A DNA stretch of 64,000 nucleotides from Synechococcus sp. J7-Johnson (GTDB lineage Bacteria > Cyanobacteriota > Cyanobacteriia > PCC-6307 > Cyanobiaceae), in assembly GCF_024345795.1 (NCBI RefSeq), contig NZ_JAGQBU010000011.1:1-64000 (forward strand), read 5' to 3'. Numbering within the stretch: the stretch's first letter is position 1; each line of letters starts with the position of its first letter. The notes beneath the pieces are model-generated. The model searched no databases and had not been told where the DNA came from. It saw only the letters and a list, made by a program, of their open reading frames with translations. Both the position numbers and the translations under genes were made by a program. Of the stretch, positions 1-64,000 are shown piece after piece.

Positions 1-1
1 T

Positions 2-757
2 GATGCCATCACTGCTGCCGGATCCCTGAATTCAGCAGCAAGAGCAGCACTGCTTCTTTGCCCGCTCAGCGATGAGCGATCAGGCGTGCATTCGCGCGGC
101 GGCGCATCCCGACCCCTGAATGGTTACAGCATGTACGACAAGTACATGCCCGAACTCTCCGAGCAGCAGCCTGGCAGCGGCAAGCACGGCTACGACGATT
201 CCTTCTTCGAAGCCATCGAACGATTGGCCGAGATGCCCTACGGCAGCCTGGGCTGGGCCTTCATCCAGCTCTATGAACGCAACGGCATGACCGTGCCGAG
301 CCGCAACACGCCGAATCCCGGGTACTACGTCTGCCATGACATGAATCATGTGATCACCGGCTATGAACCCACAGGCCCCGGGGAAATCGCCCTGGGTGCG
401 TTCAAGCTGGCGCTGAACAACAGCGATGCCAACTGGATGGCCTCTCTCACGAATTTCCTGATCCATGAGGTGGGTCTGTTCAAGCACGGCACCGATTTGC
501 AGTTCATCCCCTACGGCGGCGGTGGAGAGCCGTATCACGGCGTAGACGGCCGCCGCGGCGCTCTCGACCTTCCCGGCTCGGCGGAACTCTTTGCGGAGTC
601 TCTTGTGCGGGGAGCGGCCTGCCGGGGAGACTTCAGCCAGCTGGATCATCTGGCCATCGCCGCGGAACCACTGCTGGAGATCCGCCGCCGGTTTCACGTT
701 CTGCCGATGCGGAAACCCATGATCGATCAGCCCGATTTCTGGCCTATTCACGACTAA
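2..757 (+). CDS. Coq4-family protein, 5' end outside the window
   Basis: Coq4 proteins are helical proteins first known from coenzyme Q biosynthesis. The diagnostic metal-binding pattern HDxxH-x11-E is present: counting from the GTG at 86, the residues are H84, D85, H88 and E100, inside CHDMNHVITGYEPTGPGE. The frame is open to the first base of the window, and the GTG at 86 has no clear ribosome-binding site, so the gene probably begins further left. Cyanobacteria make plastoquinone rather than ubiquinone, so the function here is not the textbook one. Stand-alone Coq4-like proteins are known in cyanobacteria, without a proven role as far as I know. The family call is firm; the start is not. 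Confidence 0.8.
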   Translation, partial: DAITAAGSLNSAARAALLLCPLSDERSGVHSRGGASRPLNGYSMYDKYMPELSEQQPGSGKHGYDDSFFEAIERLAEMPYGSLGWAFIQLYERNGMTVPSRNTPNPGYYVCHDMNHVITGYEPTGPGEIALGAFKLALNNSDANWMASLTNFLIHEVGLFKHGTDLQFIPYGGGGEPYHGVDGRRGALDLPGSAELFAESLVRGAACRGDFSQLDHLAIAAEPLLEIRRRFHVLPMRKPMIDQPDFWPIHD

Positions 758-759
758 GC

Positions 760-882
760 AGATCTTCAGAAGACGATGCTCTCAGCCGAAATCAGCTGGA
801 TCAGATCGTGGCCGCCCACCGCTATGTCGACAGCGGCCGCAAAAAAGGCAATGTGGTGATCACCCTGGATCCTCAGTGCTGA
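760..882 (+). pseudogene. C-terminal remnant of an MDR-family quinone oxidoreductase
   Basis: The frame ending at the TGA at 880-882 reads ...NQLDQIVAAHRYVDSGRKKG followed by NVVITL, the usual last segment of zinc-type or quinone-reductase-type medium-chain dehydrogenases (AHRYV..G.K.GNVV). The Rossmann domain and N-terminal catalytic domain are absent. The sequence upstream is occupied by the Coq4-like gene in another frame, and no plausible start exists. It is best read as the leftover of a deleted oxidoreductase gene. Its stop lies 23 bases inside the 3' end of the convergent aldose epimerase gene. Confidence 0.65.
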
Positions 883-1741
883 CTTCCGCGCCCTCGAGCA
901 GCTGATACCGACAGGCCAGCCGGCAGGTATGACCGGGGGCAACCTCCAGCCGCCGCTCCCCACTCACCAGCGCGCCCCGTGGAGCCGTCCAGGGCTCAAG
1001 GCAGACCATCGAGCGGGGGGGATCGCTCCAGACCACGGCCAGATCGAAGGGGGCTTCGGCCTGGAGCTCCAGGGCCACACCAGCCTGGCGGTCCAGCAAA
1101 CGCACTGGACCAGCGGGCTGGGCCAGCAGATCCACACCCTGCTCCAGCCGCTCCAGCAGCGGGGCGGTGGCGGCAGGAACCATGGTGCTGTGGTCGAAGC
1201 AGCTCTCCGGCAGCCCCTCCAGCGACGCCATCGCCAGCGAGGTGACGGCGAAATACGGGTGCAGCCCGAAGGCGAACGGCAGCGGATCCACACCAGGATT
1301 GTGCAGCTCCACCGCGATCGCCAGAGCCCCTGGCTCGAGGCGCAGCTCCAGCTGCAGCCGGAAGGGGAAGGGGAACATGGCCTGGCTGGCGGAACTGTCA
1401 GAGAGAGTCAGGCGCACGCCCTCACCTCCTGGCAGCTCCTCCAGATCCCAGGGCAGATCGCGGGCAAATCCATGCTGCTTGAGCGTGAAGGTCCCCTGCG
1501 GCAGCGGCAGCTGATCAGCGGGGAGATTGCCGCAGATCGGAAACAGCACCGGCATGCCGCCGCGCACCGAGAGGGCCGGATCGGCGAAGCGGGCCTCGTC
1601 GAGATACAGCAGCTCACGGCCGTTGCAGCGCCAGCCGCTGAGCAGCCCGCCTCGCTCCGGCACCAAACGCAGCAGATCACCGCCGGCGGCGGCGCTGAAC
1701 TCCCAGTGGGGGTAGGGCGTGGTGCGGTGGCTCAGGGACAT
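860..1741 (-). CDS. Aldose 1-epimerase / hexose mutarotase family protein
   Basis: The 293-residue protein has the galactose-mutarotase fold signature. GGMPVLFPICG lies at 61-71, an HGFARDLPW strand carries H90, FGLHPYF carries H161, and CLEPWTAP carries E249. These match the two histidines and the glutamate used for ring opening in aldose and hexose-6-phosphate epimerases. It is cytoplasmic, with no signal peptide. The exact sugar (free galactose/glucose or glucose-6-phosphate) cannot be told from sequence. The ATG at 1741 is the only sensible start. The gene ends inside the oxidoreductase remnant and follows the hydrolase gene after a 6-base gap, so the two may be co-transcribed. Confidence 0.9.
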   Translation of the reverse strand: MSLSHRTTPYPHWEFSAAAGGDLLRLVPERGGLLSGWRCNGRELLYLDEARFADPALSVRGGMPVLFPICGNLPADQLPLPQGTFTLKQHGFARDLPWDLEELPGGEGVRLTLSDSSASQAMFPFPFRLQLELRLEPGALAIAVELHNPGVDPLPFAFGLHPYFAVTSLAMASLEGLPESCFDHSTMVPAATAPLLERLEQGVDLLAQPAGPVRLLDRQAGVALELQAEAPFDLAVVWSDPPRSMVCLEPWTAPRGALVSGERRLEVAPGHTCRLACRYQLLEGAEVSTEDPG

Positions 1742-1747
1742 GGGACC

Positions 1748-2698
1748 TCAGGCAGCGGGCAGGCTCGCGAGCCAGTCCAGCAGGGCGGCATTCACCTGCT
1801 CAGGCACTTCATCGTGGGGGCAGTGTCCGGCGTCGAGCACCACCTCCTTGGTGCCCGCCGGAGCGTGGCGCTGGAAGGCGGCACGGCGGCCGGCGGCGTT
1901 AATCCAGGGGTCGCGGATCCCCCAGAGCAGCAGCAGGGGTGCCTGAAGCTCGGCAAAGAGTTCATCGAGCGGCTGGCCACGAGGAATGTCGAAGACGGTG
2001 CGGAACACCCCGAAGGCCCCAGGATCCAGCGACGGCCGCCGGATCGCCTCCACCAGCTCGTCGTCCACGTTGCTGCGGTCGATATAGACCTGATTGAGCG
2101 TGCGCCGGATCACGGCCGGGCGGCGCATGTTCTCGAACAGCAGACGCTGTAGCAGCGGGCTGCGCAACAGGGCGCCACCGATCGTGCGCTTCGTGATCGC
2201 GCCCCAGCCCTTCGGTTCGGCCTGCTCGTCACTGAAGGGGCCAGCGGCATTGATCAGCACCACCCCGGCCGCCTCGCTCCCCAGGGCCGCCCCCGCCGCC
2301 AGGGCGGCAAAGCCCCCGAGAGAATTGCCCACCAGCACCGTGGGCCTACCGATCCGCTCGCGCACGTAAGCCACCAGCTGATCCCGCCAGAGCGCTCCGC
2401 CATAGGAAAGACCCGAGGGTTTGGCACTGCGGCCGAAGCCCAGCAGATCGAGGGCGTGAATCTCATGCCGTTCGCTCAGCACCGGGATGTTGAAGCGCCA
2501 GTGGTCGGTAGAAGCGCCGAAGCCGTGAACCAGCAGCAGCGCCGGACCCTGGGGCTGCTGCGGTCGGCTGGCCAGGGCATGGACCCCGTGACCGTCATGG
2601 GTCCAGGGCTCGGGGCGGATGCCGATCAACGCAGGCTTGGCTTGGTCGTCGATGCTAGGGATCAATTCGGTGGGTTCGCTCCGTGCTCGACTGGTCAA
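1748..2698 (-). CDS. Alpha/beta hydrolase
   Basis: This 316-residue protein has a complete alpha/beta-hydrolase triad. The nucleophile elbow GNSLGG carries S126, the acid is D263 in WGIRDPWI, and H292 lies in GHCPHDE. The HGFG oxyanion segment is at 59-62. The overall layout resembles the haloalkane-dehalogenase/epoxide-hydrolase-like enzymes common in cyanobacteria; the substrate is unknown. The start is uncertain. The longest frame begins with TTG at 2698 and overlaps the 5' end of the divergent small membrane protein by 16 bases; a TTG at 2665 is an alternative that removes the overlap. The gene is probably transcribed with the epimerase downstream. Confidence 0.88.
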   Translation of the reverse strand: MTSRARSEPTELIPSIDDQAKPALIGIRPEPWTHDGHGVHALASRPQQPQGPALLLVHGFGASTDHWRFNIPVLSERHEIHALDLLGFGRSAKPSGLSYGGALWRDQLVAYVRERIGRPTVLVGNSLGGFAALAAGAALGSEAAGVVLINAAGPFSDEQAEPKGWGAITKRTIGGALLRSPLLQRLLFENMRRPAVIRRTLNQVYIDRSNVDDELVEAIRRPSLDPGAFGVFRTVFDIPRGQPLDELFAELQAPLLLLWGIRDPWINAAGRRAAFQRHAPAGTKEVVLDAGHCPHDEVPEQVNAALLDWLASLPAA

Positions 2699-2979
2699 GC
2701 CTGCTGCCGGGAACGGCCCTGTGGGCCCTGGCTTTGTATCTGCCCCTTTCTGTGCCGCTGGCCCGTCTGGATGAGGCCCTGGCTGAAGGACCGCTCCCTG
2801 AAGGCCTGCGCGTGATCGTGCTGCTGTTGAGCAACGTGTTGCTGGCGTTCGCCGTTGGGGGGATCACCCAGCTGGCGCTGGGCTGGGCCCTTAGCCCAAG
2901 CTGGGCGGCCAGCCTCGGGCTGATGGCGGTGCTCGCCGGCGCGTTCTGGACGATCGCCTCCCGGCGTGACGAGAGCTGA
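2683..2979 (+). CDS. Small conserved-looking membrane protein
   Basis: A 98-residue protein with three hydrophobic segments: roughly 9-27 (ALWALALYLPLSVPLA), 43-68 and 72-92, ending in a charged RRDES tail. Hydrophobicity is evenly spread as in real membrane proteins, unlike the shadow frames nearby. The start is GTG at 2683. It is divergent from the hydrolase and convergent with the antiporter, whose stop lies only 3 bases beyond. I do not recognise a family. A supporting role for the antiporter is possible but rests only on position. Confidence 0.65.
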   Translation: MLDWSSLLPGTALWALALYLPLSVPLARLDEALAEGPLPEGLRVIVLLLSNVLLAFAVGGITQLALGWALSPSWAASLGLMAVLAGAFWTIASRRDES

Positions 2980-2982
2980 GCC

Positions 2983-4320
2983 TCAGGCAGGTTGTTCAGC
3001 CAGCTTCTCCTCGCGGCTGAGCACCACCCGCAGCAGGATCGGCGAGAGGAAGGTGGTGCCGATCACCATCAACAGGATCGCCGCCTCCAGGGCAGGGGTC
3101 AGCAGACCGGCCTGAGTGCCAAGACCAAGGAAAATCAGGCCCACTTCACCGCGGGGCATCATCCCCAGGCCCACCACCAGGCGGTTGGTCTTCTCCTTGC
3201 TGAAGTAAGTCCAGCCGGAGGCCACCTTGCCGATGATCGCCACCACCAGCAGGAAGGCGGCCATCACCAGGCCGGGGCGGTTGGCCGGATCCATCGGGTT
3301 GAGCACAGACAGATCCATGCTGGTGCCGATCAGCACGAAGAAGATGGTGGCAAACAGTGATACCAGGGGCTTCACCGTTTCCTGAATGGCGTGGGTATTG
3401 CGTGATCCACTCAGGATCAGGCCTGCGGCAAAGGCGCCGAGAGCCGCCTCCAGGCCGATGGCCTGGGCCGCGAAACAGCAGAGACAGAGCACCACGAAGG
3501 AGGCCACTACCACCTCACCAGGAGCCTTGAGCCGATCCAGCAGCCAGTCGAAGGCAGGGGCTGCAGTGCGGCTCAGGAAAAGGGAAACACCAACAAACAT
3601 GGCTGCGGCAACGAGCAGCTTCACGATCGGGCCGATCTCGAAGGCTCCTCCACCAGCCACGGCCACCACCACGGCCAGGATGACGATGCCAAGGATGTCA
3701 TCGAGAACAGCGGCGCCGATCACCGTCTGACCTTCGCGGGTCTTGAGATATTTGAGTTCGCCGAAGACGCTGGCGGTGATGCCGATGCTGGTGGCGGTCA
3801 TGGCCGCACCGGCGAAGATCGCTGGAATCAGCGGCACATGGAAGAAATACAGCAGACCTAAGGTGCCCATCGCAAAGGGCAGGACCACGCCCGTGCAGGC
3901 CACCGTGGTGGCCTGGGCTCCCACCGCCACCAGCTCGTCGAGCTCACTCTCGAGGCCCGTGAGGAACAGCAGGGCGAAAAGGCCGAGGGTGGCCACCGCC
4001 TGCAGGTTGGGGAAGGTTTCGATATAGATCGACTCGACCGCATCGGGCGACATCGACGAGAGGGAAGCCACCGCGGAAGTGAACCAGTTGCTCAGCTCAG
4101 CTCCGGTTTCAGGAGGGAGAATCAGGTGCAGGCCCGAGAGGCCGATCAGCACCCCCGCCACCAGCTCACCAAGGATGGTGGGGAGCTGGAGCCGGACCAT
4201 GATCTCGGCCAGGGTGCGCGCGGCCAGGAAAATCAGCAGAAAACGGCCGACCCCGATCAGGGTTTCGGCCACCTCCATATTGTGATTGCCGATTTCGAGC
4301 AGGAGAGTCGGAAAAGTCAT
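2983..4320 (-). CDS. Cation:proton antiporter, CPA2 family
   Basis: The 445-residue integral membrane protein has about 12 hydrophobic segments and the conserved CPA2 stretches. These are LPTILGELVAGVLIGLSGL near residue 46-64, an FLTGLESELDEL helix, and an AAVLDDILGIVILAVV helix with the paired acidic residues of the ion-binding site. It resembles the NapA/KefB-like Na+(K+)/H+ exchangers that cyanobacteria use for pH and salt homeostasis in the plasma or thylakoid membrane. There is no C-terminal TrkA-N domain. The ATG at 4320 gives a normal family N-terminus. The transported ion is not predictable from sequence alone. Confidence 0.9.
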   Translation of the reverse strand: MTFPTLLLEIGNHNMEVAETLIGVGRFLLIFLAARTLAEIMVRLQLPTILGELVAGVLIGLSGLHLILPPETGAELSNWFTSAVASLSSMSPDAVESIYIETFPNLQAVATLGLFALLFLTGLESELDELVAVGAQATTVACTGVVLPFAMGTLGLLYFFHVPLIPAIFAGAAMTATSIGITASVFGELKYLKTREGQTVIGAAVLDDILGIVILAVVVAVAGGGAFEIGPIVKLLVAAAMFVGVSLFLSRTAAPAFDWLLDRLKAPGEVVVASFVVLCLCCFAAQAIGLEAALGAFAAGLILSGSRNTHAIQETVKPLVSLFATIFFVLIGTSMDLSVLNPMDPANRPGLVMAAFLLVVAIIGKVASGWTYFSKEKTNRLVVGLGMMPRGEVGLIFLGLGTQAGLLTPALEAAILLMVIGTTFLSPILLRVVLSREEKLAEQPA

Positions 4321-4440
4321 GCAGACCGGTGTGGCGGCACGTGGATGAAGTTGGGGGCGACGTTAGACGGGATCTGCCGCAGGGATTGGCTTCTGTCCAG
4401 AATGAACTCTGGCCACCATCAGTGAATCCACACCGATCGA

Positions 4441-4454
4441 AGACTGACCAGTCT
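4441..4454. promoter_or_regulatory. Perfect palindrome upstream of glycogen phosphorylase 1
   Basis: AGACTGACCAGTCT is a 6-2-6 perfect inverted repeat 143 bases before the glgP start. It lies in a 276-base gap (4321-4596) that otherwise shows no gene. It could be a binding site for a dimeric regulator or a small hairpin; there is no second copy to support either reading. Confidence 0.25.
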
Positions 4455-4596
4455 CATGCCGAACTGCCTGGTGGGCATCCAGAGCGTCCGCATCGGGGCT
4501 GAGCCAGAGTGGTCTCGCGCACGGATCGGACCGGCATCGCGTTTCACAGCCGACCGTTGTTCAGCTTCGCCGCTCCACCCCCTTCGCCCCACCTCC

Positions 4597-7119
4597 ATGA
4601 CCGACGCTCCGCCCAGCCAGCTGAGGCTGCCCACCCCGGGCTGCTTCGCCGACCCAGATCGCAGCGGCCTCACGGCCGATGGTGTCTTCGACGGAATGAC
4701 CGAGCATCTCTTCTACACGCTCGGACAGCTCGCCCCCACCGCCAGCCACCACGACCTCTACGTGGCCCTGAGCTACGCGGTGCGCGACCGGCTTATGACC
4801 CGCTATCTGGCTGGGATCGAGGCGATCTCGGCCACGCCCACACGCGTGGTGGCCTACCTATCCGCCGAATTCCTGATCGGCCCCCAGCTGGGCAACAACC
4901 TGCTGATGCTCGGCATCCAGGACGAAGCCGCCGAGGCCCTGCGCCGTTTCGGAATTGACTCGCTCGAGGAGATCCTCGAGGTGGAGGAGGAACCGGGCCT
5001 GGGGAATGGGGGGCTCGGCCGCCTGGCCGCCTGCTACCTCGAGTCCCTGTCCAGCCTGGAGATTCCCGCCACCGGCTATGGCATTCGCTACGAGTTCGGG
5101 ATCTTCGACCAGCTGATCCGCGATGGCTGGCAGGTTGAGATCACCGACAAATGGCTCAAGAGTGGGTGGCCCTGGGAACTGCCCCGCCCCGACCAGGCCT
5201 GCTTCGTCGGCTTCGGCGGCCGCACCGAGAACTACCGCGACACCCAGGGGGATTACCGGGTGCGCTGGATTCCCTCCGAGCACGCCATCGGTGTCCCCCA
5301 CGACGTGCCCGTGCTGGGCTACAGGGTGAACACCTGTAACCGCCTGCGGCTGTGGTCAGCGGAGGCCTCAGAGAGCTTCGATTTCTACGCCTTCAACATC
5401 GGGGACTACTACGGCGCAGTTGAGGAGAAGGTGGGCTCCGAGACCCTCTCCAAAGTGCTCTATCCCAACGACGGCACCGATGAAGGCCGGCGCCTGCGCC
5501 TCAAGCAGCAGCACTTCTTCGTGAGCTGCTCTCTCCAGGACATGCTGCGCAGCCTGGAGCTGCGTGACCTGCCGATCACCGAGTTCCCGGAGCACTGGTC
5601 GGTGCAGCTCAACGACACCCACCCTGCGATCGCGGTGGCCGAGCTGATGCGGTTGCTGATCGATCACAAACAGCTGAGCTGGGATGCCGCCTGGGACATC
5701 ACCACCCGCTCGTTGGCCTACACCAACCACACACTCTTGCCTGAAGCCCTGGAGAAATGGGGCCTGGATCTCTTCGGCTCACTGCTGCCGCGACACCTGG
5801 AGCTGATCTTCGAGATCAACCGACGCTTCCTGCACACGGTGCGGCTGAAGCATCCAGGCAACGAGACGATGCTGCAGCGGGTATCGATCATCGATGAGAA
5901 CGACGGCAAGGCGGTGCGCATGGCCCACCTGGCCACCGTGGCCTCCCACCACGTCAACGGTGTGGCGGCCCTGCACAGCGAACTGGTGCGCACCCAGCTC
6001 TTCCCTGAATTCGCCTCCCTCTGGCCCGAGAAGTTCACCAATGTCACCAACGGCGTCACGCCCCGGCGCTGGATCGCCCTCGCCAACCCGCTGCTGCGGG
6101 AACTGCTCAATGAGGTGATCGGCCAGGACTGGGTGCGCAACCTCGACGACCTGCGCCAGCTGGAGGCTTTCCAGAACGACGCTGGCTTCCTGGAGCGCTG
6201 GGGCCAGACCAAGCTGGCGGTGAAACGTCATCTGGCCCAGTACATCCACCGCCAGAGCGGACTGCTGGTAGATCCTTCCTCGCTCTTCGATGTGCAGGTG
6301 AAGCGGATCCACGAATACAAGCGCCAGCACCTGAATGCCCTGCAGGTGATCGCCCAGTACCTGCGCATCAAGAACGGCCTCGGAGACAACTTCGCCCCGC
6401 GCACCGTGATCTTCGGAGGCAAGGCGGCACCTGGCTACTACATGGCCAAGCTGATCATCCGCTTCCTCAACGGCATTGCCGAAACGGTCAACGCCGACCC
6501 TGACATGGACGGCCGCCTGCGGGTGGTGTTCCTGCCTGACTACAACGTCAGCCTGGGGCAACGGGTGTATCCGGCCTCGGACCTCTCCGAGCAGATCTCC
6601 ACCGCTGGGCTGGAAGCCTCCGGCACCGGCAACATGAAATTCGCCATGAACGGGGCGCTCACGATCGGCACTCTCGATGGCGCCAACGTGGAGATCCGCG
6701 AGCAGGTGGGAGCCGAGAACTTTTTCCTGTTCGGCCACACCACCGACGGCATTGAGGCCCTGCGCGCAGGTGGATACCGCCCCTGGGAGCTGATCGCCAG
6801 CATCCCGGAACTGCCGGAGGCGCTGCGGCTGGTGGAGAAGGGTCACTTCAGCAATGGCGACACGGAGCTGTTCAAGCCCCTGCTGCAGAACCTCACCAGC
6901 CGTGATCCCTACTACCTGATGGCCGACTTCAGCGACTACATGCGCGCCCAGGACGCGGTCAGTCAGACCTGGGGTGATCGCACCACCTGGAACCGGATGT
7001 CACTGCTGAACACGGCGCGCACGGGCTTCTTCAGCAGCGACCGCTCAATCCGCGAGTACGCCAAGCGGATCTGGCAGGCAGAGCCATTCCCGGTGACGAT
7101 CAGCTGCGAGATCGACTGA
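4597..7119 (+). CDS. glgP: Glycogen/starch/alpha-glucan phosphorylase (copy 1)
   Basis: Releases glucose-1-phosphate from glycogen using pyridoxal phosphate. The ATG at 4597 gives MTDAPPSQLRLPTPG and 840 residues, the usual family length; an upstream in-frame start at 4456 adds 47 residues unlike the family. The PLP lysine is K681 in GTGNMKFAMNG. Other hallmarks are GLGNGGLGRLAAC, NDTHPAIAVAELMR, NVTNGVTPRRW and VQVKRIHEYKRQ. It is clearly diverged from the two tandem copies at 17091-22161: NGALTIGTLDGANVEIRE against NGAVTIGTLDGANIEIRD, and a different N-terminus. It stands alone on the plus strand. Confidence 0.95.
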   Translation: MTDAPPSQLRLPTPGCFADPDRSGLTADGVFDGMTEHLFYTLGQLAPTASHHDLYVALSYAVRDRLMTRYLAGIEAISATPTRVVAYLSAEFLIGPQLGNNLLMLGIQDEAAEALRRFGIDSLEEILEVEEEPGLGNGGLGRLAACYLESLSSLEIPATGYGIRYEFGIFDQLIRDGWQVEITDKWLKSGWPWELPRPDQACFVGFGGRTENYRDTQGDYRVRWIPSEHAIGVPHDVPVLGYRVNTCNRLRLWSAEASESFDFYAFNIGDYYGAVEEKVGSETLSKVLYPNDGTDEGRRLRLKQQHFFVSCSLQDMLRSLELRDLPITEFPEHWSVQLNDTHPAIAVAELMRLLIDHKQLSWDAAWDITTRSLAYTNHTLLPEALEKWGLDLFGSLLPRHLELIFEINRRFLHTVRLKHPGNETMLQRVSIIDENDGKAVRMAHLATVASHHVNGVAALHSELVRTQLFPEFASLWPEKFTNVTNGVTPRRWIALANPLLRELLNEVIGQDWVRNLDDLRQLEAFQNDAGFLERWGQTKLAVKRHLAQYIHRQSGLLVDPSSLFDVQVKRIHEYKRQHLNALQVIAQYLRIKNGLGDNFAPRTVIFGGKAAPGYYMAKLIIRFLNGIAETVNADPDMDGRLRVVFLPDYNVSLGQRVYPASDLSEQISTAGLEASGTGNMKFAMNGALTIGTLDGANVEIREQVGAENFFLFGHTTDGIEALRAGGYRPWELIASIPELPEALRLVEKGHFSNGDTELFKPLLQNLTSRDPYYLMADFSDYMRAQDAVSQTWGDRTTWNRMSLLNTARTGFFSSDRSIREYAKRIWQAEPFPVTISCEID

Positions 7120-7125
7120 GGAAAC

Positions 7126-7623
7126 TCAGGGCCGGTGGTCCGGCAGATCGGGGGTCTGGTGCAGCAGGCGGTTCAGCCGCAGGCGATCGGCATTGAGGGG
7201 GTCGGGGGCCAGTTCCCCGGCCAGCTCCCGGAACTTCTGCTCCACGTCCTCAGGGACACGCACATCAAAGATGCGTTCCATCAGCGCTTCGATCGAGAAC
7301 AGGTGGGCATTGATGTTCTCCAGATCGGAAATCGCCTGCTGCAGGCTCTCCTCCTCGGGGGAGGCGCTGGCATCTGCGGGGGCTGAGGCCGCGAGCTGAG
7401 GCGTGGACTGCTCTGCCTCGCCATCGCCATGGGTTTTCTGCAGCTCTTCCAGCACCCGGCCTGCCAGGGTGCGAAACGACTGCAGCGCAGCCCAGTTGAG
7501 TTCCTGCTGCTGCCGCAGAGTGGGATTCTCCCGGATCAATCGGTCATGTTCCCGATAAAACCGCTGACAGTCAGGGCATTGGCAGGGCTCTTCGGGCACC
7601 GCGCTCCCTTGGTTCCTTGACAC
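7126..7623 (-). CDS. Conserved hypothetical protein with N-terminal CxxC pair
   Basis: The 165-residue acidic protein starts with CQCPDC at 14-19, a possible metal or redox motif. A helical, glutamine-rich segment follows, then a low-complexity Ala/Ser/Glu linker and a second helical region (SLQQAISDLENINAHLFSIEALMERIFDV). A TGA lies immediately upstream in frame, so the GTG at 7623 is the first usable start. I do not recognise it. The pattern, with short structured blocks at both ends and a disordered middle, is typical of small conserved proteins of unsequenced function in picocyanobacteria. It converges on glgP with a 6-base gap. Confidence 0.7.
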   Translation of the reverse strand: MSRNQGSAVPEEPCQCPDCQRFYREHDRLIRENPTLRQQQELNWAALQSFRTLAGRVLEELQKTHGDGEAEQSTPQLAASAPADASASPEEESLQQAISDLENINAHLFSIEALMERIFDVRVPEDVEQKFRELAGELAPDPLNADRLRLNRLLHQTPDLPDHRP

Positions 7624-7672
7624 CCATCATGGCATTGGATGTCCGGGGCTGCCGCTGGGAGCTCCAGCAGCC

Positions 7673-8029
7673 TCAGACCAGGCGATCGAAGGGGCCCAGC
7701 AGGTCCAGCTGATCGTCATCCCCGTCTGCGTCGTCGCTGTCGCCGCCGTCCTCCTGGAGGCAGGGCAGGGGAATTTCGATCGAACTCACCAGCTGGATCA
7801 CATCGCGCAGGCGCATCGAATCGGCAAACCAGCCCATCGCCTGCTCCATGTCGCCCCGTTGCTCCGCCTCGACCGACTGTTCCTGATGCACCTCGGCCAG
7901 CAGGGCCAGCCAGCAGAGGCAGCGGGCCTGAACGACGGAGAGGTCGAGTTCATCAGGCTGGCTGCGGGCGATCCGCTCACCCTCCTGCTGAACCAGCAAG
8001 CGCAGACGCAGATCGTGAAGCTCGTTCAT
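7673..8029 (-). CDS. Conserved hypothetical protein with acidic tail
   Basis: A 118-residue protein with an ATG start at 8029 (MNELHDLRLRLL). The first 90 residues look helical, including a CLCWLALLAEVH segment. The C-terminal part is very acidic (DGGDSDDADGDDDQ) before a hydrophobic tail, LLGPFDRLV. It lies on the same strand as the preceding hypothetical gene with a 49-base gap, so the two may be co-transcribed. No catalytic motif is visible and no function can be assigned. Confidence 0.65.
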   Translation of the reverse strand: MNELHDLRLRLLVQQEGERIARSQPDELDLSVVQARCLCWLALLAEVHQEQSVEAEQRGDMEQAMGWFADSMRLRDVIQLVSSIEIPLPCLQEDGGDSDDADGDDDQLDLLGPFDRLV

Positions 8030-8114
8030 GCAGGGATCACGGCCAGCTCAACGCTAGCCAGGGAGCCCTGATTGGGAAGGCCACCACCGGTAGCGTTCCC
8101 TACCAAGTGGGTAC

Positions 8115-8187
<73 letters not shown>

Positions 8188-8247
8188 AGGCTATGCATTA
8201 TCGGCATGGGCCGTTCCCTGAGGCCAGACCCCCCTCTGCCTAAAGTC

Positions 8248-8666
8248 GGGAGTGAAAGCAGGCGAGGTGGTCGCGATCGAAGGGGGGGAGATCAGTTTCG
8301 GCTGGTGACTCCGGCTTCGGTTGAGGAAAGTCCGGGCTCCCCAATGGCCAGGCTTGCTGGGTAACGCCCAGTGCGGGTGACCGTGAGGAGAGTGCCACAG
8401 AAACACACCGCCGATGGCAGGGGGCTCGCTCCCTGATCAGGTAAGGGTGCAAGGGTGCGGTAAGAGCGCACCAGCAGCATCGAGAGGTGCTGGCTCGGTA
8501 AACCCCGGCTGGGAGCAAGGCCCAGGGACAACGGTTGGCCATGACACCCGTCCCGACACAAGTGCGCCGCTCGAGGCCGTCGGTAACGGCGGTCCCAGAC
8601 AGATGCCCACCCTGGTCCGCTGCGGCGGGCCGGAACAGAACCCGGCTTATGTCCTGCTTTCACCCT
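8248..8666 (+). ncRNA. rnpB: RNase P RNA
   Basis: The catalytic RNA of RNase P, which matures tRNA 5' ends. The universally conserved core GAGGAAAGTCCGGGCTCC starts near 8322, with the downstream AGAGTGCCACAGAAACA element near 8389. The closing 3' element GAACAGAACCCGGCTTATG lies near 8633. Helix P1 is formed by GTGAAAGCAGG at 8252-8262 pairing perfectly with CCTGCTTTCAC at 8653-8663, which fixes both ends to within a few bases. A reading frame that runs through this RNA into rnc is not coding here. Confidence 0.95.
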
Positions 8667-8689
8667 TTCAAGCCTCCGCAGGGAGGCCA

Positions 8690-9454
8690 ATGGTCCTCCG
8701 CGAAGCCCCCGTGCCCCTGAGTGACGAGCGCCGCCGCCGCCTGGTGGAGTTCCTCGCGGGCCTCGGGCTGGCCGAGGCCAGGTGCCCCGACCTCGACCTA
8801 GCCCCAATCGAGGAGGCCCTCACCCACAGTTCCGCCGGCCGGCCGATCAACCACGAACGGCTGGAGTTTCTCGGCGACGCCGTGCTGCGGCTGGCGGCGG
8901 CGGAATACCTGGAGCGCCACCACCACGCCATGGACGTCGGCCAGCGCTCGGCCCTGCGGGCCCAGCTGGTGAGCGACCGCTGGCTTGCAGAGCTGGCAGA
9001 GCGCTGCGGCATCGAGGCGATGGTGCACCTCGGCCCGGTGGCTGCAGGCGACAGCGCAGCGCGGCAGACGATCCGCGCCGAAATCTGCGAGGCCCTGATC
9101 GGCGGGCTCTACGAGGCCACAGGCAGCCTGGCGGCGGTTCACAGCTGGCTCACCCCCCACTGGCAACGCAGCGCCAGTGAGCTCCTGGCCGATCCCTACC
9201 GCCACAACTGGAAGACGGGTCTGCAGGAGTGGAGCCAGGCCCAGGGGCTCGGCCTGCCCAGCTATTTCTGCGAGGAACGCAGCCGCCTCCACGGCGACCC
9301 CAGACGCTTTCACTGTTGCGTGAACCTGAACGGGCAGCGGCTGGGTGAGGGCTGGGGAGGTTCAAGACGCGACGCCGAACAGCAGGCGGCCCGCATGGCC
9401 CTGGCACAGCGGCAGGGGTTCAGCTCGCTTCCAGAGTCTTCAGAGGCATCGTGA
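8690..9454 (+). CDS. rnc: Ribonuclease III
   Basis: Cleaves double-stranded RNA in rRNA processing and mRNA turnover. The 254-residue protein has the RNase III signature HERLEFLGD (55-63, with catalytic E59 and D63), a second acidic site AEICEALIGG (E131/E134), and a C-terminal double-stranded RNA-binding domain from about 180. The first acidic residue of the second site is Glu where many homologues have Asp. The ATG at 8690 sits after GGGAGG; longer versions would run into rnpB. It lies directly behind the RNase P RNA gene, an RNA-processing pair. Its 3' end overlaps that of ndhS by 35 bases. Confidence 0.9.
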   Translation: MVLREAPVPLSDERRRRLVEFLAGLGLAEARCPDLDLAPIEEALTHSSAGRPINHERLEFLGDAVLRLAAAEYLERHHHAMDVGQRSALRAQLVSDRWLAELAERCGIEAMVHLGPVAAGDSAARQTIRAEICEALIGGLYEATGSLAAVHSWLTPHWQRSASELLADPYRHNWKTGLQEWSQAQGLGLPSYFCEERSRLHGDPRRFHCCVNLNGQRLGEGWGGSRRDAEQQAARMALAQRQGFSSLPESSEAS

Positions 9455-9635
9455 CCAGCTTGTCCCAGTTGCCACCTTCGAACAGCACCGCCGCCTGGCT
9501 GCCGCTGATGCGCTGCACGAAGCCCCGGTAGCCGTTGTAGATCGAGCGTTGATCCCGCACAACGACGGTGGTGCCAGGCAGCACCAGCGGCGCCACAGGC
9601 TGTGCATCCACTGAAGAGGAATCAGCCGCAGCCAT
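9420..9635 (-). CDS. ndhS: NAD(P)H-quinone oxidoreductase subunit S
   Basis: A 71-residue subunit of the photosynthetic NDH-1 complex, with an SH3-like fold that takes part in docking ferredoxin. The diagnostic stretch is [16 protein letters not shown] near the C-terminus, preceded by [25 protein letters not shown]. The length matches the family. The start is ATG at 9635. It converges on rnc and is divergent from rimM across an 85-base gap. This gene is a strong taxonomic marker, since NdhS is confined to cyanobacteria and plastids. Confidence 0.9.
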
Positions 9636-9720
9636 GGAGGGAACGCACGAGAAAGTCCATTATCGAGCCGATCGGCAGGATGGGGCGCAGATGCGCGGCG
9701 GATCAGTCGATGGTGGGTCG

Positions 9721-10269
9721 ATGGTGAGCGAAGGGGACGGGCCCGAGGCGTGGCTGGTGGTGGGGAAAGTGGTGGCGGCCCAGGGGCTGCAGGGGGAGCT
9801 GCGGGTGGTGCCCCGCACCGATTTTCCTGAACGTTTCACACGGCCTGGTCAGCGCTGGCTGCGCCGGGCCCAGGAACCCGCCCGCGCCGTGCAGCTGCTC
9901 TCGGGCCGTCAACTGCCCGGCCGGGAGCTGTTCGTGGTGCGGCTGGAGGGGGTCGGCACACGGGAGGAAGCCGAGGCCCTGGTGCACCAGGATCTGCTGG
10001 TGGAAGCAGGCGATCGGCCACGCCTGCAGGAGGGGGAGTTCCATCTGCTTGATCTGCAGGGACTGCAGGTGCGCCTGGCCCCCCAGGGCGAGGTGATCGG
10101 CACCGTGGTGGATCTGATCCATGCCGGCAACGATCTGCTGGAGGTGGAGCTCAGCGGTGAGCCGACCCGGCGGGCGCTGATTCCCTTCGTTGAGGCGATC
10201 GTTCCGCGGGTGGACATTGCCGGCGGCTGGCTGGAGATCACCCCACCGCCGGGGCTGCTCGAGCCGTGA
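9721..10269 (+). CDS. rimM: Ribosome maturation factor RimM
   Basis: Helps assemble the head of the 30S ribosomal subunit by binding S19. The 182-residue form from the ATG at 9721 begins [29 protein letters not shown], the normal family N-terminus. The C-terminal PRC-barrel-like domain is visible as [20 protein letters not shown] and [14 protein letters not shown], the latter being the RimM hallmark. An ATG at 9691 would add 10 residues. In most bacteria rimM lies with rpsP-trmD-rplS; here it stands alone before a sugar-nucleotide gene. Confidence 0.92.
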
Positions 10270-10350
10270 GGGTCTGGCTGACGGCTGACGCTCCAGGGCG
10301 TTCCCCATAGGATTCGAGCCAGCATTGCCCGCTCTCAGGTGGATCCGACG

Positions 10351-11802
10351 ATGAGCCCAGCGGCTTCCCTCGTTCCCGTGATCCTCTGCGGCGGCACCGG
10401 CACCCGCCTCTGGCCCCTGTCGCGCGCCAGCTATCCGAAGCAATACTGGCCTCTGGCCGGCAGCGGCGAGGAGACCCTGCTGCAGCAGACCCAGTTGCGG
10501 CTCAAGGGGCTGAACCAACTGGGCGCTCCGCTGCTGATCTGCAACGAGGATCACCGCTTCATCGTGGCCGAGCAGATGCGCCAGATCGGGGTTGAACCCG
10601 GCGCGATCCTGCTAGAGCCCCTCGGTCGCAATACGGCGCCGGCCATCGCGGTGGCGGCCCTGCATGCCACCAGCCGGGGGGAGGATCCCCTGCTGCTGGT
10701 GCTCGCCGCCGATCACGTCATTCAGGATGGAGCGCGCTTCCGCGCCACTGTCGAAGCGGGCCGCGCCGCAGCCGAGGGCGGACTGCTGGTGGCCTTCGGC
10801 ATCGTGCCAACGGCCCCGGAAACCGGTTACGGCTACATCGAGGCGGTGGAGCCCCTGCTCCAGGCGCCCACCCCGATCGCCCGCTTCGTGGAGAAACCCG
10901 ATGCGGCCACGGCGGAGGCCTTTCTGGCCAGTGGCCGCTTCACCTGGAACAGCGGCATGTTCCTCTTCCGCGCCAGCGCCATCCTCGCTGAGCTGGAGCG
11001 GCTGGCGCCGGAGGTGGTGAGCTGCTGCCGCGGGGCCATCGACCACGACAGCGCCGACCTCGATTTCCTGCGCCTGGAGCGGGAGTCTTTCGCCAGCTGC
11101 CCCAATGTCGCCATCGACGTGGCGGTGATGGAGCGCACGGGCCTGGGCGCTGTGCTGCCCCTGGAGGCTGGCTGGAGCGATGTGGGCAGCTGGAGCGCCC
11201 TCTGGGACACGGGCGAGCGCGACAGCGATGGCAACGTCCTGCGCGGACGGGTGATCAGTGAGGGCTCTCGCAACTGCTACCTGCGCAGCGAGCACCGGCT
11301 GGTGGTGGGTCTGGGAGTGGAGGATCTGGTGGTGATCGAAACCGATGACGCCGTGCTGGTGGCCCACCGCGACCGCGCCCAGGACGTGAAGACGATCGTG
11401 AACCGCCTCGCCGCCAGCGGCAGCCCCGAGGGCAAGGCCCACCGCCGCATCTACCGGCCCTGGGGCTCCTACGACGGCATCGTCGAGGGGAGACGCTGGC
11501 AGGTCAAGAAGATCGTGGTCAATCCCGGCGCCAGCCTCTCGCTGCAGATGCACCACCACCGCGCTGAGCACTGGGTGGTGGTTCAAGGCACGGCCGTCGT
11601 GGAAAAGGACGGCGTCGAGGAACTGGTGGGTGAGAACCAGAGCACCTACATCCCCCTGGGCGCCAAACACCGGCTCAGCAATCCCGGCAAGATCCCCGTG
11701 GAGATGATCGAGGTGCAGAGCGGCCCTTACCTCGGCGAAGACGACATCGTCCGCTTCGAGGATCGCTACGGGCGCTCGGACATGAGCCTTCCGGTCCGTT
11801 GA
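10351..11802 (+). CDS. manC: Mannose-1-phosphate guanylyltransferase / mannose-6-phosphate isomerase
   Basis: A bifunctional enzyme (483 residues) that makes GDP-mannose for polysaccharides and lipopolysaccharide. The N-terminal nucleotidyltransferase domain carries GGTGTRLWPLSR near residue 14 and FVEKP near 181. The C-terminal cupin domain has the type II isomerase motif HHHRAEHWVVVQGTA and the ending SGPYLGEDDIVRFEDRYGR. The ATG at 10351 follows AGGTGG at 10337; a GTG at 10339 is an alternative. It is convergent with selD. No other mannose-pathway gene is adjacent. Confidence 0.93.
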   Translation: MSPAASLVPVILCGGTGTRLWPLSRASYPKQYWPLAGSGEETLLQQTQLRLKGLNQLGAPLLICNEDHRFIVAEQMRQIGVEPGAILLEPLGRNTAPAIAVAALHATSRGEDPLLLVLAADHVIQDGARFRATVEAGRAAAEGGLLVAFGIVPTAPETGYGYIEAVEPLLQAPTPIARFVEKPDAATAEAFLASGRFTWNSGMFLFRASAILAELERLAPEVVSCCRGAIDHDSADLDFLRLERESFASCPNVAIDVAVMERTGLGAVLPLEAGWSDVGSWSALWDTGERDSDGNVLRGRVISEGSRNCYLRSEHRLVVGLGVEDLVVIETDDAVLVAHRDRAQDVKTIVNRLAASGSPEGKAHRRIYRPWGSYDGIVEGRRWQVKKIVVNPGASLSLQMHHHRAEHWVVVQGTAVVEKDGVEELVGENQSTYIPLGAKHRLSNPGKIPVEMIEVQSGPYLGEDDIVRFEDRYGRSDMSLPVR

Positions 11803-11812
11803 AATCTCCGGG

Positions 11813-13963
11813 TCAGTCAGGGCCGGCCAGCACGGTCCCGATCAGCTCGGCCCACCGAAACCCGGCTGCACGCACAGCCGCCAGAGCCGCCTCCGCCTCC
11901 GACTCCGGCATGGCCGCCAGCAGCGGACCGCAGGTCTGGGGATCGATCAGCAGCTCCCGCAGGGGGGCCGTGAGCGGCACGGCCTGAACCCTGCCGCTCT
12001 CCAGCTCCTCCCAGGCGCTGCGGTTGGCGGGCGCCAGGCTGCTGGCGAAACCCTGCTCCAGCAGCTCCACCGCCCCGGGGAAGGCCGGCAACGCCTGCAG
12101 CTTCAGCTGAACCCGCAGAGGCCCCGGCGCGGCGCGCAGCATCTCACCGAGGTGCCCCAGCAGCCCGAACCCGGTGACATCGGTACAGGCACGGCAGCCA
12201 TGGGCGGCCAGCAGCTCCACGAGCGACTGCTGGCTCTGGGCCATCAGCTCCAGAGCCCCATCGATCCACTCGGGCTCCGCCGCTCCGGCCATGGCGCCCG
12301 CGAAGAGCACGCCGCTTCCGATCGGACGGCTGAGCAGCAACCGATCACCGGCCGCCAGATCGCCTTTGGCCCAGAAGCGGCCCGGCTCACAGCGGCCGTT
12401 CACACTCAGGGCAAGGCTGAGTCCCTCAGCGGCGCTGCGCTGCTCCAGGGTGTGCCCCCCCACCAGCCGGGCGCCGAGGGGATCGAGCACGGAGCGCACC
12501 CCGGCCAGGGTCTGAAGCAACCACTCCTCCTGCAACGCAGCCCTCCCCCGCGGCAGGGTCACCAGGGCCTGGACACTCTCCACCCGGGCGCCACAGGCCC
12601 AGAGGTCGGAGCAGGCATGCAGGGCGGTCAGCCGCCCGTTCAGCCAGTCGTCTCCCACCAGGGCGGGGAAGCCATCGAGGCTCTGCAGCACCAGTCCTTC
12701 CTCAGGGGAACCGGCGATCACGGCGGCATCCTCCAAAGCGGGATCTTCAGCGCCAATCAGAACCCCATCCGCCTTTCCGGCTCCAGCTGCGGCCCCACTC
12801 AGCCGCTCCAGGGCCGCGCGCAGGGGATCGGCGCCCAATTTGGCGGCGCAGCCCCGGCAAGGGCTCTGCTCGGCCATCGGAGCCAGAGCCTGGAAGCGGG
12901 TGATGAAGCGGCGGTCGATCCAGGCCTTGCACCGCCACAGCCAACGGGAGGGGCCCAGGCAGAGCGGTCCCCACATGGCCAGGGCACGCGGTTGGCCATC
13001 GACGGCCCCACCATCCCCCAGCAGCTGCAGAGCATGGCGTGGCGGGTTCCAGCGGCGCAGGGGTTCAGAGCGCAGGGAGCGGCGCAGGTTGAACGCCAGC
13101 ACGGGAGCCACCCGCACGGCCCACACCCCGCTGGGGGGGCGTGGCAGCGAGCGCACCAGGCCGCAGTCGCCGCAGGCGAACACTCCGGGATGGCCCTCCA
13201 CCTCCAGGCTGGCCTCCGTGAATACCCGTCCCGTGACCGGGTCGCAGGGCAGACCGCCGGCCGCCAGCCAGAGCGGAGCCCGGCTGCCGGTGCAGCGCAC
13301 AAGCGGACCCGATCCATGGGCCGAGGCCCTGTCATCAGCCTCGGGGTCCAGGCTCCGCAAAGGCACGCCCGCCGCCGCCAGCATCCGCTCACCGGCCCGG
13401 TTGGCCGCAGGCGTGCCCAGGGCAAGGCTGTGCCCTCGCCGCACCAGCTCCACCCGCACTCCCCGGGCCTTCAGGGCCATGGCAACTTCCACCCCGGCCG
13501 CCCCGCCGCCAAGCACCCGGCCGGGTGGCGGGCCAGGTGCCAGCGACTCCCACCAGTCCAGGAACGGCTCCAGCGGCTTGATCGCCATCCCACCGGTGCC
13601 CGTGGTGACAGCCCCCACATCCAGGCTGAGCCGGTCCCAGCGCAGGGGGGGACGGCCGGCCAGCTGCAGCTCACGCTTGGCAGGATCCAGGCCGGTGATC
13701 TCGGCCCGCACGAAGCACACCCCAGCACGATCGCAGAGGCGGCGGAGATCGATGGCGGCTTCGCGGCGGCTGTAAAGCCCTGCGATCAGGCCCGGCACCA
13801 TGCCGCTGTAAAGGGCTGTGCTGGCACGGCTCACGAGGGTGATCAGTACCCCCCGGGGCAGGCCCTCCATGGCCCAGCGGCGCAGCAGCAGGGCATGGCT
13901 GTGGCCACCCCCGGCCAGGATCAGGTGCTGCTGGAGTGTCTCCTCAGTCCCCACGCGGCCCAT
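11813..13963 (-). CDS. selD: Flavoprotein oxidoreductase fused to selenide, water dikinase
   Basis: A two-domain protein of 716 residues. Residues 1 to about 355 form an NADH-dehydrogenase-like FAD/NAD(P) oxidoreductase: dinucleotide site LILAGGGHSH at 14-23, a second GGGAAGVEVA, and FACGDC at 263-267. From about 365 it is selenophosphate synthase, with the nucleophile segment CRGCAAKLGADPL (C369, C372, K375), then EDPALEDAAVI and the C-terminal DVTGFGLLGHL. The active site uses Cys rather than selenocysteine. This N-terminal fusion is a recognised family in cyanobacteria. The ATG at 13963 overlaps galE by 20 bases; a GTG at 13954 is possible. No selA or selB is visible, so tRNA selenation is the likelier use. 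Confidence 0.9.
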   Translation of the reverse strand: MGRVGTEETLQQHLILAGGGHSHALLLRRWAMEGLPRGVLITLVSRASTALYSGMVPGLIAGLYSRREAAIDLRRLCDRAGVCFVRAEITGLDPAKRELQLAGRPPLRWDRLSLDVGAVTTGTGGMAIKPLEPFLDWWESLAPGPPPGRVLGGGAAGVEVAMALKARGVRVELVRRGHSLALGTPAANRAGERMLAAAGVPLRSLDPEADDRASAHGSGPLVRCTGSRAPLWLAAGGLPCDPVTGRVFTEASLEVEGHPGVFACGDCGLVRSLPRPPSGVWAVRVAPVLAFNLRRSLRSEPLRRWNPPRHALQLLGDGGAVDGQPRALAMWGPLCLGPSRWLWRCKAWIDRRFITRFQALAPMAEQSPCRGCAAKLGADPLRAALERLSGAAAGAGKADGVLIGAEDPALEDAAVIAGSPEEGLVLQSLDGFPALVGDDWLNGRLTALHACSDLWACGARVESVQALVTLPRGRAALQEEWLLQTLAGVRSVLDPLGARLVGGHTLEQRSAAEGLSLALSVNGRCEPGRFWAKGDLAAGDRLLLSRPIGSGVLFAGAMAGAAEPEWIDGALELMAQSQQSLVELLAAHGCRACTDVTGFGLLGHLGEMLRAAPGPLRVQLKLQALPAFPGAVELLEQGFASSLAPANRSAWEELESGRVQAVPLTAPLRELLIDPQTCGPLLAAMPESEAEAALAAVRAAGFRWAELIGTVLAGPD

Positions 13964-14984
13964 AGCCCTGGGGATTGGCACTCTGCCAGGCCCAGCCATC
14001 GCGGCAGATGGCGTCGAGGTCGCGGTGCGTGCGCCAGGCCAGCCGCCGCTCCGCCAGCGATGGATCCGCCACCGTGGCCGCCACATCCCCGGGGCGCCTC
14101 GGCACCAGGTCGCAGGGAACGGCGTTGCCGCAGGCCCGCTCGAAGGCGGCCACCACCTCCAGGACCGAATGGCCCCGGCCGCTGCCCAGGTTGAGGGTGA
14201 GCAACTGGGGGGGCTCAGCCATCAGCACCTCCAGGGCCGCCCGATGACCGTCGGCCAGATCCATCACATGGATGTAATCGCGGACGCCGGTGCCGTCAGG
14301 GGTTGGCCAGTCGGAGCCGAACACCTGCAGCCGCGGCCGACGCCCCACCGCCACCTGGCTAAGGAAGGGGAAGAGGTTGTTGGGGATACCGCCTGGATCC
14401 TCGCCGATGCGGCCGCTGGGATGGGCACCGACGGGATTGAAATAGCGCAGGCGCGCCACCCGCCAGCCAGGCTCGCTGGCCCACACATCGGCCAGCATCT
14501 GCTCCACCGCCGCCTTGGTATAGCCGTAGGGGTTCACTGGAGCGACCCGGGCGGTTTCGGCGATCGGCACCGTCTCCGGGGCCCCGTAGAGCGTTGCACT
14601 GCTGCTGAAGACGATCGTGCGGCAGCCGGCCTGAACCATGGCCGCCAGCAGAGCGCGGCTGCCGCAGAGGTTGACGTCCCAGTAGCGCAGGGGATCTGCC
14701 ACCGATTCAGCCACGGCCTTGAGACCGGCGAAATGAACCACGGCCTCGATCGGCGCCGCAGCGAAGGCCCGCTTCAGGTCGGCGCCGCTGCGCAGATCGC
14801 CTTCGATCAGCTGCAGCCGTGGGGCGGCCAGCGGGCCGGCCAGCTCCTGGACCCGTCTTAGGGCTTCGGGTGAACTGTTGGAAAAGTCGTCGAGCACCAC
14901 CAGCTCATGACCCGCCTCCAGCAGCACCAGGCAAGTGTGGCTGCCGATGAAGCCAGCACCGCCGGTGATCAGCAGCTGGCTCAT
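13944..14984 (-). CDS. galE: UDP-glucose 4-epimerase
   Basis: Interconverts UDP-glucose and UDP-galactose with bound NAD. This is a 346-residue extended short-chain dehydrogenase. The GGAGFIGSH dinucleotide motif is at 8-16 and SSSATLYG lies near 127-134. The catalytic pair is Y153 and K157 in NPYGYTK, followed by RYFNPVGAHPSG, typical of GalE. It overlaps the DUF2126 gene upstream by 4 bases (ATGA) and selD downstream by 20, so all three appear to be translated from one message. Its place behind the peptide-ligase cassette may be incidental. Confidence 0.93.
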   Translation of the reverse strand: MSQLLITGGAGFIGSHTCLVLLEAGHELVVLDDFSNSSPEALRRVQELAGPLAAPRLQLIEGDLRSGADLKRAFAAAPIEAVVHFAGLKAVAESVADPLRYWDVNLCGSRALLAAMVQAGCRTIVFSSSATLYGAPETVPIAETARVAPVNPYGYTKAAVEQMLADVWASEPGWRVARLRYFNPVGAHPSGRIGEDPGGIPNNLFPFLSQVAVGRRPRLQVFGSDWPTPDGTGVRDYIHVMDLADGHRAALEVLMAEPPQLLTLNLGSGRGHSVLEVVAAFERACGNAVPCDLVPRRPGDVAATVADPSLAERRLAWRTHRDLDAICRDGWAWQSANPQGYGPRGD

Positions 14985-17086
14985 GCCAGCCTCAGATCAA
15001 GGGTGCGCAGACCGCCCGCCGGTGCGGGCCATGGGACGCCGTGGACGCCCCACTCATCGCCTTCCTGAGGAGTCTCAATGGGCTCGAAGCTGATCCGCTC
15101 CGATCCCTCTGCCCCAAGCTGGAAGCGAGCCGGGTCGGCGTCAAGGCCGCTGATCTCCAGCCGCAGAGGCAGGTGCGGATCGATGCAGGGGTGGAGGGAG
15201 GGATAGAGGCGGCTGTGGCGGTAGCGCAGGCCGAGCCAGCCGTCGCCCAGGGGCAGTTCCCGGCCGTTAAGGCGCAGCGAACAGGACTGCAGGAATGCCG
15301 TGTTTGCCTTCAGCTCAAGGCGCTGCAGGGAACTGTCCACGAAACGGCTGGTGTTGCCCCCCTGAACCGGGGTATCGCAGAGCAGGGGCCATGGCTCGAG
15401 AGCCCTGCGAATCTCCAGCCTGGCTGCCTCCTGCTCCCAGCTCAGCAACAGGGGGAAACGCCACTCCCAGATGGCACGGAAGGGTTCAGGCTCCAGCACC
15501 AGACCATCGCGCGCCAGCAGATCCAGCACCGCTTGGAGGTCAGACCAGATGGCCTGAGGCAGCTGCATCGCATCGTGGAGACGATCCCCGAAGGGCTCGA
15601 GCCGGGTGGGGCGGTGGGCCGGATCGAGCAGATGGGCGGCCAGGGCGCTCCAGAGCAGGGCGATGGCCGCTGTCCAGTCGGGATCGGGCAGGGTTTCGAT
15701 CGCGCGGAACTCGATCAGGCCCTGGCAGCCGGCCGCCCAGGCGGGATTCCAGAACTTGTCGAAGCTGATCTCGCTGCGGTGGGTGTTGCCACTGCGGTCG
15801 GCATGGAGGTGGCGCAGGGTCTCGCTGATCAGTACCCGCTGATCCCCTTCAGGTAGAGATTCGATCGCCCGGTGTGCAAGCTGCAGATCAAGGGAACTGG
15901 CGCTGCCTTCATCGAGGCGGGGGGCCTGGGACGCCGGTCCGACGGAACTGTTTCCGAACAGGTAGGAGAGGCTGGGATGCCGCTGCCAGAAGCGCAGGAT
16001 CCCCACCAACCAAGCCGGTCTTGAAAAGAAAGGATTGGTCTCGAGGCTGGGGCCACCCCAGAGCAGATGGTTGCCACCGCCGGTTCCTTCCTGGCGATGA
16101 TCCCCCACCTGCTTCCAGCTGCGCAGCCCCACCGCTTCCGAGGCCTCGCTCAGGGTGCGGATCCAGAAGCTGTAGTCAGCCCAGCCGTGGCAGACCGGCA
16201 GATTCACCTCCAGCACGCCGGGATCAGCCGTCAGGCCCAGCACGTTCCAGCGACCGTCGAGATCATGAGGGAGGACGCCGCTGAGTTCAGGCTGGCTCCA
16301 ACCGGCACTGGCCTCGGCGATCAGATGCAGCAGCTGCTCCAGGGGCTGGCGGTGCAGGGGAGGCAGGAACAGGTTCCAACCACGGGGGCTCACCTCCAGG
16401 GTGAGCACCTGGCGCAGCACTCCCTCAGGAAAATGCTGCAGCGGCAGGCGCAACCCCGCCGGGCCGCTGGCTGGAAGCAGCTGGCGCAGGGGTTTGGCCA
16501 GGGGCCAGCGGGCCGCCTGCCAGCCCTCGGGGAGATCGGGTTCCTCCTCTGTCGGGATGCTGTGGGACAGGGGGACAGCCCAGACCTTGGAGCTGGGATC
16601 AAGGGGATCCTTCAGCCGCAGGGGGTGGACCTCATGGCCGAGGGCCTTGCCGATCCCATGGAGAAACTCCTCGGCCCGCTTGGCCGGCAGGGGAATGGGA
16701 GCAGCCTGATCGGCCGGGGATTGGGCCGACGCCTGCTGGGGCCATGGCACCAGTGGGCTGCCATCGAGGCCTGTGATAAGCCTCAGCGCCCAGCGGGGGT
16801 TGACCTCGCCATCGTAGCGCTTGCCCGGGCAGTACATCAAGGTGCTGCCGGGCCAGACCCGCCGCTGCAGTTCGGCGGCCAGACGCCGCGCGTAGCTCAG
16901 CTTGGTGGGGCCGTCGGCCGCCACCGACCACTCGGCACCCTCGGGGTCGATCGGCACCACGGTGGGCTCACCGCCAAGGGTGAGCTGAATGCCTTTGGCA
17001 CTCAGGCGCCGCTCCGCCTCCGCGGCGGTGACGGCCATCCAGCCGGGATCCACGGATGCGGGCCGGATCGACTCAGTGACCACCAT
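14981..17086 (-). CDS. DUF2126 protein without the usual N-terminal transglutaminase domain
   Basis: A 701-residue protein that matches the large C-terminal region of the transglutaminase-DUF2126 proteins. Recognisable blocks are QLTLGGEPTVVPID followed by GPTKLSYARRLAAEL, CPGKRYDGEVNPRWAL and EVNLPVCHGW; the last resembles a glutamine-synthetase-like fold. Homologues are often about 1100 residues with a transglutaminase in front. Here that domain is missing and a separate transglutaminase is encoded 5 kb upstream, beyond two glycogen phosphorylase genes. The ATG at 17086 starts 5 bases after the glgP stop and its end overlaps galE. The predicted role is peptide-bond formation or processing with the ATP-grasp and alpha-E proteins; it has not been proven biochemically as far as I know. 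Confidence 0.85.
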   Translation of the reverse strand: MVVTESIRPASVDPGWMAVTAAEAERRLSAKGIQLTLGGEPTVVPIDPEGAEWSVAADGPTKLSYARRLAAELQRRVWPGSTLMYCPGKRYDGEVNPRWALRLITGLDGSPLVPWPQQASAQSPADQAAPIPLPAKRAEEFLHGIGKALGHEVHPLRLKDPLDPSSKVWAVPLSHSIPTEEEPDLPEGWQAARWPLAKPLRQLLPASGPAGLRLPLQHFPEGVLRQVLTLEVSPRGWNLFLPPLHRQPLEQLLHLIAEASAGWSQPELSGVLPHDLDGRWNVLGLTADPGVLEVNLPVCHGWADYSFWIRTLSEASEAVGLRSWKQVGDHRQEGTGGGNHLLWGGPSLETNPFFSRPAWLVGILRFWQRHPSLSYLFGNSSVGPASQAPRLDEGSASSLDLQLAHRAIESLPEGDQRVLISETLRHLHADRSGNTHRSEISFDKFWNPAWAAGCQGLIEFRAIETLPDPDWTAAIALLWSALAAHLLDPAHRPTRLEPFGDRLHDAMQLPQAIWSDLQAVLDLLARDGLVLEPEPFRAIWEWRFPLLLSWEQEAARLEIRRALEPWPLLCDTPVQGGNTSRFVDSSLQRLELKANTAFLQSCSLRLNGRELPLGDGWLGLRYRHSRLYPSLHPCIDPHLPLRLEISGLDADPARFQLGAEGSERISFEPIETPQEGDEWGVHGVPWPAPAGGLRTLDLRLA

Positions 17087-17090
17087 CGGC

Positions 17091-19544
17091 TCAGCGGGTG
17101 CCCGGCTGGGCCGATGACAGAACCGTGCAGGCATTGATGGGCATCGACTCCACGTTCCAGATCCGCTCTGCATAGTCGCGGATCGAGCGGTCGCTGCTGA
17201 AGAAACCGCAACGGGCGGAATTCAGCAGAGACATCCGGCTCCAGCCGACGGCATCCACCCAGGCGGCATCCACGGCGTTGTGAGCCTGGCGGTAATCGCC
17301 GATGTCGGCCATGACCCGGAAGGGATCGCTGCCACAGAGGTTTGCCAGCAGGGGGTGGAACAGGTCGCGATCGCCCTCACTGAAATGACCCGAGCCGATC
17401 AGATCGATGGCCTCCCGTGCGATCGGATCATTCTCCAGCCAGGGCATCGGGTGGTAGCCGCCTCTGTTGATCGCCTCCAGCTGCTCGGCGGTGTGGCCGA
17501 ACAGGAAGAAGTTGTCGTGACCGACGAGATCCCTGATCTCGATGTTGGCGCCATCAAGGGTGCCGATCGTGACGGCCCCATTCAGGGCCATCTTCATATT
17601 GCCGGTGCCGGAGGCCTCCAGGCCGGCGGTGGAGATCTGCTCGGAGAGGTCCACCGCTGGGTAGACCTTCTGCCCCAGGCTGACACTGAAGTTGGGCAGG
17701 AACACCACCCGCAGGCGCCCGTCCATGGCCGGATCCATGTTCACGATCTCGGCGATGCCGCCGATCAGGCGAATGATCAGCTTGGCCATGGCGTAGCCCG
17801 GCGCAGCCTTACCGCCGAAGATGAAGGTGCGCGGCGGCAGGTCCTCGCCATTGCGGATGCGCAGATAACGCTCGACGATCTGCAGGGCCGCCAGGTGCTG
17901 GCGCTTGTATTCGTGGATCCGCTTCACCTGCACGTCGAACAGGGAGGAGGGATCCACCAGCACGCCCACCTGCTGGTGAATCAAGTTGGCGAGGCGTTGC
18001 TTGTTCAGATCCCGCACGTCGCGCCAGCGCTCCAGGAAGCCTCCATCGTCGGCATACGACTCCAGGCGAGAGAGCTCGCCGAGGTCGCGGCGCCAGGTGC
18101 TGCCGATGGTGTCATCGAGCAGGCCCGAGAGGGACGGATTTGCCACGGCAATCCAGCGCCTGGGGGTGACGCCATTGGTGACATTGGTGAACTTCTCCGG
18201 CCACAGCTCCACGAAGGGAGCGAAGAGGTCCTTGCGCACCAGCTTGCTGTGCAGCTCCGCCACACCGTTGACCCGGTGGCTGCCCACCACCGCCAGGTTG
18301 GCCATGCGCACCTTGCGGTAAGGCCCCTCCTGGATCAGCGACATCCTCTCCAGCAGAGCCGGCTGGCCGGGGTTGCGGATGCGCACCATGCGCAGGAAAC
18401 GAGTGTTGATCTCGAAGATGATCTCCAACTGTCGAGGCAGCAGCTGCTCGAACAGGTCGACTCCCCAGGTCTCGAGGGCCTCCGGCAGCAGGGTGTGGTT
18501 GGTGTAGCTGATGCAGGCTGTGGTGATCGACCAGGCCGTATCCCAGTCGACGCCGTGCTCATCGATCAGCAGCCGCATCAGCTCGGCCACCGCGATCGCT
18601 GGGTGGGTGTCATTGAGCTGAACGGCGAACTTGGTGTGGAACTCCGTGACCGGCAACCCCTGCCCCTTGAGGATGCGGAACATGTCCTGCAGGGAGCAGC
18701 TCACGAAGAAGATCTGCTGACTCAGGCGCAGTTGCTTGCCCTGGTCGGTCTCATCGTTCGGATAGAGCACCTTCGAGAGGGTCTCCGAATTGATCTTCTG
18801 CAGCACCGCCCGGGTGTAGTCACCGGCATTGAAGGAGGCAAAGTCGAAAGATTCCGGCGCCTGGGCCGACCACAGCCGCAGGGTGTTGGCGGTGTGAACC
18901 CCGTAGCCCAGGATCGGGGTGTCGTAGGCCACACCAAGCACCGTGTGACCGCCGATCTTGACCGGATAGGACCATTCAGCACGGATCACCTCCCAGGGAT
19001 TGCCCTGGGCCAGCCAGGGATCGGTGCTCTCCACCTGGCAGCCCCGCTGGATCTGCTGGCGGAAGATGCCGAATTCGTAGCGGATGCCGTAGCCGATCGC
19101 CGGCAGCTCAAGGCTGGCCATCGACTCCTGGAAACAGGCGGCCAGACGACCCAGGCCACCGTTGCCCAGACCAGGCTCGGGCTCCTCGGCGATCAGGTGC
19201 ATCAGGTCGAGGCCCAGCTCATCACAGGCTGCCTGGGCCGCCTCACGCAGACCCAGGTTGACCAGGTTGTTCTCCAGGTGAGGGCCGAGAAGATACTCGG
19301 CTGAGAGGTAGGACACCGTGCGCACCCCACTCTGGGTGTAGGCCTCGGCCGTATCCACCCAGTTCTGCAGCAGCTGATCGCGCACGGCCATCGCCAGCGA
19401 GCAGTAGTAATCGTGGTTGGTGGCCAGTGACGGGGACTTGGCCTGGGTGAAGAACAGGTGCCGGCGCATCGCCTCGGCCAGGGCGTGGCCATCCAGGGAT
19501 GACGACGCGCCAAGGTCGGTTGGAGGGACGGTACTGGCTGCCAT
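17091..19544 (-). CDS. glgP: Glycogen/alpha-glucan phosphorylase (tandem copy 2)
   Basis: An 817-residue phosphorylase with the PLP lysine at K651 in GTGNMKMALNG and the usual GLGNGGLGRLAAC, NDTHPAIAVAELMR and VQVKRIHEYKRQ blocks. It is nearly identical over most of its length to copy 3 immediately upstream, with the same number of codons, so the pair is a recent tandem duplication. The start is ATG at 19544 (MAASTVPPTDLG), the equivalent of MASSNAPPIDLSG in copy 3. The C-terminal 20 residues differ. The stop is 4 bases before the DUF2126 gene, implying translational coupling to it. No substrate difference between the copies can be read from sequence. Confidence 0.95.
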   Translation of the reverse strand: MAASTVPPTDLGASSSLDGHALAEAMRRHLFFTQAKSPSLATNHDYYCSLAMAVRDQLLQNWVDTAEAYTQSGVRTVSYLSAEYLLGPHLENNLVNLGLREAAQAACDELGLDLMHLIAEEPEPGLGNGGLGRLAACFQESMASLELPAIGYGIRYEFGIFRQQIQRGCQVESTDPWLAQGNPWEVIRAEWSYPVKIGGHTVLGVAYDTPILGYGVHTANTLRLWSAQAPESFDFASFNAGDYTRAVLQKINSETLSKVLYPNDETDQGKQLRLSQQIFFVSCSLQDMFRILKGQGLPVTEFHTKFAVQLNDTHPAIAVAELMRLLIDEHGVDWDTAWSITTACISYTNHTLLPEALETWGVDLFEQLLPRQLEIIFEINTRFLRMVRIRNPGQPALLERMSLIQEGPYRKVRMANLAVVGSHRVNGVAELHSKLVRKDLFAPFVELWPEKFTNVTNGVTPRRWIAVANPSLSGLLDDTIGSTWRRDLGELSRLESYADDGGFLERWRDVRDLNKQRLANLIHQQVGVLVDPSSLFDVQVKRIHEYKRQHLAALQIVERYLRIRNGEDLPPRTFIFGGKAAPGYAMAKLIIRLIGGIAEIVNMDPAMDGRLRVVFLPNFSVSLGQKVYPAVDLSEQISTAGLEASGTGNMKMALNGAVTIGTLDGANIEIRDLVGHDNFFLFGHTAEQLEAINRGGYHPMPWLENDPIAREAIDLIGSGHFSEGDRDLFHPLLANLCGSDPFRVMADIGDYRQAHNAVDAAWVDAVGWSRMSLLNSARCGFFSSDRSIRDYAERIWNVESMPINACTVLSSAQPGTR

Positions 19545-19604
19545 GGAGGCGGATCGAGTCAACTTCTCCCTTCATGCTGCGGGAGCCCACCCCATCGCTG
19601 CTGG

Positions 19605-19628
19605 AACGGTTACCGATTCAGGTTCATT
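19605..19628 (-). promoter_or_regulatory. Upstream element of glgP copy 2 shared with copy 3
   Basis: The 24-base block beginning AACGGTTACCGATTCAGG (plus-strand reading) lies 61 bases before the start codon. It matches 21 of 24 positions with the block at 22221-22244, which lies 60 bases before copy 3. A second shared block (CTTCATGCT) sits closer to each gene. Conservation at the same distance in a non-coding gap suggests a duplicated promoter or leader element. The factor that binds it is unknown. Confidence 0.5.
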
Positions 19629-19707
19629 CCAGGTTCCCGAAGGATTCAGCTCGGACAGGCAGCAGGCTGCCGCGCCAGACACGGCCGTCTCCGCGCTCAC
19701 CGCCGCC

Positions 19708-22161
<2,454 letters not shown>

Positions 22162-22220
22162 GACGTGGGGTCCCTCGATGGGCTCCTTCATGCTTCGGAA
22201 GCCAGCCTGGATGCTGCGCC

Positions 22221-22244
22221 AACGGTTACCAATTCATCTTCATT
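22221..22244 (-). promoter_or_regulatory. Upstream element of glgP copy 3 shared with copy 2
   Basis: The block beginning AACGGTTACCAATTCATC (plus-strand reading) sits 60 bases before the glgP copy 3 start. It is the partner of the block at 19605-19628, with three differences in 24. It occupies the only gap larger than a few bases between the transglutaminase and phosphorylase genes, so an internal promoter is plausible. Confidence 0.5.
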
Positions 22245-22271
22245 TCCCCTTTTGTGCGCCCCCTGACCGGG

Positions 22272-23162
22272 TCAGTAGTGGAGCAGGTTGGGGGCGACGT
22301 GCTCCTCGCTGAGCACCTCCGCCTGGATCGACCAGCTCATTTCGCTCTTCACGCCCGGTGGTCCTGAAAAGGTCCCCGACACCGCCGCGGTGAGACTCGG
22401 CCTGGACGAGGTGGCCAGGGGGATGTAGCGGTCATCGATCGCGCCCATGCCGCTCGGATCGAATCCACGCCATCCTGCCCCGGGGAGATACACCTCCGCC
22501 CAGGCATGGAGGTCATAGCGCTTGGGCGTCGGCTCGACGAGGTGATAGCCGCTCACGAACCGCGCTGGCAGGCCCACGCAACGGCAGGCCTCGATCATCA
22601 GCACCGCCAGGTCGCGGCAGGATCCGACCCGCTCCCGCAGGGTGCGGCCCGCAGGCCAGGCTGGGCCGGCGTGGCGCTGGGTGTACTTCACCCGGTCCTG
22701 GATCATCTCCACGAGTTGCTGCAGAAACATCAGCGCCCGTTGATCGCTGCCCATCAGCGCCTCCTGAGCCAGCTCCACTGCCGCAGGATCGTGCTGCCCG
22801 TTAGGCAGCCAGCCTTCGAGGCTTCCGATCAGATCGCCATTGAGATGACCGACGGGATAGGGAAGCTCCGGCTCGTTCTCCGCCAGGCAAACCTGGAGCA
22901 GGGGTGGCACCTTCGTCTCCACCTCGCTGACGGCGCGGATGTCGAAGGTGTCGGTGCAGCCGATGAAGCGGGCGCGCAGGATGTCGTCCCCGCTGGCAGC
23001 CACGAGCGGGTGCAGATGGTGCGGATCCGGCGAAAAACACAGATCGAAACTGATCAGGCGCTGAAATCCCTGAGCCCGCGGTTTCATGCACAACCGGTGA
23101 GGGCCGAGCTGGACGGGCGCGCTGTAGCGATAGCCGAGGGAATGGATTACGCGGGCGCGCAT
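22272..23162 (-). CDS. Transglutaminase-like cysteine protease family protein
   Basis: A 296-residue protein with the N-terminal beta-sandwich region typical of the family (RARVIHSLGYRYSAPVQLGPH) and a complete papain-like triad. The residues are C182 in GSCRDLAVLMIEACR, H219 in HAWAEVYLPGAGW and D235 in FDPS. It belongs with the alpha-E and circularly permuted ATP-grasp genes upstream in a cassette proposed on comparative-genomic grounds to make and trim a peptide or peptide tag. It overlaps the alpha-E gene by 16 bases. No signal peptide is seen, so the reaction is probably cytoplasmic. Confidence 0.9.
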   Translation of the reverse strand: MRARVIHSLGYRYSAPVQLGPHRLCMKPRAQGFQRLISFDLCFSPDPHHLHPLVAASGDDILRARFIGCTDTFDIRAVSEVETKVPPLLQVCLAENEPELPYPVGHLNGDLIGSLEGWLPNGQHDPAAVELAQEALMGSDQRALMFLQQLVEMIQDRVKYTQRHAGPAWPAGRTLRERVGSCRDLAVLMIEACRCVGLPARFVSGYHLVEPTPKRYDLHAWAEVYLPGAGWRGFDPSGMGAIDDRYIPLATSSRPSLTAAVSGTFSGPPGVKSEMSWSIQAEVLSEEHVAPNLLHY

Positions 23163-24172
23163 GCCAGGGAGGAGGTGGAGGCTGACGGCAGGGGGGTGGT
23201 GGGAGGAACGGCGACGGTTGCCGGGGATGGCGTCGGCAGAACGAAATAGCGCTCGTTGATCAGCTCATGAAGACGGTTGAGATCACCCTGAAACTGGTCG
23301 ATCGCCTCATGCAGGCCCCTGTTGACCAGCTCGTCAATCCGCACATAGCTCCAGTTGGCCAGCATCAGGCCGGCAAGGCATTCGAGATCATCGGGCGGCC
23401 CCGGCACCGGATTGCCACGGATCACCCTCAGGGACTTGTTCAATCCCTCCAGGCAGTAGCGCACCGAACGGGGAAAGATCGGGTCGAGCAGAAGGAAAGC
23501 TGCCACCGCCTTCGGAGCGATCGCCTGCTGCTGTGACTGGCGGAACATCTGATAGGCCCCGGCTGAGCGCAGCAGTGAGATCCACTGGAGCTCATCAAGA
23601 ACACCGCCCACCTCCTCAGTACTGGGCAGGAGCAGGTAGTACTTGACATCCAGAATGCGGCTTGTCTTGTCGGCGCGCTCAACCAGCCGACCCAGTTTGC
23701 TGAACTGCCAGGAGAGATCGCGGCTGAGGGTGGCATCGGTGATGCCATAGAAGAGCTGACAGCCCTTGCGGATCTCATTGAGCTGCTCCTGGCCAGGCAA
23801 CTGCCAGAAGCCCTCGCTCTCCTGCAGGATGAGATAAAGGTCGTTGATCTGCTCCCACATCTCGGTGGTTATCACCTCACGGATCTGGCGGGCGTTCTCC
23901 CGGGCGAAAGCTATGCAGTTGACGATGCTGCTCGGATTGCCGGGCTCATTGACGAGGAAGCGCACCACGTCGGCAGGCCGGCCCTCGGGAAAGAGCTTGT
24001 CGAACAATTCACGATCGCCGCTGGCGTCGATCAGGGGCACCCAGGGCTCGGCGCTGCCGGGTGGGCAGTCAAGCGCCATCGCCTCACTGACTTCCAGGAA
24101 GCGGGAGATGTTCTCGGCACGCTCCACATAACGGTTGATCCAGTAGAGCGAATCAGCGACGCGGCTCAACAT
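23147..24172 (-). CDS. Alpha-E domain protein (DUF403)
   Basis: A 341-residue all-helical protein. The N-terminus MLSRVADSLYWINRYVERAENISRFLEV is the alpha-E signature. Later blocks such as SFSKLGRLVERADKTSRILDVKYY and CLEGLNKSL are also family features. Its biochemical role is unknown; it occurs almost always beside a circularly permuted ATP-grasp protein and a transglutaminase, as here. It overlaps both neighbours (7 bases upstream, 16 downstream), so the three are translated as a unit. The start at 24172 is ATG and fits the family exactly. Confidence 0.92.
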   Translation of the reverse strand: MLSRVADSLYWINRYVERAENISRFLEVSEAMALDCPPGSAEPWVPLIDASGDRELFDKLFPEGRPADVVRFLVNEPGNPSSIVNCIAFARENARQIREVITTEMWEQINDLYLILQESEGFWQLPGQEQLNEIRKGCQLFYGITDATLSRDLSWQFSKLGRLVERADKTSRILDVKYYLLLPSTEEVGGVLDELQWISLLRSAGAYQMFRQSQQQAIAPKAVAAFLLLDPIFPRSVRYCLEGLNKSLRVIRGNPVPGPPDDLECLAGLMLANWSYVRIDELVNRGLHEAIDQFQGDLNRLHELINERYFVLPTPSPATVAVPPTTPLPSASTSSLACAPA

Positions 24173-25605
24173 GAGGATTCATCCACGATCCAGGTGTCCT
24201 TACAGCCACCGCCCTGGGAGGAGTTGACCACCAGCGAACCGCGGCGCAGAGCAACGCGCGTGAGCCCGCCGGGACTAACCCAGGCACCCTTACCGCGCAG
24301 CACATAGGGGCGCAGATCCACATGGCAGGGATAGAGCTCCCCCTCACTGAGGGAGGGAACGGTGGAGAGCTCCAGCGTGGGCTGGGCGATGAAATTGCGA
24401 GGATCGGCCTTGATCTTCTCGGCGAACTCGAGGATCTCCTGCTGGGAGGCATGGGGTCCGATCAGCATGCCGTAGCCACCGGCCTCACCCACCGATTTCA
24501 CCACCAGATCCTTGAGGTGGGCGAGCACATAGGCCTGGTCGTCGGGCCTTGAGCAGATGTAGGTGGGAACGTTCTCGATGATCGGCTCTTCGCCCAGGTA
24601 GTAGCGGATCATCTCCGGCACGTAGGCGTAGATCAGCTTGTCGTCGGCCACGCCGGTGCCCGGGGCATTGGCGATCGCCACCCGGCCGGCGGCATAGGCC
24701 TCCATCAGGCCGCGCACCCCAAGCATCGAATCGCTGCGGAAGACAGCCGGATCGAGGAAGTCGTCGTCGATGCGGCGGTAGATCACATCCACCGGCGCAT
24801 GGCCGGAGGTGCTCCGCATCCAGACGCGGTTCGCCTCGCAGACCAGATCCCGTCCCTCCACCAGCTGGATGCCCATCTGCTGGGCGAGATAGCTGTGCTC
24901 GAAGTAGGCGCTGTTGAACACCCCGGGCGTGAGCAGCACCACGGTAGGGGTGTCGGTCCAGGGGGCGAGTTCCCGCAGGGCCTGCAGCAGATGGGAGGGG
25001 TAGTCGTCGATGGGATGAACGGTGCGTCCGGCGAACAGGCTCGGGAACATCCGTTTCATCACCCGGCGGTTCTCGAGGAAGTACGCCACACCGGAGGGAC
25101 AACGGAGGTTGTCCTCCAGCACCCGCCAGGTGCCCTGGCCATCACGGATGAGATCCAGACCGGAGATGTGACACCAGCGGTTGAGGGGCGGGTGGAACCC
25201 CCGCATCTGGGGTCGCCAGCCATGGGAGGTCTCGATATCCTCGAGCGGCACGACGCCATCAGCGACGATCTTCTGCTCGCCGTAGACGTCGCCCAGGAAG
25301 TGATCGATCGCCTCGAGGCGCTGGATCAGGCCCCGTTCGAGCGTCTGCCACTCACCGGAGCGGATCAGCCTTGGCAGGGGATCGAAGGGAAGGATGCGCT
25401 CCACTCCCTGCTCGCCGGAATCGTTCAGACGGAAGGTGGCTCCAAGCCGCTTCAGCAGCATGCCGGCTGCTGCATGGCTGCGGTTGATCTCCTCGATTCC
25501 GAGCTGGCCAAGGGAGGAGAGGAGGGGCTGAAGCGCGGAACGGGGCTCCGCTGAGGCGCTGAAGTACTCGTCGTAGCCCTTGCTCGGCTTGTAGGAGGTG
25601 AACAT
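24166..25605 (-). CDS. Circularly permuted type 2 ATP-grasp protein (DUF404/DUF407)
   Basis: Predicted to join a carboxylate to an amine with ATP. The 479-residue form from the ATG at 25605 starts MFTSYKPSKGYDEYFS, as the family does; in-frame starts at 25623, 25647 and 25653 would add up to 16 residues. Recognisable blocks are GVFNSAYFEHSYLAQQMG, DVIYRRIDDDFLDP, NAPGTGVADDK and the C-terminal DLRPYVLRGKGAWVSPGGLTRVA. It is the first gene of the minus-strand run 25605-11813. Substrates of this family have not been defined as far as I know. Confidence 0.92.
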   Translation of the reverse strand: MFTSYKPSKGYDEYFSASAEPRSALQPLLSSLGQLGIEEINRSHAAAGMLLKRLGATFRLNDSGEQGVERILPFDPLPRLIRSGEWQTLERGLIQRLEAIDHFLGDVYGEQKIVADGVVPLEDIETSHGWRPQMRGFHPPLNRWCHISGLDLIRDGQGTWRVLEDNLRCPSGVAYFLENRRVMKRMFPSLFAGRTVHPIDDYPSHLLQALRELAPWTDTPTVVLLTPGVFNSAYFEHSYLAQQMGIQLVEGRDLVCEANRVWMRSTSGHAPVDVIYRRIDDDFLDPAVFRSDSMLGVRGLMEAYAAGRVAIANAPGTGVADDKLIYAYVPEMIRYYLGEEPIIENVPTYICSRPDDQAYVLAHLKDLVVKSVGEAGGYGMLIGPHASQQEILEFAEKIKADPRNFIAQPTLELSTVPSLSEGELYPCHVDLRPYVLRGKGAWVSPGGLTRVALRRGSLVVNSSQGGGCKDTWIVDESSC

Positions 25606-25741
25606 CGACTCGGCCTCGGGCATGCCGTGATCATGCAGAGTTGGCATGGCCACAGCCAGTGGTCGTTGCTACGGAATCGGGGGGCTCGCTGGCACCTTCA
25701 CTCTGACACCGGCATGGCCAAGGGGGGAGGCAGAGCAGATT

Positions 25742-27466
<1,725 letters not shown>

Positions 27467-27520
27467 GGCTGGTGCGGGTGACGAAGGAACGTGGGATGGG
27501 CGGAGCGGCCCCTGGGCCGA

Positions 27521-27829
27521 TCAGTCGAGGGGGCCGTTGATCAGGCCGTTGAAGCCGAACACACAGCGGGATCCGGCCAGGGGCACCAGCTGTACGGGGC
27601 GTTGATCCCCCGGCTCGAAGCGGATTGCTGTACCGGCGGGAATGTCAAGGCGCTGGCCCCTCGCCGCCTCCCGATCGAAGACCAGGGCATGGTTGGCTTC
27701 GTGGAAGTGGAAGTGGGAACCCACCTGCACAGGACGATCACCCCGGTTGGCCACGTCGATCGTGGTGACCGGCCGGCCGGCGTTGAGCTCGAGGCTGCCG
27801 GGCTCAGGAAAGAGTTCGCCAGGAATCAT
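27521..27829 (-). CDS. ureB: Urease subunit beta
   Basis: A 102-residue small urease subunit with the family blocks [39 protein letters not shown] and [15 protein letters not shown]. It forms the (alpha-beta-gamma)3 urease with UreC and UreA. Its ATG overlaps the ureA stop by 4 bases, indicating coupled translation. The length and all conserved blocks are intact. Confidence 0.97.
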
Positions 27830-28128
27830 CGGATCGGTTCATGCAGGGTGACGAGCTTGGTGCCATCGGGGAAGGTGGCCTCCATCTGCACCTCGGGGAT
27901 CAGCTCAGGCACCCCCTCCATCACCTGCTCACGGCTGAGCCAGGTGGTGCCCTCGGCCATCAGTTCCGCGACGCTGCGGCCGTCGCGGGCCCCCTCGAGA
28001 ACGAGGAAACTGAGCCAGGCGACCGCCTCGGGATGGTTGAGGCGCAGACCTCGCTGCAGCCGGCGCTCCGCCAGAAGCGCTGCAGTGACGATCAGCAGCT
28101 TGTCCTTCTCCTGGGGGGTGAGATACAT
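27826..28128 (-). CDS. ureA: Urease subunit gamma
   Basis: A 100-residue urease subunit starting [21 protein letters not shown] at the ATG at 28128; longer upstream reading is spurious. Family blocks [21 protein letters not shown] and [30 protein letters not shown] are complete. It is the first gene of ureABC. The 123-base gap to the divergent transporter contains an imperfect GTTC-N5-GAAC inverted repeat but no GTA-N8-TAC site. Confidence 0.97.
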
Positions 28129-28251
28129 GGGCCAGGGCGTTCCGCAGCCACTCTGGCAGTGGCCTGGCTGGCGGCCAGGTTCAGCAGGAACTTTCACCGC
28201 CGCCGCCTGGCCGAGCGACCAGCATGCTGAGAATCCCCGCAGGCCCAAGCC

Positions 28252-29625
28252 ATGGCCGAGCCGATCGATCTGATCGCGCTGCCGACGGCCCTGCGTCGCC
28301 GGACGGTGCTCGCCTACGGCCTCGGTGACGCCGGCACCGGGATGGCCGCGGCCCTGATCGGCTTCTACCTGTTCGCGTTCTATACCCAGATCGCCGGGCT
28401 GCCCCCCTGGCTGGCGGGCCTGGTGCTGATGGTGGGCCGGCTCTGGGACGCCATCAACGATCAGCTGATGGGCTGGCTCAGCGACCGCACCCGCTCCCGC
28501 CTCGGCCCGCGCATCCCCTGGATGATCTGGAGTGCGCTGCCGCTCGGGCTGAGCATGGCACTGATGTGGTGGTTCCCCCCGGGTGGTGAACTGCTGCGCT
28601 TCGGCTGGTTCGTGCTGATCTCGGTGGTGTTCATGGCCGCCTACACGGGCGTGAACCTGCCCTACTGCGCCCTTGCCACCGAGCTCACCGCAGACACCAG
28701 ACTGCGCACCCGCCTCAACGCGGTCCGCTTCACCGGCTCGATTCTCAGCAGCCTGCTGGGCTTGCTGCTCGGCGCGCTGCTGGTGGGCTACGGCGCCCCG
28801 GGCTACCTGGCGATGGGGGTGGCCGCCGGAGCGGTGGTGGTCGTCGGCACCCTGCTGTCCACCTGGGGGTTGGCGCCGGCCGCACAGGTCTGCCGCCGGC
28901 CATCGGGGCGGCCTGAGCCGATCACAACCCAGCTGCGCCGGATCCGGCGCAATGGACGCTTCCTGCGGGTGGTGGGGTTGTATCTGCTGCTCTGGGGAGC
29001 GCTGCAGTTGATGCAGCCGGTGTCGTTGCTGTATCTCTCCGAGGTGATGCATCTGCCCCAGGCCTGGAGCACCTGGATGCTGATCCCCTTCCAGCTCAGC
29101 GCCATGGCAGGCCTGGAGCTGTGGAGCCGGCTGGCGGCCCGGCGCGGAAGGCTGGTGGCCCTGCGCTGGGGGAGTGGGCTCTGGATCGCCATGGGCGTGC
29201 TGGCGATGCTGCTTGTACCACTCGATGCCTCGGCGGCACCGCTGGCCCCTGGGGGCAACAGCCTCAAGTTCGTGTTGCTGGTGATGGTGGTGCTGCTGCT
29301 CGGCCTTGGGGCCGCCACCGCCTACCTGTTGCCCTGGTCGTTACTGCCCGACGCGATCGACGCGGATCCGGAGCGACCGGCCGGGTTGTTCACCGCCTGG
29401 ATGGTGATGACCCAGAAGCTGGGCAGCGCCGTGTCGGTGTTTCTGCTCGGCAACCTGCTCAGCTGGAGCGGCTACGTGGCCGGTCTCGCCACCGATCAGC
29501 CCCGCACGGCTGTGGCGATGATCCGCCTCTGCATCGGCCTGATCCCGGCCGTGCTCGTGGTGCTGGGGCTTGTGGTGATGCGGCGCTGGCCGCAGTCGGC
29601 CGTTTCGCAGCAAGCTTCAGCGTGA
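28252..29625 (+). CDS. MFS transporter, GPH (sugar:cation symporter) type
   Basis: The 457-residue protein has about 12 membrane spans. The loop after the second span reads [18 protein letters not shown], the signature of the glycoside-pentoside-hexuronide symporters, and a [20 protein letters not shown] segment follows. Substrates in this group include melibiose, lactose, xylosides and glucuronides; this one cannot be specified. The ATG at 28252 fits. The gene lies between ureA and ureD, where a urease-related gene would be expected, and overlaps the convergent TetR gene by 9 bases. It is probably part of an inserted module with the next two genes. Confidence 0.88.
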
Positions 29626-30342
29626 GGATTCCGGCGGCGCTGCTGGGCCGCGGCAGCGCTCCAGCCCATCAAGAATGAACTCAAGTCCGAAATCGAAGGC
29701 ATGAAGCCCGTCGTAGCGGCGCTCCATCACCTCACGGCTCAGCGCGTTCAAGTGGGGGAAGCGATCGGCAGGAAGCTGGGGCAGGAAAGAGCCGGCCATC
29801 GCGGCATAGTCCTGAGCCTCGATTGGAAAATTGATCTCCTGCAGGGTGAAGCCGTAAATGTGGCTGTCGATGGCGTTCCAGCCGTGGTCGGCCTGCTCCA
29901 GGGAGAAGCCCGCCGCCACCAGGCATCCGAGGGTGGCATCGATGGAGCGGAGCATGGCCGGCCCGGTGTTCAGCCGCGAGAGAATCGCCAGGGCAGCCCA
30001 GGGGTGGCGCAGCAAGGCCAGATGGGCCGATAGCGCCCGCTGGCGCATCGCGGCCTTCCAATCGCCGCCGATCTCCGGCAGGGCGATCTCGCTGACCACG
30101 CTTTCAACGAGGCCATCGATGATGGCGTCCCGGTTGGCCACGTGGTTGTAGAGCGACATCGCCTTGACCCCCAACACCTCGGCGAGCTTGCGCATCGAGA
30201 GGCCCGCGAGCCCCTCCTGATCGGCGATCTCCAGCGCCGCCGCCAGCACCCGCTCCCTGTTGAGGGGAAGTCGGGCGATCGGCGCTGAAGGGCTCGCTCC
30301 AGCCAGGCTCCCCGCTGCCAATCCAATCCAGCAAAGGCGCAA
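29617..30342 (-). CDS. TetR/AcrR family transcriptional regulator
   Basis: Up to 241 residues with a TetR helix-turn-helix at about 28-75 (LNRERVLAAALEIADQEGLAG then LSMRKLAEVLGVKAMSLYNHV) and a TetR-C-like ligand domain. No ATG precedes the DNA-binding domain. The longest frame uses TTG at 30342 and a second TTG at 30321 is the alternative; both leave the helix-turn-helix intact. It is divergent from the oxidoreductase gene, with two copies of TTACGGCGTA in the gap, so it very likely represses itself and that gene. Ligand unknown. Confidence 0.85.
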   Translation of the reverse strand: MRLCWIGLAAGSLAGASPSAPIARLPLNRERVLAAALEIADQEGLAGLSMRKLAEVLGVKAMSLYNHVANRDAIIDGLVESVVSEIALPEIGGDWKAAMRQRALSAHLALLRHPWAALAILSRLNTGPAMLRSIDATLGCLVAAGFSLEQADHGWNAIDSHIYGFTLQEINFPIEAQDYAAMAGSFLPQLPADRFPHLNALSREVMERRYDGLHAFDFGLEFILDGLERCRGPAAPPESSR

Positions 30343-30343
30343 G

Positions 30344-30357
30344 CCTTACGGCGTAGG
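30344..30357. promoter_or_regulatory. Probable TetR operator 1
   Basis: CCTTACGGCGTAGG is a near-perfect palindrome (CCTACG or CCTTACG arms around GGC) containing the decamer TTACGGCGTA. The same decamer recurs exactly 18 bases further on. It lies just in front of the TetR gene's TTG start, in the 45-base divergent gap. Confidence 0.65.
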
Positions 30358-30362
30358 CTTTG

Positions 30363-30375
30363 CTTACGGCGTAAG
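30363..30375. promoter_or_regulatory. Probable TetR operator 2
   Basis: CTTACGGCGTAAG is a perfect inverted repeat apart from its central base pair, ending 12 bases before the ATG at 30388. The TTACG-N-CGTAA pattern is a common TetR-family operator type. Spacing of 18 bases between the two copies would put two dimers on nearby faces of the DNA. Binding here would block the oxidoreductase promoter or ribosome-binding region. Confidence 0.7.
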
Positions 30376-30387
30376 TGGTCTACGTCG

Positions 30388-31446
30388 ATGATGAATCCGG
30401 GCCCGTCCACGTCCACCATGCGGGCGATCACCCAGGAGGTCTACGGCTCCGCAGACGTCCTCTCGCTCCAGACGGTTGGGAAGCCCGCCATCGGTGACAA
30501 GGACCTGTTGATCAGGGTTCACTCCACTTCCGTCCACGCCGGCGACTGGCATCTGATGCGCGGCGAGCCGTTCCTGGTCATTCGGCTGCTGTTCGGTGGC
30601 CTGCGCCGACCAAAGTTCCGAACCCTCGGCTGTGATGTCGCTGGAACCGTGGAGGCCGTCGGCAAGGGGGTCGGCAGATTTCGGGTGGGCGACGCGGTCT
30701 TCGGTGATCTCTCGGTCTGCGGGTTTGGCACCTTTGCCGAGTACGCCCGTGCCACGGAAGACGCCTTGGCGCTCAAACCCGCCGCGATCTCCTTCGAGGC
30801 CGCCGGCACGGTGGCCTGCTCGGGGTTGGCCGCCCTGCAGGGCCTGCGAGATCAGGGCCGGCTCCAGGCGGGGCAGCACGTGTTGATCCTTGGGGCCGCC
30901 GGCGGGGTGGGCTCGTTCGCTGTGCAGATCGCCAAGGCCTTCGGGGCTGAGGTGACCGGCGCCTGCAGCGCCCACAAGAAGGCCATGGTGCGCTCCATCG
31001 GAGCTGACCACGTGATCGATTCGGCCAGGGCGGATTTCAGTGCGGGCGGCCACCGCTATGACCTGATCCTCGATACAGCGGCCTATCGCCCCCTCGCGCA
31101 AGTCCTGCCGGCCCTCGCACCCGACGGCACCTACGTGCTGGTCGGCGGCTCAACGGCACTCCTCTTCAAGTTGATGCTTTTACAGGGTCCCTGGATCTCC
31201 CGAACCAGCCGTCGCCGGGTCTGCGTGCTGGTCTCGAACCCCAATCCGGCCGATCTGCAGACCCTGGCTGATCTGCTCGAGACCGGCAAGATCGTGCCGT
31301 TCATCGATCGCCGCTGTCGCCTTACGGATGTGCCCGAGGCCGTCACGGCACTGGAGCAGCGACAGGTTCAGGGGAAGATCGCCATTGCGGTTGCGCCTGA
31401 GAGCGGCTGCAACGAGCCATCAGACCGGCCTGCAAGAGCCCTCTGA
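30388..31446 (+). CDS. NAD(P)-dependent medium-chain oxidoreductase (quinone-reductase-like)
   Basis: A 352-residue MDR-superfamily enzyme. The N-terminal GroES-like domain has TLGCDVAGTVEAVGKGV, the zeta-crystallin/quinone-oxidoreductase pattern without catalytic zinc ligands. The Rossmann motif is LGAAGGVGSFAVQIAKAFGAEV near 170. It reduces quinones, enones or similar electrophiles with NADPH; the substrate is unknown. The starts at 30388 (two adjacent ATGs) and 30418 (MRAITQEVYG, closest to the family) are possible. Twin TetR operators precede it. It overlaps the convergent ureD by 27 bases. Confidence 0.88.
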   Translation: MMNPGPSTSTMRAITQEVYGSADVLSLQTVGKPAIGDKDLLIRVHSTSVHAGDWHLMRGEPFLVIRLLFGGLRRPKFRTLGCDVAGTVEAVGKGVGRFRVGDAVFGDLSVCGFGTFAEYARATEDALALKPAAISFEAAGTVACSGLAALQGLRDQGRLQAGQHVLILGAAGGVGSFAVQIAKAFGAEVTGACSAHKKAMVRSIGADHVIDSARADFSAGGHRYDLILDTAAYRPLAQVLPALAPDGTYVLVGGSTALLFKLMLLQGPWISRTSRRRVCVLVSNPNPADLQTLADLLETGKIVPFIDRRCRLTDVPEAVTALEQRQVQGKIAIAVAPESGCNEPSDRPARAL

Positions 31447-32415
31447 GACTTCGACAAGCCATGGGGCTTCCTGGAACGGCCAGACCCGGGGGAGAACCGG
31501 GGCCGCCAGGCCTCGCTCGGCGCGGATCCGGGCCCAGATCCTGGTGAACCAGAACCGGGCCGCCTGGCTGGACGGTCCCCGGTAGCGGGCCACCAGCCCC
31601 TGATCGAGCCGGCCACAGGCCATCTCCCCCTCCAGCCCGGCTCGATCGGCGCGGCAGAGCTCCAGCAGCGCTTCAGGCACCGGCGCCGGCGCCGCCCAGA
31701 CCAGGCTGCCGAACACCGGCATCCCCGCCAGCCCGTGGAACGAACGCAGGCTTTCCCCCGCCAGCTCCAGTTGATCGACCACGCTCCAGCGCCCCTGGCG
31801 GCGCACCTCCAGGCGAGAACGCCAGCTGCCCTCCCCCAGGGTTTCGGCATCGGCACTGCGGCCCAGGCGCACCACATCGGCTCCTAGCCAACTGGCCCCC
31901 TCGGCCAGCTCCACACAGCAGCTCTGCTCGATCAGGCCACCGGCGAACACCACCACCTCCTGGGGGAGCCATTCCAGGTCCGCCCCCTCAGACAGCTTGA
32001 AGCTCAGCTGCTGGCGGCTCCAACGGCCTCGGGGCGCCAGAAGGGAGCGGCCCACAGATCCATACACCTTCTGGGCGGCGACGCTGGTGAGCAGGGCACG
32101 GCTGTGGGGCCCGAGCTCGGCTCTGATGCTCAACTCATCCCCACCCACCAGGCCACCGCCGGTGTGGAGCAGGGGCAGTTCACAGCGGCCATCCTCGCGG
32201 GCATAGGCTCGCTGGATCTTGAGGGGAGCGGTGGCACCGCCCTGGTGCTGGGTACCGCGATCAGCCTGGCGATGGAAGCTGATGCTGGCCTCAGCGCACC
32301 AGGGCTGGGGGAGGGCGCTCAGCATGGCCAATTTGCGCTCCTGAGATGTCGGCACCATCCGGGGAATCCTGACCCAGGCCACCAGGGCGGATTCGGTAGC
32401 CATCGGCACAATCAT
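31420..32415 (-). CDS. ureD: Urease accessory protein UreD
   Basis: The scaffold that binds apo-urease and receives nickel through UreF and UreG. It has 331 residues, with the conserved LLHTGGGLVGGDELSIRAELGPHSRALLTSVAAQKVYG block near residue 80-117, and WLPQEVVVFAGG and ARYRGPSSQ later on. The first ATG is at 32415; a Met at residue 20 or 31 could also serve, and the family N-terminus begins near PWCAEASISF. It is divergent from ureE and separated from ureABC by the three-gene insertion. Confidence 0.93.
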   Translation of the reverse strand: MIVPMATESALVAWVRIPRMVPTSQERKLAMLSALPQPWCAEASISFHRQADRGTQHQGGATAPLKIQRAYAREDGRCELPLLHTGGGLVGGDELSIRAELGPHSRALLTSVAAQKVYGSVGRSLLAPRGRWSRQQLSFKLSEGADLEWLPQEVVVFAGGLIEQSCCVELAEGASWLGADVVRLGRSADAETLGEGSWRSRLEVRRQGRWSVVDQLELAGESLRSFHGLAGMPVFGSLVWAAPAPVPEALLELCRADRAGLEGEMACGRLDQGLVARYRGPSSQAARFWFTRIWARIRAERGLAAPVLPRVWPFQEAPWLVEVSEGSCRPV

Positions 32416-32465
32416 TGCCCCCCGGCCTGGGGAGGCTGACTACTGGTTCTGAGGCTGTCGGCCCT

Positions 32466-32984
32466 GTGTCCACGCCACCGCTGCAGCTGGAGTTGCGCTG
32501 CGACGCCCCTGGTCAGGGGCAGGAGCCGGACGGGGACCTGCTGCTGCTGAGCATGCCCTTGAGCGCCCAGGAGCGCACGAGTCTGCGCGGGCGCCGGCGC
32601 ACCGCCTGCGGCCGCGAGCTCCTGCTGCAACTTCCGCGGGGACCGGCCCTCGAGCCGGGTGAACGGTTGATGCCGGCCGATGGCAGTGTGCTGGTGGTGG
32701 TGGTGGTGGAGCCGGCGCCTGAGCCGGTGCTGGTGGTGCGCAGCCCGGATCCCCTGGTGTTGCTCCAGGCCGCCTACCACCTGGGCAACCGCCATGTGTC
32801 GCTGGAGCTACGCCCCGGGGAACTGAGGCTGCTCGAAGATGCGGTGCTGGAGGAGCTGCTGCGGCAACGGGGGCTGTTGATCGAGCACCGTCTGGTGCCG
32901 TTTCTGCCGGAGCCGGGCGCCTACGCCACGACCAGCCACTCCCACAGCCATTCCCACAACCACGACAGCGGTCAGCCGCGATGA
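32466..32984 (+). CDS. ureE: Urease accessory protein UreE
   Basis: The nickel-binding metallochaperone that delivers Ni to the urease assembly complex. About 172 residues from the GTG at 32466 (VSTPPLQLELRC); a TTG at 32415 would overlap ureD. Features are the RTACGRELLLQLPRG strand, the AAYHLGNRHVSLEL metal-site block with its conserved histidine, and a C-terminal histidine-rich tail (HSHSHSHNHD) that stores extra nickel. The stop overlaps the ureF ATG by 4 bases. Confidence 0.9.
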   Translation: MSTPPLQLELRCDAPGQGQEPDGDLLLLSMPLSAQERTSLRGRRRTACGRELLLQLPRGPALEPGERLMPADGSVLVVVVVEPAPEPVLVVRSPDPLVLLQAAYHLGNRHVSLELRPGELRLLEDAVLEELLRQRGLLIEHRLVPFLPEPGAYATTSHSHSHSHNHDSGQPR

Positions 32985-33682
32985 GTGTCGCCGGGCTGCA
33001 TCTGCTCCAACTGGTGAGCCCCGCCCTGCCAGTGGGAGCCTTCAGCTACTCGGAAGGGCTGGAAGTGTTGGTCCAGCGGGGAGACATCACCACGCCAAAA
33101 GCCCTCCAGGACTGGCTCGAGGCAGAGCTGCGCCGTGGCGGCATCCGTATCGAGGCGGCAGCCCTGGGCCCACTGCAGGAGGCCCTCCGCGAGCACCAGC
33201 TCATGGCCACAGCGGGAGCAGAGAGCGATGAAGCCCAGCTGGCCCGGGGAGCGTTGATCGATCTCGACGGCTGGCTGCTCGCCCAGCGCGAAGCGAGCGA
33301 GCTGCGGGCCCAGCAACGTCAGATGGGACGCTCCCTGCTCCAGCTGCTGGCGCAGCTGGGCTGGCCGCTGCATCCAGAGGTGGAACTGGCCTGGCCGGCG
33401 GCCTGGGCCTGGGCTGGGCTTTGCCTGGAGATCCCCCTGCCTGACCTGGTGGAGGCCTACCTCTATGGCTGGTGCGCCAACCAGGTAAGTGCCGCCGTGC
33501 GCCTGGTGCCGCTTGGACCCACCCAGGGGCAACGGCTGCAGCTCGCCCTGGGCCCATTGCTGGTGGAGCGGGGCCGGGAGCTGGCCGTCGCCGATCCACG
33601 CGAGCAATGGACCGGAGGCATCGGCTCCGGCCTCTGCCAACTGCACCACGCCGAGCTTTACTCCAGGCTGTTCCGCAGTTGA
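32981..33682 (+). CDS. ureF: Urease accessory protein UreF
   Basis: A 233-residue helical partner of UreD and UreG that acts on the UreG GTPase during nickel insertion. The family N-terminus HLLQLVSPALPVGAFSYSEGLE is at residue 6-27, and VEAYLYGWCANQVSAAVRLVPLGPTQGQ near 162-190 is the other conserved block. It is translated from an ATGA overlap with ureE and is followed by ureG after 21 bases. Confidence 0.95.
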   Translation: MSVAGLHLLQLVSPALPVGAFSYSEGLEVLVQRGDITTPKALQDWLEAELRRGGIRIEAAALGPLQEALREHQLMATAGAESDEAQLARGALIDLDGWLLAQREASELRAQQRQMGRSLLQLLAQLGWPLHPEVELAWPAAWAWAGLCLEIPLPDLVEAYLYGWCANQVSAAVRLVPLGPTQGQRLQLALGPLLVERGRELAVADPREQWTGGIGSGLCQLHHAELYSRLFRS

Positions 33683-33703
33683 TCGCCAAGGCAGGCCACC
33701 AGC

Positions 33704-34312
33704 ATGAGCAAACTGCGCGTTGGAGTGGCCGGACCTGTGGGATCCGGCAAGACAGCCCTCGTCGAGGCCCTCTGCCGGCGGCTGCGCCAGGAGCTTCAGC
33801 TGGCGGTGGTCACCAATGACATCTACACCCAGGAAGACGCCCAGTTCCTGACCCGAGCTGGGGCGCTGGAGCCCGAGCGCATCCGCGGGGTGGAAACGGG
33901 AGGCTGCCCCCACACAGCCATCCGTGAAGACTGCTCGATCAACCGTGCTGCGGTGGAGGAGCTGGAGAGTGAGTTCCCCGATCTTGACCTGGTGTTGGTC
34001 GAGAGCGGCGGCGACAATCTCGCGGCCAGTTTCAGTCCGGAGCTGGTGGATCTGTGCATCTATGTGATTGACGTAGCCGCCGGAGACAAGATCCCCAGGA
34101 AAGGGGGCCCGGGCATCACCCGCTCCGACCTGCTGGTGATCAACAAGATCGATCTGGCGCCGATGGTGGGCGCCGATCTGAACGTGATGCAACGGGACAC
34201 CGAGAGGATGCGACCCGGGCGCCCCTGGTGTTTCACCAACCTGCGCAGCGGAGAGGGCTTGGAGCGGGTGGAATCCTTTTTACGTGAACAATTACCTAGT
34301 TCACAGATCTGA
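33704..34312 (+). CDS. ureG: Urease accessory GTPase UreG
   Basis: A 202-residue SIMIBI GTPase that powers nickel delivery. The P-loop GPVGSGKT is at 10-17, the metal-binding CPH is in [13 protein letters not shown], and the guanine-specificity motif is [16 protein letters not shown] and [15 protein letters not shown] are diagnostic for UreG over HypB. It closes ureEFG. The stop codon is 148 bases before urtA. Confidence 0.97.
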
Positions 34313-34369
34313 GCCAGGCAGAGGTGCTCACCAGCAAATCCACACACGCTGCGTCACGCCAGGCATTTC

Positions 34370-34411
34370 GTGCGATCGGATACATAGCGCCGTGGGCAAC
34401 CTCCGTAAGTT
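34370..34411 (+). promoter_or_regulatory. Candidate NtcA-activated promoter of urtABCDE
   Basis: GTG-N8-TAC at 34370-34383 is one base from the NtcA consensus GTA-N8-TAC. It is followed 22 bases later by TAAGTT at 34406-34411, matching the -10 pattern TA-N3-T. This is the architecture of class II NtcA promoters in cyanobacteria, in which NtcA replaces the -35 box. The urtA start is 50 bases downstream. Confidence 0.55.
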
Positions 34412-34460
34412 CCGAGCTGCCGTCAGCATTGCGGCATACCATCACCTTGACAAAGCACCA

Positions 34461-35771
34461 ATGGTTCGGAATCTCTCTCGGCGGCTGTTTGCTGGACTGG
34501 CTACCACCGCCGTCAGCATCACCCTGGTCTCCTGCGGTGGTGGCGGTGGCGGTGGCGGTGGAGAATCCGCCGGCAAGTTTGACGGCGAAATCAAAGTTGG
34601 CATTCTCCACTCCCTGAGTGGCACCATGGCCATCTCGGAAACGACCCTGAAAGAGGTCGAAGAGATGGCAATCAAAGAGATTAATGACGCAGGTGGCGTC
34701 AAGGTTAGTGGTAAGTCGTACAAAATCGTCCCTGTCATTGAGGACGGGGCTTCCGATTGGCCCACCTTCGCCGAGAAATCGCAGAAGCTGATCGATTCCG
34801 ACAAGGTTGCCGTGGTCTTCGGCGGCTGGACCTCCGCCAGCCGCAAGGCGATGCTGCCGGTGTTTGAGGCCAAAAATCATATGCTCTTCTACCCGATTCA
34901 ATACGAAGGGCAGGAGTGCTCCAGGAACATTTTCTATACGGGTGCCGTCCCCAACCAGCAGGCCGAACCAGCCGTCGACTGGCTGATGAAGACCTATGGC
35001 GACAAGCTTGGCAAAAAAGTCTATCTCGTCGGCTCTGACTACGTCTATCCCCGGACTGCCAACACCATCATCAAGGAGCAGATGAAGGCTCTCGGCGGAG
35101 AAACCGTCGGCGAAGACTACATCCCCCTCGGCAACACTGAGGTGGCTCCGATCATCGCCAAGATCAAAAAGGTGTTCCCTGATGGTGGCATCATCATCAA
35201 CACCTTGAACGGCGACTCCAACGTTGCCCTCTTCAAGCAGTTCAAGGCAGCCGGTATTGATCCGGCAAAATACCCGATCATGTCCTTTTCGATCGCCGAA
35301 GAGGAAATCCGCCAGATCGGCCCTGAGTACACCACAGGCACCTACGCAGCCTGGAACTTCTTCATGAGCCTGGACACCCCGGCATCGAAGAAGTTCACCT
35401 CCGACTTCCAGGCCATGTATGGCGCCGATCGGGTCACGGGTGACCCGGCAGAATCGGCTTACAACATGTTGTACCTCTGGAAGAATGCTGTAGAGAAGGC
35501 CGGTACGTACGAAGATCTCGACAAGGTCCGCAAGACCATGATCGGCATCAAGTTTGCCGCTCCCCAGGGCGAGATCGAGATGTTCCCCAATCACCACACC
35601 TCCGAGCGTGTGCTGATCGGGGAAGCCGAAGCAAACGGTCAGTTCAAGATCCTCGAAGACAGCAAAAAGGCGATCCCGCCCCTGCCCTGGAACCAGTTCG
35701 TGCCCGAGACCAAGGGCTTCACCTGTGACTGGACCCAGGATCGTCCCGACGCCGGCAAGTTCAAAATGTGA
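34461..35771 (+). CDS. urtA: Urea ABC transporter, substrate-binding lipoprotein
   Basis: The periplasmic urea receptor of the UrtABCDE importer. From the ATG at 34461 it has 436 residues. The leader carries a twin-arginine pattern (SRRLF, R7-R8) and a lipobox LVSC with acyl Cys25, followed by nine glycines encoded by a GGTGGC-type repeat. The mature part begins GEIKVGILHSLSGTMAISE, typical of UrtA/AmiC-like type I binding proteins, and later has FPDGGIIINTLNGDSN. In-frame starts further left would prevent export. Codon use is less GC-rich than in the genes before it. Confidence 0.95.
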   Translation: MVRNLSRRLFAGLATTAVSITLVSCGGGGGGGGGESAGKFDGEIKVGILHSLSGTMAISETTLKEVEEMAIKEINDAGGVKVSGKSYKIVPVIEDGASDWPTFAEKSQKLIDSDKVAVVFGGWTSASRKAMLPVFEAKNHMLFYPIQYEGQECSRNIFYTGAVPNQQAEPAVDWLMKTYGDKLGKKVYLVGSDYVYPRTANTIIKEQMKALGGETVGEDYIPLGNTEVAPIIAKIKKVFPDGGIIINTLNGDSNVALFKQFKAAGIDPAKYPIMSFSIAEEEIRQIGPEYTTGTYAAWNFFMSLDTPASKKFTSDFQAMYGADRVTGDPAESAYNMLYLWKNAVEKAGTYEDLDKVRKTMIGIKFAAPQGEIEMFPNHHTSERVLIGEAEANGQFKILEDSKKAIPPLPWNQFVPETKGFTCDWTQDRPDAGKFKM

Positions 35772-35803
35772 TCACGGCCATCCCCGGGAAGCGATGAAGG
35801 ATC

Positions 35804-35825
35804 GGTGGTTCCTCCAGGAGCCACC
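35804..35825 (+). promoter_or_regulatory. Hairpin 1 in the urtA-urtB gap
   Basis: GGTGGTTCCT and AGGAGCCACC pair over 10 bases with one G-U pair and a 2-base loop, 33 bases after the urtA stop. There is no run of T after it. Stem-loops in this position often protect the upstream binding-protein mRNA or partly block read-through, giving more UrtA than permease. Confidence 0.6.
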
Positions 35826-35859
35826 TTCATCCAGATCGATACAACACCACCATCGAACT

Positions 35860-35889
35860 GGTCCAGCATCGCATCAACGATGCTGGACC
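35860..35889 (+). promoter_or_regulatory. Hairpin 2 in the urtA-urtB gap
   Basis: GGTCCAGCATCG (35860-35871) and CGATGCTGGACC (35878-35889) form a perfect 12-bp stem with a 6-base loop. It ends 21 bases before the urtB TTG start. There is no T-tract, so full termination is unlikely; attenuation or RNA stabilisation fits better. An operator for a dimeric regulator is the other reading. Confidence 0.7.
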
Positions 35890-35910
35890 TAACTTTCAAT
35901 ATTCATTCAG

Positions 35911-37068
35911 TTGGAACTCTTCTTTTCTCAGATCCTCGATGGCCTCAGCATCGGGTCGGTTCTGCTGCTTGCAGCTACTGGTCTGGCCATCGTTTTTGGC
36001 TTGATGGGAGTCATCAACCTCGCCCATGGTGAGTTCATGATGCTGGGCGCCTATGTCACCTACGTGGTGCAGTCGGCGTTGAAGCCCATGGGTGGTTTGA
36101 TCTTTCAGCTGTATTTTCCGGTCTCCCTGGTGCTTGCCTTCATCGTGACTGGACTGATTGGCGTGCTCCTGGAGAGAACGTTAATCCGACAGCTTTACGG
36201 CAGGCCCCTGGAAACCCTGCTCGCCACCTGGGGCGTCAGCCTGATTCTGATCCAGCTGATTCGAAGTGTTTCAACGGCCATGATGCTTGGCATCATCGTC
36301 GGCGTTGCTGCCGGACTCTTGCTTACGAAGTTACTGCGCGCGAAGTTCTCACTCAAGCCTTTCTTCACCTATCTCAATGGACTCGGCTGGGCTGTCTCCA
36401 TCGTCATCGGTCTGATCGCCGTCAACATCTTCGATCAGGTCCGCCCGCTCTCCAAGCCCTGGTTCGGTCCCCGCAACATCGACGTCACTGCGCCGAAATG
36501 GTTGCAGGGAAGCTGGGGGATGATCGGCACCATCGAACTCCCCGGGCTGAGGATCTTCATCATCCTGCTTTCGGCCCTGTTGCTTCTGGCCACCTACTGG
36601 TTCCTGAACAAGAGCGTCTGGGGTCTGCGCATCCGTGCGGTCACCCAGAACCGTCAGATGAGCAACTGTTTAGGGATTCCTACCGATCGCGTTGACAGCA
36701 TCACCTTTGGCATCGGATCCGGACTGGCCGGCGTAGCTGGGTGCGCCATCACGCTGTTGGGATCGGTGGGCCCCAACCTCGGAGCCGCCTACATCGTGTC
36801 CTGCTTCATGGTGATCGTGCTTGGAGGGGTGGGCAACCTGCTTGGCACGGTGATCGCGTCGATGCTGCTCGGGATCATTCAATCCGTGATCGGCTCAGGC
36901 ACCTTGCTCACCGTCTTCCCTGACATGCCAGAAGCGGCCCGAGGAGTCACCGAATTCTTCGCGACCACGAGCATGTCGCTGGTGCTCGTCTTCATCTTCA
37001 TCATCGTCTTCCTCCAATTCCGTCCCAACGGCATGTTCCCCCAGAAGGGACGCTCGATCGATGCCTGA
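35911..37068 (+). CDS. urtB: Urea ABC transporter, permease UrtB
   Basis: A 385-residue LivH-type membrane permease with about nine spans. Blocks include GLMGVINLAHGEFMMLGAYVTY near 30-51 and QMSNCLGIPTDRVDSITFGIGSGLAGVAG in the cytoplasmic loop that contacts the ATPase. A stop codon sits in frame at 35890 and the only usable start is TTG at 35911, giving MELFFSQILDGLSIGSVLLL. No clear ribosome-binding site is visible, so with the two upstream hairpins, translation may be modest. It follows urtA after 139 bases. Confidence 0.94.
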   Translation: MELFFSQILDGLSIGSVLLLAATGLAIVFGLMGVINLAHGEFMMLGAYVTYVVQSALKPMGGLIFQLYFPVSLVLAFIVTGLIGVLLERTLIRQLYGRPLETLLATWGVSLILIQLIRSVSTAMMLGIIVGVAAGLLLTKLLRAKFSLKPFFTYLNGLGWAVSIVIGLIAVNIFDQVRPLSKPWFGPRNIDVTAPKWLQGSWGMIGTIELPGLRIFIILLSALLLLATYWFLNKSVWGLRIRAVTQNRQMSNCLGIPTDRVDSITFGIGSGLAGVAGCAITLLGSVGPNLGAAYIVSCFMVIVLGGVGNLLGTVIASMLLGIIQSVIGSGTLLTVFPDMPEAARGVTEFFATTSMSLVLVFIFIIVFLQFRPNGMFPQKGRSIDA

Positions 37069-37128
37069 CCCAATCATCCCAACCCGCAGCAGTTTCCCGT
37101 TCCATCTCCCCACGAGGAGGCCTCAACC

Positions 37129-38235
37129 TTGAAACTCTTTCAAAGACTCGTCCCCTGGATTCTGCTGGCGGTTGCCCTGTTCATCCTGCCGGCGGCCCTC
37201 GACGATTTCCGGCTCAATCTCTTCGGTCGTTATTTCGCGCTTGCCATCACGGCTCTGGCAATCGATCTGATCTGGGGATATACCGGTCTGCTGAGCCTGG
37301 GTCAGGGGATCTTCTTCTCGTTGGGTGGCTATGCGGTAGCCATGTACCTGATGCTCAACACCAAGAGCCTTGCCGGTGGTAACGGCATCCCAAAGTTCTT
37401 CGAGAACTACGGGGTGGCGGAACTTCCCTTCTTCTGGAAGCCCTTCTGGTCGCCAGCGTTCACGCTGATCGCGCTCTGGGTGATCCCAGCGGTGGTGGCA
37501 GGTCTGGTGGGTTGGTTGATCTTCAGAAACCGTATCAAGGGGGTGTATTTCTCGATCATCACCCAGGCCGCGCTGATGGTGTTCTTCCACTTCTTCAATG
37601 GCCAGCAGAAACTCTTCGACGGCACCAACGGCCTCAAGACCAGCACATCTGAGCTGTTCGGCCAACTTGTCGGTTCCCCTGATATGCAGGTGGTGTTTTA
37701 TCGCCTCACGGTGATCCTTCTGCCCCTCGCTTTTCTGGTCTGCCGCTACTTCACCACCGGCCGCTTCGGAGATGCCCTGATCGCCATCCGGGACGATGAA
37801 ACAAGATTTCGCTTTGCAGGTTTCAATTCGGTCCCGTTCAAGACCATCGTCTTCCTGGTGGCTGGAGCCCTGTGCGGAATCTCCGGCGCCCTCTACACCG
37901 TCCAGTCCGGCATCGTTTCTCCCCAGTACATGTCGATCTCCTTCTCGATCGAGATGGTCATCTGGGTTGCCGTGGGCGGTCGGGGAACTCTGGTGGGTCC
38001 GATCATCGGCGCCACGTTGGTCAATTACCTGCGCAGCCTCGTGAGCGAGGCCCTGCCGGAGGCCTGGCTCTTCGTTCAGGGGGCCCTGTTCATCTTCGTG
38101 GTGGTGCTCATGCCCGATGGCATCTATGGCTGGGTCACCAACGGAGGTCTGAAGAGTCTGCTGGCCGCCTTCGGCATCGCCAAGAAGGCAAAAACCTATC
38201 CCCGGCTCGATGAGGAGGCTCTCCCCGTGGACTAG
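37129..38235 (+). CDS. urtC: Urea ABC transporter, permease UrtC
   Basis: A 368-residue LivM-type permease pairing with UrtB. It has the conserved YFALAITALAIDLIWGYTGLLSLGQGIFFSLGGYA block near residue 33-67 and a cytoplasmic loop with RFAGFNSVPFKT. The start is TTG at 37129, preceded at good spacing by GAGGAGG, giving MKLFQRLVPW. It is the third gene of urtABCDE, with a 60-base gap after urtB. Confidence 0.94.
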   Translation: MKLFQRLVPWILLAVALFILPAALDDFRLNLFGRYFALAITALAIDLIWGYTGLLSLGQGIFFSLGGYAVAMYLMLNTKSLAGGNGIPKFFENYGVAELPFFWKPFWSPAFTLIALWVIPAVVAGLVGWLIFRNRIKGVYFSIITQAALMVFFHFFNGQQKLFDGTNGLKTSTSELFGQLVGSPDMQVVFYRLTVILLPLAFLVCRYFTTGRFGDALIAIRDDETRFRFAGFNSVPFKTIVFLVAGALCGISGALYTVQSGIVSPQYMSISFSIEMVIWVAVGGRGTLVGPIIGATLVNYLRSLVSEALPEAWLFVQGALFIFVVVLMPDGIYGWVTNGGLKSLLAAFGIAKKAKTYPRLDEEALPVD

Positions 38236-38297
38236 GTAGCCCGATGATGCTGCCAGGTTTTCCTTATTGACTGCTTTCTCGAATACGCACCTCTCCG

Positions 38298-39050
38298 ATG
38301 TCCATGTCAGAACCTCTACTCGAGCTCAATGACGTCAGCGTGAGTTTCGATGGCTTCTATGCCCTCACCGATCTCAGCATGAAGCTGTACAAGGGTGAGC
38401 TGAAGTCGATCATCGGACCGAACGGTGCCGGCAAGACAACGTTTCTGGATGTGATCACCGGCAAGGTGCGACCCACCAAAGGCTCGGTAACCTTCAAGGG
38501 ACAATCCCTGCTCGGTGTTTCAGAGCAGAAGATCTCCCGTCAGGGGATCGGCCGCAAGTTCCAGACCCCGAGGGTCTTTGAGAACCTCAGCGTGCTTCGT
38601 AATCTCGAACTGGCCGCTTCTCCTGTGAAGAACGCCTTCAGCCTATTGGGGTCCAGGCTACCTCAGTCCGCCAAGGACGAGGTTCATCGCATCATGAACT
38701 ATGTGGGACTGGCACCCTTCGCCTCCGTGAAAGCCGGCTCCCTCTCCCATGGCCAGAAGCAGTGGCTGGCCATCGCTTCGTTGGTGGCCCAGGCGCCAGA
38801 AGTGCTGCTCCTGGATGAACCGGTTGCCGGTCTCACCGATGAGGAAACTCTACGGACTGCCGAACTGATCAAGTCTCTGGCTGGCGACCACACCGTAGTG
38901 GTGATCGAGCACGACATGGAGTTCATCCGGGATCTCGATTTCGACGTCACCGTTCTGCACCAGGGACAGGTGCTCACAGAGGGTCCATTGGACCAGGTCA
39001 AAGCCGATCCCAGAGTCATCGAGGTCTACCTGGGGCCGCCCGAACAGTAA
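38298..39050 (+). CDS. urtD: Urea ABC transporter, ATP-binding protein UrtD
   Basis: A 250-residue LivG-type ATPase. Walker A is GPNGAGKTTF near 39-48; the ABC signature is the variant LSHGQKQWLAIASL; and Walker B is VLLLDEPVAGL. The C-terminal extension EGPLDQVKADPRVIEVYLG is typical of branched-chain-amide transporter ATPases. The ATG at 38298 is used; a Met two codons later is possible. It sits 62 bases after urtC. Confidence 0.94.
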   Translation: MSMSEPLLELNDVSVSFDGFYALTDLSMKLYKGELKSIIGPNGAGKTTFLDVITGKVRPTKGSVTFKGQSLLGVSEQKISRQGIGRKFQTPRVFENLSVLRNLELAASPVKNAFSLLGSRLPQSAKDEVHRIMNYVGLAPFASVKAGSLSHGQKQWLAIASLVAQAPEVLLLDEPVAGLTDEETLRTAELIKSLAGDHTVVVIEHDMEFIRDLDFDVTVLHQGQVLTEGPLDQVKADPRVIEVYLGPPEQ

Positions 39051-39079
39051 ACGCTTTCCGACCTTCAACAACCGCCCTC

Positions 39080-39805
39080 ATGTCTACCACCAGCGAAAAA
39101 AACCTGCTCCAGGTCCAAGGCCTGAATGTGTATTACGGAGAAAGCCATATTCTCCGTAACGTAGACCTGAGCATTCAGGAGGGGAAAATGGTCTGCCTGA
39201 TCGGTCGCAACGGCGTCGGCAAGACCACGTTTCTCAAAACCATCATCGGTCTGCTGCAGCAGCGTTCCGGCACCATCGACTACGGCAACGGTCAGCTCTC
39301 GAATCAACCTCCCTACAGGAGGGCCCGGGCAGGCATCGGCTATGTCTCGCAAGGCCGTGACATCATTCCCCAGGTGTCAGTCAAAGAGAATCTCCTGCTG
39401 GGCATGGAGGCCCTGCCCGGAGGGCTCGAAAAGAACCGCCACATCGACCCCCTGATCTTCGATCTCTTTCCGATTCTCGAGAAGTTCCTCAAGCGCAAAG
39501 GTGGTGACCTCAGTGGCGGTCAGCAGCAGCAGCTGGCAATCGCCCGGGCTCTGCTGGGCAAGCCAAAACTGCTGCTCCTGGATGAACCTACCGAAGGGAT
39601 TCAACCGTCGATCATCCTCGACATCGAGCACGCCGTTCAGCGGATCATGAAGGAGACTGGCATCAGCGTGCTGCTGGTGGAGCAACATCTTCACTTCGTG
39701 CGCCAGTCCGATTTCTATTACGCCATGCAGCGGGGTGGCATTGTGGCCAGCGGCAAGACGGAACAACTCTCCGACGATGTGATCAAGGAGTTCCTGACGG
39801 TCTGA
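39080..39805 (+). CDS. urtE: Urea ABC transporter, ATP-binding protein UrtE
   Basis: A 241-residue LivF-type ATPase, the second of the pair. Walker A is GRNGVGKTTFLK, the Q-loop region is YVSQGRDIIPQVSVKENLL, the signature is LSGGQQQQLAIARALL, and Walker B is LLLLDEPTEGIQPS. It closes the urt operon, 29 bases after urtD, and is convergent with fmdB across 25 bases. Confidence 0.94.
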   Translation: MSTTSEKNLLQVQGLNVYYGESHILRNVDLSIQEGKMVCLIGRNGVGKTTFLKTIIGLLQQRSGTIDYGNGQLSNQPPYRRARAGIGYVSQGRDIIPQVSVKENLLLGMEALPGGLEKNRHIDPLIFDLFPILEKFLKRKGGDLSGGQQQQLAIARALLGKPKLLLLDEPTEGIQPSIILDIEHAVQRIMKETGISVLLVEQHLHFVRQSDFYYAMQRGGIVASGKTEQLSDDVIKEFLTV

Positions 39806-39830
39806 TCGAACCTGTCCACTTTAATGGGTA

Positions 39831-40103
39831 TCAGCAGCCTCGATTCAGCATCCAGGGACGGGTGCTGCTCTGCTTCAGTCGGGGCTTTCCCTCAGTGGAG
39901 GTGCCTTGCTTGCGCACCAAGCGCGGTTCAGACTGTTCCTGCTTGAGGCGCAGGGGGCCGGTGAGGGACATCACCGGCGTGAAGACGCGTGTGCCTTCAG
40001 CATCACAGGCAGGACAGTTCGTGTCGCTCTGACGCTGATCGATGCTGCGCCAGACTTCATAGTTTTCGCAGCCGTTGGCGCAGCTGTATTCGTAGACGGG
40101 CAT
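39831..40103 (-). CDS. fmdB: FmdB-type zinc-ribbon protein
   Basis: A 90-residue protein starting MPVYEYSC at the ATG at 40103. The zinc ribbon is built from C8, C12, C30 and C33, with C8-x3-C12 in place of the usual CxxC. A basic, proline-containing tail follows, ending in NRGC. FmdB proteins accompany amidase genes and are thought to act as regulators or assembly helpers, with little experimental evidence. It lies directly downstream of formamidase on the same strand after an 86-base gap, so a shared transcript is likely. Confidence 0.85.
   Translation of the reverse strand: MPVYEYSCANGCENYEVWRSIDQRQSDTNCPACDAEGTRVFTPVMSLTGPLRLKQEQSEPRLVRKQGTSTEGKPRLKQSSTRPWMLNRGC
39846..39867. terminator. 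Hairpin between converging urtE and fmdB
   Basis: CAGCATCC and GGGTGCTG can pair over 8 bases with one T-G pair around a 6-base loop. It lies inside the fmdB 3' end, about 40 bases after the urtE stop. The position suits a two-way transcription block, but no T-tract follows on either strand. Confidence 0.3.
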
Positions 40104-40189
40104 CGTTGGAGAAGACAGAGATCTTGGCAAAAAGTCAGCACAATAGAAAGGGGGCCTGATGCTCAGACCCCCCGATCGACCATTGCTGA

Positions 40190-41395
40190 TCAGCAGGGCA
40201 GAATATCCTGATCGAAGATTGATGTTGGAATCGCCAGGGTACAACAGGCATTTGGAATGTCGACGATGCCGCTGATCCGTCCCTCGACTGGCGCACAGCT
40301 CAGGAGCAGATAAGCCTGCTCACCCGTGTAGCCGAACTTCTTGAGGTACTCGATTGCGTTGAGGCAAGCCCGCCGGTAGGCGATATGCACATCCATGTAG
40401 TACTGCTTGCCATCGAACTCATCCACCGAGATTCCCTCAAACACGAGGTAATCAGTGAAATGAGGCTCGACGGGGCTGGTCTTGAACATGGGGTTGACCA
40501 TCCCATACTTCTCCATGCCACCCTTGATGATCTCCACATGCAGATCGAGGTAGCCCGACATCTCGATGGCGCCGCAGAACGAGATCTCTCCATCCCCCTG
40601 GGAGAAGTGGATGTCTCCCATCGAGAGCTTGGCCCCTTCCACATAGACGGGGAAGTAGATCTTCGTGCCTTTGGTGAGATTCTTGATGTCGCAGTTGCCG
40701 CCATGCTCACGGGGAGGCACCGTGCGGGCCGCCTCATTGGCCACTCGCTCAAACTCCGAGCTGGGCAGGGTTCCGAGGATGGCGCTGTTGGGATTGGGCA
40801 GGGCCGCCAGCACCGGCTCACTGCCCGAAAGGCCAGCTCCGTAGGTGCGGCGGTCGGGGGCGGTGTTCACCAGCTCGGTTTCACGGCGGTTCCACTCCCG
40901 CAGCAGCTCATGGGAGGGAGCGCAGCCGATCAGGCCGGGGTGGGTGATGCCAGCGAAGCGCACACCGGGGATATGCCTGGAGCTGGTGTAGATCCCTTCG
41001 AAATCCCAGATGGCCTTAGCCGCCTTGGGGTAGTGATCCGTGAGGAAGCCACCTCCGTTTTCCTTGGCGAAGATGCCCGTGAAGCCCCATTCATCTCCCT
41101 GCAGGGCGCCGACATCAAGAATATCGACCACCAGGATGTCGCCAGGCTGGGCACCATTCACCCAGATCGGCCCACTCAGGACATGGACAACCTCAAGATT
41201 GACATCGGCGATGTCCTGCGGATCATCGTTGTCCTTGATCTGGCCATCGGTCCAGTCCTTGCATTCGATCCTGAACACATCTCCCGGATTGACTGAAACA
41301 ACCGCCGGGATGTCGGGATGCCAGCGGTTATGGCCCGGCATCTCCTGCTGGTCCATCGTCTTGGTGAGATCGACCTTGAATAGTGTTTTCGGCAT
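40190..41395 (-). CDS. fmdA: Formamidase
   Basis: Hydrolyses formamide to formate and ammonia. The 401-residue form from the ATG at 41395 starts MPKTLFKVDLTKTM, as in the FmdA/AmdA family; the reading further left is not conserved-looking. Family blocks are GHNRWHPDIPAVVSVNPGD, SGPIWVNGAQPGDILVVDI, GCAPSHELLREWN, EHGGNCDIKNL and GDIHFSQGDGEISFCGAIEMSG. Together with urease and the urea transporter it makes this a small-amide nitrogen region. A perfect NtcA box lies 62 bases upstream, so nitrogen limitation should induce it. Confidence 0.94.
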   Translation of the reverse strand: MPKTLFKVDLTKTMDQQEMPGHNRWHPDIPAVVSVNPGDVFRIECKDWTDGQIKDNDDPQDIADVNLEVVHVLSGPIWVNGAQPGDILVVDILDVGALQGDEWGFTGIFAKENGGGFLTDHYPKAAKAIWDFEGIYTSSRHIPGVRFAGITHPGLIGCAPSHELLREWNRRETELVNTAPDRRTYGAGLSGSEPVLAALPNPNSAILGTLPSSEFERVANEAARTVPPREHGGNCDIKNLTKGTKIYFPVYVEGAKLSMGDIHFSQGDGEISFCGAIEMSGYLDLHVEIIKGGMEKYGMVNPMFKTSPVEPHFTDYLVFEGISVDEFDGKQYYMDVHIAYRRACLNAIEYLKKFGYTGEQAYLLLSCAPVEGRISGIVDIPNACCTLAIPTSIFDQDILPC

Positions 41396-41428
41396 CGAGT
41401 GGAGGGGATCGGTGCGGTTTTCACCCAC

Positions 41429-41470
41429 ATCCAACGCGAGCACTCCAAGGCAAGCAGTATCAGCGGTTAC
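41429..41470 (-). promoter_or_regulatory. NtcA-type promoter of fmdA
   Basis: On the minus strand GTAACCGCTGATAC (41470-41457) is a perfect GTA-N8-TAC palindromic NtcA box. TTGGAT at the next 22-base spacing serves as a weak -10. The spacing equals that of the candidate urtA promoter. The fmdA start codon is 33 bases further on, a normal leader length. Confidence 0.75.
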
Positions 41471-41494
41471 AGGACCCCGCGCTCAGCGGCCCGG

Positions 41495-41992
41495 TCACTG
41501 GCGTGCCGTGCTGTCATCGAAATCACCGCGGCGGCAGAGGTTGTCCTTGAGCCGAGCCGTCCAGGCCTGAGGTTTCAAGTCACCACTGGCCTCGATCCGC
41601 CCATCAAAGTGATAAAGAATCTGCCAGCGACTCTTGCCGCTCAGCTGAGCGGCCTCGGCAACATCCGTGATGGGGTAGCCATAGAGGTTGTCGTAGCTGG
41701 GCCAGCCGGGCGTGTCCTTGATGCTGCAGACGGCGTTGAGAGCATGCAGGCGTCCATCCGTCGGCTGGCCAGGCCCATGCAGGCGCACGGCGCCCTTGTA
41801 AAGGCCGTTGGACACGCCGGGCTTGAAGGTCTGGGCCAGCTCCACCCGGGTCCCCTCCGCCACAACCAGCACATCCCCCAGCCTGGCGTTCTGAACAGCC
41901 ACATCCTTGGGCCCGCCGCAGGCCGAAAGCCCCGCCAGCAGCACTGCCAACCCCGGGATCACCGCTGCCGCCTCGACCCTCACGCTGCTCAC
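41495..41992 (-). CDS. Predicted lipoprotein of unknown function
   Basis: A 165-residue protein with a signal peptide (IPGLAVLLAGLSAC) ending in a lipobox whose Cys25 would be lipidated. The mature part contains LYGYPITDVAEAAQLSGKSRWQILYHFDGR and two further cysteines, one near the C-terminus (NLCRRGDF). I do not recognise the family. It is 51 bases downstream of pabC on the same strand and may be the last gene of the queC-pabB-pabC run. Its N-terminus is divergent from nothing; its stop lies 24 bases from the NtcA box of fmdA. Confidence 0.72.
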   Translation of the reverse strand: MSSVRVEAAAVIPGLAVLLAGLSACGGPKDVAVQNARLGDVLVVAEGTRVELAQTFKPGVSNGLYKGAVRLHGPGQPTDGRLHALNAVCSIKDTPGWPSYDNLYGYPITDVAEAAQLSGKSRWQILYHFDGRIEASGDLKPQAWTARLKDNLCRRGDFDDSTARQ

Positions 41993-42042
41993 CCGCTGAT
42001 GACCAGACGCTATGACAACCGCTTCCGGCGACGGCCCCTGGA

Positions 42043-42795
42043 TCAGTCGTCAGCGAGCAAGCCACGCCAGAAGTGCTCTGGATCGGGCCAGGTTGGCAGC
42101 ACTTCCCCCTCCAGGGAGCGGATCGGTCGGCAGCCGAGGCTGTTGATCAGCAGCGCACCATGCCGCAACTGGGAGGCCTCGATCGGCGCCGGAGCCTCCT
42201 GGACCAGTCCCAGGGCCAGGGCCCTGGCCCGCATCACCCCTGGCAGGCAGCCACTGGTCAGCGGCGGAGTCCACCAACCCCGGGGTTGGCGCACCAGAAG
42301 GTTGGCGCTGGTGCCGCAGCAAAGCCCACCTGCCGTGCTCTCCAGCAACGCTTCCTCCTGACCCGCCCGCCGGGCCTCCATCCTGGCCAGCACGGCAGCG
42401 CCATAGGCGAAGGTCTTGCAGGAGCTGAGCTGGCTGGCGGCATTGCGGCGCTCGAGACGGCTGATCACAGCGGACACCGAGCCGAAGTCAGGCCGGGCGG
42501 CGCTGAGCTGCAACCAGAAGCGTCCTGGTCCGGCCGAGGGTTCGAGGCCGCGGCCCCCGTCGCCCCGGCTCCAGTTAAGCCGCAGAGCCCCGCTGCCGAT
42601 CCCGCTGCGCTCGATCGCCTCGCCGGCCAGCACCGCCACCCGCTCCTGCCGCGGTGGGGGCTCAAGCCCCAGCACGGCCGCGCCCCGCCGCCAGCGCTGA
42701 AGGTGCTGCGCCAGCAACCGGGGGCGGTGCCCCTCCACCAGGACCGTTTCGAACAGCCCATCGGCCAGGCTCAGGCCCCGATCCGACAGCGGCAC
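42043..42795 (-). CDS. pabC: Class IV aminotransferase, probable aminodeoxychorismate lyase
   Basis: Converts 4-amino-4-deoxychorismate to p-aminobenzoate for folate. A PLP fold-type IV protein with LSDRGLSLADGLFETVLV near the start, a conserved KTFAYGAAVLARMEARR carrying the PLP lysine, and EALLESTAGGLCCGTSANLL. The first standard start is GTG at 42795. However, 22 codons upstream read [16 protein letters not shown]..., the expected first strand of this family, back to a CTG at 42861 that overlaps the pabB stop. The true protein may thus use a rare start codon. It follows pabB directly. Confidence 0.85.
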   Translation of the reverse strand: MPLSDRGLSLADGLFETVLVEGHRPRLLAQHLQRWRRGAAVLGLEPPPRQERVAVLAGEAIERSGIGSGALRLNWSRGDGGRGLEPSAGPGRFWLQLSAARPDFGSVSAVISRLERRNAASQLSSCKTFAYGAAVLARMEARRAGQEEALLESTAGGLCCGTSANLLVRQPRGWWTPPLTSGCLPGVMRARALALGLVQEAPAPIEASQLRHGALLINSLGCRPIRSLEGEVLPTWPDPEHFWRGLLADD

Positions 42796-42857
42796 AGCGA
42801 GGCTGCCGGGAGTCCCCCACCGCCCCCCCTCGGGTCCATCGATCCAGGCGATCGCGT

Positions 42858-44192
42858 TCAGGCCAGGGCCTCCAGCAGGGGATCCAGTTTCCAGGCCAGT
42901 TCCTCGGCCTCGGCGGCAGGGCTGGAATCGGCCACGATGCCGCAGCCGGCATGGGCGCGCAGGCGCCGTCCCCTGAGCATCAGGCTGCGGATCAGGATGT
43001 TGCTGTCGAAGTTGCCATCGGCGTCGAGCAGGAACAGGGAACCGCAGTAAGGGCCCCGGGCCACGGGCTCCAGGGCGCCCAGGCGCTGGCAGGCGCGCAC
43101 CTTCGGGGCGCCTGTGATCGACCCGCCCGGCCAGCAGGCTCGCAGCAGGTCCACCAGATCCGTCCCGGAGCGCAGCGATCCCTCCACCACGGAGGTGAGG
43201 TGGTGCACCTGTCGGTAACTCTCCAGCCCCAGCAGCTGCGGCACCCCGATCGAGCCGCTGCGGCAGACCCGGCCGAGGTCGTTGCGCAGCAGATCCACGA
43301 TCATCACGTTCTCGGCCCGGTCCTTGGCGCTGCTGATCAGGTCGGCGGCGGCAGCGGCATCGGCGGCGGCTTCGGGGTGGCGGGGCCGGGTGCCCTTGAT
43401 CGGGCGAGTCTGGACCCGGCCGTCGGCCTGCAGGCGCAGAAAGCGCTCCGGTGAAGCTGAGAGCACCGCCTCGCCGGCCTCGCCGAGCGAGGCGATCGCC
43501 ACCCCCCCGAAGGGTGCCGGGCAGTGGCGCCTCAGCCGGCCGTAGAGCTCCAGAGGTGAAACCAGCTGCGGCAGCAGCAGTTCGCGGCAGGCGGTGAGAT
43601 TGGCCTGGAACAGATCCCCTGCGGCGATCAACTCCCGCAGGGCCGTCACCTGGCGTGCGAAGGCCTCCGGGGTGGTGTGCCAGTGCCAGTGCCCGGGCGA
43701 CAGAGCCAGGGGAGGCAGCGCTCCAGTCTCTTCTGACTCCAGTCCCTCAGGGCACGACTCGATCAAAGCCACCATCGCCCCCAGCCGCCCCCGGTCGTCC
43801 CCCTCCAGCCAGAGACGCCGCTCATGAAGATCGAAGCGCAGCAGCGGGTCGTAGCGAGCGGCCCAGAGGGTGGCCGTGTCCGGAGCGCGCAAGTGGGCAT
43901 CAGGCTCCACCCAGGCTCCCGCCTCATAACCAAGCCAGCCGAGCCAGGCTCCACCCGCCCCCAGCAAGCGGCGCAGCACGGCGAAGGGATCAGCGGCCCC
44001 GGCCTCAGCCGGCAGGCCCCGGCATTCCACCTGCTCCAGGGGAGCAAGGGCCAGGGTCGAGGTGCGTCCCAGGGCCGTGCCATCCCCGTCCAGCCAGACC
44101 AGCCCCTCGAGGCCCAGCTGCTGCGCCAGCCGGTTCACCAGGGGCCAGGGTTCCCGCCAGGGCAACGGGCGGATCAGACGCTCCCGGCTCAT
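42858..44192 (-). CDS. pabB: Aminodeoxychorismate synthase component I
   Basis: A 444-residue chorismate-binding enzyme. The C-terminal domain has [12 protein letters not shown], and the Lys in PIKGT distinguishes PabB from TrpE, which has [36 protein letters not shown] and [12 protein letters not shown] follow. It makes aminodeoxychorismate with a PabA glutaminase encoded elsewhere. Its ATG overlaps the queC stop by 4 bases and the next gene is pabC, so it forms a folate pair inside a queC operon. Confidence 0.92.
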
Positions 44193-44896
44193 CCAGGTCC
44201 GCGGCTGGCCAGCTCGGGATGGCCGGCTTCCATAAGGGCGGCATCGCGGATGCGGCAGCTGTCACAACGGCCGCAGGGGGCGCCCCCCCCCGCGTAACAG
44301 CTCCAGGTTCGCTCAATCGGCAGCTGCAACCTCAGGGCCTCCTCAACGATCCGGGTCTTGCTCCAGCTCACCAGCGGAGCCCAGAGCTGGGCTCCCTGGC
44401 CCTCCCGGCCGGCCTTGCTTGCCAGGTCAGCCAGGGTCTGAAACGCGGCGAGGTAGTCAGGGCGGCAATCGGGATAGCCGGAATAATCCACCGCATTCAC
44501 CCCCAGCACCAGCCGGGAGGCCCCCCGGGCCTCGGCCAGGCTCAGCCCCAGGGCGATGAACACGGTGTTACGGCCCGGCACATAGGTGGGGGGAATCACT
44601 CCATCCACCACCCCTGAGGCGGGCAGGGCGATGCCGGGGTCGGTGAGGGCCGAGCCACCCCAGGCGGCCAGGTTCACGGCGATGGTGTGGTGCTCGATCA
44701 AGCCGAGTTCGGCCGCGAGGAAGGCGGCAGCCTCCAGTTCCTGGCGATGGCGCTGGCCGTAATCGAAGGAGAGGCCGATCAGCCGATAGCCCGCCTCGAT
44801 CGCCAGAGCCGCGGCCGTGGCTGAATCAAGGCCGCCAGAGAGCAGGGCTACTGCCAGTGGTGCCGGGTCGGATGGCCGGTGGGTGGCGCCGATCAA
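44189..44896 (-). CDS. queC: 7-cyano-7-deazaguanine synthase
   Basis: The PP-loop ATPase that turns 7-carboxy-7-deazaguanine into preQ0, on the way to queuosine. It has 235 residues with the PP-loop SGGLDSAT at 20-27, [14 protein letters not shown], and [13 protein letters not shown]. The C-terminal zinc site is [15 protein letters not shown] with four cysteines. The first usable start in frame is TTG at 44896; no ATG precedes the PP-loop. It is 39 bases downstream of the kinase gene and overlaps pabB. No preQ1-type leader was seen. Confidence 0.93.
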
Positions 44897-44935
44897 CGCT
44901 GCGCGGAAACTGGAGCGTCCATTGTGAGGCTCCGC

Positions 44936-46942
44936 TCAGCGGGGCTGGGGCGAGGCGTTCTCCGGCGGCGACGGTGCCTCGGGCTGGGCAGGTCGCTGTT
45001 CTGAATCCGGCGTGTCTGGATCTGTGGGCTGAAGGCGCGCGGGTCCCCCCTCCTGGCCCTCCGGCTCCGGGCGCTCACCAGTTTCCGGCGTACTCGGCGC
45101 CGGCGGGGGAGGATCGGCCCGCAGCGAGAGGGTGATGTAGGCAGGGGCTACTCCTTCGTTGCTGATCAGCAGCTGGGCCTGATCGCCGGGCACCGCCCCC
45201 AGGCTCACCACCCTGAGGGGTCCCTTGGGCTCGAGCACATTGCCCTGGGCATCGAAGACGCTCATCTGCATCAGCGGGGAGCCATTGACCCCAAGCACCA
45301 GTTGGTGGCCCCTGGGAATGCGGATCGGGAACACCCGGGCCCCGTTGGCCTCCAGTTCCGCCGACTGCACCCGGGCCTGACCGGGAGGGGCAAGGATCGG
45401 CTCGACCCGCAGGCTTTCGAGGGTCTGCTGGGCGGCGGCATACCAGAGCTGGCGGAAGGGCTCGGGTGGGATGTCCATGCTGGATCGGCCCGGCAGCAGG
45501 GACTGGGCATTGCCGGAGACCAGCTGCCGCAGCACCGGGGCACTTAGGCCCTGGGCGGCGAGCCGCCGCTGCTGGCCCTCCCAGTCGGAGGCGCTGAGGC
45601 TGCCGAGCTTGCGGCGCACGGCGATCGGCAACTGCTCCACCCGGGCCAACCACTCCTCCGCCAGTTCATTCCAGACCTTGCGCAGGGGGGCATCCTGCAG
45701 CGCATCGCTGGGCAGGCGCCCTCCCCGCTCGGGGAACTGGGCCATCAGGTTGGCGTCCACCAGATTGAGGAACCAGCCGCGGTCGACCTGCAGGGCCCGC
45801 AGACGGTTGAGCAGCTCCTGGCGTTGATCCACTTCACCGGGCGGCAGGCTGGCCGTGAGGGGGCGCTGGGGGGCTTCCCTGACCTCCTCGCTGGGGGCAT
45901 TGCCGCGGCCAAGCAGCCACCAGCCCAGGCTGATGCCTACCACCGCTGAGATCACCAGGGCCATCACCATCGGCCAGAGACGGCCTTCCACAGCCTCGTC
46001 CTTGACCTGCTGGCGGCTGCGCAGCACGGCGGCAGGCGGCGGGGGAGCCGGGGCGGGCGGCTCGGCCACCTCCACTGACGGCACGGATGGAGACACCAGC
46101 ACGACGGTGCGGTCGGCCCGGGCCACGGGGCCAAGACTCTCGGGCATCGGCAGCTGCTGAAAGGCCTCAAGTGCCTGGGACGCCGTAGTGAAGCGCTGCT
46201 CGGGATCGGAGCTCAGCAAACGCTCCAGCTGCTCCCTCAGGGCCGGATCGAGCTGGTCGGCGGCCGGCCAGCTCCAGGCGAGGGTGTTGGGATCGAGCAT
46301 GGACGCCGGCTCCTCTCCGGTGAGCAGCACCAGCGCCACCACACCCAGAGCGTGAAGATCCATCCAGGGCTGCACGGGTTCGCCCCGGCCCAGCTCCGCC
46401 GGCGCGTAGCCGGGCGTCGCCCCGCTGGCGGGAGCCTCGATCGATCCGTCGCGCACAAGGCCGAAATCGAGCAGCACCGGCAGGCCGTCGCGGTCGCGGC
46501 GCAGCAGATTGGCCGGGCTGAGATCGGCATGCACCAGGTCCTGGCCATGGAGGGCCGCCAGGACCGGCAGCAGCTGCCGCACCAGCAGCAGCACCTCCCC
46601 CGCACCAAAGACCAGTTGCCGCTCGCGCCGCGCCTCCAGCAGCTCCCTGTAGGTAGGCCCCCCCTGCCACTCACGCACCAACCAGAGCTCCTCCCCCCGG
46701 GAGATGGCCTCACCGATGCGGGGAATCTGGGGATGGAGCACCCCCTGGAGGCGACTCCAGAGCTGGCGCCAGTGCTGCTGGTCCTGCTCGGGGCCGAGTT
46801 GGCGCAAGGCCATCAGCGCCCCACCGGCCAGCTGATCGCTGGCTCGCCAGAGCACCCCCTGGGGACTGCGGCTGAGCTCCGCCTCCAGGCGGTAGCGATC
46901 CGCGATCAGCAGACCTGGCCCGGCGGCGGGAGCGGCATCCAT
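44936..46942 (-). CDS. Membrane-anchored Ser/Thr protein kinase-like protein with degenerate ATP site
   Basis: A 668-residue protein. Residues 16-290 form a PknB-type kinase fold with the catalytic loop HADLSPANLL and DFG present. Two key elements differ: the glycine-rich loop reads LSRSPQGV, and the VAIK lysine is replaced by R47 (LMALRQL). A single membrane span (VMALVISAVVGISLGWWLL) lies near 330-348. An outer region has no recognised domain and ends in a Pro/Glu-rich tail. It may be an inactive or atypical kinase. The ATG touches the stop of cysteine synthase, so the two are co-translated. Confidence 0.85.
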   Translation of the reverse strand: MDAAPAAGPGLLIADRYRLEAELSRSPQGVLWRASDQLAGGALMALRQLGPEQDQQHWRQLWSRLQGVLHPQIPRIGEAISRGEELWLVREWQGGPTYRELLEARRERQLVFGAGEVLLLVRQLLPVLAALHGQDLVHADLSPANLLRRDRDGLPVLLDFGLVRDGSIEAPASGATPGYAPAELGRGEPVQPWMDLHALGVVALVLLTGEEPASMLDPNTLAWSWPAADQLDPALREQLERLLSSDPEQRFTTASQALEAFQQLPMPESLGPVARADRTVVLVSPSVPSVEVAEPPAPAPPPPAAVLRSRQQVKDEAVEGRLWPMVMALVISAVVGISLGWWLLGRGNAPSEEVREAPQRPLTASLPPGEVDQRQELLNRLRALQVDRGWFLNLVDANLMAQFPERGGRLPSDALQDAPLRKVWNELAEEWLARVEQLPIAVRRKLGSLSASDWEGQQRRLAAQGLSAPVLRQLVSGNAQSLLPGRSSMDIPPEPFRQLWYAAAQQTLESLRVEPILAPPGQARVQSAELEANGARVFPIRIPRGHQLVLGVNGSPLMQMSVFDAQGNVLEPKGPLRVVSLGAVPGDQAQLLISNEGVAPAYITLSLRADPPPPAPSTPETGERPEPEGQEGGPARLQPTDPDTPDSEQRPAQPEAPSPPENASPQPR

Positions 46943-47967
46943 CAGGCCGGAACCCGCTGGCGGTGGGGCTGGCTCAATCCGCGGGAGGCGAGCCAGTCGG
47001 CGTCGTAAAGCCGGGAGCGGTAGCGGTCGCCGCTGTCGCAGAGCACGGTGACGATCGTGTGGCCGGGCCCGAGCCGGCGGGCCGTTTCCACCGCCGCCGC
47101 CACATTGATCCCGACAGAGCCACCCATGAACAGGCCTTCGCGCCAGAGCAACTGATAAATGGTGTCGAGGGCGCTCTGGTCGTCGATGCGCACCGCATCG
47201 TCGATCGGGGCACCCTCGAGGTTGGCGGTGACGCGGCTGTTGCCGATGCCCTCGGTGATCGAGCTGCCCTCGGCCTGCAGCCCCGAGCCGGTGGCCCAGG
47301 AATGGAGGGCGCTGCCATGGGGATCGGCCAGCACACAGCGCACCCGCTCGGAGCGCTCCTTGAGGAACAGGGTCACGCCGGCGTAGGTGCCGCCGGTTCC
47401 GGTGGCTGACACCCAGGCGTCGATGCGGCCGCCGGTCTGCTCCCAGATCTCCGGACCGGTGCTGGCGTAATGGGCGCGGCGGTTGGCCAGGTTGTCGAAC
47501 TGATTGGCCCAGATGGCCCCAGGCGTTTCCGCGGCGATGCGGCCCGAGAGCTTCACGTAGTTGTTGGGATCGCGGTAAGGCACCGCCGGCACCGTGCGCA
47601 CCTCCGCACCGAGGCTGCGCAGCAGACCGATCTTCTCCGCCGACTGGGTGTCAGGGATGACGATCAGGCTGCGGTAACCGCGGGCATTGCAGAGGTGAGT
47701 GAGGCCGATGCCGGTGTTGCCGGCCGTGCCCTCCACCACGGTGCCGCCCGGTTGCAGAGCTCCGGACTCTTCGGCTTCCAGCAGGATGCCGAGGGCCGCG
47801 CGGTCTTTGACGGAGCCACCCGGGTTCATGAACTCCGCCTTGCCGAGGATCTCGCAGCCGGTCAGGTCGCTGAGCAGGCCCAGGCGAATCAGGGGGGTGT
47901 TGCCGACGGCTTCGACGAAACCTCGGCTGATGCCTGCCTGGGTGCAGGATCCCTGGCGGATGCCCAT
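46942..47967 (-). CDS. cysK: Cysteine synthase family protein
   Basis: A PLP enzyme making cysteine from O-acetylserine and sulfide. From the ATG at 47967 it has 341 residues. VGNTPLIRL is at 21-29, the PLP lysine is K54 in NPGGSVKDRAA, and the phosphate-binding GTAGNTGIGL lies near 85. ATGTGGTYAG and SVGINVAAAVE follow. The extra C-terminal segment and the EGTAGNTGIGL variant place it near the cystathionine-beta-synthase-like CysK branch. It is divergent from egtB, the ergothioneine gene that consumes a cysteine-derived thiol, across 101 bases, and continuous with the kinase gene. Confidence 0.9.
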   Translation of the reverse strand: MGIRQGSCTQAGISRGFVEAVGNTPLIRLGLLSDLTGCEILGKAEFMNPGGSVKDRAALGILLEAEESGALQPGGTVVEGTAGNTGIGLTHLCNARGYRSLIVIPDTQSAEKIGLLRSLGAEVRTVPAVPYRDPNNYVKLSGRIAAETPGAIWANQFDNLANRRAHYASTGPEIWEQTGGRIDAWVSATGTGGTYAGVTLFLKERSERVRCVLADPHGSALHSWATGSGLQAEGSSITEGIGNSRVTANLEGAPIDDAVRIDDQSALDTIYQLLWREGLFMGGSVGINVAAAVETARRLGPGHTIVTVLCDSGDRYRSRLYDADWLASRGLSQPHRQRVPA

Positions 47968-48068
47968 GGCAGCGGCTGTGTCGCAACGGTTGGCTGTGGC
48001 CGATCGTAAGGGGGTCAGCCGCGCCCGCCGATCACGCCTAGGCTCTCCCGCAGCTTGTCCCCCATGCC

Positions 48069-49292
48069 ATGGCTTCCGCGGCACCAAGCGCGGCCCTGCT
48101 GGAGCGGCTGGGGACGATCCGCCGCCACAGCGAGGAGCTGGTGGCCGATCTGGAGCCTGAAGACCTCTGTCTGCAGGGCATGGCTGACGCCAGCCCGCCC
48201 AAGTGGCATCTCGGCCACACCACCTGGTTCTTCGAGACTTTCCTGCTCCAGCCCCACCTGCCGGGCCACGTACCAGCGGACAGCCGCTGGGGCTACTTGT
48301 TCAACTCCTACTACGACACGATCGGCGAGCGTCACCCCCGCCCCCAGCGGGGGCTGCTCTCCCGTCCACCGATGCGGGAGGTGATGGCCTGGCGGCAACG
48401 GGTTGACGCAGGGCTGGAGGAGCTGCTGAAGCAGCTAGTCAGTCAACCCCAGACCAAGGCGGCGCCGGTGCTGGCACTGCTGGAGCTGGGGCTGCAGCAC
48501 GAGCAGCAGCACCAGGAGCTGCTGCTGATGGATCTGCTCGATGGCTTCAGCCGCAACCCCCTGGAGCCCGCCTACCGCCAGGCCGCCGCCGCCCCTGGCG
48601 ATGTGGCGAAGCCGCTGCAATGGATCGAGCATCCCGGCGGCCTGGTGGAGATCGGCGCCGATCCTGAGGGCGGCTTCCACTTCGATAACGAAGCGCCACG
48701 GCACCGCCACTGGCTGGAGCCCCATGCGATCGCCAGCCGGCTGGTGCGCAATGGGGAATTCGCGGCCTTCATCGACTCTGGGGGCTACCGCCGGCCCGAG
48801 CTCTGGATGAGCGAAGGCTGGGCTCTGGTCCAGGCGCGCAACTGGCGGGCACCCCGCTACTGGCGCGGCTCTGAACGCGACGGCTGGAGCTGGGAGTTCA
48901 GTCTGGAGGGGAGGCGGCCCCTGCGTCCGGAGGCGCCGGTGCGGCATCTGAGCTGGTTCGAGGCCGACGCCTATGCCCGCTGGGCCTGTGCGCGCCTGCC
49001 AACGGAAGCCGAATGGGAAACCGCCGCCCGCGCCGCCCACCCCGCCACGGAGGAGCTGGAGGGTCAGGTGTGGCAGTGGACCGCCAGCGCCTACCGTCCC
49101 TACCCGGGCTTCGCGCCGGCAGCCGGCGCGGTCGGTGAATACAACGGCAAATTCATGAGTTCCCAGATGGTGCTGCGCGGCGGCAGCGATTTCACCCCGC
49201 CCGGCCACAGCCGCCTCACCTACCGCAACTTCTTCCCGCCTGCGAGCCGCTGGATGGCCAGCGGTCTGCGCCTGGCCCAGGATCGGCGATGA
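48069..49292 (+). CDS. egtB: Ergothioneine biosynthesis sulfoxide synthase
   Basis: A non-haem iron enzyme that couples hercynine to a cysteine-type thiol with oxygen. It has 407 residues. An N-terminal DinB-like domain supplies the Fe ligands H50 (KWHLGHTTWFFE), H144 and H148 (HEQQHQE). The C-terminal formylglycine-generating-enzyme-like domain holds SWFEADAYARWA and RLPTEAEWE, with GGSDFTPPGHSRLTYRNFFPP. All three histidines of the facial triad are present. The ATG at 48069 is used. It overlaps egtD by 4 bases. Whether cysteine or gamma-glutamylcysteine is used cannot be read off safely; no egtA or egtC is visible nearby. Confidence 0.93.
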   Translation: MASAAPSAALLERLGTIRRHSEELVADLEPEDLCLQGMADASPPKWHLGHTTWFFETFLLQPHLPGHVPADSRWGYLFNSYYDTIGERHPRPQRGLLSRPPMREVMAWRQRVDAGLEELLKQLVSQPQTKAAPVLALLELGLQHEQQHQELLLMDLLDGFSRNPLEPAYRQAAAAPGDVAKPLQWIEHPGGLVEIGADPEGGFHFDNEAPRHRHWLEPHAIASRLVRNGEFAAFIDSGGYRRPELWMSEGWALVQARNWRAPRYWRGSERDGWSWEFSLEGRRPLRPEAPVRHLSWFEADAYARWACARLPTEAEWETAARAAHPATEELEGQVWQWTASAYRPYPGFAPAAGAVGEYNGKFMSSQMVLRGGSDFTPPGHSRLTYRNFFPPASRWMASGLRLAQDRR

Positions 49293-50338
49293 GCAGGCGC
49301 GCCGGCCTCAGCTCCCGGCCGGTCACACCGGCGCTCCCGCAGCCACCGGAGTCAAGCATCACCATGCTCGATCTGCATCCAGCCCCAGCCGACATGGCCA
49401 GGCTGGTGATCGAGGGGCTGAACCGCACACCCAAGCAACTGCCGGCCTGGTTCCTTTACGACAACGAGGGCTCCCGCCTGTTCGATGCCATCTGCGAACA
49501 ACCGGAGTACGGCCTAACCCGCACCGAAACCGCCCTGCTCAACCGCCATGCCGCCGCAATCGCCGCGGCCCTGGGCGAGGGGGTACTGGTGGAGTTCGGC
49601 GCCGGCAGCGCCCGCAAGGTGTCGCCGCTGCTCGAAGCCCTGGCCCCGCCGGCCTACGTGGCCCTCGACATCAGCGCCGAGCATCTGCAGCAGGCCTGCC
49701 GCAACCTGCAGCAACGCCATCCCAGAATCCCGGTACTGGGCATCTGCTGCGACTACAGCCTGCTCAAGCAGCTGCCTGAGCAGCCCCTTCTGGCGGGGCA
49801 GCGGCGGCTCGGCTTCTACCCCGGCAGCTCCCTGGGCAACTTCGATCACGACGAAGCCGTGACCCTGCTGGCCCAGTTCGCCCGGCTGCTGGGGAGCGAT
49901 GGGCGCCTGCTGATCGGCATCGACCAGCCACGCTCGGTTGCGGCGCTGGAAGCCGCCTACAACGACCGGGCCGGCCACTCCGCCGCCTTCGCCCGCAACC
50001 TGCTGGTGCGGCTCAACCGGGAGTTGGCAGGCAGCTTCGATCCCGGCAGCTTCTGCTACGAGGCCCACTGGCAGGCGCAGGACTCGCGCATCGCCATGGC
50101 CCTGGTGAGCGCGCGCGACCAGCAGGTGAGCCTCGCTGGAGCCAGCTGGCAGTTCACAGCCGGCGAATCCCTGATCACCGAGTACAGCCACAAGTACAGC
50201 CCGGAGGCCTTCACCGCCCTGGCGGCTGCGGCGGGCTGGCACTCCCTGGAGCGCTGGAGCGCCGACGACGGCAGCTTCAGCCTGCACCTGCTGCAACCGG
50301 CGACAGTGGGAGCCGCACCAGGCAGACTCAGCACCTGA
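49289..50338 (+). CDS. egtD: L-histidine N-alpha-methyltransferase
   Basis: Trimethylates histidine to hercynine, the first step of ergothioneine synthesis. A 349-residue class I methyltransferase. LPAWFLYDNEGSRLFDAICEQPEYGLTRTE near 50-79 is diagnostic of EgtD. The SAM-binding motif is LVEFGAGSARKVSPLLEAL, and the acidic and aromatic substrate residues lie in GFYPGSSLGNF. Its ATG overlaps the egtB stop (ATGA), which favours 49289, although a Met at residue 26 (49364) fits the family N-terminus. Two small genes and possibly ydcF follow in the same run. Confidence 0.93.
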   Translation: MSRRAGLSSRPVTPALPQPPESSITMLDLHPAPADMARLVIEGLNRTPKQLPAWFLYDNEGSRLFDAICEQPEYGLTRTETALLNRHAAAIAAALGEGVLVEFGAGSARKVSPLLEALAPPAYVALDISAEHLQQACRNLQQRHPRIPVLGICCDYSLLKQLPEQPLLAGQRRLGFYPGSSLGNFDHDEAVTLLAQFARLLGSDGRLLIGIDQPRSVAALEAAYNDRAGHSAAFARNLLVRLNRELAGSFDPGSFCYEAHWQAQDSRIAMALVSARDQQVSLAGASWQFTAGESLITEYSHKYSPEAFTALAAAAGWHSLERWSADDGSFSLHLLQPATVGAAPGRLST

Positions 50339-50359
50339 TCAGCAGCGAGAAGGCCGGCG

Positions 50360-50584
50360 ATGAGCAGGGACGACCAGCGGCGGGCGATGCGCGAAACCCG
50401 CGAAGACTTGATCGAACAACTGGAGCAGCTCTACCGCGAAGCTTTCGACCGGATCGGTGGGCAGGACCTCGGCGAAGGGGCGATCGCCCGTCTCACCCAG
50501 CTGCTGCTGCGCTCCCGCGAAGCGGCAATCACGCCCCTGGAAGAAGAGATCGAAGCCCCCCTGATCACCCGAGCCCCAGAGTGA
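50360..50584 (+). CDS. Small protein associated with hercynine metabolism
   Basis: A 74-residue charged, helical protein (MSRDDQRRAMRETREDLIEQLEQLYREAFDRIGG), probably a coiled-coil or helical hairpin. In picocyanobacteria an open reading frame of this kind regularly follows egtBD and is named for hercynine metabolism because of position only. No catalytic residue stands out. Spacing is 21 bases after egtD and 19 before the next gene. A scaffold or regulator role for the pathway is a guess. Confidence 0.7.
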   Translation: MSRDDQRRAMRETREDLIEQLEQLYREAFDRIGGQDLGEGAIARLTQLLLRSREAAITPLEEEIEAPLITRAPE

Positions 50585-50603
50585 ACTCGCCTGTGACACG
50601 CCC

Positions 50604-51137
50604 ATGAGCAGCAGCTGGTTCGATCAGCTGGAGTCCCAGCTGGAGCAGCAGCTGGAAGCCTTCCTGGGAAACCACCCAGGCCAGCAGGAGCTGCTGGAAC
50701 TGGAGGAGCTGCAGGAGCGCCAACGGCGCCTGCGCCAGCGGCGCCTGCAGATCCAGGCCCAGGCCGAGCAGCTGCGTCAGGCCCTGCTGCAGATCGCCAG
50801 CGAGATCACCCAGTGGCAGGAGCGGGTGCAGCGAGCCCGCGTCGCCGGTGCCCAGGAGCTGGCGGGACGAGCCGAAGCCCATCAGGGTCAGCTGATGGGC
50901 CAGGGACGCGACCGCTGGCAGCAGCTGGGGGAACTGGGCAAGGAGTTCGCCCGGGTGGAGCAGGAGTTGCAGGAGCTGGAGCAGCGGCCGCGCCCCGGAT
51001 CCGGCAGACCCGCCAGCCGGCCCGCCGCTGCTGCAGCCCCACCGGCCGAGGCCGACCTGGAGCAGGCCTGGGCTGACTTCGAATCACGCCAGGAGCTGGA
51101 GGAGCTGCGCCGCCGCTCCAGACCCTCAAGCACCTGA
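50604..51137 (+). CDS. Coiled-coil protein associated with hercynine metabolism
   Basis: A 177-residue protein that is almost entirely Gln/Glu/Leu/Arg-rich helix. Heptad-like repeats run from about 5 to 130 (LESQLEQQLEAFLGNH, LLELEELQERQRRLRQRRLQ), followed by a Pro/Ala-rich linker and a final short helix EQAWADFESRQELEELRRR. It matches the larger of two proteins that follow egtD in marine and freshwater picocyanobacteria. The function is unknown. It probably self-associates and may hold EgtB and EgtD together; that is inference. Confidence 0.7.
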   Translation: MSSSWFDQLESQLEQQLEAFLGNHPGQQELLELEELQERQRRLRQRRLQIQAQAEQLRQALLQIASEITQWQERVQRARVAGAQELAGRAEAHQGQLMGQGRDRWQQLGELGKEFARVEQELQELEQRPRPGSGRPASRPAAAAAPPAEADLEQAWADFESRQELEELRRRSRPSST

Positions 51138-51153
51138 GCGGGAGATCCGTCGC

Positions 51154-51954
51154 TTGGGCTTTCTGTTCTCGAAGCTGCTGCCGCAACTCCTCTATCCCCT
51201 GAGCCTGGGCTTGCTGCTCGCTCTGGCTGGCCTGCTGGTTGGGCCGCGACGCCGCTGGAGCGGCCCCCTTGGGGGCCTTGGCATGGCTCTGCTCTGGATC
51301 AGCGCCATGCCGCTCACAGCCAGGGAACTGGTCTGGGGGCTGGAGGCCCGCAGCGCTGCCCTGACCCCCTCGCCCCTGCCCAGGGGTGACGCCATCGTGG
51401 TCCTGGGCGGGGGCCTGCGGGCGGCGTTGCCCCCCAGGAGCGGAGTGGAGGTGAATGAGGCCGGCGACCGGCTGCTGAGCGGGATCCGGCTGCTGCGGGA
51501 GGAGCGGGCGCCCCTGCTGCTGCTGAGCGGAGGCCGGGTGAGCTTCAGCGGTGGGGACCCAGCACCTGCCGAAGCCATCAGCGCCCGCAACCTGGCGCTG
51601 GAGCTGGGGGTCCCCGCTGATCGCCTTCTGCTCAGTGATCAGGCCAGGACCACCGCCGAGGAGGCGAAGGATCTGCGCCGGATCGGCAAAGACCGCGACT
51701 GGTCCACGGTTCTGCTGGTGACCAGCGCCCTGCACATGCCAAGAGCCCTGGCCAGCTTCCGCCGCCAGAGCGGGCTCAAGGTTGTGCCGGTGGCCTGCGA
51801 CTACCTGCTGCCGGCCCGTGATCAGCTCGGCACGCCCACCGCCGGGTCGGTGTTGCTGTCACTCTGGCCAGACGCGGGATCCCTGCTGCTGAGCAGCCTG
51901 GCCGTCAAGGAACATCTCGGCCTGCTCGTGTACCGCCTCAAGGGCTGGAGTTGA
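51154..51954 (+). CDS. YdcF/SanA-like membrane protein (DUF218)
   Basis: A 266-residue protein with two N-terminal membrane spans (LLYPLSLGLLLALAGLLV and LGMALLWISAMPL). The DUF218 domain follows: GDAIVVLGGGLR near 70, LLLSGG near 122, DQARTTAEEAKDL and LLVTSALHMPRAL. Members are implicated in envelope integrity (ElyC, SanA) and bind small ligands through the GGG and SGG loops. The start is TTG at 51154 with GGGAG upstream. It follows the hercynine-associated gene after 16 bases and may belong to that transcript. Confidence 0.85.
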   Translation: MGFLFSKLLPQLLYPLSLGLLLALAGLLVGPRRRWSGPLGGLGMALLWISAMPLTARELVWGLEARSAALTPSPLPRGDAIVVLGGGLRAALPPRSGVEVNEAGDRLLSGIRLLREERAPLLLLSGGRVSFSGGDPAPAEAISARNLALELGVPADRLLLSDQARTTAEEAKDLRRIGKDRDWSTVLLVTSALHMPRALASFRRQSGLKVVPVACDYLLPARDQLGTPTAGSVLLSLWPDAGSLLLSSLAVKEHLGLLVYRLKGWS

Positions 51955-52001
51955 ACAGCTGAACTGAAGGTGAGGCCAAGGGTTCGAACGGACGGACAGA
52001 C

Positions 52002-52295
52002 CTATTTCTTGGGAGCGGGGGGCTCCAGGCTCACTCCCTCGGGGGGAGGCGTGGGATCTGGATCGGCGATCAGCATGTGCTGCAGCACGATCTCGGGGCG
52101 TTCACTGTCGCGCCAGCGGATGCGATAGGCCGGCATCTTGGTGCCACGGCTGGTGGTCTGCTCCACAGGCTCCATCACCCAGCCACGGCGGGAGCGGCCC
52201 TGGGGATTGCGCTTGACCACCGCATCCGCGTGTTTGAAGCGGAAACCGACGCGCTCACCGCTCATGGGCTGGGGGATAGTCCGATTAAGCTCCAT
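52002..52295 (-). CDS. Small hypothetical protein downstream of lysS
   Basis: A 97-residue basic protein. GRSRRGWVMEPVEQTTSRGTKM and RIRWRDSERPEIVLQHML look like the strands of a small SH3- or KOW-like barrel; the C-terminus is proline-rich (PDPTPPPEG). Start at ATG 52295, with an alternative Met at residue 11 (MSGERVGFRF). It lies 17 bases after the lysS stop, so the two are probably co-transcribed. I do not recognise it; resemblance to barrel-type photosystem or ribosome accessory proteins is only suggestive. Confidence 0.65.
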   Translation of the reverse strand: MELNRTIPQPMSGERVGFRFKHADAVVKRNPQGRSRRGWVMEPVEQTTSRGTKMPAYRIRWRDSERPEIVLQHMLIADPDPTPPPEGVSLEPPAPKK

Positions 52296-52312
52296 TATCT
52301 CATTGCGCCGGA

Positions 52313-53833
52313 TCAGCCCACCGGCGGCGGGGCTTCCGGCCGCAGCAGGGGGAAGGCGATCACATCGCGGATGCTCGGGCTGTCGGTGAGCAGCATCGCC
52401 AGCCGGTCGATGCCGATGCCAAGCCCGCCGGTCGGGGGCATGCCCACTTCAAGCGCATGGAGAAAGTCTTCGTCGACTCCATGGGCCTCGAGATCACCGG
52501 CAATGCGGCGCTCCTGCTGGGCCTCCAGGCGCCGGCGCTGGTCGAGCGGATCGATCAGCTCACTGAAGGCGTTGGCGGTTTCCCGGCCCACGATGAACAA
52601 CTCGAAGCGCTCCACCAGCCCGGGCTTGCTGCGGTGGGCGCGGGCCAGGGGGGAGATCTCCACCGGGTAATCGGTCACGAAGATGGGCTGAATCAGCGAC
52701 TCCTCCACCCGTTGCTCAAAGGCTTCATTGAGCAGACGACCGACGCTGTCGGCCGCATCAGGCACCTCCAGACCCACAGCGGCCATGGCTTCAGCGGCCT
52801 GCTCGCGGCTGCTGAAGCCGTTGAAATCCAGGCCCGTGGCCTGCTCCACCAGCTCATGCATGGTGGCCCGCCGCCAGGGGGGGGTCAGATCAATGGTGGT
52901 GCCCTGATACTCGATCACCGTGGTGCCGCACACCTGCTGGCAAACCGTGGCAATCAGCTCCTCGGTGAGCGCCATCATGTCGGTGTAATCGGTGTAGGCC
53001 TGATAAATCTCGACCGTGGTGAATTCGGGGTTGTGGCGCGTGCTCACCCCTTCGTTACGGAAGATTCTGCCCAGTTCGTAGACCCGCTCGAAGCCGCCCA
53101 CCACCAGCCGCTTGAGGTGCAGTTCGGTGGCGATCCGCAGCACCAGCGGCAGATCGAGGGTGTTGTGGTGGGTGGTGAAGGGCCGGGCTTCGGCGCCGCC
53201 AGCCTCGGCATTGAGGACCGGCGTTTCGATCTCCAGGAACTGGCGCTCATCCAGCCAGCGGCGGATGCCGCTCACCAGCAGGGCCCGGCGCCGAAAGGTC
53301 TCGCGGGTCTGGGGGGAGACCACCAGGTCGAGGTAGCGCTGGCGGTAGCGCTTTTCCACATCCGCCAGGCCGTGCCACTTGTCGGGGAGGGGCTGCAGGG
53401 CCTTGCTGAGCATCTGCCAGTCGGTCACCTTCACTGAGAGCTCGCCGCGGTCGGTGCGGCGCAGGCTTCCGCTCACGCCAATCCAGTCGCCGCTGTCCAC
53501 CAGGGTGGTGAGCTGGGCAAAGGCCTCGGGCTGATCCGGCAGGGCAGCCGCCAGGGTGGCCTTCTCGATGAACAACTGGATCGGGCCGGTCTCATCGAGC
53601 AGGGTGAAGAAGGCCAGCTTGCCCATCACCCGGCGGGTCATCACCCGTCCAGCCACCGAAACCCTCTCGTCGCGCTCCTGGCCGTTGGCCAGATCGGCAT
53701 GCAGACGCTGCAGCTCGGCGTGGCGATGGCTGGGATCGAAGCGCAGCCCGTAGGGAGCCAGGCCCAGGCCCCTGAGGACCTCAGCCTTCTCCAGGCGGGC
53801 CTGCTCCAGGCGGTTGAAGCGCGTCTCCGGCAA
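52313..53833 (-). CDS. lysS: Lysyl-tRNA synthetase, class II
   Basis: Charges tRNA-Lys. A 506-residue class IIb synthetase with an N-terminal OB-fold anticodon domain ([31 protein letters not shown]). Class II motif 2 is [23 protein letters not shown], and motif 3 is [28 protein letters not shown]. The signature [16 protein letters not shown] precedes motif 1. All blocks are intact. The ATG at 53833 is the family start. Confidence 0.95.
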
Positions 53834-53898
53834 GGCGGCAGAACTCAGACAGGAGCCCCATCCTGAAGGACCGAGGAGCTCAGAAAGGGCCGAGGGCC

Positions 53899-54705
53899 TC
53901 AGGCGGTGGCCGCAACGGCCGGCTCGGCCATCCGCTGGGAGGCATAGCCGGTGCCTCGCACCGTCAGGATCAGCTCGGGATTGCGCGGATCGGGCTCAAG
54001 CTTGCCGCGCAGACGGGCCACATAGACATCGACCACGCGCAGGTCGGCGGCACGGCGGGGTGGATAGCCCCACAGCTGCTCGAGGATCTCGGCCCGTGGC
54101 ACCACCCGGCCGGGGTCGCGGAAGAGCAGCTCCAGCAGGCTGAATTCGGTATAGGTGAGACCGATGCGCTCACCATCACGGGTGACCTGGCGGCGGTTGG
54201 TGTCGACCACCAGATCGCCCACGCGCATGACTCCCTGTCCGGCAGGCACGTCGCGCGGTTCGGCGGCGGCGGAGCCCCGGCCCACACGCCGCAGGATGGT
54301 GGCGATGCGGGCTTCGAGCTCCTTGGGACTGAACGGCTTGGGCAGGTAGTCGTCGGCACCGAGATCAAGGCCAGCCACCCGCTCGGCGATGGCATCCAGA
54401 GCCGAGAGAAAAATGATCGGTACGCAGGATTCGGCCCGCAATCTGCGGCAGACGGCAAATCCATCCAGCTTGGGCAGCATCACATCGAGCACCACCAGAT
54501 CCGGCTGCTCGTCATGGAAAAGGGCCAGGGCCTGCTCACCGTCTTCGGCGCAGACCACCCTGTAGCCGGCCAGCTGAAGGCGCATCACCAGCACACGGCG
54601 CACGGTGGCTTCGTCGTCTACCACCAGCAGGGTGGCGCGGGGCTCTGATGAAGACTCCGGGGAAGATTCACCCTGCTGTAGCCGGGGATCCGCTTCCAGA
54701 GGCAT
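53899..54705 (-). CDS. rpaB: OmpR-family response regulator, RpaB/Ycf27-like
   Basis: A 268-residue response regulator. The receiver has the phospho-acceptor D74 in [14 protein letters not shown] and the switch lysine in [21 protein letters not shown]. The winged-helix domain has [24 protein letters not shown] and [23 protein letters not shown]. The pattern is that of RpaB, the essential cyanobacterial regulator of high-light genes and phycobilisome-photosystem coupling. The ATG at 54705 gives a Ser/Glu-rich leader; one at 54735 would add 10 residues. No pair of RpaB-binding HLR1 repeats was found in the 100-base gap before it. Confidence 0.85.
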
Positions 54706-54835
54706 CGGAATCCAGTCATGAAGAAAAGCAACCATACCTTGAGAGGCAGTTACGAAGCGGCGAGCTTTCAGTCTCTCAGCGGGGACTCAGCCAAGACTTA
54801 ATGATTTATTCCACAAGTCAGGGGGCAGTGCCCGG

Positions 54836-56161
54836 TCAGGGCCAGCGGGCTTCGGCGTAGACGTTCCACTCGCGTTCCGCTTCCGCCAGCGCCTGATCGC
54901 TATCGATCTGGCCGAGCATGGCCTTCTGCAGCTGGCGGTAGAGAATCGCCTGCAGCCGCTTCACCCCTGGGGTGGCCGGCACCAGCACCCGCGCCCGGCC
55001 GAGAGTCTCCACCGACTGCAGCCGCGCTTGCCGCACCAGCTGCTCCTTGGCATCTGCGGGCGTCTGCTGGCGCAATCCCTGCTCGATGCGCTCGAGGGCC
55101 TGCCGCGCCGAAGGCAGCACCCGGGCTTCCTCAGCGAAACGGGCCTGATTGGCAGCATTGGTGAGGTACAGGGCAAAGCTGAGCGCCTGCTTGGCTCTGG
55201 TGCTCTGGCGCGAAACAGCCAGATTCATCACCGCCACATTCGCCAATCCGTCGGGGCCCGTGAGCGGCGGCCCGGGCCGGGTGAGCGCGGCAATGCCGGG
55301 GGCATTGGTCTGAATGCTGCGCAGGAACTCGGCGCCGCTGGAGAGCAGAGCCAGCTCACCGCTCTGGTAGAGCTCCACCGCTCTGCGGTAGCCCTGGCTC
55401 ACCACCTCCCGCGGCAGCAGGCCCCGCCGGTAGAGGTCGCTCCAGAAGGCGAAGGCCCGGCGGCCCGGCGGGGTGTTGAAGGCGGCCCGCTGGCGCTGAT
55501 CCTGCAGAGTCACCCCCATCTGCACCATCGACTCCAGCAACTCCGCCGAGTCGTCGGGCACCACCGTGACGAACAGGGCGTACATGCCGGTGCGGCGCCT
55601 GACCGCCTCCGCGAAGGCCGGCACGTCCTCCCAGCGGCTGGGGGGCTGGCTGTAGCCCGCCCGGTTGAGCAGATCCCTGTTGCTCAGTGAGATCCGCGCG
55701 GTGAGATACCAGGGGATGGCGAACTGCCTGCCGTCCTGGCGGCTGGCCTGCCAGATCAGAGGCAGATAACTGGCGGCGGCATCCGGAGGCAGGAGCGGAT
55801 CCAGATCCATCAACCCTCCCTTGCTGGCAAGGTTGGCTGCGAACAGCGGGTTCAGATTCACCACATCCGGCGCCGTGCGGGCGAACACCGCCGCCAGCAG
55901 CTTGCGCTCCACCGACCCCCAGGGCACATCGGTCCAGCGCACCTTGAGGCCCGGATTCTCCTGCTCCCAGGCGGCGATCACCCCACGCAGGTAATCGTTG
56001 AACTTGGGGGCCAGATCAAGGGTCCAGAACTGAAGCTCCGGTCCGCTGGAGCGACGGATCCCGCAGCCGGCCAGCAGCGCGACCAGGGCACTAGCCATCA
56101 GCTCACGCCGGCTCCAGCGGCGTGCTGGGCGGAAGAGCCGATCCAGCATCGGTTTCGTCAT
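54836..56161 (-). CDS. Extracellular solute-binding lipoprotein (sugar ABC transporter, family 1)
   Basis: A 441-residue binding protein from the ATG at 56161. The leader has a twin-arginine pattern (WSRRELMAS) and the lipobox LLAGC, so it is exported and lipidated. The mature region has WEQENPGLKVRWTDVPWGSVERKL and DLLNRAGYSQPPSRWEDVPAFAEAV, typical of maltose/glycerol-3-phosphate-type receptors. No permease or ATPase gene is adjacent, so its partners are elsewhere. The start at 56185 would overlap mreD by 20 bases; 56161 begins just after it ends. The sugar is unknown, with a disaccharide or glucosylglycerol likely for this group. Confidence 0.85.
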   Translation of the reverse strand: MTKPMLDRLFRPARRWSRRELMASALVALLAGCGIRRSSGPELQFWTLDLAPKFNDYLRGVIAAWEQENPGLKVRWTDVPWGSVERKLLAAVFARTAPDVVNLNPLFAANLASKGGLMDLDPLLPPDAAASYLPLIWQASRQDGRQFAIPWYLTARISLSNRDLLNRAGYSQPPSRWEDVPAFAEAVRRRTGMYALFVTVVPDDSAELLESMVQMGVTLQDQRQRAAFNTPPGRRAFAFWSDLYRRGLLPREVVSQGYRRAVELYQSGELALLSSGAEFLRSIQTNAPGIAALTRPGPPLTGPDGLANVAVMNLAVSRQSTRAKQALSFALYLTNAANQARFAEEARVLPSARQALERIEQGLRQQTPADAKEQLVRQARLQSVETLGRARVLVPATPGVKRLQAILYRQLQKAMLGQIDSDQALAEAEREWNVYAEARWP

Positions 56162-56165
56162 CCGA

Positions 56166-56678
56166 TCACCCCCGTGCGCTGGCACTGTGCCGTCGCCACA
56201 GCAGCAGCAGCAACGAACAGATCATCGGTGCCAGCAGGGCCGTGACCAACACCTGGGCCAGCAGGGTGTGCAGGCTCGCCGCCGTGAGCAGTGCCGCCCA
56301 GCCGCCGCCCCCCTGACGCTGCAGCAGCACACTCACCCCCAGCACTGCGCTGCCGAGCATGGCCAGCAGGCCCAGGCTGAAGCTCCGCTCGATCGGCGGG
56401 CCCCGCCGCGGCAGCCGGCCCCACCACCAACCCAGCAGGGCCAGGGCGGGCATCTGGGTGGCTCCACCGAGGTGGAGGCAGTCGAGCAGCAGGCCCAGGG
56501 CCAGCCCCGCCAGGGCACCGGACAGCGGTCCATCCGCCAGCGACCAGGGCAGCAGCCAAAGCACAGCCCAGCTGGGGGGAACCCCGCCGATCCGCAGGAC
56601 GCCGGGCGCCGCCAGGGTGAGCAACGGCACCACCAGGGCGCTGACCACAAACAGGGGGCGGTGATGCAGGCTGGCCAT
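56166..56678 (-). CDS. mreD: Rod shape-determining protein MreD-like
   Basis: A 170-residue membrane protein with five or six hydrophobic spans and the MreD-like block WLLPWSLADGPLSGALAGLALGLLLDCLHLGG. Its place after mreB and mreC is the strongest evidence. It couples the MreB filament to peptidoglycan synthesis in the elongasome. The ATG at 56678 follows the mreC stop by 3 bases, implying coupled translation. Confidence 0.85.
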   Translation of the reverse strand: MASLHHRPLFVVSALVVPLLTLAAPGVLRIGGVPPSWAVLWLLPWSLADGPLSGALAGLALGLLLDCLHLGGATQMPALALLGWWWGRLPRRGPPIERSFSLGLLAMLGSAVLGVSVLLQRQGGGGWAALLTAASLHTLLAQVLVTALLAPMICSLLLLLWRRHSASARG

Positions 56679-56681
56679 GGT

Positions 56682-57446
56682 TCAGGGTCCCGCCGGGGCC
56701 GCCTCCCGGCGGGTGAGCACCTGCACCCAGTCGACCGAGGCCACCGGGGCACTCAGCTGCACCACCGCCAGCGTGGCCGGCACCGCCTTGACATCCACCG
56801 ACTGGATCACCCCCACGCTCAGGCCAGGCGGCACCAGCGTGCTGGCGGGGGAGGTCACCACCACATCACCTGGGCGCACCTGGGGATCCTTCTCTAGAAA
56901 GCGCAGCACAGGCCTGCTGCTGCCGACCCCGGTGAGCAGGCCATGGCGCTGGGTGCGCGCCACCCACACACCCACCTTGCTGGCGGTGTCGGTGAGCAGG
57001 GCCACCCGGGCCGTGGTGGGGGTGACGCTCTCCACCCGCCCGATCAGGCCGCCGGGGCCAATCACCGAATCCCCCGCCTGGATGTTTTGCAGCCCACCGA
57101 CCCCCAGCACCAATTGATGCCACCAGCCACCGGGTTCACGGGAGATCACCGGCGCGGTGACCTTTCCGGGATCGGCCCGCTGCAGATCGAGCAGGCTGCG
57201 CAGGCGGCGGTTGTCGAGCTCCAGCTGGCTGAGCCTGGTCTGCTGATCCAGCTGCTGAGACGCCAGCAACCACTCCTTCTGGGCGCTGCCGGGCCAGAAG
57301 GGGCGGCTGAGCAGGGCGTAGGCATCGCTGAGCAGGGCACCCTTGCTGAGGCGGACCGCCACCAGGGCAAACGCAACCAGGGCCCAGGGCCAGGCTCCGA
57401 CCACCGGCCTCAGCCAGGGGACGCGGGAGAGGCGTCCGAACGGCAC
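56682..57446 (-). CDS. mreC: Rod shape-determining protein MreC
   Basis: A 254-residue protein with one N-terminal membrane span (WLRPVVGAWPWALVAFALVAV), a coiled-coil (LASQQLDQQTRLSQLELDNRRLRSLLDL), and the periplasmic beta domain with APVISREPGGWWHQLVLGVG and GDVVVTSPASTLVPPGLSVGVI. It bridges MreB and the periplasmic cell-wall enzymes. It lies 5 bases after mreB. Confidence 0.92.
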   Translation of the reverse strand: MPFGRLSRVPWLRPVVGAWPWALVAFALVAVRLSKGALLSDAYALLSRPFWPGSAQKEWLLASQQLDQQTRLSQLELDNRRLRSLLDLQRADPGKVTAPVISREPGGWWHQLVLGVGGLQNIQAGDSVIGPGGLIGRVESVTPTTARVALLTDTASKVGVWVARTQRHGLLTGVGSSRPVLRFLEKDPQVRPGDVVVTSPASTLVPPGLSVGVIQSVDVKAVPATLAVVQLSAPVASVDWVQVLTRREAAPAGP

Positions 57447-57451
57447 CGGAC

Positions 57452-58498
57452 TCAGCTGGAGAGACGGGTGAAGTCAGGGGTGTCGAGCACCCGCTCCAGG
57501 CGCTTGTAATCCTCCAGCACCTGGCCGCAGCCGTTGACCACACACAGCAGGGGATCCTGAGCCACGTGCGTGAGGATGCCGGTCTCGTGGCTGATCAGCT
57601 CGCTGATGCCCCGCACCAGGGCGCCACCGCCCGCAAGCATGATGCCGCGATCGACGATGTCGGCAGCCAGCTCGGGCGGAGTGCGCTCCAGGGTGCGTTT
57701 CACGGCTTCGACGATCACGTTGAGCGGTTCGGCCATCGCCTCGCGGATGTCACCGGCACGCACATTGATCGTGCGGGGCAGGCCGGAGAGCAGGTGCAGG
57801 CCGCGCACATCCATCGAGGATTCGTCGTGAGCGTCGTCGGGGAAGGCGGATCCGATCCTGATCTTGATCTCCTCAGCGGTGCGCTCGCCCACAACCAGGT
57901 TGTGCACCTTCTTGAGGTACACCGTGATGGCATCGCTGATCTCATCGCCCGCCACCCGCACCGACTCACTGAGCACGGTGCCGCCGAGGCTGAGCACTGC
58001 CACTTCAGTGGTGCCACCGCCGATGTCGACGATCATGGTGCCCACGGGTTCGGTGACCGGCAGACCTGCACCGATGGCAGCCGCCACCGGCTCATCGATC
58101 AGATGCACCTCACGCGCACCGGCCAGACCGGCCTCCCGCACCGCCCGGCGCTCCACGCCGGTGACGCCGCTGGGAATGCCGATCACCAGCCGTGGCGCCA
58201 CGATGCCGCGGCCTTCGTTGCCCTTCTGGATGAACGACTTGATCATCATCTCGGCGGCGTCGAAGTCGGCGATCACCCCGTCGCGCAAGGGACGTACGGC
58301 GCGGATGTTGCCGGGAGTGCGGCCCAGCATCAGCTTGGCCTCATCGCCCACCGCCAGGGGCACGCCCCTCTCCAGATCAAGCGCCACCACCGACGGTTCC
58401 TGCAGCACGATCCCCTTACCGGAAACGTACATCAAGGTGTTGGCCGTTCCCAGATCGATGCCGATGTCACGGGATAGCTGGAAACGACGAAAAAACAC
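57452..58498 (-). CDS. mreB: Rod shape-determining protein MreB
   Basis: The bacterial actin that guides lateral wall synthesis. The 348-residue form from the GTG at 58498 starts VFFRRFQLSRDIGIDLGTANTL, the normal N-terminus; longer reading to 58525 is not family-like. The phosphate-1 loop is DIGIDLGTANTL and phosphate-2 is GTMIVDIGGGTTEVAVLSLGG. The adenosine motif is GIMLAGGGALVRGI. It heads mreBCD, divergent from ssb. Confidence 0.95.
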   Translation of the reverse strand: MFFRRFQLSRDIGIDLGTANTLMYVSGKGIVLQEPSVVALDLERGVPLAVGDEAKLMLGRTPGNIRAVRPLRDGVIADFDAAEMMIKSFIQKGNEGRGIVAPRLVIGIPSGVTGVERRAVREAGLAGAREVHLIDEPVAAAIGAGLPVTEPVGTMIVDIGGGTTEVAVLSLGGTVLSESVRVAGDEISDAITVYLKKVHNLVVGERTAEEIKIRIGSAFPDDAHDESSMDVRGLHLLSGLPRTINVRAGDIREAMAEPLNVIVEAVKRTLERTPPELAADIVDRGIMLAGGGALVRGISELISHETGILTHVAQDPLLCVVNGCGQVLEDYKRLERVLDTPDFTRLSS

Positions 58499-58666
58499 TG
58501 GAGCGCTGCAAGCGGGGCGAATCATAGGTGGGCCCCTTTGAAACCCCCTCGGCTGGACCGGGGTGGGACATCCGGGCCAAAGGGTGGAACCAGCAGAGAG
58601 AAGCGCTGCAGGACGTGGCGCATCATGGGTCCAAGTGACCCCATCCCCCCTTTTCTGGAGACCCCC

Positions 58667-59083
58667 ATGGGTGTGAATTCCGTGACCCTCGTCGGCCGTG
58701 CCGGCCGCGACCCCGAAGTGCGCTACTTCGAATCAGGCAGCGTGGTGGCCAACCTCACGCTTGCCGTGAACCGCCGCAGCCGCGACGACGAACCCGACTG
58801 GTTCAACCTCGAGATCTGGGGCAAGCAGGCCCAGGTGGCTGCCGACTACGTCCGCAAGGGCTCACTGCTGGGCATCATCGGCTCCTTCAAGCTCGACCGC
58901 TGGACGGACCGCGCCACCGGCGAGGAGCGCAGCAAGCCCGTGGTGCGGGTCGACCGGCTTGAGCTGCTGGGCTCCAAGCGCGACGCCGAGCAGGGGGCTT
59001 ATGGCGAGGGTGGCAGCGATGGAGGTTTCGGCGGCGGTGCTTACGGCGGCGGCGAACCCAGCAGCGAGGAAGTGCCCTTCTGA
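58667..59083 (+). CDS. ssb: Single-stranded DNA-binding protein
   Basis: A 138-residue OB-fold protein from the ATG at 58667 (MGVNSVTLVGRAGRDPEVRYFE). NLEIWGKQAQVAADYVRKGSLLGIIG is the conserved core, followed by a Gly-rich linker. The C-terminal tip is SSEEVPF, which corresponds to the DDDIPF interaction tail but with Glu-Glu-Val. It coats DNA in replication and repair. The 168-base gap to mreB includes an imperfect ATGGGTC/GACCCCAT repeat 23 bases before the start. Confidence 0.93.
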   Translation: MGVNSVTLVGRAGRDPEVRYFESGSVVANLTLAVNRRSRDDEPDWFNLEIWGKQAQVAADYVRKGSLLGIIGSFKLDRWTDRATGEERSKPVVRVDRLELLGSKRDAEQGAYGEGGSDGGFGGGAYGGGEPSSEEVPF

Positions 59084-59110
59084 AACTGATCCGGAAGCTC
59101 TACCCCAGCG

Positions 59111-59151
59111 GCCTCGTTCAAGAGCCTCGGTTCAGGAGCCTCGGTTCAGTG
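59111..59151 (+). repeat. Three tandem copies of a 13-14-base unit behind ssb
   Basis: GCCTCGTTCAAGA (59111-59123), GCCTCGGTTCAGGA (59124-59137) and GCCTCGGTTCAGTG (59138-59151) lie head to tail. The last two differ only in the final two bases. They follow the ssb stop and end just before the terminator hairpin. This may be slippage; no function is evident. Confidence 0.7.
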
Positions 59152-59156
59152 GACTC

Positions 59157-59183
59157 GCGTCAGGGCCTGTCCTGACGCTTTTT
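59157..59183 (+). terminator. Rho-independent terminator of ssb
   Basis: GCGTCAGG (59157-59164) and CCTGACGC (59171-59178) form a perfect 8-bp stem with a 6-base loop, followed immediately by TTTTT. It lies 73 bases after the ssb stop and overlaps the last codons of the convergent dedA gene. Confidence 0.85.
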
Positions 59184-59816
59184 CCAGGTCCTCAGCCCCA
59201 GCCAGACCCCGAAGGCCAGCACCACCAGCACCAGCAGCACCTTGATCACCTGGGCCACCGGCTCCAGCCAGACCTCCACATTGGTGTAGCCCTTCCCGAG
59301 CGCCATTCCCGCCACGGTCAGCAGCAGGGTCCAGATCAGGCTGCCGGCCGTGGTCCAGAGCAGGAAGGGAACGAGCGGCATCATCTCTATGCCGGCAGGC
59401 ACGGAGATCAGCGTGCGGATGCCAGGCACCAGCCGGCCCCAGAACACCAGTGCAGTGCCGTGGCGGTTGAACCAGTTGCGGCTGCGGTGCAGTTCCTGAG
59501 GGCTGATGCCGATCCAGCGGCCATGACGCTCAAGCCAGTGCTCGATGCGCTCCTCATTGACCAGACGACCGACGCCGTACCAGGGCAGGGCCCCCAGCAC
59601 CGTGCCAGCCAGTCCCGCCAGGACCACAGGCACAAAGGCCAGCTGCCCCTGCTGCACGTAAAACCCCCCCAGAGGCATGATCAACTCGGAGGGGATGGGC
59701 GGGAAGAGATTCTCCAGAAACATGGCCCCGAAGATGGCCCCGTACCCAGCGATCGGATTGGCAGCCACGGCCGCACCGATCAACTCCGGCAGCCTCTGGA
59801 TCAGCTCAATCTCCAT
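59160..59816 (-). CDS. DedA family membrane protein
   Basis: A 218-residue protein with the DedA hallmarks: GAIFGAMFLENLFPPIPSELIMPLGG near residue 27-52, GTVLGALPWYGVGRL, and the second-repeat block VFWGRLVPGIRTLISVPAGIEMM. About five membrane spans. DedA-family proteins act in lipid-carrier or phospholipid flipping and membrane homeostasis. The ATG at 59816 is used. Its 3' end is shared with the ssb terminator. The C-terminus is basic (RTWKKRQDRP). Confidence 0.9.
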   Translation of the reverse strand: MEIELIQRLPELIGAAVAANPIAGYGAIFGAMFLENLFPPIPSELIMPLGGFYVQQGQLAFVPVVLAGLAGTVLGALPWYGVGRLVNEERIEHWLERHGRWIGISPQELHRSRNWFNRHGTALVFWGRLVPGIRTLISVPAGIEMMPLVPFLLWTTAGSLIWTLLLTVAGMALGKGYTNVEVWLEPVAQVIKVLLVLVVLAFGVWLGLRTWKKRQDRP

Positions 59817-59909
59817 CCGGTCATCCGCGACATCTGCAAGTCTTCCATGGGGTGGAGACCTGCCCAGGCTGCTGAGACTTCCTCAGCAGCCGCTGTCCCA
59901 GGGACGGAC

Positions 59910-61370
59910 TCAGTAGCGGTAGTGGTCCGACTTGAAGGGCCCTTCAACAGGCACGTTGATGTAATCGGCCTGCTCGGGGGTGAGTTCGGTGAGCCTGGCG
60001 CCGATCTTGTCGAGGTGGAGGCGGGCCACCATCTCATCGAGATGCTTGGGCAACACGTAGACCTCCTTGCCGTACTGGTCGCCCTTGCTGAACAGCTCGA
60101 TCTGAGCCAGCACCTGGTTGGTGAAGGAGTTGCTCATCACAAAGCTGGGGTGGCCAGTGGCGCAACCCAGGTTCACCAGACGGCCTTCCGCCAGCAGGAT
60201 GATCTTGTTGCCGCTGGGCAACAGCACATGATCCACCTGGGGCTTGATGTTGTCCCAGGGATACTGCTTGAGCGACGCAACATCGATTTCGTTGTCGAAG
60301 TGGCCGATGTTGCAGACGATCGCCTGATCCTTCATCTGGATCAGATGGTCGTGGGTGATCACGCGGAAGTTGCCGGTGGCGGTCACGAAGATGTCCACGT
60401 CGCGCACCACCTCGTCGAGTCGAACGACCCGGTAGCCCTCCATGGCCGCCTGCAGGGCGCAGATCGGATCCACCTCAGCGATCATCACGCTGGCACCAAG
60501 GCCCCGCAGCGACTGGGCTGAACCCTTGCCCACATCGCCATAGCCCATGACCAGGGCCACCTTGCCGGCCACCATCACATCAGTGGCACGCTTGATCGAA
60601 TCCACCAGCGATTCACGGCAGCCGTAGAGGTTGTCGAATTTGCTCTTGGTGACCGAGTCGTTCACGTTGATGGCCGGGAACGGCAGTTCACCGCTCTTCT
60701 GCATCTGGTAAAGACGGGCGACCCCGGTGGTGGTCTCCTCTGTGACGCCCTGGATCTGGGCGTGGATGCGCGAATAGAAACTGGGCTGAGCCGCCAGGCG
60801 CTGGCGGATGGAGTTGAAAAGAGCGATCTCCTCGTCACTGCCGGGGTTATCGAGCACCGAAGGGTCCTGCTCCGCCCTGGTGCCCAGCACCACCAGCCCG
60901 GTGGCGTCGCCACCGTCGTCAAGGATCATGTTGGGGGTGCCGCCGTCGGCCCACTCCATGATCCGGTGGGTGAAGGCCCAGTATTCGTCCAGGGTTTCAC
61001 CTTTGTAGGCGAACACTGGAATGCCGGCCGCAGCAATCGCCGCCGCAGCGTGATCCTGGGTGGAGAAGATGTTGCAGGATGCCCAGCGCACTTCAGCGCC
61101 GAGGGCCACCAGGGTTTCGATCAGAACAGCCGTCTGAATCGTCATGTGCAGGCTGCCGGCGATGCGGGCGCCTTTGAGCGGCTGCTGGCTGCCGTAGGTC
61201 TGACGCAGGGCCATCAGGCCTGGCATCTCGGTTTCGGCAATCGCCATCTCCTTGCGGCCGAACTCCGCCAGGCCAAGATCAGCGATCACATAGGACGCGG
61301 TGACCTGCAGGCCCGACAGGGAATTGCTGAGCGTGGAGTCGGCCACAGCCGCGGGGGGGGAAACCACCAT
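59910..61370 (-). CDS. ahcY: Adenosylhomocysteinase
   Basis: Splits S-adenosylhomocysteine to adenosine and homocysteine, removing the by-product of SAM-dependent methylation. It has 486 residues from the ATG at 61370. The NAD-binding motif is [18 protein letters not shown], and conserved blocks [28 protein letters not shown] and [13 protein letters not shown] are present. The C-terminal DHYRY is exact for the family. A start at 61391 would add 7 residues. It shares a divergent region with tsaE and has a hairpin in its leader. Confidence 0.95.
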
Positions 61371-61382
61371 GGGTTGAAGACA

Positions 61383-61397
61383 CTCCCTCAAAGGGAG
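61383..61397 (-). promoter_or_regulatory. Leader hairpin covering the ahcY ribosome-binding region
   Basis: CTCCC-TTTGA-GGGAG (minus-strand reading) is a 5-bp hairpin whose right arm GAGGGAG is the best Shine-Dalgarno candidate, 13 bases before the ATG. Pairing would hide it. The decamer TTCAACCCAT (minus strand) occurs on both sides, at 61369-61378 and 61402-61411. It does not match the SAH riboswitch pattern. Confidence 0.4.
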
Positions 61398-61474
61398 GAG
61401 GATGGGTTGAAATATCTGCAGAGACGCCGAGGCTTCGGGCTCGCTGTGAGCAAATCTACAGGCGGTGCGAGGGC

Positions 61475-61948
61475 ATGGGCGAGGTCAATGGCTGTTGGCA
61501 GGGTTGGCAACAGCACCTGAGCGATGCCGCGGCGACCCGTCAGTTGGGACGTGAACTGGCGGCATTGCTGCTGAGCAAAGGGCCCCGGCTCCTTTTGCTG
61601 AAGGGAGATCTCGGCGCCGGCAAGACCTGCCTGGTGCAGGGCCTGGCCCAGGGTCTGGGGATTACCGAGCCGATCACCAGCCCCACCTTCGCTCTCGCCC
61701 AGCACTACCGCGGTCAGCACGCCGGCCGCGGCACCGACCTGGTGCACCTTGACCTCTACCGGCTGGAGCAGCCGGTAGCTGCCGAAGAGCTGTTCGCCCA
61801 GGAGGAGGAGGAGGCCCTGGACCTGGGGGCGGTGCTGGCGGTGGAATGGCCCCAGCGGCTGCGCTACACCCCCGGGCCGGCATGGCAGGTGCAGTTGTTG
61901 TTCGATACTGAAGGTCGTCGGGCCGTGATTCAGGCTCCAGGCTTTTGA
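61475..61948 (+). CDS. tsaE: tRNA threonylcarbamoyladenosine biosynthesis ATPase TsaE
   Basis: A 157-residue P-loop ATPase that drives t6A modification of ANN-decoding tRNAs with TsaB/TsaD. Walker A is [19 protein letters not shown] at 44-62, followed by [12 protein letters not shown] and VHLDLYRLE, both diagnostic. The start is ATG at 61475. It is divergent from ahcY and overlaps the convergent glycosyltransferase by 19 bases. Confidence 0.92.
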
Positions 61949-63651
61949 ACAATCAACGGCGGGCCTGAAGAAGATTCCAGCCAATCCAGCAACCCCAGTT
62001 TGGCCAGCCAGACAATGGTCAGGATGATGAATTCTCCTCTGGCAGGCGGGAAAGCCTGTAGGAGTTTCGCTGCCGTTAACCCCGGCCCGGCAGCCACCAG
62101 CTCCAGCACCCGCTGGGCTTCGTTTGCTGTGCCATGAAGACGGCCGAAGACCCGATCCAGATCGACTTGCCTGACTCGATCAAAACCGGCGTTGGATTGC
62201 CCCGAGCGAAGCGTTAGACGAGTACTCGGATTGAGAATCTGAGTCGAAAATCCTGTGAAGTCAGCGAATGGCTCTCCTCTAAGCGGGCTGACCAGAGTTC
62301 TTGGGCGAGCCGGCGAATCCGAGAATACCGATTGACGACGAACAGCCAGGTCCTCAAATAGCTCGTTGTACTGATTGACAACCACAGGCCAGGAAAAGCA
62401 ATCCCGTGCTCGCCTTGCGGCTGAGGCACCCATCGCCGATCGCTTCTCAGGAGACGTGATCAGCGCCCTCAATGCTTCCGCAGCCCGGCCCACATGAACA
62501 GCTGTGTGCTGGGCCACAGATCCGACATATGTCTGGTAATTCTCAAGGCCAAGGGCATGCAGATCAGCCATTGCCCGCCCGAGTCGTGAACCGGGGGCTC
62601 CAAGGGTCGGTATCAGGAATCCATCGAGGCCCTGTCGGACGGTGGAGCGGTAGCCATCCCAGTCACTGACAACGACAGGCAGGCCTGCGGCCATGGCCTC
62701 CACAGGGGTCAAGCCGAACGTTTCCTGGATGTTATCAACCAATGAGAGAAAGATGTCCGCTGCCGCCCAACAGTCAGACAGCAAATCTTTGTTGTTCCCG
62801 TCCCAGAATATAACATTCACATCTGGAGCATAGATCTTTGCCGCCTGGAGATAACGCTTATGATCAGTATCTCCACCTGGAAACCAACCACAAAGCCCAA
62901 AGTGCACTCTTTGACCAGACATCCTGGCCGCTTCCTGCACAGCTTGAAACATCGCCTGTGGGAATGCCTTTTCGTAAAATGACAACCGTCCCACCCAGAT
63001 CACAAGTGTCTCACCATCTTCAATGGAATGGCGGCCCCTCAAGCGAAGTCGACTCTCAGCACAAGAAGCTGAGCGGGCGATCGCCTCAACGTCAACGGCT
63101 AAGGGGATGATCGGCAATTGGGGGCGTGTGAAGCGGCGTGCGCCCAGACGCTCAACAAGGTGGTCATTGCAGCGGTCAAACATCTGCACCATTGACTGCT
63201 GCACGCACGGTGAGGTACAGACCAAGGCATCCCACTCCGCGACTGGCGCAATCGCCGCAGCCCCGATCGACTCGCGAATTGCGGGCGGCGCAATCGTATG
63301 AATCAGCCCAACCAGACTGTAGGAATCTTCTGAAGCGGCACTTCTTCGCAACCAGGCCAGCTCGGAAAGATAGGGCTGCCCCCTCAGCAGAACGCCACAC
63401 CGGGCCGGAATGTCCGTGGACAACAAGGAGCCTCCACTGATCGCACAATCAGACTCAGCGCCTGGGTCAAGGCCTTGCATCAGCTGCTCGTCAGCCAAAC
63501 CAAGCTGGTTCAGCACATGCATTCGCTGATATCCGCCATATCTGACAAGCGCACGGTATAGCTGAGCATTGGCAATATCTTTGCCAAAAGGATTATCGGG
63601 GTGGGACAGATGTCCTGGTGGGTGAAAGACCGAGAGCTCGCTCAACGACAC
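61930..63651 (-). CDS. Glycosyltransferase, GT4-like, with C-terminal extension
   Basis: A 573-residue protein. The central part has a GT-B fold: WVGRLSFYEKAFPQAM near 220, the sugar-nucleotide site ETFGLTPVEAMAAGLPVVVSDWDGYR near 315-340, and RARDCFSW after it. Roughly 150 residues beyond the transferase (from FEDLAVRRQSVFSDS) match nothing I know and may be an accessory domain. The start is GTG at 63651. Its base composition is visibly poorer in GC, with many AT-rich codons, than its neighbours, suggesting transfer as part of a surface-polysaccharide locus. Donor and acceptor are unknown. Confidence 0.8.
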   Translation of the reverse strand: MSLSELSVFHPPGHLSHPDNPFGKDIANAQLYRALVRYGGYQRMHVLNQLGLADEQLMQGLDPGAESDCAISGGSLLSTDIPARCGVLLRGQPYLSELAWLRRSAASEDSYSLVGLIHTIAPPAIRESIGAAAIAPVAEWDALVCTSPCVQQSMVQMFDRCNDHLVERLGARRFTRPQLPIIPLAVDVEAIARSASCAESRLRLRGRHSIEDGETLVIWVGRLSFYEKAFPQAMFQAVQEAARMSGQRVHFGLCGWFPGGDTDHKRYLQAAKIYAPDVNVIFWDGNNKDLLSDCWAAADIFLSLVDNIQETFGLTPVEAMAAGLPVVVSDWDGYRSTVRQGLDGFLIPTLGAPGSRLGRAMADLHALGLENYQTYVGSVAQHTAVHVGRAAEALRALITSPEKRSAMGASAARRARDCFSWPVVVNQYNELFEDLAVRRQSVFSDSPARPRTLVSPLRGEPFADFTGFSTQILNPSTRLTLRSGQSNAGFDRVRQVDLDRVFGRLHGTANEAQRVLELVAAGPGLTAAKLLQAFPPARGEFIILTIVWLAKLGLLDWLESSSGPPLIVQKPGA

Positions 63652-63713
63652 GCTTCAAAGTCCTACCTTGCCGCCACCATCTTGAACCATGAATCAGCCT
63701 TCTCACAGCGTGA

Positions 63714-64000
63714 TCAGACGTTCTCCAGAAACGCCAGCACCTGAGCCTGGGTGGCCTGGGGATCGATCGCCCCGGCACCCTGGCAGACCAGGGCGCCGCA
63801 GGCGCTGGCAAAGCGCATGGCTTCCAGCACCCGCTCCGTGCTGCCGCAGACCAGCAGCTCCGGCTCCTGGCAGAGACGGTGCAGCAGCCCTGCCAGGAAG
63901 GCGTCGCCCGCCCCGGTGGTGTCCACCACCGGCACCCTGAAGGCCTCCAGGCGACCGGTCTGGCCACCCAGCCACCAGCTCAGGGCGCCTGGACCGTCGG
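63714..64000 (-). CDS. PfkB-family carbohydrate kinase, N-terminus outside the window
   Basis: The C-terminal 95 residues of a ribokinase/fructokinase-type sugar kinase. The second PfkB signature is complete: VVDTTGAGDAFLAGLL with its catalytic Asp in GAGD, followed by MRFASACGALVCQGAGAIDPQATQAQVLAFL. The frame stays open to the right edge, so the 5' end lies in the next window. Substrate could be fructose, ribose or adenosine. It ends 62 bases from the glycosyltransferase start. Confidence 0.9.
   Translation of the reverse strand, partial: DGPGALSWWLGGQTGRLEAFRVPVVDTTGAGDAFLAGLLHRLCQEPELLVCGSTERVLEAMRFASACGALVCQGAGAIDPQATQAQVLAFLENV

What the first reader, a model, noticed from the sequence alone, without database searches (positions are those of the whole stretch)
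14981..25605. Tandem glycogen phosphorylases inside an ATP-grasp/alpha-E/transglutaminase/DUF2126 cassette
The circularly permuted ATP-grasp, alpha-E and transglutaminase genes overlap one another and run on toward the DUF2126 gene. Between transglutaminase and DUF2126 lie two full-length glycogen phosphorylase genes, the second ending 4 bases before DUF2126. The cassette is predicted from comparative genomics (Iyer, Aravind and colleagues) to make or attach a peptide, with no proven product as far as I know. Close coupling with glycogen breakdown suggests either a peptide or amide linked to glycogen physiology, or a chance insertion. I infer the former only weakly.
Basis: partly seen in the sequence, partly recalled or inferred. 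Interest (0 to 1): 0.75.

Follow-up and report, generated by a model that had tools for sequence, protein, structure and literature searches.

The report
Glycogen phosphorylase tied to nitrogen-starvation genes
In small freshwater cyanobacteria a second form of the glycogen-breaking enzyme keeps turning up beside nitrogen-shortage genes, here inside a cluster of unknown product that sits behind the urea-splitting genes, which suggests that using stored sugar is wired to nitrogen hunger; the doubled copy in this genome looks like the scar of a gene-block swap.

Summary
On the minus strand lie CP-ATP-grasp, alpha-E, transglutaminase, two intact glycogen phosphorylases (GlgP-B1, GlgP-B2; 85% alike) and DUF2126, then galE.

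A survey of 111 family genomes shows the insertion is not chance. glgP lies between transglutaminase and DUF2126 in 14 genomes of 5 genera. It belongs to a separate phosphorylase class, GlgP-B. Of 31 GlgP-B genomes found, 15 have it in or at the cassette and 11 beside glnN (type III glutamine synthetase, nitrogen-starvation induced in Synechocystis); all 31 carry glnN. The cassette has a conserved NtcA-like promoter (36 of 38 non-redundant upstream regions). Proteobacterial homologues are induced by nitrogen limitation in print.

Among the genomes examined, the tandem copy occurs only here and in Synechococcus sp. 1G10. It marks a block replacement: ATP-grasp to GlgP-B1 is a divergent allele, while ureC, GlgP-B2 and DUF2126 match sister strains.

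Best reading: an N-starvation locus, with GlgP-B mobilising glycogen when nitrogen runs short. Co-regulation is inferred, not shown. The cassette product remains unknown. New variant of a known kind.

The parts
   Evidence: PF00449/PF01979, TIGR01792 963 bits
25659..25672 (-). NtcA-like site GTAGCAACGACCAC (GTA-N9-AC), 54-67 nt before the ATP-grasp ATG; fits GTN10AC, not the perfect GTAN8TAC
   Evidence: a GTA-N9-AC site at this place in 36 of 38 non-redundant loci
25630..25635 (-). -10-like CATGAT, starting 37 nt after the first base of the NtcA-like site, i.e. the class II spacing
24166..25605 (-). circularly permuted ATP-grasp (ligase-like), nearest solved structure 3n6x, putative glutathionylspermidine synthase
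   Evidence: PF14403 549 bits; phmmer 2.6e-157
23147..24172 (-). alpha-E helical protein of unknown role
   Evidence: PF04168; AF2 model pLDDT 87.5, all helical
22272..23162 (-). transglutaminase-like protein; Cys, His and Asp of the triad are present by eye in GSCRD, LHAWAE and FDPS (triad recalled)
   Evidence: PF01841 + PF08379; sequence
22213..22229 (-). conserved element GTAACCGTTGGCGCAGC before glgP-B1; CATGAA follows at 22187-22192 with the same 37-nt spacing
19708..22161 (-). glgP-B1, glycogen phosphorylase (start at 22161; 22191 also possible); belongs to the replaced block
   Evidence: PF00343 998 bits; tree
19597..19613 (-). second copy of the conserved element, GTAACCGTTCCAGCAGC, before glgP-B2
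17091..19544 (-). glgP-B2, the resident phosphorylase shared with sister strains (start at 19544; TTG at 19562 also possible)
   Evidence: PF00343 988 bits; 94-96% to the single copy of sister loci L061, L086-L088
14981..17086 (-). DUF2126, glutamine-synthetase-fold putative amidoligase, short form
   Evidence: PF09899 407 bits; VIA-align Z 15.7 to glutamine synthetase
13944..14984 (-). galE, UDP-glucose 4-epimerase; 4-nt overlap with DUF2126; next to DUF2126 also in genera g1, g37 and g48, not seen in g6 and g24
   Evidence: TIGR01179 405 bits
19700..25740 (-). block that differs from sister strains (ATP-grasp, alpha-E, TG, glgP-B1): 400-bp bins 71-90% identical against mostly 84-94% outside; edges approximate
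4456..7119 (+). third, standard cyanobacterial glycogen phosphorylase, for comparison (60-61% to the B copies)

Best explanation
The cassette is a nitrogen-starvation locus appended to the urea-utilisation genes. When nitrogen is short, 2-oxoglutarate-activated NtcA (inferred) turns on the promoter before the ATP-grasp gene. The cassette proteins then make or remodel an amide, peptide or gamma-glutamyl-type bond: two ATP-dependent ligase folds, one transglutaminase and alpha-E. GlgP-B, a second phosphorylase class of this family, is recruited to such loci. It releases glucose-1-phosphate from the glycogen that N-starved cells pile up, supplying energy and carbon skeletons for re-assimilating nitrogen. 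It has its own conserved promoter-like element inside the cassette. The tandem pair arose when a divergent allele of ATP-grasp/alpha-E/TG/glgP replaced the resident ATP-grasp/alpha-E/TG and left the resident glgP behind it. Shown by sequence: gene order, its conservation, the GlgP-B class and its neighbours, the promoter motif, the mosaic. Inferred: NtcA binding, induction, role in glycogen use, the cassette chemistry.
For: (1) Urease: 40 of 56 family genomes with the ATP-grasp have ureC upstream within 15 kb on the same strand; of the other 16, 6 are far on the same contig, 8 on another contig, 2 lack ureC. (2) Promoter: GTA-N9-AC at -75..-45 of ATP-grasp in 36 of 38 non-redundant loci, composition shuffles mean 0.47, largest 4; perfect GTAN8TAC at -60..-66 in all 29 Prochlorococcus loci whose upstream region could be read, of 30. 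In Anabaena 508 NtcA ChIP sequences keep GTN10AC and canonical sites centre at -41.5 (PMC3898017, passages). (3) GlgP-B is one class. Of 31 GlgP-B genomes found, 14 have it between TG and DUF2126, 1 after DUF2126, 11 beside glnN (gene gap up to 2.4 kb; 6 divergent, 5 convergent), 5 elsewhere. 31 of 31 carry glnN, against 12 of the other 80. glnN is N-starvation induced in Synechocystis (PMC6316151, passages). (4) Distant homologues: P. putida PP_2686-2688 up 11-37-fold on N limitation in three strains, together with urtABCD (PMC7801951, passages; that PP_2687-2688 are alpha-E and ATP-grasp is inferred from the Anbu operon); B. cenocepacia I35_5080-5083 NtrC-dependent (PMC5491218, passages). 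(5) In Synechocystis GlgP2, not GlgP1, degrades glycogen in N starvation (PMC6514691, passages). (6) Mosaic: dS against sister L088 is ureC 0.31, B2 0.34, DUF2126 0.39 but ATP-grasp 0.61, alpha-E 0.82, TG 0.97, with edges near 25.75 and 19.7 kb and gene trees that agree.
Against: No expression or binding data for any of these strains were found. The window's site is GTAN8CAC, not the perfect consensus, and I chose motif and position after seeing them. As a positive control the GTA-N9-AC pattern failed: glnA of this genome matches only the looser GTN10AC (GTTACAACGGACAC at -104); of 11 glnN loci only 3 have GTA-N9-AC within 420 nt; urtA has none within 300 nt in L006 and L061. The glgP element lacks the AC of the right half-site. 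Non-cassette glgP-B genes have a related motif within 220 nt in 9 of 16, not tested against chance. 42 of 56 cassette genomes have no glgP between TG and DUF2126, and 26 of 56 have no detected GlgP-B. Five of 31 GlgP-B genes are at neither locus (some near contig ends). Co-occurrence counts are not corrected for relatedness; in the 49 genomes of 2.1 Mb or more the cassette/GlgP-B test falls to p 0.011, glnN/GlgP-B stays at 1e-5. In P. [quoted passage not shown]
Confidence: 0.6

Rival explanations
1. Positional hitch-hiking: the urease-cassette region is a recombination-prone accessory region in which glgP-B and other genes settle; neighbours share no regulation or pathway.
For: The block 19.7-25.75 kb has been replaced. 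Insertions differ between strains: MFS/TetR/ADH between ureA and ureD here and not in L006 or L086, 2-6 kb of other sequence between ureC and ATP-grasp in L010, L087, L089, L096. 26 of 56 cassette genomes have no detected GlgP-B. The AU test slightly rejects one clade of all cassette glgPs (p 0.042).
Against: It does not explain why the same phosphorylase class sits beside glnN in 11 of 15 non-cassette loci with two different orientations, why 31 of 31 carriers have glnN, or why an upstream element goes with the insertion across genera.
Confidence: 0.22
2. Direct pathway: GlgP-B, GalE and the ligases make one product, e.g. a glycopeptide or amide that starts from glucose-1-phosphate taken from glycogen.
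For: glgP-B2, DUF2126 and galE are packed with a 4-nt gap and a 4-nt overlap. DUF2126 has a glutamine-synthetase fold and the ATP-grasp a putative glutathionylspermidine-synthase relative.
Against: glgP is missing from 42 of 56 family cassettes, and ATP-grasp/alpha-E/TG/DUF2126 occur with no glgP match in the fetched flanks of planctomycete, Desulfosediminicola and Marinobacter loci (L068, L076, L077, L081). One genome (G068, a 90% complete draft) has GlgP-B and no detected cassette. glgP has its own promoter-like element.
Confidence: 0.12
3. The tandem pair is a simple tandem duplication kept for gene dosage.
For: Both copies are intact, under purifying selection (dN/dS about 0.09-0.10 between the window and L006), and each has its own upstream element.
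Against: B1-B2 dS is 0.61-0.66, far above the 0.34-0.35 that parts B2 from the single copy of L088 and L061, and ATP-grasp, alpha-E and TG show the same excess. The divergent block ends between B1 and B2. The four sister loci (L061, L086-L088) lack B1.
Confidence: 0.15
4. The promoter motif belongs to another CRP-family regulator, and the cassette answers to some signal other than nitrogen.
For: The window's site is imperfect for NtcA, and the glgP element more so. The GTA-N9-AC form is absent before glnA here and before 8 of 11 glnN genes.
Against: Perfect GTAN8TAC at the same place in Prochlorococcus; urease neighbourhood; the same 14-mer GTAGCAACCATGAC before glnN in L111 and L118 and before ATP-grasp in L007; NtrC control in Proteobacteria.
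Confidence: 0.15

Closest known systems
CP-ATP-grasp / alpha-E / transglutaminase / DUF2126 peptide-synthesis cassette (Iyer, Abhiman, Burroughs, Aravind 2009; seen only through papers that cite it, the paper is not held; its link with DUF2126 is recalled)
   Same: All four families, same strand, overlapping genes
   Different: One or two glgP genes inside; urease genes upstream; transglutaminase and DUF2126 are separate proteins, DUF2126 short; NtcA-like promoter
Anbu operon of Proteobacteria (PMC5666114, PMC6376114, passages)
   Same: ATP-grasp, alpha-E and transglutaminase in the same order; high Anbu expression in nitrogen starvation is cited there; the Yersinia bercovieri ATP-grasp releases phosphate from ATP
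   Different: No Anbu gene beside it; the only PF00227 hit of the genome is weak and on another contig (C45, E 4.8e-4); DUF2126 and glgP instead
NtrC-dependent clusters PP_2685-2688 (P. putida) and I35_5080-5083 (B. cenocepacia)
   Same: Homologous genes; strong response to nitrogen limitation or to loss of ntrC (passages)
   Different: Regulator is NtrC/sigma54; no glycogen phosphorylase in the passages seen
Synechocystis GlgP2 (slr1367), the phosphorylase needed in nitrogen starvation (PMC6514691, passages)
   Same: A second phosphorylase with a specialised role in N starvation
   Different: Not shown to be the orthologue of GlgP-B: in the tree the 47 family rows stand apart from the 6 other cyanobacterial rows used, and Synechocystis was not included by name

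Membership tests
CP-ATP-grasp/alpha-E/TG/DUF2126 cassette | CP-ATP-grasp, alpha-E, transglutaminase and DUF2126 on one strand in close array | tested here: met
   interrupted by two glgP genes
CP-ATP-grasp/alpha-E/TG/DUF2126 cassette | Makes or attaches a peptide | not testable with these tools
   Product unknown
Anbu operon | Proteasome-like Anbu gene in the operon | tested here: not met
   PF00227: one weak hit in the genome, on C45, none on the window's contig C3
Glycogen/starch phosphorylase (GT35, TIGR02093) | Full PF00343/TIGR02093 domain and the PLP-lysine motif EASGTGNMK | tested here: met
   TIGR02093 1079 bits for both, cut-off 553; motifs (their roles recalled)
Glycogen/starch phosphorylase (GT35, TIGR02093) | Phosphorolysis of glycogen | not testable with these tools
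   Needs enzyme assay
Canonical NtcA class II promoter | GTAN8TAC | tested here: not met
   Window has GTAN8CAC; perfect in the 29 readable Prochlorococcus loci and in L022, L095, L096
Canonical NtcA class II promoter | GTN10AC centred so that the -10 box lies at class II distance | tested here: met
   37 nt from first base of the site to CATGAT; GTN10AC is conserved in 508 Anabaena ChIP sequences
Canonical NtcA class II promoter | NtcA binding and nitrogen response | not testable with these tools
   No expression data found
Glutamine-synthetase-fold amidoligase (DUF2126) | Glutamine synthetase fold | tested here: met
   AF2 model pLDDT 78; all 50 listed VIA-align rows are glutamine synthetases or relatives, best Z 15.7, rmsd 4.3, 276 aligned; Foldseek alone is weak, best E 4e-3, TM 0.18-0.30

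The most novel reading that the evidence does not exclude
GlgP-B is a dedicated nitrogen-starvation glycogen phosphorylase of picocyanobacteria whose gene has moved repeatedly between the two nitrogen-starvation loci, glnN and the urease-linked amidoligase cassette. Glycogen release is thereby put under nitrogen control. The cassette may be a gamma-glutamyl/amide nitrogen-salvage system (glutamine-synthetase fold, transglutaminase, ATP-grasp, and in three marine Synechococcus loci a class I amidotransferase/peptidase C26) that draws on that carbon.
Probability: 0.35. Interest if true: 0.75.

Novelty: new variant of a known kind. Interest (0 to 1): 0.52.

Why it matters
The cassette has been described since 2009, and the papers seen here give it no product or proven role. 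Tying the cyanobacterial form to a conserved nitrogen-type promoter and to urease, in a phylum that lacks the Ntr two-component system (PMC6316151, passage), matches the NtrC control published for Proteobacteria and names the condition in which to look for its product. The GlgP-B class gives a testable genetic basis for how picocyanobacteria couple glycogen use to nitrogen shortage: a phosphorylase that follows glnN or the cassette around the genome.

Tried and rejected
Chance insertion in one strain: rejected, 14 of 111 genomes in 5 genera. Linkage of glgP and cassette across cyanobacteria: 60 class genomes were searched with PF00343 and with PF04168 (49 of 60 have alpha-E); reading the listed coordinates by eye I saw no such pair outside the family; this was not computed, and not all weak matches are listed.

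A single origin of all cassette glgPs: the tree needs two changes and the AU test gives p 0.042, while the shared upstream element favours one origin. Left open. The element's search pattern was written from cassette sequences, so its higher score there (14-17 in 17 rows, against 10-13 in 15 non-cassette rows) is partly circular. Of 9 cassettes read with DUF2126 directly after TG, two (L014, L104) have it at 14 of 17 and L019 and L020 at 12, so it may predate the insertion; background is 85 of 315,118 positions at 14 or more. L019 keeps a 73-codon glgP remnant there.

Alpha-E fold: best Z 9.0, spread over unrelated helical proteins (membrane complexes, bd oxidases; the NasR antiterminator at 8.8), within the range the tool calls uninformative for helical bundles. 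PDB sequence profile searches with alpha-E and DUF2126 gave nothing at E 0.1. Anbu near the cassette: none. NCBIfam gave no family for ATP-grasp, alpha-E, TG or DUF2126. My first neighbourhood layout by longest ORF was spoiled by antisense ORFs and was used only to pick neighbours for family searches.

Papers: none found that joins NtcA with this cassette (one search listed 12 of 166; one search listed all 9 papers with both NtcA and transglutaminase, the one cyanobacterial paper concerns another gene), glycogen phosphorylase with urease and transglutaminase in Synechococcus (8 of 10 listed), or a glnN-glgP neighbourhood (12 of 258 listed, listing only). These are limits of the held library. 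Papers were read as search passages only; none was read whole. Roles of the GlgP motifs and the TG triad, and the use of the name glnN for GSIII genes here, rest on family knowledge plus the cited passages.
Full report
What is there. The minus strand from 28128 to 11813 is one run of genes with no change of strand: ureA, ureB, ureC, CP-ATP-grasp, alpha-E, transglutaminase (TG), glgP-B1, glgP-B2, DUF2126, galE and a SelD/pyridine-nucleotide reductase-like gene. 136 bp part ureC from the ATP-grasp ATG at 25605. ureD is on the minus strand at 31420-32415, beyond an MFS/TetR/ADH insertion (28252-31446); ureE, F, G and urtA-E run on the plus strand from 32415 to 39805 (urtB, urtC and urtE are named by position only). 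The cassette is thus part of a urea-utilisation region.

How conserved is the order. In 111 family genomes (own genome included) CP-ATP-grasp is in 56, phosphorylase in 105, urease alpha in 76. ureC lies upstream on the same strand within 15 kb in 40 of the 56. In 14 genomes (genera g1, g6, g24, g37, g48) tblastn with window proteins shows glgP between TG and DUF2126, one copy in 13 and two in the window genome, and in G054 the glgP follows DUF2126. Eight of 80 named loci show the same order: Synechococcus sp. 1G10, ATX 2A4 and CS-1329, Cyanobium sp. CACIAM 14, Aljojuca 7A6 and Cruz-8D1, Aphanothece cf. minutissima CCALA 015 and an uncultured cyanobacterium; several of the 80 are short contigs that end inside the cassette. 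Prochlorococcus loci have ATP-grasp, alpha-E and TG without urease, glgP or DUF2126 matches within the fetched flanks.

A phosphorylase class of its own. GlgP-B1 and B2 are 85% identical to each other and 60-61% to the standard GlgP at 4456-7119. In a 53-row tree the 24 cassette glgPs and 16 others (15 elsewhere, 1 after DUF2126) form one class with SH-aLRT 100, apart from the standard glgP. I found 31 family genomes with this class: 30 with a full-length copy in the tree and G087 by a partial match; fragments could hide more. 14 hold it inside the cassette, 1 just after DUF2126, 11 beside a type III glutamine synthetase gene with a gap of at most 2.4 kb, 5 at neither place, some of these near contig ends. 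The 11 are 6 divergent and 5 convergent pairs in 6 genera, so the neighbourhood was formed or kept more than once. All 31 genomes carry type III glutamine synthetase; of the other 80 genomes 12 do. 30 of 31 carry the cassette; of the other 80, 26 do. These counts are not corrected for relatedness; among genomes of 2.1 Mb or more the first stays strong (p 1e-5) and the second is weak (p 0.011). In Synechocystis glnN is strongly induced in nitrogen-free medium (PMC6316151, passages), and GlgP2 but not GlgP1 degrades glycogen in nitrogen starvation (PMC6514691, passages).

Promoters. Before ATP-grasp the window has GTAGCAACGACCAC at 25672-25659, and CATGAT 37 nt after its first base. A GTA-N9-AC site occurs in the -75..-45 stretch of 36 of 38 non-redundant upstream regions drawn from 74 loci (composition shuffles: mean 0.47, largest 4); it is found in 6 of 38 in the longer -200..-90 stretch. 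The two misses are L020 and L038. In the 29 Prochlorococcus loci that could be read (of 30) the site is perfect, GTAN8TAC. Canonical NtcA promoters have GTAN8TAC centred at -41.5 and a TAN3T -10 box; 508 Anabaena ChIP sequences keep GTN10AC (PMC3898017, passages). Controls are mixed. No such motif lies within 300 nt of ureA in the 13 loci examined. glnA of this genome does not have the GTA-N9-AC form, only GTTACAACGGACAC, a GTN10AC. Of 11 glnN genes 3 have GTA-N9-AC within 420 nt; in L111 and L118 it is GTAGCAACCATGAC, identical to the ATP-grasp site of L007. I saw the motif before testing it, so the numbers describe rather than prove. A second element, GTAACCGTTGGNGCAGC, lies between TG and glgP with the same 37-nt spacing to CATGAA in clade 1 and in L095/L096, and more loosely in the Cyanobium clade. 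Both tandem copies have one. Its right half departs from NtcA's, so I do not call it an NtcA site.

Origin of the tandem pair. Among the genomes examined it occurs here and in Synechococcus sp. 1G10 only. Against sister strain L088, dS (Nei-Gojobori) is 0.31 for ureC, 0.34 for glgP-B2 and 0.39 for DUF2126, but 0.61, 0.82 and 0.97 for ATP-grasp, alpha-E and TG; B1 and B2 differ by dS 0.61; L061 gives the same picture. DNA identity to L088 in 400-bp bins is 90-94% over ureABC, 73-89% between about 25.75 and 19.7 kb, and 80-94% after that. Trees of alpha-E, TG and ATP-grasp put the window and 1G10 outside the sister-strain clade (which has SH-aLRT 100, 98 and 96), while DUF2126 and B2 put them inside it with support 100 and ureC with 91. 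The spacer before B2 matches the sister strains' TG-glgP spacer. A divergent ATP-grasp/alpha-E/TG/glgP allele therefore most likely replaced the resident one and left the resident glgP behind; no donor was found. Between the window and 1G10 the block genes are closer (dS 0.04-0.12) than the flanking genes (0.12-0.21), which fits a recent spread. All eight genes compared are under purifying selection (dN/dS 0.05-0.20).

Proteins. The phosphorylase motifs are intact. The ATP-grasp's only solved relative by sequence is 3n6x, a putative glutathionylspermidine synthase. DUF2126 has a glutamine-synthetase fold: best VIA-align Z 15.7, all 50 listed rows glutamine synthetases or relatives such as gamma-glutamylmethylamide synthetase, although Foldseek alone gave no match below 1e-3. 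The cassette thus codes for two ATP-dependent ligase folds and a transglutaminase. Alpha-E has no clear structural relative in the rows seen.

Nitrogen control elsewhere. P. putida PP_2686-2688 rise 11-37-fold on nitrogen limitation in three strains, with urtABCD, and are ascribed to NtrB/NtrC; the Anbu gene PP_2685 rises only 1.1-4.8-fold (PMC7801951, passages; PP_2685-2687 also rise in PMC3325844). B. cenocepacia I35_5080-5083 fall by 6.0-9.4 log2 units in an ntrC mutant (PMC5491218, passages). DUF403/404/407 were associated with urea-metabolism domains in marine metagenomes (PMC3597751, passages). Against this, PMC5666114 says that expression of Anbu and its operon does not change under various conditions (passage). 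A nitrogen role for the cassette is thus in print for Proteobacteria. In the papers searched I found no such statement for cyanobacteria, nor the glgP or glnN links.

Mechanism and its limits. Most likely the locus is switched on by NtcA when 2-oxoglutarate rises, and GlgP-B mobilises glycogen that accumulates in N-starved cells so that carbon and energy are at hand for assimilating scarce nitrogen, urea included. The cassette itself probably forms or exchanges amide bonds on a still unknown substrate. Shown: order, conservation, class, neighbours, motif, mosaic. Inferred: induction, enzyme role, product. I put 0.6 on the regulatory reading, 0.12 on a direct glycogen-to-product pathway and 0.22 on hitch-hiking; these overlap and need not sum to one.

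Noticed in passing
window 40190-41443 (-) and 41457-41470: An acetamidase/formamidase gene (PF03069) has a perfect GTAN8TAC site 13 bp before its listed start; with urt and ure genes this makes 25-41 kb an organic-nitrogen region. Two perfect sites occur in the window where shuffles give 0.30 on average.
   Followed up: partly
window 28252-31446: MFS sugar transporter, TetR regulator and zinc alcohol dehydrogenase sit between ureA and ureD; absent there in Synechococcus sp. 1G10 (L006) and L086.
   Followed up: partly
window 34000-42000: G+C falls to 0.57-0.60 over the urea transporter genes and just after, against about 0.65-0.71 on either side.
   Followed up: no
L026 8449-9261, also L027, L028: Marine Synechococcus loci have a class I glutamine amidotransferase / peptidase C26-like gene between ureC and the ATP-grasp (L026 copy searched, the others by clustering). 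Some such enzymes hydrolyse gamma-glutamyl bonds (recalled), a lead on the cassette's chemistry.
   Followed up: partly
L019 5148-5366: A 73-codon glgP remnant between TG and DUF2126 suggests loss of a cassette glgP.
   Followed up: partly
L013 18178-20310: A PAS-GGDEF-EAL protein follows DUF2126 in this Cyanobium; ORFs of the same rough cluster follow in several others.
   Followed up: no
L016: A contig titled Bifidobacterium breve MAG encodes picocyanobacterial ATP-grasp and alpha-E (84% and 83%), so it looks mis-binned.
   Followed up: no
L068, L076, L077, L079, L081, L083: Planctomycete, Desulfosediminicola and Marinobacter loci carry DUF2126 followed by a second, diverged ATP-grasp and TG, in five of the six also alpha-E, directly downstream.
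   Followed up: no
window 11813-14086: SelD/pyridine-nucleotide reductase fusion-like ORF overlaps galE by about 140 nt as listed; its true start is probably further in.
   Followed up: no
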